Below, in pieces: positions 1-64,000 of a DNA stretch of 64,000 nt (within the stretch, counting starts at the first letter, position 1; each line of letters opens with the position of its first letter). The notes under the pieces were generated by a model. It had not been told where the DNA came from and searched no databases. It saw only the letters and a list, made by a program, of their open reading frames with translations. The DNA lies in the NCBI GenBank assembly GCA_964019415.1, contig OZ025885.1, forward strand, positions 3,570,672 to 3,634,671, given 5' to 3'. The translations under genes were made by a program, and so were the position numbers. Source of the stretch: Ianthella basta (taxonomy: Eukaryota; Porifera; Demospongiae; Verongiida; Ianthellidae).

Positions 1-518
1 GAATCTGGTGTCGATCGCAGGGACAGTTTGCGAAGGATGGGATACAGCCTAAGAGGAATTGCACCAGTGAGTCAGAAGCTGATGGGGCGCGGGAAACGAT
101 TTTCTGCCTTAGCTTCGATGTCAACACGAGGAATGAAGATGTTGAATTACTAGAAGGTGGTGTTGATGGCATCAACTTTTGTGATTATATTGAAAGGTCA
201 GTTCTTCCCGTTATGATGCCTTTTGATGGAGTCAACCCGAGATCAATACTGATCATGGACAATGCATCCATACACCACGTTCAGCAGGTTCAAGATTTGG
301 TAGATAACGCTGGTTGTTTGTTGTGGTTCTTACCAGCATACAGTCCAGATATGAACCCCATTGAAGAAGTTTTTAGCCAAGTGAAACGAGAACTGCAGAA
401 GAATGCAGCTGTCTATCAATCCTGTCAAAATCTAAGATTAGTCATATATTCAGCTTTTATGGAAGTCAAGGCAGCTGATTGTGCAGGATATATTAAGCAT
501 GCTGGATATAAAGTTTAG
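1..518 (+). pseudogene. IS630/Tc1-like DDE transposase, copy A (5' partial, frameshifted)
   Basis: This is the C-terminal catalytic part of a DDE_3-type transposase, which would cut and join transposon ends in the nucleus. Positions 1-120 encode the block after the first Asp (E-S-G-x-D-R-R-D, then GYSLRGIAPVS). 213-518 encodes the second Asp in MDNASIHH and the Glu in YSPDMNPIEE; I count 34 residues between them, the DD34E spacing typical of the superfamily. The C-terminus matches copy B (GYIKHAGY versus GYIQHAGY). The reading frame changes between the STRGM and DVELLEGG segments, near 130-145, so this copy looks broken. The N-terminal DNA-binding part lies outside the window. The family call is firm; loss of activity rests on one frameshift. 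Confidence 0.85.
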
Positions 519-839
519 ACTGGTTTACTGTTTTATTATACAGTATACTATGCAACACTTAATCACAACAACCTCATATGATTTGTGTATACATGTATGC
601 ATAATTACATATTATGCTCGCTATACATGATAATGTTTCCAGATTACACATCATTACTCCATCCAGTTGTAGTCCAATTAAATTCTGAATCATAATTCAT
701 GTAATCAAAAAGCATGCACAATGGTGCAAAAGAAAACATATTGTAACTATATGCATGTGGTCAAGCAAAATTTAACTGTACAAACTCAAAAGCAACTGCA
801 AAAGTTACCAGCTGAGGTCCTACTTAGCTAACTGCCAAG

Positions 840-1946
840 TCAGCATAATCCCATTTGTTCGAGTATGATACCTTTCTGCTTGTCAAAATCATCTTGACTC
901 AGGGCTCCGACTTCATAAAGGCTGAAGAGGCCCTTGATCTGCTGAATATACTTAGATTTCAGGTCAGCAACTTTCAGCGTTCTTGAAACATTAGGAGAAC
1001 CAGTATCATTGTGCTTTAGTGGGCTGCTAGACAATGGTGGTGTATTATGACCTCCTCGTACCACATCGGTAAGAGTCTTTGCCAATTCGGTAAATGCTTC
1101 TTTCAGTTCACTGGGTTTCTTGCAAGTTTTGGGGCCTTCAAACATTCGGCCACGAGGGGGATCATCAGTGCTTGTGTGCAAACCCACTTCCAAGGCTTCT
1201 GCCCAAAATCTATACTGCGGAGATGTGTATTTAGTGCCATGCCACTTCTTCAAGTCTTCAAACTTCGCCTGTACCCGTTCCTGCCTCTCTTCTGCATCGG
1301 ACCTCCGCTTCTTTGTTTTTGGTGCAATTTCAACATCATCTTCATAGCCTTCTTCCACGACCCAAATGCTTCCTCTGCCTTTGACATCAATGTCTACTAA
1401 GACACTAACCAAGTCACCGCAAGACTTAATCCAAACTCTTTTTCCTCCTCTGAGGTAATATCCAATATCAGCAATTCCTTCCACGCCCAGCTGTTCTGAA
1501 AGATATGTTTTGAAAGACGCCATACCAGTTGTGGAGTTTCTTGGAATGTTCTTCACAACGTAAGTCTTTGCCTCCTTTTCTCTGGCATCTATGGAGGGCA
1601 AGACTTTCACTGCCAGCTCTTTCACAATCTGTGCCCCAGGAGTAGTCGCCTCTGAGACGTTTGCTGTTCCTGTCTCTGTCCCTGACGAGATGCTCACCAT
1701 TTCCGCTTGCAATTGCAGGCAGCTGTCATCCACCACTGTGGAGATGCTGGCCGTTCCCTCTAGTAGACAACCGTCATCCGTAGCTGCTGAAATGAGAGAG
1801 GCGGACGGATCGCGTAAAACGTAGTGGCCTTGCGTTCCGACGACAGGAGAGAGTTGGTTTAACGTGAGCAGGGAAGGCAACTCTTCATCTTCTGAATACG
1901 GTACCAGTGTAGAGCCGAGCAACAAATCCCAATAGTGACCATCCAT
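840..1946 (-). CDS. Transposon accessory protein with SHOCT-like C-terminus, 368 aa
   Basis: This uninterrupted 368-residue ORF is convergent with the transposase. The N-terminal ~110 residues are Ser/Thr/Glu-rich and look disordered. Residues ~125-205 form a compact alpha/beta-looking segment (YYLRGGKRVWI) that resembles a ubiquitin- or PB1-like fold; this is inference. A basic stretch near 215 (KTKKRRS) could be a nuclear signal and is followed by a helical charged region and SPQYRFWAE. The last ~35 residues (IQQIKGLFSLYEVGALSQDD) have the SHOCT pattern: amphipathic helix, G-x-[IL]-[ST]-x-[DE]-[DE]-F, then K. A paralogue sits in the same relative place in copy B and a remnant in copy C, so it is a transposon gene. 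I do not recognise a named family; a regulator or partner of the transposase is a guess. Confidence 0.75.
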   Translation of the reverse strand: MDGHYWDLLLGSTLVPYSEDEELPSLLTLNQLSPVVGTQGHYVLRDPSASLISAATDDGCLLEGTASISTVVDDSCLQLQAEMVSISSGTETGTANVSEATTPGAQIVKELAVKVLPSIDAREKEAKTYVVKNIPRNSTTGMASFKTYLSEQLGVEGIADIGYYLRGGKRVWIKSCGDLVSVLVDIDVKGRGSIWVVEEGYEDDVEIAPKTKKRRSDAEERQERVQAKFEDLKKWHGTKYTSPQYRFWAEALEVGLHTSTDDPPRGRMFEGPKTCKKPSELKEAFTELAKTLTDVVRGGHNTPPLSSSPLKHNDTGSPNVSRTLKVADLKSKYIQQIKGLFSLYEVGALSQDDFDKQKGIILEQMGLC

Positions 1947-1978
1947 CGAGACTTACACCTAGCTTCAGACCGCGCGCG

Positions 1979-2092
1979 CCAAATCTGATTACTGTGTAAC
2001 GTGATGAATGCTATGCATGACGTCACGCCATTTGCCAATACGTCACGCCATTTGCGATTTGCCATTTTGGACAACCATTCTGAAATCGACTG
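1979..2092. repeat. Right terminal region of IS630-like copy A
   Basis: It contains two near copies of ACGTCACGCCATTTGC followed by GATTTGCC, GGACAACC and terminal ACTG. The order GACGTCA, GATT, GGACAACC, end, TA parallels the right terminal repeat of the 32183-34955 copy, although much diverged. Confidence 0.55.
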
Positions 2093-2149
2093 TACCTGTA
2101 GCTAGCTATCCCTAGCTAATTCTCTTTGTGTGCTAGTGTCACTCAAAGT

Positions 2150-3178
2150 CATCATCATCGTGATCATGGTCATCACCCACAATCCTTACATCAGGATCAG
2201 ATAAGCTGAAATCAGTTGTTTCTCCATCACTTGTAAACTGTCCATTTGGCAGTTTTTTCATCAAATGCTGTCATCCTTCCTCTGTACCACACCATATCTG
2301 TATTTAACATCAACTTCCTTAAAAAGCAAGTAGATGTCCTTAGCAGCAAAGTGCTGCTGCTTGTCTGGGGACCATGCTGACATTCTGAATCCTTTAAGTA
2401 GGACTGTTTCTGTTGCTCCCTTCGCACTTTGGCAGATTTCGATCTTGCTTCATGATCAGTCCTATTGTAAGTCAGGTCTCCACTGCAAATGGCAGCCATG
2501 TATTGATATGCACAAGACTTGTCACTTTTGTACAATGCAATCAGCAAAGATCTAAATGATGCAGTATTTGTCATTTTGGAGTCCCTGTTCTTTCTTTCCT
2601 CTGCATATGTGTCCTTAGGACAATCTCTCCATTCATCATCATTTTGTAGAGAGAATTCCTTACATAGCATTTGAAGGTGATACTGCCTAGTCCACCATTC
2701 TACCTATGCCTTTGCCTTTCCCCAGTGACTGTTGTTAAATGGATGCAATCCATTGAGGTGAAGGGACTCCACTGGCTTTTCATCACACAATACTTGAAAA
2801 TGGAAGAGGACTGTTGACTTTGATTGACCACAAGGTATGTGTGAGGCTACTGTATTGAATGCTCTCTTTTCCTCAACTGTCCTGCGCACCTTATCTGCAA
2901 CCCTCTGATAGGATTTGGCCCAGTGTACTTAGCACCCTCTTAATAGACCATTTGCAATAGTGGCACCTACTGCTTTTTGCAGTCCACTCACTTCAGCATC
3001 ACTCAAATCTTGAAGTAACTTGTTTCCATGCATTAGTCGTTGTGCTTAACTACTTAATCCAGTGGATGCTGCAATATGTTCTTTTAGTTCAGCAACTGTT
3101 GTCTCACCTGGTACTTGAAAGCTAAGGGTCCTTGTGTTGTCATGTACTAACAAGTTTGACCAAGTAGTGGATAATCTG
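2150..3178 (-). pseudogene. Ubiquitin-like-domain protein pseudogene
   Basis: Read on the minus strand from 3178, the translation begins LLVHDNTRTLSFQVPGE, continues AELKEHIAASTG, QRLMHGNKLLQDLSD and ATIANGLLRGC. This follows the ubiquitin pattern of first strand, helix, QRLIFxGKxLxD and a terminal LRG-like motif. An in-frame stop falls inside the domain and another directly after it. Further segments (CDEKPVESLHLNGLHPF, then the 147-codon ORF at 2227-2670) continue downstream with at least one frame change. The end is acidic (GDDHDHDDDD) at about 2150. No introns are seen across 1 kb, so it is an intronless or retrocopied gene remnant. The retrozyme insertion at 3179 interrupts its upstream side. 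Beyond the ubiquitin-like fold I cannot name the protein. Confidence 0.6.
3165..3178. repeat. 14-bp target site duplication, left copy
   Basis: TAGTGGATAATCTG occurs here and again at 4409-4422, exactly flanking the 365-bp-repeat insertion. A 14-bp duplication is the size typical of target-primed retrotransposition rather than of cut-and-paste elements. Confidence 0.85.
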
Positions 3179-3310
3179 AACAAGGGTTAATCATTGGATA
3201 TTACGCCTACCAGCCTTCTACACCGAAGTGTTTCAGGAGGCTGGGGGGCCGGAGCCCTTTTGATGGCAACCAGTGATGGCCCTCCCCCATTACTAGTCAT
3301 CCTACAAAAT

Positions 3311-3360
3311 GAGTGAATATTAATGGGGGAAGGCTAGCCTTCCCCCATTAATATTCACTC
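3311..3360. repeat. Perfect 50-bp palindrome at inversion junction
   Basis: Two 25-base arms meet at AGGCT|AGCCT. It arises where the inverted partial unit joins the first direct unit. The inverted copy lacks the hammerhead region, which lies between the two joined points. Confidence 0.95.
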
Positions 3361-3405
3361 TTGTTGAAACCACAAGTGTTTCACTGGTGGTGGATACAAG
3401 AGTGA

Positions 3406-3501
3406 CTAGTCATCCTGCATTCCATCAGTACGCCACACTGACGAGCCCCAATCAGGGCGAAACAGCTGTCTGTGGCTCTTCCATCTTTGTAGGATGACTA
3501 G
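3406..3501 (+). ncRNA. Hammerhead ribozyme, cluster 1 unit 1
   Basis: Core CTGACGA...GAAA is intact. Stem I has an outer 11-bp helix (CTAGTCATCCT with AGGATGACTAG), an internal loop, and an inner 6-bp helix (GCCACA with TGTGGC). Stem II is GCCC/GGGC with loop CAATCA. Stem III is the self-complementary ACAGCTGT followed by cleavage triplet GTC. Predicted cleavage is after 3470. Open-ended stem I makes it type I. The stem III can only form two pairs within one molecule, so a dimeric form would be favoured, as known for minimal metazoan hammerheads. Confidence 0.9.
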
Positions 3502-3770
3502 TAATGGGGGAGGGTGATCACTGGTTGCCATCAATAGGGCTCCGGCCCCCCAGCCTCCTGAAACACTTCGGTGTAGAAGGCTGGTAGGCGTAATATCCAG
3601 TGATTAACCCTTGTTCAACCTAGCCTGGCCTGGCCGTTGCAGTGGCTTACTGCAATGAACCGACCTCTCAACAATTCCGCGCAAGTCACGCTCATTACTT
3701 AGCCTTCCCCCATTAATATTCACTCTTGTTGAAACCACAAGTGTTTCACTGGTGGTGGATACAAGAGTGA

Positions 3771-3866
3771 CTAGTCATCCTGCATTCCATCAGTACGCCA
3801 CACTGACGAGCCCCAATCAGGGCGAAACAGCTGTCTGTGGCTCTTCCATCTTTGTAGGATGACTAG
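3771..3866 (+). ncRNA. Hammerhead ribozyme, cluster 1 unit 2
   Basis: Same architecture as the unit at 3406, with core CTGACGA. Predicted cleavage is after 3835, exactly 365 nt from the previous site. Confidence 0.9.
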
Positions 3867-4135
3867 TAATGGGGGAGGGTGATCACTGGTTGCCATCAAT
3901 AGGGCTCCGGCCCCCCAGCCTCCTGAAACACTTCGGTGTAGAAGGCTAATAGGCGTAATATCTAGTGATTAACCCTTGTTCAACCTAGCCTGGCCTGGCC
4001 GTTGCAGTGGCTTACTGCAATGAACCGACCTCTCAACAATTCCGCGCAAGTCACGCTCATTACTTAGCCTTCCCCCATTAATATTCACTCTTGTTGAAAC
4101 CACAAGTGTTTCACTGGTGGTGGATACAAGAGTGA

Positions 4136-4237
4136 CTAGTCATCCTGCATTCCATCAGTACGCCACACTGATGAGCCCCAATCAGGGCGAAACAGCTGTC
4201 TGTGGCTCTTCCATCTTTGTATTTGTAGGATGACTAG
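4136..4237 (+). ncRNA. Hammerhead ribozyme, cluster 1 unit 3
   Basis: Core is CTGATGA, with position 7 differing from the first two units; that position is free to vary in hammerheads. A 6-nt duplication (ATTTGT) enlarges the 3' side of the stem I internal loop. Predicted cleavage is after 4200. Confidence 0.88.
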
Positions 4238-4408
4238 TAATGGGGGAGGGTGATCACTGGTTGCCATCAATAGGGCTCCGGCCCCCCAGCCTCCTGAAAC
4301 ACTTCGGTGTAGAAGGCTGGTAGGCGTAATATACAGAGATTAACCCTTGTTCAACCTAGCCCGGCCTGGCCATTACAGTGGCTTACTGCAATGAACCGAC
4401 CTCTCAAC

Positions 4409-4422
4409 TAGTGGATAATCTG
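4409..4422. repeat. 14-bp target site duplication, right copy
   Basis: Identical to 3165-3178; it bounds the cluster 1 insertion on the right. Confidence 0.85.
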
Positions 4423-5564
4423 TATAAGATGAATTTTATCATTGCATATTTTGTATTTTATAATTGACATTGAAAAATTGTACCTGTAATCAGAAAGATG
4501 TTTAGTAGTAGCTGATTTTCTTATCTTTCTCTGTACGCACACAGTACACTGAAGATGCTATGTCCATGGTGTCAGCCTTTTTCTGCAAGTTGGATTACAG
4601 CATCTTCATTAATAATTGTAGCATTATTAAACTTTCTGATCATTGTAGATCTCTTTGAAATGGTGTGCAGGTGTTGTGTAATAATTGATGTTACATTAAT
4701 ATTAATGATATAATTGTATGCAACTGTGTTTCAATTTTGAATGAATCTACACACATATCTATTGCTTTGCAGTCCCCTTCTGATCTGTTGTCTTCTGTGC
4801 TGTCTGTTGAACATTGCAATGCTAGTGTCCCTTATCACACAGGATCCATCATGAATGTAGCTGTGCTGGAAGTAATAGCTCTTAGTCACTTTCATATAGC
4901 TCCGCTGGTGCTCAGCAAGAGCCTGATGTAATTGATGGAAATGCCTGTAATCTGCTTTCTGGTGTAAAGCATTCGACTGATATTCATGGAGTAGCTCGAC
5001 ATGTAAGGCAAGAACTGCAAAAGAAGCGACAATCAGCACTTTCCAGCGACTCATCATTCGCGGTCCGAGATTCGAATGCCGCCGGCGCCAAATCGAAGTC
5101 AGGTGCACTAATCCGCGGTCATTACGTCCAAATTCGTGCATTCTAAATTAAATGACTAATCACTTCCTTCAATTGCTATTGGCTAAAAGAATAGGGGCTA
5201 AAAACAAATAACACGGCGTAGCGAACCACAGCATCTATTTTGTAGTTTTAACAGCTGATTCCGCTATTGCGTAACATACTCGTGCATATGCGTTGGTTTA
5301 TTTTCGGACGCCATTTTGATAGTTGCAATATAGGTTAAAATGGCGGGTGGCCGATGGCGCTAGCTATAGCGCTGATCTGGCAAGACATGAGGCTCGCAAT
5401 ATAAAATATTAGGACAAACATATATCTGGTGCAGTTAAATCTTAGCACGTATGTACATGGTGCAGCTCACAACGTAAAAGCTTATCATGTATAGTACAGG
5501 ATACAGACAACGTAAAATCGTACCACGTATAATACAGGATATATGTACTCATATTTTACAAACA
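4423..5564. other. Region without a recognised gene
   Basis: A 136-codon minus-strand ORF lies at 4731-5141, basic and Ser/Arg/His-rich with a hydrophobic stretch (VLIVASFAVLALHVELL) near residues 35-51. I recognise no family. 5160-5400 is locally richer in CG and could be a promoter of the former ubiquitin-like gene, but nothing decides this. From 5400 a short motif (ACGTA, TACAGGATA) recurs just before the satellite starts. Confidence 0.4.
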
Positions 5565-7950
5565 TATGAGCGACCAAACGAATCTTCCCTTGGAAATTTG
5601 CAAACCCTAGAGTAGAGCTCCAAGTGGGCCCAAACCACTTTTCTCGTATCCATTGGCTATGGTAGAGTGTTGCCAACTACACTCTAGTGCATGATTAAAT
5701 TGCTCCAAACGAACCCTCACGTACCCATTATGAACGTAGGAATGTTGTGCAGCCAATCTTGGGTCAATGATTTTAATTGGGTCTTAATGACTTTTCTCAT
5801 GCCCATTAGCAACAGAGGAGTGTTGCTTAACTGATGATGATTTCCAGTGAATGACTCATAATGGTCCAAATTGGTTATACAGGTGGCCTTTAGCAAGGGG
5901 GAGTGTTGCTCACTCAACCTCTAGGGTACGCCTGCAATTTAATGCACCAATTCAATTTTCTACTGTCCATTAAGAACAGGGGAGTGTTGCACACCCAAAC
6001 ATTAGTTCCAACTGTTCCAAACGTCATTTCACATTACCATTTGAAGGGACTGTTACCCAAACAAACTCTGGTCCGTGAATCCAAATGTTGTAAATTAACG
6101 TACACATGGCCATTGTATGGAGAAGAGTGTTGCCTTCCCAGCTGCAAATTTGAGCGCATTACTCCAAATAGTTAAAAACAGCTATCTAATGCCCAATAAA
6201 ATGGGGAGAGAGTGCTTCCTAACCAAACTCTAATACATGATAAGTAACCCAAACGACTTTTCTCATGCCCATTAGCAAAAACGATTGTTGCCAACCAAAC
6301 TCTAGTGCATGATTTAAACTGTTCCAAACAAATCTTCTCATGCCAATTATCAACGTAGAGTTGTCCAGCTATCTCTTGTCCATGGCTCCAAACGGTTCCA
6401 AATGGCGTTTATCATGTCTATTAACAATGTGGAAGATGTACCTGCCCAAACTGCAGCGCAATAGTCCAAGAAGTTTAAAACATTCTTTCTCGTGCTCATT
6501 AGCGAAGAGAGAGTGTTGCCTAACTAAACTCTAGTGCTTGACAGCAAACAACTTTAAACTACCTTTAACTTCGCATTTAGCGAAGAGGTAGTGTTCCCAC
6601 CTAATCTCTGGTGAGTCACTCCAAATGTCCCAAAGACACTTTACATAACCATTTGAAAGAGAGTGTTGCTCAACCAAACTCTGTTCCATGAGGTTAAATG
6701 GTTCTAAACCACATTTCTCATGCACATTAGCAAGGTGGGAGTGCTGTCTAACTAAACTCGAGTGCATAACTAAAACTGTTCCAAACGACATTTAACGATG
6801 CTATTTGAAGGAAGAGAGTGTTACCCAAACAAAGACTAACCTGTGACTGCAAATGTTTGAAACAATATTTTCACATTTCCATTGGATGCAGGTGACTGTC
6901 GTCTCAAAATGACTCCAAAAAGTTCTCATTTTTATTAGTTAGTGTGGAGTGTTGCCAACTACATACTAGTGCTTGATTCCAAATGTTGCAACGAATCAAG
7001 TCATGCCAATTATCAACGTATCACAGTTGCCCTTCTAATGGCAAAATTTTATCAAACAACATTTCTCATGCCCAGTAGCAAGGTTGATGGAAGGTGATTC
7101 CTAACCAAGCACTGGACAGTGACTTTTCTAAAGACCATTAGCAAAATGGAAGTGTTGCCCAACCAAACTCAAGTGCACGACTGGAAATCGTCTTACTCTA
7201 ATTTTCACTTGTCCATTTGGAAGAGGGAATGTTACCCACACAAAATCTTGTGCATCACTCCAAATTAATGTTTCAAAGTTTCTCATGCCCATTAGAAAAA
7301 TTGTGAAAGTGTTGCACTTCTAAACTACAGCACAAGGCTCCAAGTGGTCCAAATCAACATTTGTCATGCCCATTAGCAAGAGGGGAGTGCTCTCAAATCA
7401 AACACTAATGCATGACTCCAAATGCTCCTTTAAAAGAATCTTCACATGGCCATTAGCAAACTTTAGAGCATAACTTGAAATGGTCCAAAGCAAACTTTCA
7501 CGTGACCTCTAGTAAAAGGACAGTGTTGCCAAACCAAACTCTAGTGCATGACTCCAATGGCCCTAAAAAACTTTCTACTTAGTCATTAGCAATGGGAGCA
7601 GTGTTGGACCCCTAAATTCTAGTGCTTTACTCCAAATAATCCCTAACTACTTCTAACTTGGCATTTAGTAAAGGGTTAGTATTGCCTACCTAGACTCTAC
7701 TGCATGAATTTAAATGGTTCGAAACGACTTTTCTCATGCACCGAACTTTTGTGCATAATTCCAAATGGGCTAAAACAAATTTTTCATGCTTCTTAGCAAG
7801 ATAAGGGTATTGCTAATTCAGAGTCTGGACAGTGAATTAAATTAGTGCCAAGCCATTCTTATCATAACCATTAGTAATGAGGAACCTATACCTAGCCAAT
7901 ATCAAGTCCATGACTTCAAATGGTCCAAAATTACTTTTACTCTAGCAAGA

Positions 7951-7965
7951 GGGGGGGGGGGGGGG
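7951..7965 (+). repeat. G15 homopolymer
   Basis: Fifteen consecutive G inside the satellite; its length is likely uncertain in any assembly. Confidence 0.9.
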
Positions 7966-9415
7966 AGAGAAATTTACTCACACATACTATAATGCATGAC
8001 TCCAAATGTTTCAAACAACTTTTAACATAGCCATTTGAGGGAGGGGAGTGTTCCCCAACCAAGCTCTATTCCTTGACTTTCAATGGTTCCAAACGATCTT
8101 TCTCATGCTCATTAGCAAGGTGTCAGTGTTGCTCACCGAAACCGCATTGCAAGACTTCAAATGGTGTAAAACTACACTTCTCATGCACTTTTACAGAGGG
8201 GTGTTACCTAGACAAACGCGAGTTTAGGAATTCAATGGGTCTTAAACGAATCTTTCTTAGGAAATTTGCAAATCCTAGAGTAGAACATTTATCATGTCCA
8301 TTGGCTATGGCAGAGTGTTGCCAACTACACTCTAGTGCATTATTAAATTGCCCCAAATAAACCCTCTTGTACCCATTATGAACGTAGATTTTTTTTGCAG
8401 TCAATCTTAGGTTGATGATTATTAATGCTTCTTAATGACTTTTTTCATACCCATTAGCAACAAAGGAGTGTTGCCCAACCAATGATGATTTCCAGTGAAT
8501 GACTCTTAATATTAATTTTACACCTAGCCTTTAGCAAGAAGAAGAATTGTTCAATCAAACTCTACTGTACGCCTGCAATTTAATGTTCCAAATCAGTTTT
8601 CTACTGTCCATTTAGAACAGGGGAGTGCTGCACACCCAAACACTAGCTCCAATTGTTCCAAACTTCATTTCACACTTCACCACTTGAAGGAAGGCAGTGT
8701 TACTCAAACTAACTCTGGCCTGTAACTCCAATTGCTGTAAATTAACTTTCACATGGCTTTTGTATAAAGATGAGTGTTACCTTCCCAACTGCAAAATTGA
8801 GTGCATGACTCTAAATGGTTGAAAACGGCGTTTCAAATGGGGAAAGTGCTTCCCAACCATACTCTATTGAATGATTCCTAGAGGTCCCAAAACAAATTTC
8901 TCATGCCCATTAGCAAGAAAGAATTGTTGCCAACAAAACTCTGGTGCATGATTTGAAGTGTTCCAAACGAATCTTTTCATGCCGATTATCAACGAATAAA
9001 AGTTGTACAGCCAATTCTGGTCCATGACTTCAAATGGACCGAAATGATGTTTCTCAAGTCCATTAGCAGGGTGAAAGTTTGCCCACTTAAACTTAGGCGC
9101 AAGAAGTTCAAAACGTCATTTTTCATGTTCATTAGCAATGAGTGTTGCCTAACCAACCTCTAGAGCTTGACTACAAGTAATCCCAATCCATTTTAGCGAA
9201 ACTCTTTACATGGCCATTTGATAAAGAAGAGTGTTGCCCAACCAAACTCTGTTTCATTTGGTTAGATGATTCTGACCCATTTTCTTATGCCCATTAACAA
9301 GGTGAGAGTGTTGTCTAACTAAACTCAAGTGCATAACAAAAACTGTTTTAAACGACATTTAACATTGCCATTTGAAGGAAAAGATGTTTGAAATGATATT
9401 TCACATTGCCATTAA

Positions 9416-10069
9416 CCCTTTAGCGCCCAATGACACCTTTAGGTGTCATAAAACGCAATGTCGTTAAGGCCCATTGACACCTAAAGGTGTCATAACTAAA
9501 GAGGCCTAAAAAACGTCGCTGCTTCAGTGGTTACAAGTCTTCTACGCAAGCAACTGTTTCCAAGGACATGTACCAGTAGAAAAAGCTTCTTTCAGCGAGC
9601 GTACCTTGTCTTCTGGTCGCGCAAGCTGCGTGCAAGCAACTGCTTTAGTTCGAGCGACATAACGCCGTGTCCTTTCTCGTTTGTAGTTAAAGCCAAAGAA
9701 CGCGCGCCGCTAACGAAATGGTGAAGTACGGGCTCTACATCTTCCTGTGATACTGCGCCAACAATTCGCTTACGTACGTACTTACATCGTCACGTTTCAT
9801 GGCCGAGAAAAAGCTTGAAGAGTAGGCGTGCGACGTCTTCCTCAATGGCACCACGCACTAGCGCGAAGTGTCTGGATTTGATTCAACTACACTGTCAAAC
9901 GTCATGCAGTATATCAGTCTACACTACCTTTCTCCTTATGTCGCTGTTTGGGCGAAGGAATGACCAGAAAGCGTGAAAATTTAGTGCACAAAATCTTCGT
10001 GTTACGCAGCCATTTTTAAACTCGGGCATTTAGAGTATGGCGCGAATTTTAAACTTGAGCACTATAGGG
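9416..10069. mobile_element. piggyBac-like non-autonomous element (MITE), 654 bp
   Basis: It is flanked by TTAA at 9412-9415 and 10070-10073, with imperfect inverted ends (CCCTTTAGCGCCCAA against CCCTATAGTGCTCAA). TTAA targets and CCC ends are the signature of the piggyBac superfamily. Outside the element the satellite continues (GCCATT then ATGCAGGTGACTGT), matching the uninterrupted satellite near 6880, which proves insertion. Near its left end are two 18-20-bp palindromes based on TGACACCTTTAGGTGTCA. The interior has no transposase; the 65-codon ORF at 9527 resembles nothing known. Confidence 0.85.
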
Positions 10070-12259
10070 TTAAATGCAGGTGACTGTTGTCTTTTCGTAC
10101 CTCTAGTGCACGTCTTCAAAAGGCTCCGAAAGAGTTTCTTATTACCATTAGCAAGTGTGGAGTGTTGCCAACTACACCCTAGTGTTTGATTCCAAATGTT
10201 CTAACTAATCTTCTCATGCCAATTATCAACTTATCACAGTTGTTCAGCTAATCTCTGGCCAATCACTAAATTATCAAGCAACTTTTCTTATGCCCAGTAG
10301 CAAGGGTGGTGGAGGTGGTATTTATCCCTGGACAGTGACTCCAAATAGTCCAGATTATTTTCTCGAGACTATTAGCAAGGTTGCTAAGCGAGCAAGCGTT
10401 GCCCAACCCAACTCTAGTGCACGACTCAAAATGATTTTAAAGGGATTTTCACTTGTTTATTAGCAAGGGGGAATGTTACACACTCACACTCTAGTGCATC
10501 ACTCCAAATTAATGTTCCAACAGCGTTTCTCATGCCCATTAGTAAGGTGGGAGTGTTGCACACCTTAACTACAGTGCAAGACTCTAACTGATTTAAATTG
10601 ACATTTGTCATGCCCATTAGCTAGAGGAGGTGTTCTCTGACCAAACTCTAATGGATGACTTCAAATGGTCTCAAACAATTTTTCACTTGGCCTCTAGCAA
10701 AGGGAGAGCGTTGCTCACTCAAACTTTAGTGTACGGCTTCAATTTAATGATCTATATAAATTTTCTTTTGTCCATTATCAAGTGGAGAGTGTTGCACACT
10801 CAAACATCACCGACGTCATTTCACAGTGCCAGCTGAAGAAAGGTGCTGCTGTAGAAAATATCTCTGGCCTGTTACTCCAAACATTGCAAATATATAGACT
10901 TTCACATGGCCATTATATGGAGGTGATTGTTGCCTAACCCAATTGCAACTCTAGTGCACAAATCTAAATGGTCCCATACTATTTTTCTGAGAGTGAGAGT
11001 GTTACCCACAAGTGCAAGACTCCTAGAAGTCCAAAACAATATTTTTTGATCTCATTAGCAAGGGGAAGTGTTACCAAACCAAACTCTAGTGCCTAACTTC
11101 AAATGGTCACAAATTTCGTTTAACTTAATCTTTAGCAAAAAGGATAGAGTTGCCCTCCTAAACTCTCTTTCATGACTTGTAAAAAGTTCTAAACGACTTT
11201 TCTCTTATGCCCATTTGCAAGATGAGAGTGTTGCCCACCCAAATTGCGGCGCAAGACTCCAAGTGGTCCAGAATAACATTTCTCGAACCCATTAACCAAA
11301 CTTTAAAGCATAAATCTAATTGGTCTGAAATTGCTCCAATTTTTAAATACAAGTCTTTAATTAGTGCAATCGGTCCACTTAACTTTGTCAAATTGGTCTT
11401 AAATGAATCTTCACTTGGCCCCACTTGGCACTTTGGCTAAAAACTTCAGTGTGAAACTTCCAAATAGTCCCAAGCGACTTTTCATTTGGCATTTAGCAAA
11501 GGGGAAAGCATTGCTCACCCAATCTTTAGTGCATGACTCCAACTATTCCAAACATCATTTCACGTTGCCATTTGAATGAAGGGAGCCTTATCAAACAAAC
11601 TCTGGCCAGTGACTGCAAATGTTCGAAAGCAGTTTTCACATAACCATTGAATGGAGGCGAGTGTTACCTTCCCACTCTCAATGGGCCCAACTTTCAATGG
11701 GCCCAAACAACTTTCTTCATGTTTATTAGCAAGACCTGGTTGTTGCCCAACCAAACTCCAGTGCACTACTTCAAATGGCCTTAATTGCCAACTGAACTGT
11801 AGTGAATGATTTTAGATGGACCCAAACAACTTTCTTCATGCTCATTAGCCCAACACAAGGACCAGGCACAACGAAGCTTTGGTCCATGACTCCAAAGGGA
11901 CTCAACCTACTTTCTAAATGATTGCACAACTAAAGTCTGGACAGTGACTTTAAATTGTTCCAAGCCATTATCCTCAGAACCATTAGCGATGGGGGAGTTA
12001 TGCCCAGCTAATGTCTAGTCCGTGGCTCCAAATGGTTCCAAGTGTCGTTTCACTAGGCCTCTAGCAAGGGGAGAGTTTTGCTCACCTAAACTCTACTGCA
12101 AGATTCCGAATGTTTTAAACAAATCTTCTCATGCCTGTGAACAAGTGGGAAGTGTTGCCACCCAAACACTGGTGCATGACTCCAACTGTTCCAAACGTGA
12201 TATTGCAATACCATTTGTATCGAGGAAGTATTATTCGAACAAACTACGACCGCCCTAAT

Positions 12260-12959
12260 TGTGGTTAACTACGCTCCACAACCCACTTCTCAAACTCAAA
12301 TACTGTACTCTATATATATTGAATTCATGACTCTTGCTTCATTATCTACTCATATTTTAAGCTAAGCCCCTAGCTGTTGTTTTCTACTCACTCATTCATA
12401 ACGGTCTCCAATTCTGAAATTGCAGTAAGACATGAAATTTTGAAGGGACAACCATTGTTGGAGAGTAAGCTTGAAGGCTGAGTGGTTAGAGCAGAGACAA
12501 GAAAGAATAGGTAGATAAAGTTACAGACTTGTAATGAAGAGTAGTTAGACGGTGCAGATTAAGACTTCGAGACTTACCTTAAAGATAGAGATTCTGAGTG
12601 AGAGACTTCGGTTGAAAGTTGAATACAAAATATGAGTTAGAAACTCTGTAGAAGATACATGGGCAAATCAGACTTACAAACTTTAAACGAATAAAGTGTA
12701 GAAAATCGGTGATAGACACTTGATTCAAAATTATAGCAAAAAATCAAATTTAGAGACCTGTCTTCAGAATACTTAGTAATGTCATATAAATCTAATCTCA
12801 AGCGCAATGCCATGTCAAGAGTTAGATATTGTTTAAGGAGAATGGACATACAGATTTACAGACTAGCCTTGAAGTGAATAAAAAAGTCAAATTTTAAACT
12901 CTAAATGTCTAGTCTGTCTAGTAATTAGCAATGATATGCTCCTCAATGCTCAGAACTAT
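12260..12959. other. Non-satellite stretch inside the duplication
   Basis: AT-rich, with the loosely repeated words GAGACTT, CAGACTTACA and TTAGA suggesting an old, different tandem repeat. The 70-codon minus ORF at 12637-12849 has no recognised similarity. The same stretch recurs at 17134-17833. Confidence 0.5.
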
Positions 12960-14496
12960 CTGTTTTTATTCCCAATAGCAACCTGGGTTGGTTGCTACTT
13001 ATAAATCAGGACAAGGGCTCTAAATTGTACATTAGCTTGGGGGAAAGGTTGACAATTCAAACTTAAGCTAATGACACCAAAAGGTCCCAAGCAACCTTTC
13101 TCATGACCAAGAGCTGGTGGATTGTCAACTGAGACTCCGTTCAATGACTACAAATGTTCCTAAATAAATTTTCTCATGCACATTAGCATGAAAGTAGAAT
13201 TGCCAACACAGACTGGAATATATAATTACAAATATTCTTGAAAGACTCTCTTGATGGACAGTTCCCAACGCAGACTCAGGTCAATCGCTGAAAACAATTT
13301 TATTATTTCTAGTGTCCATTTGTAGGGTATGATTCACAACCCTGAGTCAGCTAATGACTCCAAATATTCTCAGAGGACTTTTCTCGTAGCCATTAATAAC
13401 GGAGAAGAATTGCCAATCAAGAATTTGTTCAACAGACCAAACGTTCCAAATTACTTTCTCATGCCCATTAGCAAAACAGGATGATTGACAACTCAGACTC
13501 AACCCAATTACTTAAAAATTTCGGTTAATGAATCCAAAGTCTCAAACCACATTTCTCATGCCGAATGGAAGGGGTAGTGTTTCCAATTCAAATTCAGATT
13601 GATTAATTCAAATGGTCCTGAAGGACTTTATTCTCCGCATTAGTGATTAGAGAGGGTTGCAAAAAAACTTAGGTCAATGACTCCGAATGATCCCAAACCA
13701 CATTTCTTACGCCCATTGCAAAGAGGGCGAATTTTCAACTCAGACTCAAATGACTCCAAATGCTCCCACATGACTTTTATCATTTCCATTAGCAATGAGG
13801 TTCAGTTGCTACCCATTAATTGGGTCAATAATTTTAAAACATTTGAAACCATTTATCTCATGCCCATTGCATATCCTGTCTTGTGTCAATGACTTCAAAT
13901 GCTCGCAAAGGACTGTTCTCATACCTATTCACTAGGAAAAAGGGGTGAAAACCCAGATTCTGAATAATGACTTCAAATGGTTTAAAATGACTTCCTTAAG
14001 CCTATTGGCAATGACATTTGTTAGGGGGAAGGGTTGATAACTCAGATTCCAGCCAGTGGCCCCAATTGGCAATGGAGGAGGGTTGCCAGGCAAGACTCAG
14101 ATCAATGACTCTAAATAGTCCGAGACAAGTTTTTCTCTAAATTTAGCTAAACTCAGGTCAATTGCCCATCCAATCATCAGTGCAGGGCTCAAAGTGGTCT
14201 CAAAACTGACTTTTCACTTGGCCTTAACAAAGAAGAATCGTTGTACAGCCAAATACTGGTGCATGACTTCAAATGTTCCGAACAACTTTCCACATGGCCA
14301 ATCGAAGAAGCAGAGTGTTACCCAACTAAACTCTGACCTTCACTCCTCACTTTTTTTGAATTAACCTTCACTTGGACTTCTGCGAAGGCGGTCTCAAAGA
14401 ATGTTTCACATTTTCATTCGCAAGGGGACATGGAGGGTATTCCAACCAAACTCTGGCCAGCGCCTAACTCTGTACTATTCTAAACTACTTGTAACC
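12960..14496. repeat. ~77-bp satellite, block 2
   Basis: Same family as block 1 (CTCATGCCCATTAGCAA, GACTCCAAATGGTCCCAA), but with variant words such as CAACTCAGACTCAGGTCAATGACT. No gene. Confidence 0.75.
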
Positions 14497-14667
14497 TTGA
14501 GAGGTCAGTTTATTGCAATAAGTCACTGCAACGGCCAGGTCAGGCTAGGTTGAACAAGGGTTAATCACTGGATATTACGCCTACCAGCCTTCTGCACCGA
14601 AGTGTTTCAGGAGGCTGGGGGGCCGAAGCCCTATTGATGGCAACTAGATGATCGCTTTCCCCCATTG

Positions 14668-14762
14668 CTAGTCATCCTACAAAAATGGAAGAGCCACAGA
14701 CAGCTGTTTCGCCCTGATTGGGGCTCATTAGTGTGGCATACTGAAAAATGCAGGATGACTAG
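14668..14762 (-). ncRNA. Degenerate hammerhead ribozyme
   Basis: Stems I-III and GAAA are retained, but the invariant G5 of CTGANGA has become A (CTAATGA), a change known to abolish hammerhead catalysis. Decayed copy of the 365-bp family. Confidence 0.8.
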
Positions 14763-15067
14763 CCACTCTTACATCCCCCACCAGTGAAACACTTGTGGTT
14801 TCAACAAGAGTGAATGTTAATGAATGATCAATAGAGCTCCGGCCCCCCAGCCTCCTGAAACACTTCGGTGTAGAAGGTTGGTAGGCGTAATATTCAGTGA
14901 TTAACCCTTGTTCAACCTAGCCTGGCCTTGCCGTTGCAGTGGCTTACTGCAATGAACTGACCTCTCAACAATCCTGCGCAAGTCACGCTCATGACTTAGC
15001 CTTCCCCCATTAATATTCACTCTTGTTGAAACCACAAGTGTTTCACTGGTGGGGGATACAAGAGTGA

Positions 15068-15163
15068 CTAGTCATCCTGCATTCCATCAGTATGCCACAC
15101 TGATGAGCCCCAATCAGGGCGAAACAGCTGTCTGTGGCTCTTCCATCTTTGTAGGATGACTAG
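15068..15163 (+). ncRNA. Hammerhead ribozyme, cluster 2
   Basis: Intact CTGATGA...GAAA core, stem I (11 + 6 bp), stem II GCCC/GGGC and stem III ACAGCTGT, with GTC cleavage after 15132. Confidence 0.9.
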
Positions 15164-15432
15164 TAATGGGGGAGGGTGATCACTGGTTGCCATCAATAGG
15201 GCTCCGGCCCCCCAGCCTCCTGAAACACTTCGGTGTAGAAGGCTAATAGGCGTAATATCTAGTGATTAACCCTTGTTCAACCTAGCCTGGCCTGGCCGTT
15301 GCAGTGGCTTACTGCAATGAACCGACCTCTCAACAATTCCGCGCAAGTCACGCTCATTACTTAGCCTTCCCCCATTAATATTCACTCTTGTTGAAACCAC
15401 AAGTGTTTCACTGGTGGTGGATACAAGAGTGA

Positions 15433-15528
15433 CTAGTCATCCTGCATTCCATCAGTACGCCACACTGATGAGCCCCAATCAGGGCGAAACAGCTGTCTGT
15501 GGCTCTTCCATCTTTGTAAGATGACTAG
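15433..15528 (+). ncRNA. Hammerhead ribozyme, cluster 2, second unit
   Basis: Intact core; one mismatch in the outer stem I helix (AAGATGACTAG). Predicted cleavage after 15497. Confidence 0.88.
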
Positions 15529-15643
15529 TAATGGGGGAGGGCCATTACTGGTTGCCATCAATAGGGCTCCGGCCCCCCAGCCTCCTGAAACACTTCGGTG
15601 TAGAAGACTGGTAGGCGTATTATCCAGTGATTAACCCTTGTTC

Positions 15644-16996
15644 TACCTGCATTTAGCAAGAGGGATGTGATCTAGTGCATGACAGCCATTTGAAGAAGTA
15701 GAATGCTGTCCGAAGAAAATTTGTTCCATGGCTTAAAAAGGTTTTAAACAACTTTTCTCATACGTATTGGCAAGGTGGGAGTGTTGCCTACGGAAACTGC
15801 ATCGCAAGACTTCAAGTGGTACAAAAGGACCAATTCTCTAGGGGGGAGGCTTGGCAATTCAGACTACGGTCAATGGCTCTAAATAGTCTCATATAACCTT
15901 TCTCATGCCTATTAGCAACTGTGGTAAGTTTCTTCCCAATACTCGAGTGGATGACTAGAAATAGTTAAGAACTCCGAACAATTTGTCTTATGCCCTTTAA
16001 CGAGGGGAAGGATTGCTAATCCTGTCCTGGGTCTATGACCTGAAATGATCCCAAATAATTCTACTAATGTCCATTGTCTAGGGGGGACGTTGACAACCTA
16101 GACTCTGATCAATGTCTCCCACATTTCTCATGCCCATTAGTAATGGAAAGGAGTTGCAATCTAAGCACTGGTTAATGAATCCAAGTAGTCTCAAACGACT
16201 TTATTCCTTCATATCGGTAATATGTGAGGATTGCCAGCTACTCAGGTCAATGACTTTAAATAATCCCCAACCACATTTCCTGAGCCAATTATAAGGGGGG
16301 ATGGCTGACAGCCCAGACTCAATTCATTTAATGATACCATATGGTTGAAAGCCCATATGACCTTTCTCATGCCCATTAGGAAGGGGGAGGTTTGCCCACT
16401 ATAATACTGGTCCATGACTCTGAATAGTTTCAAGCTCACTTGCATGGGGGGAGGGTTGCAGACCCAAATTGGGTCAATGACTCCAAATGGTCCCTAACAA
16501 CATTTTTCATGCCCATTAGGAAGGGGAGGGTTACCAACTCAAATACAGTCAATGACTCCAAATGGTCCCAAATGACTTCTCTTGTGCCCATTAGTAAATG
16601 AGAGTTAAGGTACCCTATTAAGTTCTGGAAAAGGTCTTAAAAGGCGTCTATCGTGTCCATTAGTAATGGTGGAGTGTTGGTACTGCAAATACTGGACAAC
16701 AATTCTAAATGGTTTCAAAAGGCATTTCTGATGCTCATTAGCAATGAAGGAGAGGGCTAGCTCCCCAAATTCTGGTCAATGTTTTCAAATGGCCTCAAAG
16801 ATGTTTCTCATGCCTATTAGCAAGGGTCTAAGGTTGAGGCACCCCAAACTCAGGTTAATGACTCCAAATGGTCCCAACAGAATTTTCTAATGTTCATTAG
16901 CAAAGGGGAAGTCTGGTCACTCTAAATTCATGTCACTGGCTCTAAAAAGATTTGAAAAACTTTCTGCAAGCCCACCTGGCTCCAATATACAGTTAT
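15644..16996. repeat. ~77-bp satellite, block 3
   Basis: Satellite resumes directly after the retrozyme cluster with GCATTTAGCAAGAGGGA. Units again read CTCATGCCCATTAGGAAGGGG, CAATGACTCCAAATGGTCCC. No gene. Confidence 0.75.
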
Positions 16997-19541
16997 ATCT
17001 TCTCATGCCTGTGAACAAGTGGGAAGTGTTGCCACCCAAACACTGGTGCATGACTCCAACTGTTCCAAACGTGATATTGCAATACCATTTGTATCGAGGA
17101 AGTATTATTCGAACAAACTACGACCGCCCTAATTGTGGTTAACTACGCTCCACAACCCACTTCTCAAACTCAAATACTGTACTCTATATATATTGAATTC
17201 ATGACTCTTGCTTCATTATCTACTCATATTTTAAGCTAAGCCCCTAGCTGTTGTTTTCTACTCACTCATTCATAACGGTCTCCAATTCTGAAATTGCAGT
17301 AAGACATGAAATTTTGAAGGGACAACCATTGTTGGAGAGTAAGCTTGAAGGCTGAGTGGTTAGAGCAGAGACAAGAAAGAATAGGTAGATAAAGTTACAG
17401 ACTTGTAATGAAGAGTAGTTAGACGGTGCAGATTAAGACTTCGAGACTTACCTTAAAGATAGAGATTCTGAGTGAGAGACTTCGGTTGAAAGTTGAATAC
17501 AAAATATGAGTTAGAAACTCTGTAGAAGATACATGGGCAAATCAGACTTACAAACTTTAAACGAATAAAGTGTAGAAAATCGGTGATAGACACTTGATTC
17601 AAAATTATAGCAAAAAATCAAATTTAGAGACCTGTCTTCAGAATACTTAGTAATGTCATATAAATCTAATCTCAAGCGCAATGCCATGTCAAGAGTTAGA
17701 TATTGTTTAAGGAGAATGGACATACAGATTTACAGACTAGCCTTGAAGTGAATAAAAAAGTCAAATTTTAAACTCTAAATGTCTAGTCTGTCTAGTAATT
17801 AGCAATGATATGCTCCTCAATGCTCAGAACTATCTGTTTTTATTCCCAATAGCAACCTGGGTTGGTTGCTACTTATAAATCAGGACAAGGGCTCTAAATT
17901 GTACATTAGCTTGGGGGAAAGGTTGACAATTCAAACTTAAGCTAATGACACCAAAAGGTCCCAAGCAACCTTTCTCATGACCAAGAGCTGGTGGATTGTC
18001 AACTGAGACTCCGTTCAATGACTACAAATGTTCCTAAATAAATTTTCTCATGCACATTAGCATGAAAGTAGAATTGCCAACACAGACTGGAATATATAAT
18101 TACAAATATTCTTGAAAGACTCTCTTGATGGACAGTTCCCAACGCAGACTCAGGTCAATCGCTGAAAACAATTTTATTATTTCTAGTGTCCATTTGTAGG
18201 GTATGATTCACAACCCTGAGTCAGCTAATGACTCCAAATATTCTCAGAGGACTTTTCTCGTAGCCATTAATAACGGAGAAGAATTGCCAATCAAGAATTT
18301 GTTCAACAGACCAAACGTTCCAAATTACTTTCTCATGCCCATTAGCAAAACAGGATGATTGACAACTCAGACTCAACCCAATTACTTAAAAATTTCGGTT
18401 AATGAATCCAAAGTCTCAAACCACATTTCTCATGCCGAATGGAAGGGGTAGTGTTTCCAATTCAAATTCAGATTGATTAATTCAAATGGTCCTGAAGGAC
18501 TTTATTCTCCGCATTAGTGATTAGAGAGGGTTGCAAAAAAACTTAGGTCAATGACTCCGAATGATCCCAAACCACATTTCTTACGCCCATTGCAAAGAGG
18601 GCGAATTTTCAACTCAGACTCAAATGACTCCAAATGCTCCCACATGACTTTTATCATTTCCATTAGCAATGAGGTTCAGTTGCTACCCATTAATTGGGTC
18701 AATAATTTTAAAACATTTGAAACCATTTATCTCATGCCCATTGCATATCCTGTCTTGTGTCAATGACTTCAAATGCTCGCAAAGGACTGTTCTCATACCT
18801 ATTCACTAGGAAAAAGGGGTGAAAACCCAGATTCTGAATAATGACTTCAAATGGTTTAAAATGACTTCCTTAAGCCTATTGGCAATGACATTTGTTAGGG
18901 GGAAGGGTTGATAACTCAGATTCCAGCCAGTGGCCCCAATTGGCAATGGAGGAGGGTTGCCAGGCAAGACTCAGATCAATGACTCTAAATAGTCCGAGAC
19001 AAGTTTTTCTCTAAATTTAGCTAAACTCAGGTCAATTGCCCATCCAATCATCAGTGCAGGGCTCAAAGTGGTCTCAAAACTGACTTTTCACTTGGCCTTA
19101 ACAAAGAAGAATCGTTGTACAGCCAAATACTGGTGCATGACTTCAAATGTTCCGAACAACTTTCCACATGGCCAATCGAAGAAGCAGAGTGTTACCCAAC
19201 TAAACTCTGACCTTCACTCCTCACTTTTTTTGAATTAACCTTCACTTGGACTTCTGCGAAGGCGGTCTCAAAGAATGTTTCACATTTTCATTCGCAAGGG
19301 GACATGGAGGGTATTCCAACCAAACTCTGGCCAGCGCCTAACTCTGTACTATTCTAAACTACTTGTAACCTTGAGAGGTCAGTTTATTGCAATAAGTCAC
19401 TGCAACGGCCAGGTCAGGCTAGGTTGAACAAGGGTTAATCACTGGATATTACGCCTACCAGCCTTCTGCACCGAAGTGTTTCAGGAGGCTGGGGGGCCGA
19501 AGCCCTATTGATGGCAACTAGATGATCGCTTTCCCCCATTG

Positions 19542-19636
19542 CTAGTCATCCTACAAAAATGGAAGAGCCACAGACAGCTGTTTCGCCCTGATTGGGGCTC
19601 ATTAGTGTGGCATACTGAAAAATGCAGGATGACTAG
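19542..19636 (-). ncRNA. Degenerate hammerhead ribozyme (duplicate)
   Basis: Duplicate of 14668-14762 with the same CTAATGA core change. Confidence 0.8.
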
Positions 19637-19941
19637 CCACTCTTACATCCCCCACCAGTGAAACACTTGTGGTTTCAACAAGAGTGAATGTTAATGAATG
19701 ATCAATAGAGCTCCGGCCCCCCAGCCTCCTGAAACACTTCGGTGTAGAAGGTTGGTAGGCGTAATATTCAGTGATTAACCCTTGTTCAACCTAGCCTGGC
19801 CTTGCCGTTGCAGTGGCTTACTGCAATGAACTGACCTCTCAACAATCCTGCGCAAGTCACGCTCATGACTTAGCCTTCCCCCATTAATATTCACTCTTGT
19901 TGAAACCACAAGTGTTTCACTGGTGGGGGATACAAGAGTGA

Positions 19942-20037
19942 CTAGTCATCCTGCATTCCATCAGTATGCCACACTGATGAGCCCCAATCAGGGCGAAACA
20001 GCTGTCTGTGGCTCTTCCATCTTTGTAGGATGACTAG
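19942..20037 (+). ncRNA. Hammerhead ribozyme (duplicate)
   Basis: Duplicate of 15068-15163; intact core, cleavage predicted after 20006. Confidence 0.9.
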
Positions 20038-20306
20038 TAATGGGGGAGGGTGATCACTGGTTGCCATCAATAGGGCTCCGGCCCCCCAGCCTCCTGAAAC
20101 ACTTCGGTGTAGAAGGCTAATAGGCGTAATATCTAGTGATTAACCCTTGTTCAACCTAGCCTGGCCTGGCCGTTGCAGTGGCTTACTGCAATGAACCGAC
20201 CTCTCAACAATTCCGCGCAAGTCACGCTCATTACTTAGCCTTCCCCCATTAATATTCACTCTTGTTGAAACCACAAGTGTTTCACTGGTGGTGGATACAA
20301 GAGTGA

Positions 20307-20402
20307 CTAGTCATCCTGCATTCCATCAGTACGCCACACTGATGAGCCCCAATCAGGGCGAAACAGCTGTCTGTGGCTCTTCCATCTTTGTAAGATGACT
20401 AG
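20307..20402 (+). ncRNA. Hammerhead ribozyme (duplicate)
   Basis: Duplicate of 15433-15528; intact core, cleavage predicted after 20371. Confidence 0.88.
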
Positions 20403-21872
20403 TAATGGGGGAGGGCCATTACTGGTTGCCATCAATAGGGCTCCGGCCCCCCAGCCTCCTGAAACACTTCGGTGTAGAAGACTGGTAGGCGTATTATCCA
20501 GTGATTAACCCTTGTTCTACCTGCATTTAGCAAGAGGGATGTGATCTAGTGCATGACAGCCATTTGAAGAAGTAGAATGCTGTCCGAAGAAAATTTGTTC
20601 CATGGCTTAAAAAGGTTTTAAACAACTTTTCTCATACGTATTGGCAAGGTGGGAGTGTTGCCTACGGAAACTGCATCGCAAGACTTCAAGTGGTACAAAA
20701 GGACCAATTCTCTAGGGGGGAGGCTTGGCAATTCAGACTACGGTCAATGGCTCTAAATAGTCTCATATAACCTTTCTCATGCCTATTAGCAACTGTGGTA
20801 AGTTTCTTCCCAATACTCGAGTGGATGACTAGAAATAGTTAAGAACTCCGAACAATTTGTCTTATGCCCTTTAACGAGGGGAAGGATTGCTAATCCTGTC
20901 CTGGGTCTATGACCTGAAATGATCCCAAATAATTCTACTAATGTCCATTGTCTAGGGGGGACGTTGACAACCTAGACTCTGATCAATGTCTCCCACATTT
21001 CTCATGCCCATTAGTAATGGAAAGGAGTTGCAATCTAAGCACTGGTTAATGAATCCAAGTAGTCTCAAACGACTTTATTCCTTCATATCGGTAATATGTG
21101 AGGATTGCCAGCTACTCAGGTCAATGACTTTAAATAATCCCCAACCACATTTCCTGAGCCAATTATAAGGGGGGATGGCTGACAGCCCAGACTCAATTCA
21201 TTTAATGATACCATATGGTTGAAAGCCCATATGACCTTTCTCATGCCCATTAGGAAGGGGGAGGTTTGCCCACTATAATACTGGTCCATGACTCTGAATA
21301 GTTTCAAGCTCACTTGCATGGGGGGAGGGTTGCAGACCCAAATTGGGTCAATGACTCCAAATGGTCCCTAACAACATTTTTCATGCCCATTAGGAAGGGG
21401 AGGGTTACCAACTCAAATACAGTCAATGACTCCAAATGGTCCCAAATGACTTCTCTTGTGCCCATTAGTAAATGAGAGTTAAGGTACCCTATTAAGTTCT
21501 GGAAAAGGTCTTAAAAGGCGTCTATCGTGTCCATTAGTAATGGTGGAGTGTTGGTACTGCAAATACTGGACAACAATTCTAAATGGTTTCAAAAGGCATT
21601 TCTGATGCTCATTAGCAATGAAGGAGAGGGCTAGCTCCCCAAATTCTGGTCAATGTTTTCAAATGGCCTCAAAGATGTTTCTCATGCCTATTAGCAAGGG
21701 TCTAAGGTTGAGGCACCCCAAACTCAGGTTAATGACTCCAAATGGTCCCAACAGAATTTTCTAATGTTCATTAGCAAAGGGGAAGTCTGGTCACTCTAAA
21801 TTCATGTCACTGGCTCTAAAAAGATTTGAAAAACTTTCTGCAAGCCCACCTGGCTCCAATATACAGTTATAT

Positions 21873-22510
21873 AAAATGTCGTTATTCGCGAAACAGTTGA
21901 TAAAGAAATCAAATCTTTGGCTAGTGACTTCTAAGAGAACTACCAGTGATGCTACCTAGCTGGACAAGCCTCTTCAACAACGAATGTGTTATGTCATACC
22001 AAAGGACAACACACAAATGCATAAATTGCTGCCAGCTTCAACTTAGCATGGCTTTTAAGAGAGTGCAAAGCAATGGAAAGGGAGCAAGATACCCAGAGAA
22101 CTACCAAGTCTCACTCCCTGGGCTTGAGTCTAACACTTCCAGCATCCAACATCTCAAGCTCTCACCCCTGAATTGACACCTTAGCGTCGTGATATAACTG
22201 ATACTTATCTAAGTTTCACATGGATTCACTAACGAAGTTGCGTTTTTGGGGGCATAGACACCACCACCATGCCATCTAATACATAGGCATATGATTATAT
22301 GAGTACTGCTAAACGTATTGTAACACCACAGCAACACTCACTTAGGCTAATAAGATAAGGCCTCCCAAATATAATTATAAACATAACTAGCATCTGGTTC
22401 AAAACAAAAGATATAATAGTATCTATTACATTGAAAAACATCTCAAATGATGCTCTTGTTACTGTGTTTGAAACATTGGAGGCACTGAGGCTGTGGTAGC
22501 CTGCGTGATA
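21873..22510. other. 3' flank of REV3L
   Basis: Region between the duplicated satellite and the REV3L stop codon; it should contain the 3' UTR. I see no clear AATAAA on the minus strand close to the stop, and no recognisable gene (the 76-codon plus ORF at 21946 is unremarkable). Confidence 0.4.
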
Positions 22511-22666
22511 CTACCACTGTTCCAATCGACTCATTACTTCCTCCAGCCTATCTTGACTGGTTGTTTTCTGCATTTGCCGTTGGCAACCAAGGTAGACTGG
22601 ACAGTCAATGGATGAGCACCTTGCAGTGACTGACAGAGACATTGTTTTACAACAGTTCTGGCAAAG
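22511..22666 (-). CDS. REV3L: REV3L last exon: CysB 4Fe-4S motif and C-terminus
   Basis: It encodes LCQNCCKTM ... ARCSSIDC: C-x2-C, then C-x5-C. This is the CysB cluster that binds an iron-sulfur cluster and the POLD2/POLD3 accessory subunits in the family. The protein ends SRLEQW and stop (TAG at 22511-22513). Acceptor is TGCAG just above 22666. Confidence 0.95.
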   Translation of the reverse strand, partial: LCQNCCKTMSLSVTARCSSIDCPVYLGCQRQMQKTTSQDRLEEVMSRLEQW

Positions 22667-25600
22667 CTGCATTGCAAGGAGGAATAAGACTGCTGCAATA
22701 TACAATAGCACAGGAACATACTGAAATTACTACCTTGTGAAGTTCCACTAGTGTCTGCTGTGGTTGCTTAATGGCTTCTGAACAGGATACAAACAGCTTC
22801 TGCTTGTTGACTGTGCATTCAGTGCACACAACTTCTTGTGTATGATGTCCACATAATGGGCAGTGCGTACTTGGAAAATAAGCAACCAAAGTTGACTGTA
22901 TGTGGGAAGGAAGAGTGTACACACATTCATGTTGGTAATGACAAATATGCACATAAAAGCAAATTGAGGTAGTCACCACACTCACCCCAAGTATTCAACA
23001 CTACAATTCTTTGATTGCAGTAACTACACCACTATATTTCAAGTAAGTGATGTTTCGATACTGTGATTCTGCAGTATAACTTTGACTGGAGACTTTCGCT
23101 TGGAATCAAGGGTATATCAGTATTTATGTAACCTTCATTTTAACCTGGTTTATATACAATAGCATTACTTTCCCGTTGTGTCACAGCATAGATACAACCG
23201 CCAACATATCATGCACCTTTGCCCTGTACTAGAGCCAGCAATGCCTTTTTTGAACACAACGGTATTAGCAAGAAAGCATGCTTCATGGACACTACCTAAC
23301 AATCTGGTAGGTGCACATGAAATTATACTCATGATCTCTACCAGTATCTGCAACACGATTCCTGTTGTATCAAACAAGAGGTTTGTTTGTACGTAGGTGC
23401 TACATATGATGGGAACATGGCTCCCATCAATTACACCAAATCAATGCATAAAGCATCAGTTGTGTAAGAAGCCATCTACAAGGTTCTAAGCATTGTCTCC
23501 ATACAGTAGGTATACAAATGTATCACTTAGAAAGACCTTCAATAATGGCTGAACACATATCATGTACAGTAATACACAGAGTCAATAGGATGACACCAAA
23601 AAGATAAGCACTGGGGACTCAAAGTCCATACCTACCATTACTTTGGGAACGTTCCTTACTAATTTTATTTCCTTATACATGGAACCAACTGTGAACAATT
23701 ATCTAGCATGTTCCATGTACAATGCAGAGTGAGTTGTGGTATCAAAGTGTTGAGTCACTAATAATTGTTCCTATGCTCTATATGTTGGCCATTCCAAAAT
23801 GACTAGTAATCATAAAGGAAATAATATTACCTTACTTACCTTGTGTTGTCCAAAGGATTAGGACACTATACAATGGGTGTTGTGCTAGGTGGACAGTATT
23901 AAACGGGTGCAGTCCTAGGGGGACACTATTCAACAATTGGTGTCTTAGGGCAGCAGAATTCAATGGTTGGTGTCCTAGGGTGACACAATTCAAGGGGTTG
24001 TGTCCTAATGGGAGACCACTCAACAGGTGGCATCCTTGAGGACATTATTGAATGGATGGTGCTCTACGAGACATTATCAATGAGTGGCATCCTAGCATGA
24101 TACTATTCAACAAGATGTGCGCAAGGGGAACATAATTCGACAAGTGGTGTCCAAGGAGTACACCATTTAATGGATGGTGTTGCATGGGGACAAAATTAGA
24201 ACCTAAATGTAGCTAACCAACCCAAGGGAACAACTTGCCCAATGTCACTGTTTGAATAGCTGCTGCCAGATTCTCAGCTAGTTTACCAATAATCCTACCA
24301 CAATACACAAACTGCACTTACTACAAACTGCACAAATACAATGTATAGAATTTACGAGATACAAAATCATCTGGCTATGAATACCTTCTGTGCTCTTCTT
24401 TCTTCGACATGGTACTGTGTAGAAGCACGAGCCAATATAGGAAGCTCTTGGTACCTGAACATATCATGTGGGAACCTGCATGAGTAGCGTGGCAACAATG
24501 CTTACTTACCATTCATGTACACGTGTGAATCCTCACCATTGGAAAACGTTCACTCCAAGAAGGGAAAAGGTACGATCCAGAGCTGGAAGAATCTGCTTAG
24601 TAGCATAGTATACTCCATTGAGTCGAAGACTTGAGTTTGTAAGAATGTCTGTGGGTCTATTTGATTAAATGAATGTACCAAACTCAACAGCATGCAAGAC
24701 AAGATGTTTCCACAATTACACATTTATTTCTTAAAAAGTTGATTGCATGTTTGCACATGCACAAGAGTGTATACAAACTTGTACAGCCTATTTCTATTGT
24801 CATGACTTATTACTATGTTCATCATATATTTAGCATCAATCAAAGTTTCCAAACTATCACAATTTAGTGATAACATAGGACACACTGATTCCTACACCAG
24901 CAACAGTTTCAAAGGTCGAAGAGATGGAACTGAATGATTCAATTTGATGCTCCCTTACATGCGCATAGTGTTTGCTACATGTTCCTACAAAATTAATGTA
25001 TGTATGACAAGCAATGCACGTAAGCATGTTGGGTTTAGGATAGGGTTAGCCATATATTCATAGTCTGATCTGTCACAATCATTGTGAGAAATCATGCACA
25101 CACTCACACACCAATGCACATAAGCATACATGCATGCACACACATGCCACCTCTTTCTCCATACCCCACTCGGCAAACAGCAGACCCAGCCATGGGCCAA
25201 CCACAGTGGGCAGATGATGGTGGTTCAACACTCTTCTTGGTCCTGGATTGTATCTAGCCAGTTAGCCACTACAGTTGTCATTGATCAGGTCATACATACC
25301 AGTGCAGGAGTAATCAACAATAGACCGATTGTATAATAAGTCACAGGCCACCGTAACGGGGCACACGAAAACTCAAGAATGTAAAAAAGGGTAAAGTCAG
25401 GGTTCCAAACAGGGTGCCACCTTCTGCCAGTGTGCGAAGGAACAGCTTCTCATTATGTCAGTCGTCACAGTGACTCCTGCTCTGACTGTGTACAGAATTA
25501 GAAGCTGTTCTACTGCGCATAGGAGAAAGGTGGCGCGGACTGTATGAGTGTCGGTGATTCCAGTGGCAACTAAACTAGTACGTCCTCATCAGGCCAGACA

Positions 25601-28600
25601 GTCACATTCCTATCCCACCAGACCTCTTCGACAATTCACAGGTAGGCAAACTGCTACAGAGAAGCATAGGCGCAGATTGGTTGCTGGTAAGGCGCCTTCA
25701 GTTTTGCTTAAGCTGCAACGTGGCCAGCAGCTGACAGCTACTGTATACGTTGTTGCCTGTCTCTTTCCTGCCTTGGTGCAGCTAGCAGGAATGGGCAAAG
25801 TAACTCTGAAGTGCTGTCCCACATCACGCTTGATAGCTGCAAGCCAGCTTCCTGGAGTCTTCATTTGGAGATTCCTCAATGGCACACTCTATTTTGTTGA
25901 TTCAATTCCTCTAAAGGCATCCTCTTAAGTCACTCCCTGCATTGCTGTGCTGTAGCCTTCCAAGTTTGGTGCAGATTGGCGGGAAATTTGTGAACAACAT
26001 CCCATGATCTTTACCCTATTTCTTTGCTATTGTGGCGACCATAAAAGATGCAAGAACTCGGAAGGAATGACTTTGACCAAATTTTGGCTAGGCCATGATA
26101 CTCTCGCTACGCCTCTCCACATTTCTACCAAGTTTGAAGGCCATCTGTCGCAAACCGAAGGAGTATTTCCTGAACACTTATGCATATAAAATACATGCCC
26201 AAAAGTCACGTGCCCCGTTTGGTGTGCCATTTTATTATGCAATCAGTCTATTGGAGTCTTGATTATTACCATAGGTTGACTCTCCAGGATTGCTCAGATG
26301 ACAGTGTTCCATATTATGTATCATAAGGAGATACTGAGGATGTATTGGGGACATCTCACAAGGAACACCTTCAGCTTCCTGTAGTCATGTTGTGACACAG
26401 TCTGCATTTAGGCACTATATAGTACTCGGCGGGCTTTCCTGCTTCAGCATGCTGATGACAGAGAGTTGACACTGCCCTGACAGTGCTGGAATGTGTCACG
26501 AGTGTTCATTGCAGCTTGTAGGATGCAGGCATGCATCTTATAGGTGATGTTGGCCTGCTGTAATACGTATATACGATAACATAGCATGGACAGATAGAGT
26601 ATTAAGAGGATTACAGTGCAAATTGACAATAGTGACATTCTGATAAGAATTGAGTGGGCTGATGGCCATCCTAAGTGAAGCAGCTGCCCAACACCAGCTA
26701 TTCTGATGTCAGCTGTTTTGACGCCTCTGCTTCCAATGCCAGCATTTCCAATATTGGCAAGTCATGCAAGAAGAGAAGGTCGGCTCGCATCCATAATATG
26801 GTATACAGTGAACCAACTGATCGGTTCACCAGGTGGATGGGACATTCCTGTTCCTGGACACCAGACAACAGGAATGGATGCCCCACAGAGACAGTTAAGA
26901 TGTACTGGCGACCAGCCCACAGCCATGCTTTGGAGCCAGTCACACCCAAAGCCACGGTGGTGATCCTATATGTCCGACATGTATCTGAGTCCATTTGGCA
27001 GATCCCAAGTCCACTGGAAATTCGGACCTGTTTGGCCCACGCTGTGGCTCTGTTGAACCTGAAGGACCACACCCTTCTACAACAACAGGTGAGGGTGGTC
27101 TACAAGATCCCTTGTGGCACCTGCCCCAAGGTGTACATTGGCCAGACTAGTCTGACATTGGACTACTGTCTCGAAGAGCATAGAGAGCACTGACAAATGG
27201 GTACCAGGCCCAATTGGAGTGATGTGGCATGTAAGAAATATGAAATGCAGCCAAGAATACGATAGAATTGGGCTAACACTTTGCTTGAACATAATTTATA
27301 TAGGAAACAGTAATAAGACAGAGTTTACAAGATGTGAAATGCAATTAGTAGGTCATTACCTTGGCTGTGGCCTCTGAACACTTCACTTGTCCACATTTAG
27401 ACATTAGTTACAATAAAACATTTTCACTTAAAGACAGAGCAACTCCTGTTGTGCACCTTCTGTTCATATGAAAACAATGAAAAGATCCGGTAAATGGATA
27501 CTTAAAAAATACACTGTTATATTGTACAGGTGTAAACCATCAAAAATGACTATTTTCAGCTTCTGTGGTGTTTGAGCCTTACCAGAATGATGCCACCAAA
27601 GTGAGAAATACTATTTCTGTCTCTTATTCCTAAATGCCAGTCTTTAAGTATTTTCTGCCGCTTTCATGTACTTGTACTCCGAGGTAATTATTTTCGTGTA
27701 AAGGTTGCAAATATGGAAGTGGAGCAATTGATCTGTATACAAATGAAAATGTTGCCTTCCTAATAAGTGACTGACTATAATCAAACAGCATCAGAATCAT
27801 TAATTGACACTAACAGGCACAGGTAACAGAATAGGGATGGTAGTCCTTTGTAAGCTGCAATACAAAGGAAAGGTAAAGCTGGTACTGCATAGGGATAAGA
27901 CCAGTGCAAGAGAAAATGCATGCTCGGGCAGGAAATAACCTCGACATTTCCAGAGTTTTGTCTTGTTATTCTTCTTACTTTCCTAGTCTTCTTATTCTCA
28001 GACAGCAGTAGTGCATAAACCTTAGCAACTAGCAGGAAAATCTTGTTACAGTCTTACTTGTTGCTTGCTGACACCTCGAGCTCCAAAAATATAAAATATG
28101 GTCTGATGCCTACCTCAACGTCCTGTGATTGCACATAACATGTAAAAGTACAAACGTACAAAAGCTACAAATAAGTAAGGATGTAGGGATGGCATAAAAA
28201 GGAAAGAAACAAGTAAAGACTGTTACACAGTAGAGCATTAACAATGTTCCCTACATTCAAGGATGTGGGACTATATGGTGTGACATTCATGCATGTAAGG
28301 ACCATGGTTAATGCTCAACTGCGTAATAGCCTTTATAGGTTTCTGTCTTTTAATGCCATCCCTACTTCCTTTATTTTGTAGAATATTTCTAGTTGATATG
28401 CACATCGGGAAGTTAGTTACATGGTCATGTCAGGCAGGGATGTACAGGAAGTAAATAAGAGAGGAGAATAAACTAGCTTTTAAAAGTAATGAACTGTGGA
28501 TAAATTAAAGTCAAAGAGAAGATAAATACAGGATGTGATTGCCACAACGGAGTAATAGTAGAAAAGTAACATGGTCAGTCTAACAGTGCTGATTCAAGTT

Positions 28601-31600
28601 CCTGGCATGGTACCCCCTCCTAGTTGAGGGGTGCCTGATGTTTTCTGGATGTTCCAGAGCTCCAGCAAGCTGCACTCTTTAGAACAAGTGGTTCTACCAT
28701 ATGCTCTGGTTTTCCTAAGGACAAGAGTGAATGAATTGATTGGAGACCGTTCACAGAGTGCTAAGCCCACTGGCCATCCAGATTCTGTTGTGTTAGGACT
28801 CTACTGCAGGAGTCTGTCTCCCCAAGACCCAATCCCAATGAACGTGCCAAATACCTACGTACCTGGTCAATCATCTCAGCTAGCTACACGCATACTTCAA
28901 AACTTGTTACTCCATCTCTTCCTGTCTGCCTCTCGTTCCCTCCATTTGTCCTCTCGTTACTTCTCCATTAGACAGCCATGGTTCTCCATTGCACTGTCTT
29001 TCCACTATTCCATTCTTCTCTTCACCTGTGTCACCATTGCTTTCTGCTTTAATACTTTCCTTATCTCATCACTTCTCACAGTCTGGTCACCCCCACCACT
29101 CTCCTAAACATTTCATTTCCATTGCCTGCAGTCTCATCTTGTCCCTCTCCTTCAATACACATGCCTAATATCCATACACTAGGGTATGTACCATCACTGC
29201 ATTGCAAGCAGTCAACCTGGCCTCTTTACTCAACTCCTTATTCCCAAAAACTGGTTCTCTCAGTGCCATCCCACCATTTTCATTCAGCCTTAGTTAGTGT
29301 CATGTGTGTGATTCTTATCATTCTCTTCTGCTTGCCTGTTACCTGATTCGCATGTGCACAAAGTGATATATTTTTATCTGAACATGTACAGTGTCTGTAC
29401 TCACTTTTTCAGTTGGTCATGTTCCAGGAATGTAGTAGTTGTGCTTGGACGAAGTTGCACTATTCCAAGTTGAATTCATTGCAATTGTTGTGACTTGTCA
29501 TTTCATTGTGACGGTATTCGGTCGACGACAGCACAATTAGTTGCATTTTAACCTAGTTGCATCCTCAACATGCCTAGCTTTTTGCCCAAAATTGAGGTGG
29601 AAGAGTATAACTGGAAAGATGGCAGGCAACAGCTGAAACCATGAAGGCAGTGACCATCCATGCATTTTCTCTTTGATACCTTACATCTTACACATTGACA
29701 TGTTTTCTTTGCACCTTACTCAGTGCCAGACCTGTTACTGTACATATTTCTTTTGCACTCTCAGACATTGTTGAATACATCCTATCTGTGCAATGACATG
29801 ATGCTCAATATTGCATGTCAGAACAGTATACTATTTAGTTGCTTGCTACACTTTTGTACTCTGTGTCAAACCCTAGGGTTTGACACAGAGTGCAGCTGTT
29901 ATATGCCCTTGGCCACGTCTAGCAGTACAGCAACAACTGCATGGCTGCCCCATCTCATATGCTGTTTGCATCACACACACCAGTATACACACACTGGTGT
30001 GCGTCACACTGGCATCACCATGCCGTTGTGGAGCAGCCATCGTGGGGGCACTGGAGCAGGGAAGCCCACTGAAGGTGGGCTTTCTGCTAGTACATATACA
30101 GGCCCGAAGGAAGCACTTTACAGTTGGTCAGGCCAAGTGGCAGAACAATATTACCTAGACACTTGTACAGGCCACTTGCACAGGCCAGGAAGTACCTTAG
30201 CTATAGAAAAGCATGGGCAGACCTACAACGTTGGTCAGGCCATGGTCTGGGCAGCCTGGGCGGTTCCGCTGGGCATAATATAACATCGAAGTCTATATTT
30301 AGAGGACTGCAAATAAACTAGATTTGCAATTAATCGCTATTCTTGACTTCGTTTGTGAGAACATAGAATACCTTCTAACAAGATCAATAATGGGACTTCC
30401 AGGGGTACCATACACAATAATATACGGGACTCTTTCTCCAGCTCGTGGTTCATCTCTTTCATCAGCAGCCACAGACTGCCTGCAACGAAGGAATACAAAT
30501 AAGATGAAGAAATAGTTTGCCACATTTCCAACAAAAGCCATCACTTGTGACATACTTTGCAAGCTTAAGGGATGGTACACATGCCCCAGGTTGATACCTG
30601 CCCATGCCTCGAAACTCCTTTGCAATTGTGTAATCAGCCAGTGATACACGATCAGACAATAGTTTTAGAAGCTGACGCTGCACATATAGCTTCACTTTTG
30701 ATACATCCTTCGACTCAAATAGTATTCGTACAGACTTCTCCAGGATCTGCATGCAATATTTTATTACGAGAAACCTGACATGGCATAAATGCTCATAACT
30801 AGGTTATTAGAGACAACAGTTTCAACCAGAGTACCTTTGCAACAGCCTGACAAGAATCTCTTCTGACAGTTTCAATGCCTTTGGCATCAAAAATAGGCTC
30901 TTTCTGGTCAAATGCTTCATACATATAGCCAAAGTAGCGCTTCTTTGCTTGAAGTAGGCAAGGGTAATACACCTATTGGAGGATAGAGAACAATGCAGGC
31001 AGCACTATGCACAGACAACAACAAGAACAATGCATTCTAATACAATATTAAAACAACTTTAGAAGCTAATCATAAAGGATTATTTGTCTATTCTTCAAGT
31101 CACTCGCCATCCTACCTGATCTCTAAAGTATAATGCATTAAATACTATGTACTTAGTAATGAAAAAAGGAACATGCATGAATATGATTACTTTGAATGGG
31201 TAGGTGACTAGCTGAAATGAAGAAGACATACATCATTTGTCAAGAAACGAAACATTTCAACCCTAATCCAGTGCCAATGAAACATAAATAACAAGGTGAT
31301 TCATGTATAATCCAAACTCCATTGCGTGCGGTGCTTCAACCTCTACAAGCTTGGTGAATCTCTTCCCCAGCTCGCTCCTCCGACCATTGACCTTCTTGCT
31401 GAAAATGATCTTAGCTTCTCCACAGTCCAGAGACATGGCAAAAGATCCATCAACACCATAGAAGCACTTGAGGTGTCCATTTTTAATGGACACCTCACGC
31501 ATACGCAGCATTCACTGGCGAAAGTCACTTCAACAAGTGGGTGGAGTCGATGCATATCCTCTGTTGATTGTCACAGCAAAGGTCATGCAGCACAGGAAAT

Positions 31601-34600
31601 GCTTGACTCAAAGACAATGGACATCAAAACAAGCAGCAGCAGCAAAGTTAAGAACTCTTTTAAATCTGATAATCGTCTGCTATGATGCATGATTCTTCTT
31701 AACTGACTATTAGAAGCATAGAACCGGACTGTTGAACTGGATTCTGCTCATGATGAGGAGGCTGAACATTGAGGTATGTGATGGTTGTTAATGGCATTCC
31801 AAAAGACGTGCAAAGGCAGGATTCTTGCAATCCAAGAAATTAGGGCACCCTCGATTAAGGGCGCAAGTGTGCCTAGTGATTCCACCTAGTAGCTGGTAGC
31901 GATTTCGGCAGATACAGCTGCCCTTTGTAGCTAGTTTTGTCGAATAAGTCACTTTCAGTCGAGAAAGTAGCTAGAATGCTCCTCTTGGTCCTTCTTGTTC
32001 CTCTCTGAACTCAGCTACAATGGAGGTTCCAAGTTGCTCCTGTTGCTGCTGTTAGCCATTGCAGGCCTTCCCAGCCATTGCAGCTCATGATCCTACCAAA
32101 CAGTTAATTGCCTGGGCATCCATTTAGAAGCAAGTTTTGTAGCCCAGGTGGACTGAACATCAAAGGAAATGTGTAGCATTTACAGACCTTTTTGGGTCGG
32201 TTGTCTGGACCGGATATTGCAATCGGTAATCGGTAATAGGTTATCGCCGTGGCAGTGACGTCATTTGGGCGGGCTTAGCCTTGAAGTGGCAATATGGCGA
32301 GACCCTCAACGGTGGCGGATGTTCTTTGTGCTGATGGTGAACAAGAGAGTCAGGGTAAGCGGTCAAGCCTGGTCGCTGTACAGCTGTATTATAATAGAAG
32401 CAAAAGCATCATGCAGTGACACTGCTGTTCTTGATCATGAAGTGGGCTTTTCGAGTGATTGTACGTAGCTAGCAGACAACAGTCCATTTGAACTGGATGT
32501 GTCGGCCTGTTCTACTGTTGAAAAAGGCCTTCGCGCAGCAAAGCATCCAGTTCAAATTGACTGTTGTCTTCTACGTTTACTTGCTCGATAGAAGCCCACT
32601 TCGTGATCATTCCGCACATAGCAGTAAATCTCCATGACACTGCTGTTCTTCTTGCAGAAATTTGTACTCAGACTGGAGAATGTGTCGAGTCCTCTTCGTC
32701 TACTGAAACTGTACTGTGCACCTACGATTCCGAAATGGTTGCAACTCAACCATACCTGTGCCTTCCATCTAGTTCTCAGCGTTGCTCTGAGAGCATTTCC
32801 TGCCTAGTTGTGAAGGTGTGTTCACGATCAACCAAGACTAAACGCAACTTTGTTTTGAAGAAAGTTCCACTGGCATTGCTTGGATCAATCAAGCAACTGA
32901 AAGCTTATCTACGCTCACACTTGAATTTAGGTGTTATCACAGCTGCTGGTTATTTCTACAAGGGTAGGAAGATTTGGTTGCAGACAAATGAAGAGTTAAC
33001 TCAGCTGGTGGGGAAGGAGCTGTCACGTGGGAAAGGCACACTATGGTGTGAGGCTGCATCGCAGGACAGTGGCCATCGAGTGGACTGCTCTGGTGAAGAG
33101 GATCTTAGTGATGACTAGGAAGAAGAGGTGCAGCCTAAGAAGAAGAGGAAGAAGTCTTTAGTCGAGGAGAAACGCGAGAGAGTGCAAAAGCTTGTTGATG
33201 AGCTGAAAGCTAAGCACGAGGGGCAGTTCTCTGGCCCTCAATACCAATTATGGGCTGAGGTCATTGATGTGCACCAACATGACAGCATGGAGACCCCTCC
33301 TCTTGGAACTATGTTCAAGAAGCAGGCCAGTTCAGTACCTTGTGGACAAAAGATGTCAGCCACTGCAATTGCTTCTGTGGTGCAGGATATTCCACAGTCA
33401 TCATGCTCTCACACCCTTACCCCTATTCAAGCCACAGGTCTGAAGACAAACTACATCCAGCAAATTAAGGAGCTCTATCAGTTGCTGGAGATGGGAGCGC
33501 TAGATGAGAACGACTTTGCAACCCAGAAGAGCAAGATTCTACGTATGATGGGGGATATTTAGGACCTCATAATACAGAGCTGAACTTATAGACTAACTCA
33601 TGCAGTCTATAGATCTGGCTAGTAAGGTTGTGTTTGTCAGTGTGATGTGGATGTTGATGCTATAATGGGCATGGTGTCATGGTTTTGATTTTTGCATGCA
33701 CTTGGCTCACTGGAGTCACTTTTGACAATTTGATTTTTTAACTTTGCTGACAATCTTTTTCAAAGTTGATTTGTGCTTAATAATTAAGAATGTTGACAAA
33801 ATTGTTACCTTCAACATAAAATGAGAAATTAAAGCATGCATGCATGTGTACTATTCATCATAACCTGCATGTTGAATGTAACCCAAACAATCAGACTGTG
33901 AAACAGATGCAAAGGCTGCAGACACTAACAAATGGGAATTGTCCGTGCTTTGACATGCCGTTGAATTACAAGATAAATGTCTTTTGACTTTGCTGAAGCA
34001 CTTTTCCATCGGGTTTAGATCTGGGCTGTAGGGTGGGAGAAACCACAGCAAGCACCAACAGCGTCAACAGCTTCCTGGACTTTATCCAAGTGGTGAATTG
34101 AAGCGTTGTCCAGAACCACAATTGAATTGCGATTCACTTCATTGAAGGGTTTCAAAATAGGTAGAAGGCAGTGTCGGACAAACTCAAGAAAGATATTACC
34201 ATTTACAGACCCCTCAACAAGGTACACCTCTTCCACACCACTTGTACTCGTACAGGAAATAGCTGAAATTCTCTTGGATCCTACGACCAGTTTAAAGCTA
34301 ACAGGAGGGATTCCTCTAATGTCATAACCAGTCTTCCTCATGCCATCTCGCCGATCACTCCCAGTTTCATCTAACCACACAAAGCAGCTTGCCGGAACTC
34401 CTTGGACCTGTACCATGAATCTAGCTCTCTCTTCTTCCGACCTTCATACTACAACATGCTTCAGCCTTTGACGAGTGAGTCCTACCTTCCTCACTGTGTT
34501 GCAAATTACTCCCAGTGAGATGTCGGTGCCAAAGACGCGTTTAAGATTTGCCTGCAGCTCATCCAAGTGGATTCCTGGATTATTGAAAATAGCGTCAAGG

Positions 34601-37600
34601 ATCAGCAAGTCTTCATGATCTGACAACTCTCTCAGAGGGCCGCAGCGCTGCTGCTTTGGATGAACATCACCCGAAGACAGGTACAGGTCAGTCACTCTGC
34701 GCGCAGTCTTCTCACTGACATAAAAAAGACGACTAGAAATAGTGCTGATATCTTCTCCTTGGTACAAATATGCCCACACCACTCTCCATCTTAAATCATT
34801 GGAGTACACTTGCGGCATTCTCGCTTCAAATCGCTGGACTCAAGGACGGTAGTCTACCTATTTTAAGTGTTCCCGCCCGAAAGACGTCACACTACGGCGA
34901 TAGCCAATTACTGATTGCAAATATCCGGTCGGGACAACCGACCCAAAAAGGTCTGTATATCTCATACCACTCAAGGACATCCTGGGCTATAATCATTTTA
35001 CCCAGGATATCCTGGGCAATATTCATATCACCCAGGATGTGGCTAATTGAAATCTTGAAGGTCCCAAACTTGCAAAACAACATTGCACAGCACAATACAG
35101 CTATGTATGTAGTCTCTCAAAGTTGCAAATTGAGATCCTCAATGCAAGAAATACCTTTGAAATCTTCATCTATAGCTATAGCAGGATTGGTGCCAGTAGA
35201 AGTAGACTCTGCTGGCACGGTTCTTTGCTATTTATCAATGAAGTCCAGCTAATAGGTTGGAAATACAGCTAGTTTGAACGAACATGGCAGTGATTTAAGC
35301 TGCAGTGCCTCTGCAGAAAGCTATTCTGGCGAGTCTACAGGGTATTGGCCTATCTCTCGCTGGAGCTCTCCTGTTCCTCTCGCCACTACTCAATGGTACT
35401 CAATGCCAGGTTGTCGCTTCTCCGTGTTCACTGGTATGCAAACGTTTCCATCCTCCCTGGTGATAGCTACAGGAAGGCAAAGTGCATCTGGCTCTCCTGC
35501 AACTACTTAGTGAGCTATGTCTTCTTCTTTGAGGAAGGCTACTTCAGAAATTGTGACCACTCATTGGTTGCAGCAAACCCACTCCAGTGGCAGATCTAGT
35601 TTTTCCAAAAGGGGCGTTCAGAGACCTTGCCAGAACTGCTGAAAGAATATTCCCCTGAGAATGTCTTTAATGCAGATGAAACAGGGTTGTTCTGGACGGT
35701 TCCGAGAAACTGCCACTCCTTGCAACAGGAAAGTTTGCCAAGCCCAGATGCTTTAAAGATGTAAATTCATTACTGGTTAATTACAAGGCCAATAGGAAGG
35801 TGTGGATGGTGTCGGAGATCTTCATAGAGTGGGTGAAGAACCTTGATCAACAATTTCTGAAACAGAAATGACAGGTGCTGTTGTTTGCAGACAACTGCAT
35901 GGCTCACCCCATGGTCAGGGATTTGAAATTCATTCGAATTGTATTTCTGCCACCGAATGCCACAAGCTGCTTACAACCTTGCGATCAAGGCATTATCCAC
36001 AGCTTCAAGGCTAAATATATGAACAAGATGCTGTTTCGCCTCATCAAATCCATCGACAAGGTAGACAATGCCTCTTCTGTCACCCTTCTTGATGCTATCC
36101 ATATGGCTGCTGCTTCTCGGGAGGAAGTAACCGCAATCACTATTCAAAACTGCTTTAAAAAGGCAGGCTTTCTGATGCAAGACGATGCAGATGAGGATGA
36201 AGACAACTATGTTGAACAAGCGGCACATGATGACACATTGACAATGAGGGAAGTGTGGGATACAATAGCAATCGATGGAGCATCACTTGAAGATTACATT
36301 ACTGCAGACGAAAATGTTGCTACAACAGGTGTTCTAACTGAGGACGACATCATTGTCAGTGTCCAATCAACTGACATCTCTCCATCTGACTTGCAAGAAG
36401 AATTTGATGATGACAATGACAATTGCGGTCAAGAGCTCATGCCACCAACTTCCGAAGAGGCAAAGATGGCTGTTGGAACACTCAGGGCATACATACTTTT
36501 CATGTAAGGAGAATGTCGATACTACTGCTTTTCGCAACCTATCAGCCATTGATCATACTCTTGCAATTATAGCTAACAGTAAGACTCAAACAAGGCTAAC
36601 AGATGTTTTCAGACTGTCTAATGGATTATGAAGGGATAATTATGCATGAATAATCATTACTGTTTACTTTCCATCTTATGTAACCTTTTTATTATCAATA
36701 CTGTATGACAGCATTTAGTATGTTGTTCTGTTATAGTGAATTTCTCTTATAAAGAACTTTTTCAGCTTCCCCCTGAGATTTGTTATAATGAGACTCCACT
36801 GTACTTGCTGTGCAAATGTGGCTCTCCCGTTCGTTTACCGTATGCATCCTAGAATTGGCAGGAACGTCTTGTTGCCCGGGCTACAAAATTCGTTAACCCA
36901 TGGCTCCTTCGGCATTACCAGATATAACCTTGGCAGTCAATATATAACACCCTTGGTTATATCCGTTAACACCTCAGGAGCCATGGGTTAACCTACGTAT
37001 ATTAACATCATACAACTCAGAAATGGGTTATAACCTTAGCTAGTTGCTGAAGATACCATCATTCATTCTCCTTCGGGGACAAAAGCAAAATAGAGTTTTT
37101 ATGAAGCTGCTTGACTTCAACTGATGTGGAAATCATTCACCTTTACTTAGACTATAATGGAAGCAACAATCAATTATTATACACAAAATCATCATGTTCT
37201 AATCTTCACGTTTGTCGGTTGCATGGTTTGACAAGTTACATACCCAGAAGTAATATTCCTGAAAGGAAGAATTGAACCACTGTTGTACCTTCTGTCTCTC
37301 TCCCGGCTTACATCTAGTAGTTGAAGTTCTTGCGCAAATGCTATCACTTAACAGCATACACCACTATGGTTAGGAAAACTACAGGAACCATGACACTGTG
37401 TAGTTGTTTCTGTCCTTATCTGCTTCTTGCCTGCATCCCCTCGAGAATGCTTACACAACTAGGCATAAAAAGCTGCAGAAGCTAGTGCTAGATCTCATTC
37501 CAATATGCAATTGCAATTGATAAATCCATTCATGGGGCTCTTCTTAATGATTATTTCCATACAATGCCTGCACCCTGTGTTAGATGCTTATGACACATAG

Positions 37601-40600
37601 TTTCTGCTCACCTTCTCAAACTTCAATTTCAATGGTTTGGGCATAATTGTGGTGACCTTCTCAGCTATCTCTTCGCCTATCTTGAAGGCATCTTCCTTGG
37701 AGGCTCCCCTAAGCATGACAAACATGCTATCAGTATCCCCATAGACAACTCTGCCTCCCCATTGTTCAGTGGAATTGACAAGGCGGATAGCTTGCTGCAG
37801 TGTCTCTCTTCCCTTGCTTACAATACTGTCTGCTATCTGTTAGACAGACAGTGGTGATACACATTATAACCCAAGTTGATCACATGATAAGAACAAATAC
37901 AAATGGAGCACCTGTATGAGACAATCTAGTAAAGTACCTAGCACAAAAAGTGGTAAACAAAATAAGAAGAAATCAAGCAAATCATGTACCTCCACACACG
38001 GCATCCTCCCTGAGAAGTGAGCTGCTGTGTACCCATAGGTCACATTAGCAATTAGTTTAAGTCCAAGCTGTCGAGCATCCAGAATTCTTTCCAAATTTCT
38101 GTCACATTTGTGTAATTTCATAGAGCTCTTGACCATAACACGAGTTGCTAGAATTTCCTGAAGTAATCTGTGACAAAGATAATCCATGTATGCTTACATA
38201 AGCTAACACAAATACACTGCTTCAATCATTGCACCCAAATCAAAGCTACATAATCATTACTTCCCATGATAAATTTTAAATATATGCTATTGAATGAGGT
38301 AGAGGCTGTATTGTGATAAATAGGGGAATGAATTCAATTTCCATTCTACACAATGTAGGCATGGATGGTTACTTCAAATGGAAGGTAAGGGCTTGCATGA
38401 AGATGAACACCAGCTACAGTAACAAATCTAACGAAAGTCAAAACTTGAAAGAAAGATATGTGAGGAAGGGAAATTGGCTACTAGCCAGAATTGAACCCGG
38501 GATAACTTACACACTATTGTGGAGTTCAAGCTGCCCAAGCCAACCAACCAGGCCATGACAATTCGGCCTTCCTCATCTTATATAGGCTAGTTCAAAATGA
38601 TGAAATGGGTCAATTAACCTTGCTAGATTAAAGGATAATTGCTGTGTAGAAATGGTTGAGAAGGAAAGGATCATAAGCGTAAGCACAGCAAGGCCCGATG
38701 GAAGAAACTACGTCCGAAGACAAAGCCAATGGAAGGAGCTACATCCAAAGACCTTAAGGCAACCTGTCGAAACAAGTCACAATTGGCGTCGTTTCAAAGG
38801 TCTACAGACAGTAACGACGCTGATTGTGATTTGTTTCAACAGGTTGCCTTAAGGTCTTCGGACATAGCTCCTTCCATTGGCTTTGTCTTCGGACGTAGTT
38901 TCTTCCATTGGGCCTTGCTGTGCTTACGCTTATGATCCTTTCCTTCTCGTCAATTAACCTTGATGTATGCTGCTCACTGCTAGCCACTTAGAAAACCTGT
39001 GTACAACAAACAGGTATGAAATGATGGCAAGGTTCCACTAACCAGCTAATAGAACTAGTTGGCCATGCAGAATTGGGAAAGGCACCTTACAACTCCTATA
39101 GCAGTCACTATTGTAGCGAAAGTACATGGAAGAACACAGTAGTTTTGGCATTCCTGGGGTTTCTTTGGAATGCATCCAAGCTACTGAACAACCAGTTTGG
39201 AGGATGAGCCTGCTGCACAGGTGTTTCAGATATTACAGAAGGCGAGACGGAAGAGTATTTTCTGTTGTTGACTTGTTTGCAGCAGTATGAGAAAAATGTG
39301 GATGCACTAGTGACAAGTGATGACATCCATCAGCATGCAGTCCCTGCCAAGTTCCTTAAACCACAAGAGGATAAAAATAGCTATATGGCAAGTGTGAGCC
39401 CTTAGTCACTACATTGGATCATGGATACTGTAAGTGAATTTTGCTTTCATTGCAACTATGAGCCTGTAGAGCATCACTGAATCAGGATGACTTATACTAT
39501 TGTACTTGGAAGAATACATTACCATACACTGGATATGAATATGTATATGGATATGGATGTGGACATAATTGACGAAACATTAGTGTGCTGACACGGGTCG
39601 AGCTATGAGTGTGGTAAAGATACATACGTATGAGCCATAGTACCAGTCACAGTAGGAGTGCTAGCTGGTTGTGCATTCCTGATGTAAAATGAGTCCCTGC
39701 TTCTTCACATCGATGGATGAACTTTAGGTCACCAACACTGGAGGCCCACTAACATCCGTGCATGATCCACTGATCCAGCAACTGTACAAACCGCATTGAT
39801 AGCCCCCTTCCTGGACACTGTTATTTCACTGTTTCCCCCTTCCTGTCCACTAATCATTAATATATTCTTACTCAGTTACATTTCTATAGCAGGGCAGGCC
39901 CTTATTATTCTTGTAGCTAATGAAGTTTGTCACCACCACCATCTGTCATTCTTCCCTGCCTCTGTATAGTATGTATAAAAGTCACCCTGCATTTATTCCA
40001 GATCATTAATTCTGAGGGCTTTGGATAGGGCCAAAACATCTGAATTCTGACCACTGACATTGGTCCATTAGATTCGACTAGTGTAGTCACAAGATTCCAT
40101 AATGACCAACACTAGTTGCCTTATTCTGGTAGTCTGCCCCAAGTACGTGGCAGGACATCCAGCTCAGGGGACTTAATAGACAACACAGATGAGCAGACAC
40201 CGTGACATGCAGTTGAGTAAATACAGGTGGGTGGTGCAGTCAGGTGAGGCAGCCACCTTTGCACTGGCAGAGTATGCCTAGGAGGCACACCACCCAGCGT
40301 ATCTGAACAATGTCAGCATGTTGGACCACCAGCCCCATCATCGCCAGAGATTAATCCTAGAATCCATTCACATCAGGTCACAGACTTGGCCACTACAATA
40401 CGTTTTGGGTTGGTTGCCAATCAATCAATCAATCAATCAGTACAGATGTTTCTCCAATACTGGAGGTCATCCTTACGTATCTTATACATGCTAAATGACA
40501 GTTAGAGGATGATAATATTATATGCATAGATACTAAGTGACTTTATGGATATTTGAAATCATCAGTCCATCTCATTCTGGGTCTTTCTCTAGGCCTTTTT

Positions 40601-43600
40601 CCCTCCGTCTTGCCTTCAAAAATCTTCCTGGTTGTTCTTTCAATACTCATCTCTTCAATTCTAGCCTTCCACTTCTCCTGCCTGGTCTTTACCATATCTA
40701 AAACACTCACTTGACATAGCTTCTCCCTGATGTCCACATTCCTTACCCTATCCAGTCTACTTACTCCTTCGATCTGCCTCAAGACATTCATCTGAGTGGC
40801 TTTTACCCTAGATTGTAGCTGCTCACAACCATACAGTAGTGTGGGAATCATTATCTTCACTAGCACAGAGGGCATTCAGTATTGCTGGTGCCTCGCTGTG
40901 GCGTAGCTTGCCCCAAGTGTACGTTGCTCCAGTGACTACAGTTAATTATGTAAAGCATGCCCTGCTCTGTGTTGCAATGCATGAATGAACACACTTTTAT
41001 TATGCATGGCAATGCGGACATTTCACAGCATAAATTGAGCATGAAACGTACTCTGTGAACAATTTTTCTAATTACAATATTCTAATTTATTTATTCATTT
41101 ATAATTCTATTTTTGTTTGTAAATACATTATCCCTTTGTACACATGTTTGTCTTGCTGGGTGCCTTTACAGTAGCCTCTGGCTATTGGCTTTCCCAGATT
41201 AATAAGAATTCTGATACTGATAATGATTGTCACATTCACCACCTTCAATTTTGTGCTCCCATCCACATACAGTGCTGATCCTAGATGTTATTTTCGGCAA
41301 TCCAGGTATTCACTTGGGCGAGCTGCAGGTGAATCTTAAGCGTGTGTTTGGCATGGATGTCTCACTCGGTGCAATTTGCAATACAGTGAAGAAGACAGGG
41401 CTCACTTGTCAAGGTTAAAGCATGTTGTAGTTCAAAGATCAGAAGAAGAGAGAGCAAAATTCATGATACGGGTGCAAAGAGTTCCAGCAAGTTGCTTTGT
41501 GCGGTTGCATGAAACTGGGAATGATCATCGAGATGGCTTGAGGAAAAGTGGTTATGGCATTAGAGGGATCCCTCTGGTTAGTTTAAAATCAGCATAGCTT
41601 CCAAGAGAATCTCAGCTATTTCCTGTATGAGTACCAATGGTGTGGAAGATGTGTGATCTGTAAATAGTGATATCACCATACAGCCTCGATTTAACCCCAT
41701 AGAGGAGAGGCTTAGTAAAGTTAAAAAGTACCTGTCTCGCAATTAAATAGCCTACCAAAGCACAGACAATCTATGTGTGTTGGTGTCTGCAGCCTTTGCA
41801 GCTGTCACACAGTTTGATTGTTTGGGTTACATTCACCAAGGCTATAGTGAGTAATGCACACTATTGCAAATGCAGGTAAACATATTTCTGCTCTCTTACT
41901 GATCATGAATAATTCAAACAGCTGCAGTCAAAATGATTGCACCATCCGCCTTTTTGGCCTCTGCTGCTGGCTGCACTGGACGGATTTGGGAGATACTCCC
42001 TCCAAGGCTGCAAGGCATCCAAGACCCCTACATCAAGCTGAGGCCCACTTGTTGGAGCCAAAATCATGAACAGCCTCCACCCCCTTTGTTGAACAGTCCT
42101 GAGTGGCTAGGTAAGTCTGACATCATCCAAGTTCATTTGCACTAGCCAAAATTTCACAAGTTATCCAGACGTTTCAGCAGCTTTCAGCCACCTTCATCAG
42201 TGAATGACAAAATACAGCACTCCTATAGTTTATATAAATGTTAGTGACAGGTGATGAAATGTGGTGACAGTTGGTGATGTGACCATGAATAACGTTCAAG
42301 TAACAATTTTACAGGCAATGAATTTCGAAAGGCAGGTGTGGTCACAGCTGAGGCGGAGCAGCGCAAGAGACAGAAGTACACAAAACTTGACAGCAATCAC
42401 TTCTTCGTCCCTGTCACGGTGGAGGTAATTGTGGTAACAGGACCTGAGTCTGAAGTGTTCTTAGAGACCTGGCTTGCAAGGTGATGGAGGCTACTGGTGA
42501 ACCGTTGTCTCACCAGTACTTGCTCCAGCGACTCTCAGTGGCCATACAGCAGGGCAACTCAGCAGCCATTCAAGAGACTGCCTTCGGGAACTCCACTACT
42601 CCTAGACTGAAGTATGAGCGTAGATAAGACTACAGTTCCTTGATTGAAACCAATGATGTTACGGGTACATTCTGTTGAAAAAGTTGTGTTCATTCTTACT
42701 AGATCATGTGCACACCTTCACGACTAGACAGGAAATCTTGTCAGAAGTGATGGGGGAACCTGATCGAGGGCACATGTAAAGCTGAGTGGCAACTACTTTG
42801 GATTCATAGGTGCACGGTACTGACTGCGTAGATGATTCCGAGGATGATTCGGAATGTCCTTCATGTACTCCACAAAATTCTGCAGACAAACACCAGGTTG
42901 TGTCTAATTTTTGGACCACAACGGACTGACCAGACCGAACCAATTCATTAGATAGAGGTCTGTGTGGTCAATGAAAAAGCTGCTACTCACACTTTTGCCT
43001 TTTGTATCGACTTGGTTGGTTTCTCTGTGTTTGGTAAGACTCTCCAGTAAGAGCACCATTCGACTAACTGACATTTACTGCTTAAATAAAACATTCAGTC
43101 GCCCTTTCCCATCACAACTACGGTGCTAACCTATTACGTATAACCAATTGCAGATTCTGGTTGGGACAACCGAACCAAAAAGTGCTGTAAAAAGTGACAA
43201 AGGATCAATGCCATAGATGTAAAATTCTGGATTTTTCAAGTAACTCACCAACAAAAGACTGACTCCGCCCTTCAATTAATATATTTTATAGCCTTATTCT
43301 CTGCATGCCAATAGCTGTCACTCTTATTTGATTTCCTGCAATTTCCCTTTAGTGCATTTAAGTGTGCATCTCCTCTGGTTTGGATTGCCACTGATGATAA
43401 CCGAATAGTAGTCGAAAAATGTGGCTTCTATACAAAGTCTTGGCTATTGAAGTCCGATGATAGATGAGCATGTGTGTACCAAGCCACACAGGATTATTTG
43501 CAAGAACAGTCTGAAGTATATCTGTCCTCTGAATAATACAGCCAAGTGGGTACCATACCTACTGAATGCGGACATGAAAGGCAACATCCCATTGAATGAA

Positions 43601-46600
43601 ATCAGAGCTGGCATACATTTACAACTTGAGACCTATTATCACTGAAGGGCATCTAGAAACAACTGTCTCTCAGTTTCCTAAAGAGATTCAATTGCATTGA
43701 TCTATAATTTAAGTGAACGCCTACATCTCTGCTAGCCAAGACAATTTCAAATAGGGTGGCAGCAGTGAAGACAGTATCTTTGCAACTGTGGCCCTACTAA
43801 TAAACATGGAATGCCACTTGCATCTGGTCTGAAAACGTACAGAAAGCAGCAGGATAGCACCCAGCAGTTCGGTGATTTGGTTCACACGACGTTTTCTGAA
43901 TCATGGCTGCCCAGTTGAAGGACTTCAGTTCCCGGTCTCAGAGAAGTGACAGGAGCAATGTAGAACTTGGTGAGCTCCACGAATTCTGTATGCAAACATT
44001 TGCTAATGGTCTATAGCGTTTAAAGCTTAAGTGCGCACAGTTATAATTCAAATTTCCTTCAGATGGTGCGCATAGTACCATCAAAGTAACTGCCTTCTGC
44101 CACAACAGAACCCTAGCCACTGCAATGACTGTGGGTGTGCTGTAAAGCACTTGCAGCTATCAGTGTGCCCTCCATCCATGTCCCTCTCATCTCATCTATG
44201 TCTTTTAGAGAGCATGTACATTGTTCGCATGTGTATGTTTAGCTACATACGTGTTTCTGTCGTGTGCGTGGTGTGTGTGTGCGCGCGCATGTGTGTGTGT
44301 GCTCGCATGTGTGTATGTGTGTGTGTGTACTTGATTGTGTTTTCGGCAACTCTGAGAATGTGCAAACTGTGTAAAGGTATGTAAGTCAATGTACTATACC
44401 GTTGTGCACATGTGTGTCAAAGTATTTTTGACTCTGTTCAAGTCCGCTTCAATCATTTGTGTTCATTCTTGCCTATGAAGTATGTTCACAAGTGTGTTGA
44501 TGAATTACACAGAATTAATTACAATAGCTACTACATATTGATAACACAGCAGTGACCGAAAGGAGCAAGTATTTTGAGTTGGGGTGGCAGCCCCATGGTC
44601 GCCTCCATGTACAATTACCTGTTTATACCATGCAAGTACTCTGCTAAACTTACTGAGGCAAAACACCCTTTCGTATTGAAGGCTTCACGAACACAACACC
44701 AACAGGAGATATGGTAACTTCATCAGACACCAGCTGTGAAGAGGACAAAGGTAAATAAAAATTCCACTTAACTGACTTGCTATGGCTAGCTAACCTTCAC
44801 TGTATCAGGAGGAATTGAATGTGACACAGCACCGAAAGGAAAGTCAGCTTCCCTACTGAGGGATATAACAAAGAGACCAATTAACATTCATAGAAAAGCA
44901 ATAATTTAATTCAAAGATAGTGTGAAGTGCATGTAAGTGCTAGAGTTATATGCTGATGAATGCTAGAGAAATGATATATTTGTAAGTACGTAGGTGAAGC
45001 AGGATGGTCAAACTGACACCAGAAGAAATGACTTAATAAAGTGTTAATACCTGACAATGTGAAGGTGAAGGTGAAGGAGGATGGTCAAGCAGACACCAGA
45101 AGAAATGACTTGATTAAGTGTTAGTACCTGACAATGTATTTCATTTTTCCCAGGCATGTTGAATAGCAATAGTTGTGAGCAATGATTATGGATGGATACA
45201 GTGACTGGAAGTCCATTACAAGCACAGGATCAGTGAAAAAGCGGGATTCTGGTTCCAGAATGAGAGGCACACATTCAGGGGCTGCCATCCTACAATAAAG
45301 AGCAGAATAATGAGTATTATATTGGAAAGCCATGTGGCTGCTTCCTCGACTCAAAATACTTCTTGTGCTCCACTTACAGCACACACATTGCATTAAAATG
45401 AAGGCCTAATTAAATTCTGTCATTTAAAATCCATGGTGTGCACAGTTAGCATTGCTACCAGGATGCTTGCACCCCTGGAATTGCTGAAGTATTCATCTGT
45501 TGCCAAGAGCAGGGTAACAATCAGGACAAGAATCGTAAGAGGTCAGAAGGGATGGTTTGAAGACCTGATAAGTGTACTCTTGCCATTCAACAGTCAATAA
45601 TATCTTGACATATCTTGAAGACCATTATCAATGCTGCATTCTAAACTATTGAATGAACTACTGAACATTCACAGTATGTACTGGGATATATATTGCTGCA
45701 TAGGCACCCCAGCATGATTAAACTTGATATACACATTTTAACTTCATTTACGTACTTAAACTTGACTTACTTGTCAATGTTGCAGTTACTATGTAGCATT
45801 GACATTGACTCTATTAATCTAAAGTACCAATGAAATGCTGATGGAGATGGGTTCGAGTATTAGAGTGACACAGTGAATTCCAAAGAAATTGTCAGAACTA
45901 AACATGGTAGGGAGGGAGTGGGGAATGGAAAGTGGAAGCCAATTAAACTGACCAGTGGTAATAGCTCAGCTGCTTAAGGGTTAGCTATAGATCTGGAGGT
46001 CGCTGGTTGTGGTTCAGTTGGCTGCTGTTTCCCAATCTCCCCTTTTCCTTACCATAAGTACTTCTCAGGCTTGCTTTTAACTAGTTGAAAAGTGCAACTT
46101 CAAATAACTGAACAGCAACACATAGAATGATACTTAAAGCAATTGATTACCTAGCTCTCTGATGAACTCCAGGTGAAACTGCTATAAAATTCAATGAGTG
46201 GGCTAGCCTCAGCATCATTGATTCAACCCGGAACTGTAAGTGGTAAGATCATTGTAAACGTATGACCAAAGCCACACCATACCATTAAATTTCACCATAA
46301 ATATCATACCTGTGACCCACGTGTGAGAACAGAGCTGAAAAGGATGCCATAGAGTTTGGCAAATTCACAGGTCCTTTCCATGATATTGAACTTGTGAAGA
46401 ATACAAACATTTCCAGTACATCTCTTCAGGTAGTAGTCCACAACCTGCCACCTAATGGACAAAATATATGCTAGGCTGAAGTAAGCATGCTCTCTAGGAC
46501 TTATCCTGTACATGAGTGTGCAAGTACAGTTGTTTCACGATTTCTAGTTCCGATTGACATTTGCGCAATGCACTCAATCACGTGAGTAAAGTATTGGCAG

Positions 46601-49600
46601 GGATAGGCTCGCACAGATAAGCATGTGCTTCGATCTACGTGTGAGCCTATTGTTCCACTACTTTACTCACGTGATCGAGTGCAATGCGCAATGTTAATCA
46701 GGAGTAGAAATCGTGAAACCACTGTACATGCTGTACCCAATCTTGTAATGTAACAATTTGGGGAAGTACGAGACCCCTTTGTGCAGCAGATTCACTTTTA
46801 TCAATTTAACATCTATGACAAGGACTGAAGGAGATGGACACATTATGACAAAGTATTAAAGTGAGAAGAACATTACTGTTTCTTTCATTGTTGTGTCAGT
46901 GTGTGAGAGTACTTTCTTTATGGGGTATTGCTTGCTGAATTGGGGCTTAGAGCTGACCATGCAAACAAGCACTTTGACACTAACAGCAAAGAACATTGGC
47001 AATGAATCTGACTGTCAGGAAGAACCAGATCAACAATCTGAGTTGGCACTATCAATTGATTTGGGTGCTCATCCTTAAGTAGGCTCAGTACAGCGCACAA
47101 AAATTGGTCTCCCAAATTGTACAGAAATAAGGTGAGCAGTTCTATGCAGGTGTTATGTATTGAAACCAAAAGTGACCAATATGGCACATCAGGGTTCGAC
47201 ACAAGCAGTTGATAATGTTATACAAACAAGCTAAAGGGAGACAACTTCCATGATAAATCATTCACCTCCTCAGTACTTACTTCAGATAAATTACTGTTTC
47301 ATGCTTCATTAAACTGACATCTCTCAAGGCTATGAAAGCAGTTTTCTGTCAATTTGGTGAGTTGTTTCAACCTTCAGTTAAATCTTGGTTGATTGTTAGA
47401 CATATGTGCTTATATGTAGGTGTAGCAGGACATAAACATATGCCTACTAAGGGACATGTGCTATAAACAGAATGTATCAAGATAGTTTATAACAGGTATA
47501 TGCAAACATCATAGTACAATGGTCACAGCATAGTGCAGAAGTTATTTCCATTTAAAGGTACGAAAAACATTACGTCACAATCACTTCAGCCATGCAGCTA
47601 CGTGGTCCATCATGGAAATATAATGGCCTAATGCTAAAGGATAGCTTGTGAAGCAGTAGAGAGACAGACGCTGATGTGAGATTGTGTGATTTGTGGTTCC
47701 CACATAAATACAAATAGAATGTACAGTATGCTTCTTGAGTTATAGCATCATGTCATTTTACAATTACAAGCAAGCGTGGCCTTCGGCCGCACTCGCTTCG
47801 CATCGCGTCGCCCAGTGAACAATGCAGGCCATCCATGCAGCTGGATGACACTGTCTGGGTATAGTGCTGATCTTGTTTGCACTGACATTGGCCACTGTCA
47901 TACACTTGCATGCACATATAGCTAGCTACACCTACATACACCAGTATGCCGCTGGCATTACGGCAGTGTTTCTCAGATCACTTCTTCAAGGCTCTGCCTC
48001 CACAAAGGCTGTGTGTCTTCCCAGTACCTATTGACTTGCTGTCTTTGCGCAGTAGGCACACAGAATCGTCTGGAAACCCTCTCACGCTTGCGTAACCACC
48101 TAATTCCGAGGCGCCCTTGGCGCTTGCACACAGTTCCTGGCAATGGGTGCCAAAGAGAAGTGTGCGTGGCGGCCCTTTTTTCTGTCAGCCACTTCAAGGG
48201 GGTCTTTAAGGTGCGAAAGGTGACGTCACGAAACGAACCCTATATTTTGGATCGACTAGGGTGTGATGTGTGCGTGACGTCACAATAAAACGTCACCCTT
48301 CCATGACATCACACAAAATTGTCAGCCTTTTAAATGAACAGCAGAGGCTTTAATTACTAATCCCTGCTGAGTGCACAGCCTCATCGACCACTTGCACTTG
48401 CCATCAAAGTTTCGTGAGCATTTTCCAGATTTTCATATTAAATTATTATAACACTCACTATCAGTATAAATGTGCTATAGCAATGATATGGGGCTATGGC
48501 ATTTTATATTTGCAATTCGGTGCAACCTTGCACGTAAACAAAGGCCTGATTAAAAATTCTGTCATATTTAAAATTGTTCAATTTCCCTTAAGTTTGCCAT
48601 CTTACCAATAGTCTGTGCCACAGGGTGCCCAAAGTCCCCAAACATTATATTATACTATATTAACATTATTTTATGGCTTCATCACCTTTGTATTTTGTAA
48701 CTTGCACTGTGTATATTATATTACATTATGTGCGCAAAGAAGCCCCTGCCGAGGAGTGCGCGGCGAAAAACCTCCAAAAATGACCATCCATCATCTTGGA
48801 TTTACAGAGAAAATATACGGTAATATACTCCACCTCTACAGGGTCTACTGCATCTACTCCATCTACAGGGTCTACTCCATCTACTCCATTTACAGGGTTT
48901 ACTACATCTACAGGGTCTACTGCATCTACAGGGGTCTACTCCATCTACAGTGTCTACTGCATCTACAGGGTCTACTTCATCTACTCCACCTACAGGGTCT
49001 ACTACATCTACAGGGTGTACTGCATCTATGGGTCTACTGCATCTACAGAGTCCACTCCATCTACAGGGTCTATCGCATACTACTGCTCTACTGCTACTAC
49101 AGCTACTACAGCTACTACTGCTACTACTACTACAGCTACTACTGCTAATTATAGCCACTACAGCACAGTACCATAGCTACTATAGATAGGTATGATGTCA
49201 TACCTATGGACGCACTAAACCCCTTACAGGAAGCACTTGACCACTTCACAGTATACAGTGGACCCTCCTACAGAGCTTGCCAAAGGCCTTAGTACCTTAT
49301 CACTTGGTGCTTGCCTGAGTTGGTTATGAGTTATGTTGGCTTGGTTTAGACTTGTGTAGCCAGAACCCTTCTTATCCATATCCACTATTGCACAAGAGAG
49401 AGGAAAGGGAATGGTCAATTGCCTATACCTTTTTTGTTCTGAGCCCCACAGAAGTTGGGACTTAATATTCAGTAACCATGGAAATAATGATATTCATTCA
49501 AAAATTGCGCTGTAAATGAAGTGTTACAGATCAGTGCGAGAGTGAGAAGGGATCTTATGCGAATGCTGCCATTCTGCACAGCTCTCTGCATAACCGCTAC

Positions 49601-52600
49601 GAGACTTCACAATTTGTTTGCGCAGCTGCCTTACACCAAATTTACATTTCAATTTGTGTATGTGTTACTATTATGTATATCATCATTTATTGCATTCACT
49701 TTATGAGACTCAAAACAAAAACAATATAGGCTGTTGACCAGACCCTTCTCCCGAGTGATGATGTCAAAATATAAAAAACAGAGGGTAGAAACGAACTGGG
49801 CTACACAAGACTAGCTTTGGTTTGGTAGTAGATTTGGTGCACTTGTTTTGTGTGATTGCAATAGCTCACAGCACAAGATACAAATTGCAGGGGTATGCAG
49901 TGTTGTAAGAGATAGATCATAGCTTGATACAATGTAAGATGATACATGACAGATCACAAGTTGATATCCATATTGGCTGATATCATAGCCTGATATCACT
50001 CATGATGAGAAAACCATTCATCGTGAAGGTGTCAAAGCATGCACAGTAGAATGCTTTGCAATGGCTAGTCTCCTATGTGAATGATCAGGGTTGCTAAAAT
50101 GTAAATACCAAAGACTAGCTATCAGGATCAAGAATAGACTTTAGCCTGGGGAGCATATAACCAAAGGCTACTGCAAAGGCACCAAGAGCAACCACATACT
50201 GTATACACAATACAAGTTTACTATCACCAGTAAATTGGGAGGACCACATATTGTTGAATGACAATGCCAAATGGGAAATAGGAGTTTAATGATGGCAATA
50301 CCGGAATAAAATGAGAAACAAGAGTAAATTTAAGGTAATTACTTCAATGGCTGTAGTGAAGAATCATGAGCAAGCTTGAAATGATGTGTAGTCTCTTAGG
50401 GAATGGACGTCAGCTGAGAGAGTCTGTCACAGTGATGAACCCACAAAATTAAAATGCCTTCCAGCTGAACCAAATCCTTATATGGGAAGGTTCATATTGA
50501 AAGTAGATGTAGAGCAGTGCTGCAGTGAGAAAGAACTGAGAAAGATAAGGAAGGAACTGGGGAGATAGACACCTGTACATTGTCTGGGCCACATGGATCT
50601 TCCTTCTCGATCTGCGAGTCATCACTTTAAGCTCCTTACATGCAGCAGAAGAAAATGGTCACGATGCCTGTGAAGAACTATTTTACAACCAAAGTTCAGC
50701 AGGATGATGAGCTTCCTCTCTTGTACAGCAAGACGAAACAACATCATAGTGATTGAAAGACAGTAAAACATATTACTTGAGATATATTTGAACAAGGAAG
50801 AAACCACGAAAGAAGATTCAGACAGTGAGAAACCTTGCTACAGACCATGCCAATGCGAACACTCCAAATTAAAATGTGGTTGACGAGCAGACAAAGTTAC
50901 TTAATTGCCTGTAGAGGATCAGACGGGATATGCAAGGGCTCAGTAGGACTCTTTTGCATCACTGCTCTTGTTGTCTCTGCTGCAGAAGGAACTTAGTAAC
51001 TACGTAGCTATTTCTGCCACAACGAGGCCTATGTGAAGGGCATTTCAGTGTAGCAAAACCGCCATTTCTATGTTTGGTCTCTAAAGCTATTCAACAGTTA
51101 TTAAGTTGTTAATGCACACTTTTTAAATACATGTTTCAGGCCTAGATGTACGCGCTTGTTGCCAAAACCTTCCAATTGACTTGGCTCCAACTGAACGACA
51201 TTATCTTGAATAGCGAGCCAGTCAGTGTCAGCTTTTGACATTTGTGTACACCGACATATTGCTAATTGCCAGGAACCTTATACCACCTATCCACGCAGTA
51301 AAGAAGAAGTGTTTGCCTGGAGATATCCAACAGAAACGTATCTACAACAATGGGCAACTATGAATAGTTGTGACAGATAATCACAAATCACGGGGGAACA
51401 AGCTTCGAAAACAAGTAACACATATAATTAATCATGGCGGCAACAGGCTACGAATGTATAGAGCACGGTCACAAGACTGGTGCATGCATCACAATTTGGT
51501 ATCTGTCTGCCGCAATGTAGAGTAGCAGCTGAGAACGTAACCCAAAAGGCTCTAATTTCTGCAAGAAACCGGTGAAACAAATATAAATCCTCCAATAAAC
51601 CTTGAAAACAAGAAATGCAAACTAGCACACATTATTGCATATGTTTAGGAATATGGTACGTAAGTTACACCAGTCAGACAGACTATCATTGCAGGCAAAA
51701 CATTAATTTGCACACAAATGGTACATGATACAGATAGTCAGGACCAGAGAGGGCACAAGGTAGAGTGGGATGTAGCAACTAAGCGTAGCTTGTATAAGGC
51801 GGCGTTTACACTAGAATGGTTTTGGACAACAACGGTGCAAATCGACACTGTTTTGACTTATCGTTTACACACAAACAATGAAAACGCTAGACAAAACAAT
51901 CACTTCCAAATCCGCTGTTATAGGCGGATATTTGCAAAAACAGTGCCACAATTTCTTCGTATAAACAGCAAAATGATTGTGTGGCTGAAACGACAGCACT
52001 CTAGCCAATGTACACCTGGTTTCACATGGTCTACGTCACACGATTGTCATGCACTTGTATTATCACATCGTTTCTGAGGTTACCTGTTTTCAGCATACAA
52101 AAACGATGTGTGTAAACACACGTAAACGATGCAATACAAGAACGATTCGAAAACGAATGTTTCCAAAAATGTTCTAGGTTAAACACAGCCTCAGGCACAC
52201 ATTGCAACTTCTGACGTTGAAAACTGTTGTGCATGGAATCTAGAGGTTTCCATGCATAACCACTTTGTGATTGTGCATAAAAAACACACCTTAGCTGCTT
52301 GTCACTGCTGAGGTACCATTCGGAAAGTGTTGGGAAACTGAAGTGTGGAAGACGTTCATGGAGTACATGAAAGGCAACATTCTCGAATGTGTAACTTCGT
52401 AGTGCAATCTGTGATAAAGAAATGAATGCCATAGAATAAGTACCCAATAAAAACCACATTACCTTCATTAATTTGGTACAAAAATTTGTACAGTGTCAAG
52501 AATATTTCAATTCCATACATTGCAAATCTACATGGAAACAGCAGACAAACCTGGATCAAGATACATGACCCAGAAAGCGTAACCACCAATGGATTTCTGA

Positions 52601-55600
52601 TGGCACACAGATGACAGCATAGCCATTGCACTCAGCATGGCTACCTTGGTCAACAGAGTCAGGGGTAGTGGTGAAGTCTTTGTCAAGCGGGAAAAGGCAA
52701 ATGTCACAGTATTCCCCATGTGTATAGCAGCAGATTGGCCATCAGGTTATTGACCTAACTCTATTTTCTCAGCAAATGCCAAAGTCTTAAGTCTCTCATC
52801 CATAAGCAGTTGCATAGATTGCCTGTGTAAGGCCTCTGATTCTATCAACCACAACCTTCTCCACAAACATTCAGCATATAACGCCTTTCAAACTATCTCC
52901 CAGATGTATAGAAAGCAGAGGGTCTCTGTAAAAGGAGATACTCTGAAAAGGCCCCAGTCTATGGAAGGGTACCACAAGGTCCACAGAAGTCCATTTCCTG
53001 GGTCTTGAAATCTTTGCATTGCCTATTAAGCACACTTGTGGCTGAAAAAGGTATAAAAGTGCACAATAACAAGAAAAAAACACTTTTTCCTTTGATATTA
53101 TCCACAAGCGCACAGTAAGTGAAGAAAAGTATTAGTTATGACACTCAGTAAGGATGTGGTTAATTTATAAGCAGGAGGCACGAGGGCACAAAGTGCCCAA
53201 GTGCAGAGTGCCTATCAATCACACATCTTGACTGGGGGTGTCATAAGCGATTTATTTGCAGAACAAAGGAAAGCGTGGGAGAATGCTAATTAATTTCTTG
53301 CCAAATAAGGCAAGCGCTAGGGAAACGCAGGCCAATCCATTGCAGCATTATTATTGTATAGGAGAGCTAGCGCGAAGCCAAGAAAACCAGGCAGAAATGT
53401 CTGTGTCATACGTACAGGGTTAGGTTGCATGGGACATGCATAGCACCTTCCATCATAGGTATTCTACACTACCCAACCATTTAATATGGTTAGGTTTAGA
53501 ATATCTATTGCACTGCTGTAGTTTCAGTCATGGAAAAGGGTGCAAAAACGTCATCCTATTGAAAGCACTCAGCAGACTGCTTACTGCTGTTCTGCTGTAA
53601 TACAGCTGTCAAATATTGTGCATCAAAGGTGGCCGATTCTTCGACATGAAAGGACCGAAAGACATCTCAAGTAGCTAGCTAACTACTGAATGAACATAGA
53701 GACTCAGATTATGGTCAATTCCATTGCAGCTGATCACCGATCCATCATGCTGTCCCACTGTCGGATTCCTCTGAGCCAGCTTGGCTCCCTCTGCCTCCAA
53801 TACTGTTGGGCGCATCTTCCATGGATGCACAATTCACTAGCCAAGTCTTGTTAGCACCTTCAATTGCAATGCATGAGTTGGGCAAGATGTGTCTTTGGTA
53901 AAGGAAGAGGTTTCGGAGGGGTAGGGGGCAGTGCTGTACATATGAGTGAATAATTGCCTGGTCTAATTAGATATGCACACCAAAATTCAGATATATATAC
54001 CAAAAATTAAACACAATCACCTTGCACAACAGGTAGCTGTTATATAGGCACCCTATAAACATAGTAACCACCTAGCAATGCCAAATAAATTCGGTATTAA
54101 TGCCCCTCTCCCCCCCAAACTACCAACACAATTATTGAAAGGGTTGATATCTGAGCACTCATGACTTGTCGACTGATAGCATTGGACAAATGCCCTGCCC
54201 ACATTGGTGTAGATGAAGTGCCAAGACAAATGGCTACAAAAATACAGTAAGCAGAGGAGCTGTGCGGGACCAATCAGCTGAGTTCACAACAGTCATTGAA
54301 GGAGTTGTAATAACAATGAAGGAAGAGACGAGGAGAGCTCGGGGATGGGTGCAATTGTTGGATACCAAGAAAACATACAACCTCTAGGGAAGAGTGGCTA
54401 CCCCACAAGATGCTAAAATCCTACATAACATTATCTGTTTAGCTACTATCAAAGACCCACAATCCATGTGGTATGCAGGGAATCATAAACATGTGATCAG
54501 GAAAGAGGGTGTGAAAGCAATTCCTATTCAATGTAAATGCATGCCGTCACAGTACTTTCCTTCATTCTGGACTTTGTGGATCTCAGCAAATAGTCTTAAA
54601 TTGGCATGCTGATGAATCACATGTGCAGTGAAGATGTAAAGCCTGTGTGTGTGAATAAGCATGCATATACACTTACTTCATGCTGCAAGAGTCTCCAAAG
54701 ATCAAGACAATAACGTCCTGTAATATGCAAGTCTGATTTTTCAGAATGTGCAGTGCTACTTTCACGTTGCATACCCAAATCAGATGATGCCATCTCTGCA
54801 GGCAAAAAAGCACCATTACATCAATAGAGAAGAATCAGATAATGACTGTATAGCAGGAAATTTGGTGTGGTATTAAAACAAGACCATTTGGTGGTTTTAG
54901 AAAATTCACTAAACAGAAAATATACTTAAGTGTCCATATATTGCCAAAAATATTGTGACTTTACATAGCTTGGATTGCATAACGTCTAGTGACCTACAAT
55001 AATGAAGTACTGTGATCTTACCCCAATGGACACTGAAATAATAGACTCACATTTTTTGCCAAACCCACTGTATTTTTACCCCAAGACATTCCAGGCATGC
55101 AATAGTGTACTAACCTGGTGCCCTTGACAACATCTTCTTGAGGTTGATGTTAAGCTGAGATGCTCTGTCCAACAGGTAACCCCAAGACAACTGCTCAGTG
55201 TTATAGCCAACTAATACATCTGGATTTGTTCTCTCTATTAGTGAAGCTACCTCAGAAAGAAGCTCTTCTTCACAATCTACATATGTGATCTTCACATGGT
55301 CCGCAATGCCACAATTATGCAAGTAGGGCGTTACAAACTTGCTGGAAAGCATCTTGCTGCTACTGAGAGCAATGATACCTACTTCCACATTGCTATCCTC
55401 ATAGCTCTCTGTACTGTCTTGAACATTACCAGAACAAGGCCAGTCATTATGAATGTAGTAAAACACAGCTAACACAGCATCATGGGAAGGGTCTGGCTGC
55501 TTTGTTCCACGAGTCTGAACATGCAATTCTGCACTAAATGTAGTCAAGTAGTAAGCCTAAAAGGAGTAAAAAGTGACTGTCAATCACACACTGAAGAGCA

Positions 55601-58600
55601 TAATATACTGAATTTATAGCCACTTAAAGAGATTATTATTATGCGCAACAAGCTGCCAAAATAATCAAACACTGCCATCACTGTTTATGGCCCGGCGTGC
55701 TTTGCTTGCCAATTTCCCCACATCCTCAGCATAATTTGGTGGTGTTTGGCAGAATCAGTGAACACTTGGTTTGATTCATCCAGCTTATAGATTACCAACA
55801 ACAAGTAATAGCACTGGTACAAAGATTGATTCACCATGTTGCACAGACATGACAACATCACACTAAGCAATTTCACCAAGAATTACTATGTTTTCACGGT
55901 TTAGTGAACAGTGCCCTGTTATACTTGCATTTTACTACGGCACACACTTCATACACGTTCATGAATGTGTGGGTCATCCAGGTTCTTGTCTATCATAACA
56001 GATTCATACATGGTAAGGCAAATTATTCATAGATAGATATCCATGTTAGTGAAATTATAAAGTAAGGAAAAGTGAAGTAAGAATTAGTGGTGTAGACCAC
56101 ATTATGATCAAATAATAGGCAAAACAACTACCTAAATTTTGCTTACAGAGTGATTGAGTAATTCACATTCACACTGTCTAACCTGTGATGTTTGCTTTCT
56201 CTTCTCCTTCTCTTTTCCAGAATCCGATGGACTGAACTCAAATCCAAACACATTTTTAGGACTAGGACCCTCAATCTGGGATGTGTCTTGCTTAGGTGTC
56301 ACCAAAGGAGACTGCAGTGGTATATGTAAGTTTACAATTCAATGGCCAATGAGAAACAAAGTGAATCTACAGTATGATACAAACATAACTAGACATTCAG
56401 GGAAGGTTTCAAAGTCAATGCTCACAGATGACAAGAAAACATACTCTATCAATCATTACTAGTGTATGTCCTATTAGTATTGTTCTAGTCCTATTAGTAG
56501 TCCTATTAGTCCTATAGTATTGGACACATTAGACCAGTGTCCTCAAATAGTTGGCAAATGCTCATATTATGTCCTCTTGCATCAGCCAGGTTTAAATGTC
56601 TAAAAACAAGAGCCCGGGGAGAGGGTTAGCGGCTGTGCAAGAGATCTTAAGAGACTTTTCAGCTGAGTATACCTTAGGGAAGCTGCAGTCAGTGGTTACT
56701 TCAGTGGTTTCTAATGGGCTGTGTGCTCCATCAGCAAGCAGCTACTGCTCAAAGAGCACCCAGAGACCACAGACAAAGTGGTAAAAGACAACACAGGTGT
56801 GAAGTAGGTTCTACAGCTTGGTCAAGAAACAACCGTATTGCATGCAGTTCAGCAGACAGTCGAGGACAAATGCCTGGAGCAGCTCTCTCAGACTATGGAA
56901 GGATGGCTATTTAAATGGAGAAGCTGAAAGGCTAACTTAAGGCAAATACATACAGGCTACCAGAAGTAAGTTCCAACAGCACCTGAAAGGCCTAGCAAAC
57001 CAACTACAGAGACAATGTGTATGGCACATGGGACTCTTATGTGTGCAGGAAGGACATTTCTGGAGAGAGTGTACATTAAACCACAATGTGCCAGCCCAGA
57101 AGGTGCCCAGCAAATGGCTTTGTCAGCTGAATAACTGAAGAATGAGGGGGGGAGCAAAATAAATAGTAAGTAAACTAATGACATCATGAAGGGAAGTGAG
57201 TGAAAAGACAGGAAAATTTTATAAAACTAAAATAAACAAAAATAAGTAAGAAAGGGTTGGTTCTCTAATACCAGCTTCACAACAGGGTTGAAAAACCTTG
57301 CCGACGTTTCGACCAGATGCTCTGGTCATCTTCGCCCTGAAGAAGACCAGAGCATCTGGTCGAAACGTCGGCAAGGTTTTTCAACCCTGTTGTGAAGCTG
57401 GTATTAGAGAACCAACCCTTTCTGATGCCTGAGCCAGCTGAGAAGCCCTCACTTCAAAAATAAGTAAAAATAAATAGGTGGTGAAGGACAGTCATGGCGG
57501 GAAAAGCTGTTGATTGCTGTCAAGGGTGGGATTCCACACTAATGGAAAATGCATTCTATGGTCTAAGTTCATGGTGGGGCTCCGCTGCTAAGCAAAGATG
57601 GCTTCTGCGTCCTGGGAGGTGTCACTTGGGGGGGGATTTAGAGTATGTAGAGGCTTCACTTCACTAGCTTCGTGGGGAACCCATTGGCTGTGAACACATT
57701 CTCCAAGTGGTGTAGCTCCTGCTGTCTTTGGTCTTCATCAGACACCTGGAGAGCCCCGTCTCTCACGCACCTTATAACCCTTGTGAGGACACTTGGGTGG
57801 TGGTGGTGGGAGTTGACCGTCGTCAGTTTACTTAGTATTTATTTAGCTCCCTCCCTTATTCTTCGCTTGTTCAGCTGACTAAGACCTCGGGTCAAAACGT
57901 CCTGAACTGTTGTTTGATTCTCATGTTGCGTGAAATTGCTTGTAAACCTTCTACGTTTATGTAAAGCATTGCAGTGGAACAGAATTTTTTTACTTTTTAT
58001 TTTTTCAGCTTTTTTTAAATTTACAATACAATTAAGAATACAACAATATAGGCACACATGCGCACGCCCCTGATCATGACATACTAATTACATGTGAGAA
58101 AAAGTTTAGATGGGTTCAGTACAAGTCATAATTAAATAGTGGTATGCGAGTCAGATACTGATATGTGGGTCCAATACATGTCATATACAGATGATTAGTT
58201 GTGTTATTACAAGCGTCATTGTCATTCGCAGATGTGGGCCTCAGCTGTGACGAGGTCAAAGCTGTCACATCCCTTCACCATGTGCTTGGAACTTGATCGA
58301 GCTCCCTGTATGCACATGATTGCAGATCGGAGCAGGGAAAAACTGAGGTGAGTGCGAATCCAGCCCAGTGTGAATGAGTAGGCCTCTTGTCTCTTCTCTG
58401 ACAAAAGTGAAGCCAATCTCTTGTAGAATGTGGACACCAAGTTCCCCATTCCATCTGAGGTGGAGAAGACCAAGGGCGCTCCACTTCAATGATGCGTTGT
58501 TCATATTTTCGTTTCTTGGCATTTTCCTCACGTCTGAAGCATGACTCCAGGGATGACCGTCTGTAGGATTGCGCGTTTGAATTAAAAACCTTGACATCAA

Positions 58601-61600
58601 AAAATGCGCACTGACAGTTGCTACCCCAGAATCCTCTGGCTTGAATGTCTGCCCTTGCATTGTCTTCATGGTTGGCTGAGGCGAAATCAAGAGACTCTCC
58701 ATCAAGAGGTTGGAGATCAGGCTCAAGGGTCACATCAGGGCAAACTTCAGCAAGAAGCGTCCCTGTGAAATCCCTCACTTCATTATGTTGGAGAGTGGGA
58801 AAGGCACCATTGGGACAAATTAGGCCATGGTTGATGGAGAAGGCGCTACCACACTCACACCTGGTGAAACAGAATTGCATTGTGGTGGAAGGGTGATGAT
58901 GGATGTGCTCCTGAAGGCAGATTTCCTGGATAAGCACAAGGCAATTCTCGACTTCGCACTAAACAGGCTGACATTGGGGACACAAACTACCTTATCACCA
59001 GGCGCCATTCCAGGTGCTTACTGTTGCAATTGGAATCCCAGGCTGGTTGGTAGTCATTGTCAGCAGTCATCTAGATGGAGTATGCATGATGGAGTATGCA
59101 TGGCCACAACCACAGTGGCACTAAGGTACTCTCAAGCAACTCCTATTCACACACACTATCAGCCTAGTGTAGCAAGGATATGTGACCTGAAGTTTGACAT
59201 ATCTTTACTGCACTGGGCTGATAGTGTGTGTAGTGATAGTACAGTAATCTCACACAAGTGAAGCAGTGAGCTGCTTTGAAGTACGAACATTGGCCCATTC
59301 ATGCCATTAGAGCACATCAATGTGGTGGATACAGTGCAGGAGCTACCACAATGGGCCACCGCACTCCTGGTCAACACTGATCTATCCAAGTCTTCACACC
59401 CTAAAAGGAGCAATTTCCGTCCCTTTTGAGATGCTTTGACCATGTCCTTGCTTAGGAGGGACACCGTGGTGAAGGACAATAGTATCAAACACAACACTGA
59501 GACATTTGTATCCCTTATCTGACAACCACCTCATCAGTTGCAAGCATGGCTTATGGGGGGGGAGTACACAAGAATGTCTAGCACATGTAACAAATAGGGG
59601 TGATCTGCTCAAGCACTAGTCCAGACTTTGCTAGCTCTGCTAAAGAGCTCATGCTGTTATGTTCACCACCTTGGACCTTGCCTCAGGCTGTTGGCAGGTG
59701 GAATGAGATGACGGAATCATTAAAAAAGAAGATGGCTTTTCTACGTTTGCAGGTTTTATCAGTTCAAAGTGATGCAGTTTAGCATCACGAATGCCCCCAA
59801 CCTTTCAACATCTGATGGAGTGTTTGTTGGCAGGTTTGTCCCCAGCTCAATGCTTGAGTTACCTGAATGACATCATTATTTACGGCACCTCATGTGGAAG
59901 TGTCCAACCTTTGTGTATGGATAATACTACTATCCTTTGACAGGGGCAACCACATAATAGCGAAAGGCCTAGAAGAGAAATTAACAGCCATTCACATGTG
60001 AGACATGTCCTATGTAAACAATGCAGAGTGTTTGCGGCTGATTTTTATCATCGGATGTTTGCTTATACCGTAATTTGGGAAATTAATGCGACTGTCTTAT
60101 TAATGCTATAAATGCGAGTGGACAGGGCTCCGCATTTTTAAGAAAATATTTATTTTCCCGCTGGTACTTCGGGCAATTCAAGATGGCGGCGCTCGAGGGG
60201 CCTATGCATTACAAGGCTCGCAATCATCTTTGTTCGCATTTCGCCGTATATCTATCAAACGAAATTAGGAAATAGGTATGTTTTTGCATGTTAATGCTAA
60301 TAAGAAGCCTATTAAAAGACTCTTCTGTGAGATATGGCCCCAAATATGAAGACCAAGCGACGGGAATCTTAAAATGGCGGCTTCACCATCACACCCTAAA
60401 AGGAGCAATTTCCAGTGACAGTAATTCCAATCTTTTTGCTGATATTGATGAAGAGTAGCTTGATCACTTGAACAATTACATTGTGACTATGCATGTGTGT
60501 ATGGATGTGTTCCCACATTATTTAAACAAGCATTAATATTTCAGTGACTCAACTTGGGCTGATTCGCATTATTTTAACAGCGCATTTATTTCCCAAATTA
60601 CGGTATCTCCTGCAAACTTCGTTAGAGTGGAGTCAAGACAAGAACTAGAATAAGGAACTGACTTAGCTCTCTAATTATATGTACATTATTTGACAATGAC
60701 ACCTTGCTACACTGAGCAACGTTGCCACTAACAAAACCATAAATTTAGCGGAAATATCTTTCTGGTGATCAGAGGAACGTCTGAAAGGAAAACGAATAAC
60801 ATAGCCCTGTTCACACACGCACACTCTAAGATTTGCACGCATGCATTGCTGTTAAACCAATCCTATCCAAAGTTACATCAAGAAAACTAACTTTAGTTTC
60901 TCTATCACCAACTTTTGTGCCTTGTAACTCCTCACAGGAACTGAGAAAGAACAATGCATGCATGAAAATCCTAGATAATTTCTCTAGCATGCAAAACAAG
61001 CCATCATTGTGCCTCTACCTGACAATCCCGAAAGCCAGAATGTTCTTTTGACAAACACCCATGGCCAACCTCCTCAGGGGCCTGATCTCGTGATTTCCTT
61101 GTGACATTCCACAAAAATGGCTGTCGGCGTTATGGGACATTGTGCTATTTAGAATTTGTTAGTGATTTGATCAATACAGCAAGGTAAGTCTTGTGTTTGC
61201 CCTTATGTACATGCCTAGTTGCCAGATACGTCGTTTTAGGATGATTTTGTTCCTACGTTCCTCATACATCATGTGCACATTGCATGACATTTCACACGTA
61301 GCCACAGCAACGCAGGAATTCACACCTTTATGTTACAAAAACTGGACACGTTCCACATGCGTTCATGCATGGAACATGTTTATGATCACTGAATATTCCA
61401 CGTTTAACAACAGAATAGGCACTCTACATTGTAAGATATAAACAAAGGTAACATTACCAATATGCACAGACATGGGTAGTTGTGATGGAAATTAATTTTA
61501 CTAGCCAAAAACAGAGCTGCTCTGCATTGAGAATTCCACTAAATTGACTCGGTAAGTGGCTCCATAGCCAGCCAATACTGGGATTTCTGAGTGTTCAATT

Positions 61601-63455
61601 GCAAAAGGCAGCTCTCTGACATTCTCTCTGACATTTGCATCAAGTGCTGCTTTTATGAATCTCATTCTACAAGCAATTTGGATGACTAACTTTTGCCTGA
61701 GACATGGAGTGCCTGCGTTACTTCTACGGCAGGCAACAATAATGTATTCAAGAAAAATCCTAAATCACTGTAAGACCATGGTCACACTACGTCAAACTCT
61801 CCCTCTCTCCTCTTGATGATGAAAATGCTGTAAGCCCAATACAAGAACTTTCTGGCACCCATGAGCTTTCTTGTTACATACAAAAACGGCTGTGATCATG
61901 TCATATAAACCTCACGCACTCTCTGTCCATCACGTATTTGTATAGGATTGATTGATCATCACGTGTGCTCTATCCTCCATGTATGTGTATGGGATTTCGT
62001 GTCAAGCGCACTCTGCCCACCACGTATGTCTATGGGATTTAGAATTGCATGTGAAGCAATTGGAATGCTTCTGTGAGATTTAGAACCATTGTTTAAAAGC
62101 ATGTTACCATGGCAACATGATCTATGTAATTGCATGTTACTGTACTTTCACTGTACATGTCTGTCATCGCAAATAGTGGCATTCAACGTGTTTTAGAAAG
62201 CTGCAAATCATCTTTCTTTGTGTTTCATCATCTATCTATCGAACAAAATGTGTTCATACACACGTGCTAATAGAGTGAAGCTAATGAAAGTCTCTCGCCG
62301 GACTCTCCTGTGAGATACAGCTCCTATTATTGACAACGTACACTGTAAAATGACTGCAATCAAGGCTCATCTGTTTGCTAGGCTCGCAATCAACTTTTTT
62401 CATATTTTCTGATGTATTCAAAGAACGCAACTGCTTATAGAACAATTCCACGTAACAATATTGTAGTAGAAAGCTTACTTAACTGTTCTCATGTGAGATA
62501 CGGCACCAAATATACCAGAAGCTGAACAACCTATTCGCCAATAATGATGCGACATGTGAATTGGATTACCACTTAAGGAGGCCAGCATATTCCTCCTCCA
62601 GGCACAAAGTATGATAAACACTGTCATTCAGAATGTTATGTCAGTCGATGAGACAGCTTAGCATTTTCGCAATCCATAATATCTTTCAGGCCATCAGCAA
62701 TGTTACATCACCAACTATCAGGGGTGCCCCAGTGCCCATAAGTTTTCTTAGAATCGAAATAATTGTTCCATTCTCCTTTTTGCTAGTAAATTGAAGTGAC
62801 AGCAGCAAAACAATTATAAGCTGTTATTCCATTTCACAAGGTGTTACAGCCTTACTTTTTACAGCACAACATCTGGCTGAAGAGGTCACTGATCTAATTC
62901 GCACAGCACATACTACAAAAATATAAATGCAACTTTCCTGGTACATACACAATCATGTTTACTGCTGCAGCAGCAAGCGACAGTACACTACAATGAATTA
63001 CCTTTTTCATAAGGGTCCCGACTGCTTTGTGAAGCACAGTCCCTGGCCTCGGTCTGGAAATCTTTGGCTCTAGTACCACTTCAGAATATTTTTGCTGATC
63101 TGTCTCCATACTCTGCGCAAATGCAGGTGAAAGCTGAGCAGCAGATAGATTGGGGCCATGACCCTGCAGCGCACTACCAATCTGTTTAGGGCTAGCAGTA
63201 AGCTGTTTCAGGGTTGGAGGTGGGACAGCAGGTATGAGATCCACATATGAGCAAGCATCATAGCAGAATTGGGAGTCGATGGGGATAGTTGGACTACTTC
63301 TGTCAACCATTAGAGTGCTGAGTATTACCCTCCAATGCTGGAGATCAGCAGCTCTAGGCCAGCAACTGCGATGACCACTGGTAAAAACAGCCTTGAACTC
63401 TTCTTGCTCCCATGGTATGCAAGATTTCACCAGTAGATCTTTCTCGCCAACAGTT
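22511..63455 (-). CDS. REV3L: REV3L, DNA polymerase zeta catalytic subunit (19 exons, 5' end outside window)
   Basis: This family-B polymerase performs translesion synthesis with REV7, POLD2 and POLD3 in the nucleus. Exons in transcript order: 63002-63455, 56183-56311, 55115-55556, 54677-54795, 52290-52408, 46310-46451, 46151-46233, 45128-45289, 44795-44852, 44654-44733, 37990-38167, 37612-37836, 30835-30972, 30556-30746, 30372-30479, 24537-24656, 24385-24454, 22734-22895, 22511-22666. All introns are GT-AG and all phases close, giving about 1045 codons. Order of parts: linker, exonuclease-like domain, palm with DFQSLYPSI and YGDTDS, thumb, then CysA and CysB cysteine clusters. The large N-terminal half of the protein lies beyond the right edge. 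No stop or frameshift is seen, so the gene looks functional. A short exon in the 56.3-63.0 kb intron could have been missed. Confidence 0.96.
22734..22895 (-). CDS. REV3L: REV3L exon: CysA zinc-finger
   Basis: It encodes [10 protein letters not shown] ... VVCTEC, the C-x2-C / C-x2-C CysA zinc module, followed by the helix that joins it to CysB. Flanked by ACAG acceptor and AAG|GTAGTA donor; phase 0 at both ends. Confidence 0.95.
23850..24200. repeat. Degenerate ~30-bp minisatellite in REV3L intron
   Basis: About eleven diverged units built on GTGTCCTAGGGGGACA and ATTCAACGG/ATTCAATGG. Lies between the CysA exon and the preceding exon. The 22896-23849 stretch beside it holds nothing else recognisable. 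Confidence 0.8.
24385..24656 (-). CDS. REV3L: REV3L thumb-end exons (24537-24656 and 24385-24454)
   Basis: The first of the two encodes [18 protein letters not shown] then [16 protein letters not shown] and NVFQ. The second continues [16 protein letters not shown]. They match the family's thumb-to-CysA region; the intron between them is 82 bp. Phases 2 and 0 close correctly. Confidence 0.95.
24657..25413. other. REV3L intron, no recognised element
   Basis: AT-rich sequence with a CA-rich tract near 25090-25145. Short ORFs here carry no recognisable similarity. Confidence 0.4.
25414..25536. repeat. Short foldback/MITE, ~123 bp
   Basis: The ends are imperfect inverted repeats of ~37 bp: GTGCCACCTTCTGCCAG ... 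AACAGCTTCT against GCGCCACCTTTCTCC ... AACAGCTTCT. Target duplications are not evident. 25537-26674 beyond it holds no recognised gene; two overlapping ORFs at 25548-25928 (+) and 25610-25885 (-) are unassigned. Confidence 0.6.
26675..27193 (+). mobile_element. Penelope-like element fragment (RT C-terminal region and GIY-YIG endonuclease)
   Basis: The 172-codon ORF ends in a Penelope-type GIY-YIG nuclease start: [18 protein letters not shown], then LEEHREH. It is preceded by the family's linker with [12 protein letters not shown] and SPLEIRTC. The CxxC...IYIGQT arrangement is characteristic of canonical Penelope-like retroelements. Truncated at both ends and lying in a REV3L intron, so it is a dead fragment. 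Confidence 0.8.
27194..28164. other. REV3L intron, no recognised element
   Basis: AT-rich, no ORF or repeat that I can assign. Confidence 0.4.
28165..28381. mobile_element. Foldback MITE, 217 bp
   Basis: Inverted arms of ~85 bp starting CTACAAA and sharing GTAGGGATGGCAT, AGAAAC and GAGCATTAAC. The arms are clearly diverged, so the copy is old. No target duplication is obvious. Confidence 0.75.
28930..29330 (-). mobile_element. LINE fragment, C-terminal part
   Basis: Read on the minus strand: [35 protein letters not shown], then K-Q-K-A-M-V. This matches the conserved region after the reverse transcriptase of many LINEs (TxLYGxExW, RLQAxEMxxLR, RNxxI). Several stops and a frame change show it is dead. 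The plus-strand ORF at 28631-29107 is antisense shadow. Confidence 0.65.
29858..29891. repeat. Perfect 34-bp palindrome
   Basis: ACTCTGTGTCAAACCCT and its exact reverse complement abut with no spacer. 29331-30371 around it otherwise contains no assigned gene; a second imperfect inverted repeat (CACACCAGT/ACTGGTGTG) lies near 29975-30000. Confidence 0.9.
30372..30972 (-). CDS. REV3L: REV3L exons between palm and thumb (30835-30972, 30556-30746, 30372-30479)
   Basis: They encode [19 protein letters not shown] ... [14 protein letters not shown], then [15 protein letters not shown] ... AKEFRG ... [11 protein letters not shown], then [15 protein letters not shown] ... [15 protein letters not shown]. 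The KKRYxGYMYE and GIETVRRD blocks are polymerase motifs conserved in family-B enzymes. Introns are short (88 and 76 bp), unlike most in this gene. Confidence 0.96.
31263..31511 (-). CDS. Unrecognised 82-codon ORF
   Basis: The translation ([52 protein letters not shown]) looks protein-like rather than random. I do not recognise the family. It lies in a REV3L intron and is probably a remnant of another element or gene. A small hairpin (GAGGTGTCCAT/ATGGACACCTC, 31470-31496) overlaps its start. The rest of 30973-32182 holds nothing assigned. Confidence 0.35.
   Translation of the reverse strand: MLRMREVSIKNGHLKCFYGVDGSFAMSLDCGEAKIIFSKKVNGRRSELGKRFTKLVEVEAPHAMEFGLYMNHLVIYVSLALD
32183..32274 (+). 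repeat. Left terminal inverted repeat, copy B
   Basis: Starts CAGACCTTTTTGGG directly after target TA. Matches the reverse complement of 34872-34955 with a handful of substitutions and a few short gaps. Confidence 0.9.
32433..32634. mobile_element. Foldback insertion inside copy B, with 16-bp direct repeats
   Basis: The block has inverted arms (GAAGTGGGCTT/AAGCCCACTTC; AGACAACAGTC/GACTGTTGTCT). It is flanked by TGACACTGCTGTTCTT at 32417-32432 and 32635-32650. It lies in the 5' part or intron of the accessory gene, just upstream of CTTGCAG, and is therefore younger than the transposon copy. Confidence 0.7.
32564..33562 (+). pseudogene. Transposon accessory protein, copy B (one nonsense codon)
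   Basis: Homologue of the 840-1946 protein. It has a Ser/Thr-rich N-terminal part, a segment with [11 protein letters not shown] and GTLWCE, a basic nuclear-signal-like PKKKRKKS, then GPQYQLWAE, and a SHOCT-like end ([20 protein letters not shown]). A TAG at 33116-33118 splits two ORFs that share one frame. The true start is unclear. An ATG at 32294 ([11 protein letters not shown]) followed by a GTAAGC and, later, TTGCAG at ~32656 suggests a two-exon gene whose intron received the foldback insertion. Codons 32564-32656 are probably not coding. Confidence 0.75.
33851..34818 (-). pseudogene. IS630/Tc1-like DDE transposase, copy B
   Basis: The N-terminal 75 residues are helix-turn-helix-like ([19 protein letters not shown]), as in the paired-type DNA-binding region of the superfamily. 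Then follow [11 protein letters not shown] (first Asp), VLDNASIHH (second Asp) and [12 protein letters not shown] (Glu). A TGA at 34444-34446 replaces a codon that is CAA in copy C, and the frame changes between GACC and LWFLPPYS near 34040-34050. The protein ends IQHAGYDE. With two breaks this copy cannot make transposase. Positions 34444-34818, 34015-34416 and 33851-34051 are the three open segments. Confidence 0.9.
34872..34955 (-). repeat. Right terminal inverted repeat, copy B
   Basis: Ends ...CCCAAAAAGGTCTG before target TA. See the left repeat at 32183-32274. Confidence 0.9.
35615..36801 (+). mobile_element. pogo/Tigger-like transposon remnant (DDE_1 transposase)
   Basis: 35620-35760 encodes [20 protein letters not shown], the first Asp block of DDE_1. 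35875-36507 encodes [11 protein letters not shown] (second Asp), [18 protein letters not shown] (third Asp), then the C-terminal region with an acidic tail. Frame changes follow at ~35720-35870 and near 36500. The right end is a Tigger-type terminus ending GAGACTCCACTG at 36801, followed by TA. The left part with the CENP-B-like DNA-binding domain is missing; 34958-35614 shows no trace of it and no other gene that I recognise. Confidence 0.85.
36892..36992. repeat. Short inverted-repeat element
   Basis: Exact 17-bp inverted repeats GTTAACCCATGGCTCCT at both ends, with a second inner pair (GATATAACC/GGTTATATC). Possibly a tiny MITE. The remaining intron to 37611 shows nothing assigned. Confidence 0.65.
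37612..37836 (-). CDS. REV3L: REV3L exon with palm motif C (YGDTDS)
   Basis: It encodes [18 protein letters not shown] ... [14 protein letters not shown] ... EIAEKV ... [10 protein letters not shown]. The YGDTDS aspartates bind the catalytic metals with motif A. 75 codons, phase 0 at both ends, CTAACAG acceptor, AAG|GTGAGC donor. Confidence 0.97.
37990..38167 (-). CDS. REV3L: REV3L exon with palm/fingers motif B
   Basis: It encodes [17 protein letters not shown] ... [20 protein letters not shown] ... GRMPCVE. The [11 protein letters not shown] block is the family-B motif that contacts the incoming nucleotide. Confidence 0.97.
38609..38962. mobile_element. Foldback element flanked by 14-bp direct repeats
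   Basis: GTCAATTAACCTTG occurs at 38609-38622 and 38949-38962. Between them, arms of ~130 bp are inverted (GAGAAGGAAAGGATCATAAGCG ends; GAAGAAACTACGTCCGAAGA; CTTAAGGCAACCTGT). The arms are highly similar, so the copy is fairly recent. No ORF of note. Confidence 0.8.
38963..40139. other. REV3L intron, no recognised element
   Basis: No gene recognised. Near 40008-40050 a sequence resembles a badly decayed hammerhead, but the core is incomplete. Confidence 0.35.
40140..40440 (+). mobile_element. Penelope-like element fragment (end of GIY-YIG domain)
   Basis: The plus-strand reading contains [37 protein letters not shown] and [12 protein letters not shown]. This is the downstream half of the Penelope-type GIY-YIG domain, with its AEH...H and LESxHI elements. 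It ends in an AATC microsatellite (40418-40438), which often caps such elements. Fragment only. Confidence 0.65.
40543..40875 (-). mobile_element. LINE fragment, C-terminal part
   Basis: A 110-codon open stretch: [40 protein letters not shown] and [12 protein letters not shown]. This is the post-reverse-transcriptase segment typical of LINE proteins. No upstream RT is present here. Confidence 0.75.
41935..42640 (+). mobile_element. Retroelement fragment related to the one at 58222 (RLE-type family)
   Basis: The segments [33 protein letters not shown] and SPEWLG, then [20 protein letters not shown] and [17 protein letters not shown], belong to a protein family I know from marine-invertebrate retroelements. 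That protein's C-terminal part is the zinc-finger/endonuclease seen at 58222-58900. 42112-42318 between the two halves is foreign and holds a hammerhead-like motif. Decayed; class (non-LTR with restriction-like endonuclease) is inferred. Confidence 0.5.
42163..42205 (-). ncRNA. Hammerhead-like motif, GAAACGTC type
   Basis: The minus strand has CTGATGA, a plausible imperfect stem II closed by UGAAA, then GAAACGTC, with stem I of 5 pairs (ATTCA with TGGAT). Stem III is only AC/GT. This is the minimal form known from Penelope-like elements. Stem II contains a bulged G and wobble pairs. Confidence 0.6.
42704..42943 (-). pseudogene. Transposon accessory protein remnant, copy C
   Basis: The translation [19 protein letters not shown] and [10 protein letters not shown] parallels copy B ([27 protein letters not shown]). 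Only the N-terminal portion remains. Confidence 0.7.
43188..44653. other. REV3L intron with GT microsatellite
   Basis: No gene recognised. A decayed hammerhead-like string (GCCA-CTGATGA ... GTCGAAA ... TGGC) lies at 43387-43425. A (GT)n-rich tract runs from about 44225 to 44340. Confidence 0.45.
44654..44852 (-). CDS. REV3L: REV3L exons after motif A (44795-44852 and 44654-44733)
   Basis: They encode [19 protein letters not shown] and [18 protein letters not shown] then IRKGVLPQ. They match the family block that precedes LxEIL in the fingers. These are small exons (58 and 80 bp) separated by a 61-bp intron; phases 2-0-2 fit both neighbours. Confidence 0.93.
45001..45137. repeat. 60-bp tandem duplication covering a REV3L splice donor
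   Basis: 45001-45060 and 45078-45137 are the same 60-mer with few differences, 77 bp apart. The second copy includes the last 10 bases of the motif A exon and its CAG|GTACTA donor. The first copy is a decoy exon end and donor (CAG|GTATTA) further into the intron. Confidence 0.9.
45128..45289 (-). CDS. REV3L: REV3L exon with palm motif A (DFQSLYPSI)
   Basis: It encodes [38 protein letters not shown] and [11 protein letters not shown]. The Asp of DFQSLYPS is a catalytic metal ligand. Phases 2 and 2; TTGTAG acceptor and CAG|GTACTA donor. Confidence 0.97.
46151..46451 (-). CDS. REV3L: REV3L exons before motif A (46310-46451 and 46151-46233)
   Basis: They encode [38 protein letters not shown] and [16 protein letters not shown], then SPGVHQRA. 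The [15 protein letters not shown] block is diagnostic of REV3-type polymerases. The intervening intron is 76 bp. Confidence 0.97.
46527..46724. mobile_element. Tc1/mariner-type MITE, 198 bp
   Basis: TA at 46525-46526 and 46725-46726 flanks long inverted arms beginning CAGTTGTTTCACGATTTCTA and ending TAGAAATCGTGAAACCACTG. The arms extend inward ~65 bp (AATCACGTGAGTAAAGTA). No coding capacity. Confidence 0.9.
46725..48827. other. REV3L intron, no recognised element
   Basis: Several short ORFs without similarity. 47960-48320 is richer in CG and contains three TGACGTCA-like sites. Nothing else stands out. Confidence 0.4.
48828..49073 (+). repeat. 18-bp minisatellite
   Basis: About 13 units of CTACTCCATCTACAGGGT / CTACTGCATCTACAGGGT. 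Because 18 is a multiple of three, several frames stay open on both strands; the resulting ORFs are not genes. Confidence 0.95.
49081..49147 (+). repeat. Trinucleotide repeat (CTA/CTG/CAG-rich)
   Basis: An imperfect run of ACTACTGCTACTACAGCT directly after the minisatellite, probably related to it. Confidence 0.85.
51797..52192. mobile_element. MITE, ~395 bp, close upstream of a REV3L exon
   Basis: Inverted ends AGGCGGCGTTTACACTAGAA and AGGCTGTGTTTAACCTAGAA (reverse complement of the right end) extend for about 28 bp. The interior repeats TTTACAC and AAAACGAT words. Target duplication is not clear; a hAT-like origin is possible but unproven. Confidence 0.65.
52290..52408 (-). CDS. REV3L: REV3L exon: end of exonuclease-like domain
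   Basis: It encodes [20 protein letters not shown] and [10 protein letters not shown], continuing HE|IAL from the previous exon. The SYTFENVxFHVLHxR block is conserved in REV3. Confidence 0.95.
52409..54676. other. REV3L intron, no recognised element
   Basis: No gene or repeat family recognised; C-rich tract at 54109-54117. Confidence 0.4.
54677..54795 (-). CDS. REV3L: REV3L exon
   Basis: It encodes [14 protein letters not shown], then [17 protein letters not shown]. GRxxLxLWRLxxxE is the conserved motif of the inactive exonuclease region. Donor GAA|GTAAGT, acceptor CTGCAG. Confidence 0.95.
55115..55556 (-). CDS. REV3L: REV3L exon: exonuclease-like domain
   Basis: It encodes [32 protein letters not shown], then [20 protein letters not shown] and [12 protein letters not shown]. 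The proofreading acids are absent (ELH in place of DxE), as is normal for REV3. 442 bp, phases 0 and 1. Confidence 0.96.
56183..56311 (-). CDS. REV3L: REV3L exon: TPKQDTSQ block
   Basis: It encodes [31 protein letters not shown] and a Lys/Glu-rich end. The [16 protein letters not shown] string is a strong REV3 landmark just upstream of the exonuclease-like domain. 43 codons, phase 0 at both ends. Confidence 0.93.
56560..57150 (+). mobile_element. Possible gag part of a Ty3/gypsy-like fossil
   Basis: A broken plus-strand reading includes [11 protein letters not shown], which resembles a retroviral-type zinc knuckle. Its placement upstream of the pol fossil at 58880 suggests one old element. 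Badly broken; assignment is weak. Confidence 0.3.
57249..57423. repeat. 175-bp near-perfect inverted repeat with hammerhead motif
   Basis: Arms of 85 bp with one mismatch around a 5-base loop (GCCCT). The arms contain GACCAGAGCATCTGGTCGAAA and ACGTCGGCAAGG. The right arm supplies stem II and GAAACGTC of a hammerhead. Probably two head-to-head ends of a Penelope-like element; no clear target duplication. Confidence 0.9.
57330..57376 (+). ncRNA. Hammerhead-like motif, GAAACGTC type
   Basis: CTGAAGA (N = A), long stem II (AGACCAGA with CTGGTC around GCAT), GAAACGTC, and stem I GCC/GGC extending with one mismatch. Minimal stem III. The core is intact; cleavage would follow 57369. The inverted repeat may compete with this fold. 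Confidence 0.65.
57588..57805 (-). mobile_element. Penelope-like element fragment (post-RT region)
   Basis: The minus strand encodes [40 protein letters not shown], then NPP and [12 protein letters not shown]. This is the segment between reverse transcriptase and GIY-YIG in Penelope-like elements. Fragmentary and decayed. Confidence 0.7.
57869..57907 (+). ncRNA. Decayed hammerhead-like motif
   Basis: Stem I GTTCAG/CTGAAC is perfect and stem II GACC/GGTC is good, but the core reads CTGACTA and CAAAACGTC; two invariant bases are changed. A fossil of the Penelope type. Confidence 0.55.
58222..58900 (-). mobile_element. Retroelement fragment: zinc finger and restriction-like endonuclease domain
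   Basis: The minus strand encodes [20 protein letters not shown] (C-x-C, H, C zinc-finger-like), then [35 protein letters not shown] and YEQRIIEVE. The spaced PD, D and DxK residues fit a PD-(D/E)XK fold. In another frame follow [19 protein letters not shown] and [15 protein letters not shown], ending [12 protein letters not shown] matching upstream fragment of this family lies at 41935. At least one frame change; not functional. It is inserted within the gypsy fossil region. Confidence 0.6.
58880..59940 (+). mobile_element. Ty3/gypsy LTR-retrotransposon fossil (protease end and reverse transcriptase)
   Basis: A protease-end segment ([13 protein letters not shown]) is followed downstream by a reverse-transcriptase start with the TTLDLASG and FYQFKVM landmarks. 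No long terminal repeats were found. It is heavily broken (many breaks) and old. It lies in the REV3L intron between 56311 and 63002. Confidence 0.7.
59394..59418 (+). repeat. 25-base string shared with 60389-60413
   Basis: An identical 25-base string (starting TCACACCCTAAAAGG) occurs in the gypsy fossil and inside the MITE at 60068-60603, 995 bp apart. Confidence 0.9.
60068..60603. mobile_element. TA-target MITE, 536 bp
   Basis: TA at 60066-60067 and 60604-60605; ends CCGTAATTTGGGAAATTAATGC and its inverse GCGCATTTATTTCCCAAATTACGG. Internal text at 60212-60345 recurs twice near 62.2-62.5 kb. No coding capacity. Confidence 0.85.
62195..62512. repeat. Two further copies of the MITE internal segment
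   Basis: 62195-62335 and 62376-62512 each follow the order GCAAATCATCTTT / GCAATCAACTTT, ...TCTATC..., then CTCCTGTGAGATACAGC / TCATGTGAGATACGGC. Both resemble 60212-60345. They are diverged relics. The rest of 60606-63001 shows three ~50-bp repeats at 61895-62045 (CACGTATGTxTATGGGATT) and no gene. Confidence 0.55.
63002..63455 (-). CDS. REV3L: REV3L, most upstream exon in window
   Basis: It encodes [32 protein letters not shown], then a Pro/Ser-rich linker and [20 protein letters not shown]. Poorly conserved, as expected for the linker before the exonuclease-like domain. Acceptor ACACAG above 63455, donor AAG|GTAATT at 63002; phase 0 into the next exon. Assignment rests on its splice sites, phase and position more than on motifs. 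Confidence 0.75.
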
Positions 63456-63889
63456 CTGTGTACAGTAAAGTAAATTTATCAGTAGTCCTAAATAACCCAG
63501 GGATGCACACAGAATGCTAGTAAAACATCACATTATAGTGGTAGAGCTTCTCTATGATTAGCTTCCAGGGAAGTACCAGTTAATCATGAGACAGATCATC
63601 ATACAGCTTCACTCAACACTAAATCTGCCATTAATAATCAATCACACAAATACAGTATCATACCGTAAGACCTTACAAAAACTCTGAACCACCATAATTT
63701 TTCACTTTCACTTAGATTATCTCAATAAGAGAATCACTGATCAATTCACGAGTGACACCAAATTATGTGAAATTTATCTGTTTATCACATTTGTAACAAT
63801 CGTCACTGGTAGATTTATGGTTTGAGACAGATTTTGTGGATAAGGCAAGTACAGCCAATACCCCAGCACCACATGGTGAGTTTTGATGT

Positions 63890-64000
63890 GGTGAAGAACC
63901 TCTGTACTGGGAGAACTTGTGGGGGGATCATGTCATTTACTTGGTATTGACATGAGCCGGGCCTTTGACACCATCAACCAACGCAAGTTACTCCAAGTTA
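63890..64000 (+). mobile_element. LINE reverse-transcriptase fragment, cut by window edge
   Basis: The plus strand reads LLGIDMSRAFDTINQRKLL, the RT motif A region (D-x-S-x-A-F-D-T-I) of a LINE. It continues beyond the window. 63456-63889 upstream holds nothing recognised. Confidence 0.7.

What the first reader, a model, noticed from the sequence alone, without database searches (positions are those of the whole stretch)
3179..4408. 365-bp tandem element encoding a hammerhead ribozyme in every complete unit
Three direct units with cleavage sites exactly 365 nt apart each carry a full type I hammerhead: intact CTGANGA/GAAA core, split stem I of 11 + 6 perfect pairs, 4-bp stem II, and minimal palindromic stem III with GTC. 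There is no ORF. Flanking 14-bp target duplications show retroposition as a block. This is the retrozyme plan (self-cleaving tandem RNA giving monomer circles); this particular family and its host were not known to me.
Basis: partly seen in the sequence, partly recalled or inferred. Interest (0 to 1): 0.93.

Follow-up and report, generated by a model that had tools for sequence, protein, structure and literature searches.

The report
Hammerhead retrozyme with Penelope-like insertion ends
A short repeated piece of DNA in an unidentified eukaryote encodes self-cutting RNA and belongs to the known retrozyme kind of mobile element; its ends suggest that the copying machine of a different mobile element, Penelope, put it there, which bears on the open question of who moves retrozymes.

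Summary
Window 3335-4408 is a 2.9-copy, 365-bp direct array with three Rfam type I hammerheads (40.6, 40.6, 38.7 bits; gathering score 34), cut sites 365 nt apart, inside a 14-bp target duplication. In architecture it is an animal-type (non-LTR) retrozyme, a kind described in 2020; the host is not identified.

(1) The insertion opens with an inverted, head-to-head partial copy, so both outer ends are sense 3' ends. (2) A second insertion at 14497-15643, with unrelated flanks and an exact copy at +4874, has the same plan. (3) All four outer ends lie in the unit's only two TCAAC sites (positions 281-283 and 337-338), one of each per insertion. Head-to-head arms, a junction palindrome, a TSD and an optional 'tail' between two internal reverse-transcription starts are published features of Penelope-like elements (PLEs), the suspected movers of animal retrozymes.

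Unit B1 is closer to A2 of the other array than to its own neighbours. Cutting units anywhere in 108-180 (hammerhead cut: 136) removes all 11 four-gamete conflicts. This argues against copying one monomer circle. Transcription, cleavage, circles and a PLE in the host are not shown.

The parts
3165..3178 (.). Left copy of the 14-bp target-site duplication TAGTGGATAATCTG
3179..3334 (-). Inverted arm of insertion A: unit positions 281-283 back to 152, then about 26 back to 2; about 27-151 with the hammerhead is missing
3311..3360 (.). Perfect 25+25 bp palindrome at the head-to-head junction
3335..3699 (+). Direct unit A1 (365 bp)
3700..4064 (+). Direct unit A2 (365 bp)
4065..4408 (+). Direct unit A3, partial (unit positions 1-338, with a 6-nt insertion)
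3432..3476 (+). Type I hammerhead, predicted cut after 3470
3797..3841 (+). Type I hammerhead, predicted cut after 3835
4162..4206 (+). Type I hammerhead, predicted cut after 4200
3617..3672 (+). Tail-like segment between the two recurrent end sites (unit 283-338), with a predicted 10-bp hairpin; hairpin weak against shuffles (z -1.58)
4409..4422 (.). Right copy of the 14-bp target-site duplication
14497..14822 (-). Inverted arm of insertion B: unit 337 back to 12; hammerhead core broken
14693..14737 (-). Hammerhead with a G-to-A change in the conserved core (31.0 bits, below the gathering score 34)
14827..15643 (+). Direct array of insertion B: B0 (from unit 196), B1, B2 (to unit 282)
15094..15138 (+). 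Type I hammerhead in B1
15459..15503 (+). Type I hammerhead in B2
3836..4200 (+). Hammerhead-to-hammerhead monomer of insertion A that is identical (365 of 365) to 15133-15497 of insertion B
15133..15497 (+). Hammerhead-to-hammerhead monomer of insertion B identical to 3836-4200
19371..20517 (.). Exact copy of insertion B inside a 4876-bp tandem duplication; two hammerheads above the gathering score (19968-20012, 20333-20377) and the broken one (19567-19611, -)

Best explanation
This is an animal-type, protein-free retrozyme whose insertions were made by Penelope-type machinery. Shown: tandem 365-nt units, each with a full type I hammerhead; block insertion with a 14-bp TSD (insertion A); an inverted head-to-head arm in both insertions; outer ends at the same two internal sites. 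Inferred: tandem copies are transcribed and the hammerheads release 365-nt monomers. A PLE protein (RT plus GIY-YIG endonuclease, acting in trans) cuts both target strands and starts reverse transcription inside the RNA at one of two TCAAC sites, 145-202 nt downstream of the hammerhead cut. Both target strands prime, so two first strands run inward and are joined head to head. Further inferred: reverse transcriptase passes from one monomer to another rather than circling on a single one, so each array is a chain of different monomers.
For: Hammerheads and tandem plan. TSD. Inverted arms. Ends: A-right 338, A-left 281-283, B-right 282, B-left 337, i.e. 4 of 4 in the only two TCAAC sites; on a uniform model the chance that B's two ends repeat A's two to within 1-2 nt is 1.4e-4 to 3.8e-4 (the test was framed after seeing the ends). 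Flanks of A show no similarity to anything else in the window at E up to 1e-10, so A and B are separate insertions. Junction palindrome of 25+25 bp in A. PLE precedent: inverted pLTR, 9-10 bp TSD, optional tail on one end, palindromes at head-to-head junctions (PMC3846280, passages); cutting and extension of both strands, and two internal RT starts bounding the tail (PMC11167929, parts 1-2 of 4). PLEs were already proposed as movers of animal retrozymes (PMC7229834, part 4 of 6). None of the four outer 3' ends and none of the four inner 5' ends (about 2, 2, 12, 194-196) is at the hammerhead cut 136/137. Units as mosaic: 11 four-gamete conflicts in the drawn phase, 0 for cuts at 108-180, which include 136.
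Against: No PLE protein was recognised: the one suggestive ORF (26675-27193) had no hit in Pfam at E up to 0.1 or its C-terminal pieces at E up to 10, none in NCBIfam, and only an irrelevant 0.36 match in the PDB. Insertion B has no recognisable TSD. The tail here is 53-57 nt, against 31 bp and 30-40 bp in the PLEs read about. The TSD borders do not fall at the ATT motif cut by the Anolis PLE. The tail hairpin is not strong (z -1.58; 13 of 200 shuffles as good). The hammerhead is not significantly better conserved than the rest among 5 direct units (1 of 45 sites variable against 13 of 237, p = 0.71). The inverted arm of B is 7-8% from the direct units and could be an older, separate insertion. 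The cut interval 108-180 is 73 of 365 positions, so including 136 is a 20% coincidence. A1 and A2 are each other's near twins (3 of 365), as a single circle would give. Only two independent insertions were available.
Confidence: 0.7

Rival explanations
1. Retrozyme moved by a LINE with twin priming: one nick primes at the RNA 3' end, the other strand primes inside, giving a 5' inversion and a TSD.
For: Twin priming makes 5' inversions with TSDs of this size (recalled). LINE-like 15-bp TSDs are reported for Nematostella hammerhead repeats (PMC4918200, passages).
Against: No poly-A or other 3' tail; both arms, not one, end at the same two internal sites in both insertions; no LINE was identified in the parts of the window that I scanned.
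Confidence: 0.13
2. It is the tandem pseudo-LTR remnant of an autonomous PLE that lost its ORF, not an independent retrozyme family.
For: Same border plan as PLEs; PLE pseudo-LTRs carry type I hammerheads and occur in tandem (PMC7761336, passages; PMC11167929).
Against: The hammerhead has a long split stem I and a full stem II, unlike the minimal PLE variants described; units abut with no trace of coding sequence in 5 hammerhead-bearing direct units.
Confidence: 0.1
3. Arrays are rolling-circle reverse transcripts of single monomer circles; later gene conversion between loci made the units look mosaic.
For: The published life-cycle model (PMC7229834, PMC7761336). Seamless register; A1 and A2 differ at only 3 of 365 sites. 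Conversion of a short patch at 249-264 would remove most conflicts.
Against: B1 differs from its neighbours by 11 of 170 (B0) and 11 of 282 (B2) but from A2 by 3 of 365; in hammerhead phase one monomer is 365 of 365 identical in A and B beside non-identical neighbours.
Confidence: 0.3
4. An ordinary satellite-like tandem repeat that spreads by DNA recombination and carries a fossil ribozyme.
For: Tandem repeats with hammerheads were first described as satellite DNA. A 4876-bp DNA-level tandem duplication occurs in this very window.
Against: TSD around the whole of insertion A including its inverted arm, recurrent ends, intact cores in all 5 independent direct hammerheads, strongly structured RNA (circular MFE z -8.1, -6.2, -6.5).
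Confidence: 0.05

Closest known systems
Animal non-LTR retrozymes (Cervera and de la Pena 2020, PMC7229834)
   Same: Type I hammerhead in tandem units of 170-400 bp, no ORF, TSD longer than 4 bp, 2-bp stem III with a tetraloop, highly self-paired RNA; mussel units are 350-390 bp.
   Different: G+C 50.1-51.2% in the three complete units measured instead of under 50%. Inverted head-to-head arms and two recurrent end sites are not described in the main text read (the word 'inverted' does not occur there; supplement not seen).
Penelope-like elements: Penelope of Adineta vaga (PMC3846280) and Poseidon of Anolis (PMC11167929)
   Same: Inverted arm head to head, palindrome at the junction, short TSD, optional tail on one end between two internal RT starts, hammerhead upstream of the RT starts.
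   Different: No ORF, no RT or endonuclease; fuller hammerhead than the minimal PLE type; tail 53-57 nt instead of 30-40.
Plant LTR retrozymes (PMC4918200)
   Same: Non-coding element with hammerheads that would release monomers.
   Different: Type III hammerhead, about 700-bp repeats, LTRs with PBS and PPT, 4-bp TSD.
Schistosoma W-elements / Sm-alpha, newt satellite 2 (passages of PMC8490949; recalled)
   Same: Tandem repeats with type I hammerhead.
   Different: Different unit sequences; organised as long satellite arrays.

Membership tests
Non-LTR (animal) retrozyme | Canonical type I hammerhead in each unit | tested here: met
   Rfam RF00163 above gathering in 5 of 5 direct units of A and B that span the site. 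Loop-loop tertiary contacts were not tested.
Non-LTR (animal) retrozyme | Tandem units of about 170-400 bp | tested here: met
   365 bp, 2.9 and 2.3 copies
Non-LTR (animal) retrozyme | No ORF | tested here: met
   The absence of LTR, PBS and PPT features was not scanned for.
Non-LTR (animal) retrozyme | TSD longer than 4 bp, when present | tested here: met
   14 bp in A; none recognised in B
Non-LTR (animal) retrozyme | G+C under 50% (a described trend rather than a defining feature) | tested here: not met
   51.2, 50.4 and 50.1% in A1, A2 and B1. I regard this as a marginal miss of a descriptive average.
Non-LTR (animal) retrozyme | Expressed as linear and circular monomer RNA; hammerhead active | not testable with these tools
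   No transcriptome or wet assay
Non-LTR (animal) retrozyme | Metazoan host | tested here: inconclusive
   A DNA polymerase zeta-like exon and DDE transposases say eukaryote; the phylum was not identified, and no genome is held
Penelope-like element insertion plan | Inverted arm joined head to head to the direct copy | tested here: met
   2 of 2 independent insertions
Penelope-like element insertion plan | Two alternative internal 3' ends bounding an optional tail | tested here: met
   4 of 4 outer ends at two sites, one of each per insertion; tail longer than in known PLEs
Penelope-like element insertion plan | Short TSD | tested here: inconclusive
   14 bp in A, none found in B
Penelope-like element (as a member) | RT plus GIY-YIG ORF | tested here: not met
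   No ORF in the element; so it is not filed as a PLE
Plant LTR retrozyme | Type III hammerhead in LTRs, 4-bp TSD | tested here: not met
   Type I, 14-bp TSD

The most novel reading that the evidence does not exclude
The 365-nt RNA is a minimal cis-substrate for a Penelope-type reverse transcriptase: two internal start sites plus a hammerhead that sets the monomer borders. The enzyme starts at a TCAAC site on both target strands, runs to the hammerhead-made 5' end of a monomer and jumps to the 3' end of another, so that arrays are chains of different hammerhead-cut monomers. If so, the ribozyme defines the unit of retrotransposition and recombination, and no circle is needed for tandem arrays.
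Probability: 0.3. Interest if true: 0.78.

Novelty: new variant of a known kind. Interest (0 to 1): 0.58.

Why it matters
Animal retrozymes make small RNA circles in several animal groups, but the machinery that moves them is only presumed. Recurrent ends at two internal sites, with head-to-head arms, would be a genomic footprint that ties them to Penelope-like elements, and it can be tested in any retrozyme-bearing genome by mapping insertion ends. The phase of unit haplotypes relative to the hammerhead cut offers an independent way to ask whether circles, uncut multimers or cut monomers are the template.

Tried and rejected
Own-genome search: no genome held. Exact scans with a 28-mer of the hammerhead and a 26-mer of the unit: 0 matches in genome contigs and 0 in viral contigs; this says little, since those collections hold prokaryotes and viruses. 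PLE protein in the window: ORF 26675-27193 looks to me, from recall, like the start of a PLE GIY-YIG domain, but Pfam, NCBIfam and PDB searches do not support it. Hammerhead conservation against the rest of the unit: not significant. Tail hairpin: weak. TSD of insertion B, whole or by parts: none found. Colinear descent of both arrays from one heterogeneous trimer: rejected, because paired monomers differ by 11 of 306, 0 of 365 and 8 of 146; a common date would give 0 of 365 with Poisson probability 2e-4. Rfam matches at 57.2-57.4 kb (a norovirus 3'UTR and a microRNA family, both below gathering) were set aside as an effect of a near-perfect hairpin.

Rows dropped before counts: I left out the inverted arm of A below unit position 152, B2 beyond 282, A3 beyond 338, Bi outside 12-337, and the third copy (19371-20517), which is an exact duplicate of B. 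Four of the 28 unit pairs share under 100 positions.

Full report
What is there. The window holds a family of 365-bp units with a type I hammerhead. Insertion A has a 14-bp TSD at 3165-3178 and 4409-4422, an inverted partial arm at 3179-3334, and direct units A1, A2 and A3 (partial) at 3335-4408. Insertion B has an inverted arm at 14497-14822 and direct units B0 (partial), B1 and B2 (partial) at 14827-15643. A third copy at 19371-20517 is not independent: 12123-16998 and 16997-21872 are identical letter for letter. Rfam finds 7 hammerheads above the gathering score, 5 of them independent, and a motif scan of both strands finds the same 7 and no other. The inverted arm of B carries a hammerhead with a core change (31.0 bits); the inverted arm of A lacks the hammerhead.

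Hammerhead anatomy. Stem I is 6 bp, then an internal loop of 12 and 11 nt, then 15 bp including one G-U; stem II is 4 bp; stem III is 2 bp closed by the palindromic loop AGCU; the cut follows GUC at 3470, 3835 and 4200. The free-energy fold forms stems I and II but puts a competing 3-bp CUG/CAG helix in the core instead of stem III, so the fold alone does not show the active form. As a circle the unit folds better than 60 dinucleotide shuffles, with z of -8.1, -6.2 and -6.5 for A1, A2 and B1.

Ends. In both insertions the direct array and the inverted arm point away from each other, so both outer borders are 3' ends of the sense sequence. Walking outward, the match to the unit stops at 338 (A right), 281-283 (A left; two bases are shared with the TSD), 282 (B right) and 337 (B left). 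The unit contains TCAAC only at 281-285 and 334-338: 4 of 4 ends lie inside these, and each insertion uses one of each. If ends were uniform on 365 positions, B's pair would repeat A's pair to within 1 nt with probability 1.4e-4, and to within 2 nt with 3.8e-4; I framed this test after seeing the ends. The flanks of A have no similarity elsewhere in the window at E up to 1e-10, so the insertions are separate.

Comparison with Penelope-like elements. [quoted passage not shown] the authors favour self-priming on an antisense template. In Anolis (PMC11167929, parts 1 and 2 of 4) the purified PLE protein cuts and extends both strands and starts reverse transcription inside the RNA at two sites that bound the tail, and hammerhead cleavage is not needed for insertion in vitro. 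The present insertions match on the inverted arm (2 of 2), the two end sites with one tail per insertion (2 of 2), the TSD (1 of 2) and the junction palindrome (25+25 bp in A). They differ in tail length (53-57 nt) and in target motif. Cervera and de la Pena named PLEs a strong candidate for moving animal retrozymes (PMC7229834, parts 1-4 of 6). Their main text does not contain the word 'inverted', and I found no paper joining retrozymes with the PLE tail in searches; two key papers on PLE hammerheads are not held, nor were supplements read.

Template. None of the four outer 3' ends, nor of the four inner 5' ends (about 2, 2, 12 and 194-196), lies at the hammerhead cut 136/137. Units of one array are not simply copies of one monomer. 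B1 differs from A2 by 3 of 365 and from A1 by 6 of 365, but from its own neighbours B0 and B2 by 11 of 170 and 11 of 282. Against this, A1 and A2 are near twins (3 of 365). Nine informative sites give 11 four-gamete conflicts in the drawn phase. Re-cutting the arrays at every possible position gives 0 conflicts for cuts after 108-180 and 2 to 11 elsewhere; the hammerhead cut (136) is inside, a 20% coincidence. In that phase one monomer is identical in A (3836-4200) and B (15133-15497), 365 of 365, inside an exact 414-bp block, next to neighbours that differ. Chains of different hammerhead-cut monomers explain this; so would a short gene conversion at 249-264. I put the first only moderately ahead.

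Host. A DNA polymerase family B exon nearest to DNA polymerase zeta and DDE transposases say eukaryote. The species was not found and no genome is held. That it is an animal rests on the type I hammerhead plan only.

Verdict. Retrozyme plan: well supported by sequence. Penelope-type insertion: likely, on structural grounds from two insertions, with no PLE protein shown. Circular RNA: untested.

Noticed in passing
12123-16998 and 16997-21872: An exact 4876-bp tandem duplication carrying insertion B: either very recent or an assembly artefact.
   Followed up: partly
26675-27193 (+): ORF whose end ([18 protein letters not shown]...) resembles, from recall, the start of a Penelope GIY-YIG domain; no database support.
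   Followed up: partly
57249-57423; 38658-38948; 28165-28381; 46520-46731: Long hairpin-forming inverted repeats (96, 90, 77 and 82%), perhaps MITE-like; the first gives sub-threshold Rfam matches to a norovirus 3'UTR and a microRNA family, probably because of the hairpin.
   Followed up: no
34018-34839 (-) and 35872-36504 (+): Remains of DDE_3 and DDE_1 transposases.
   Followed up: no
55113-55556 (-): Exon with DNA polymerase B exonuclease domain, nearest in the PDB to DNA polymerase zeta.
   Followed up: partly
843-1952 (-) and 32561-33559 (+): Two ORFs that look alike by eye (shared wording such as GPQY/SPQY..WAE); only weak Pfam matches.
   Followed up: no
5576-12197 and 15684-16904: Diverged dispersed repeat family, 65-84% alike among copies.
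   Followed up: no
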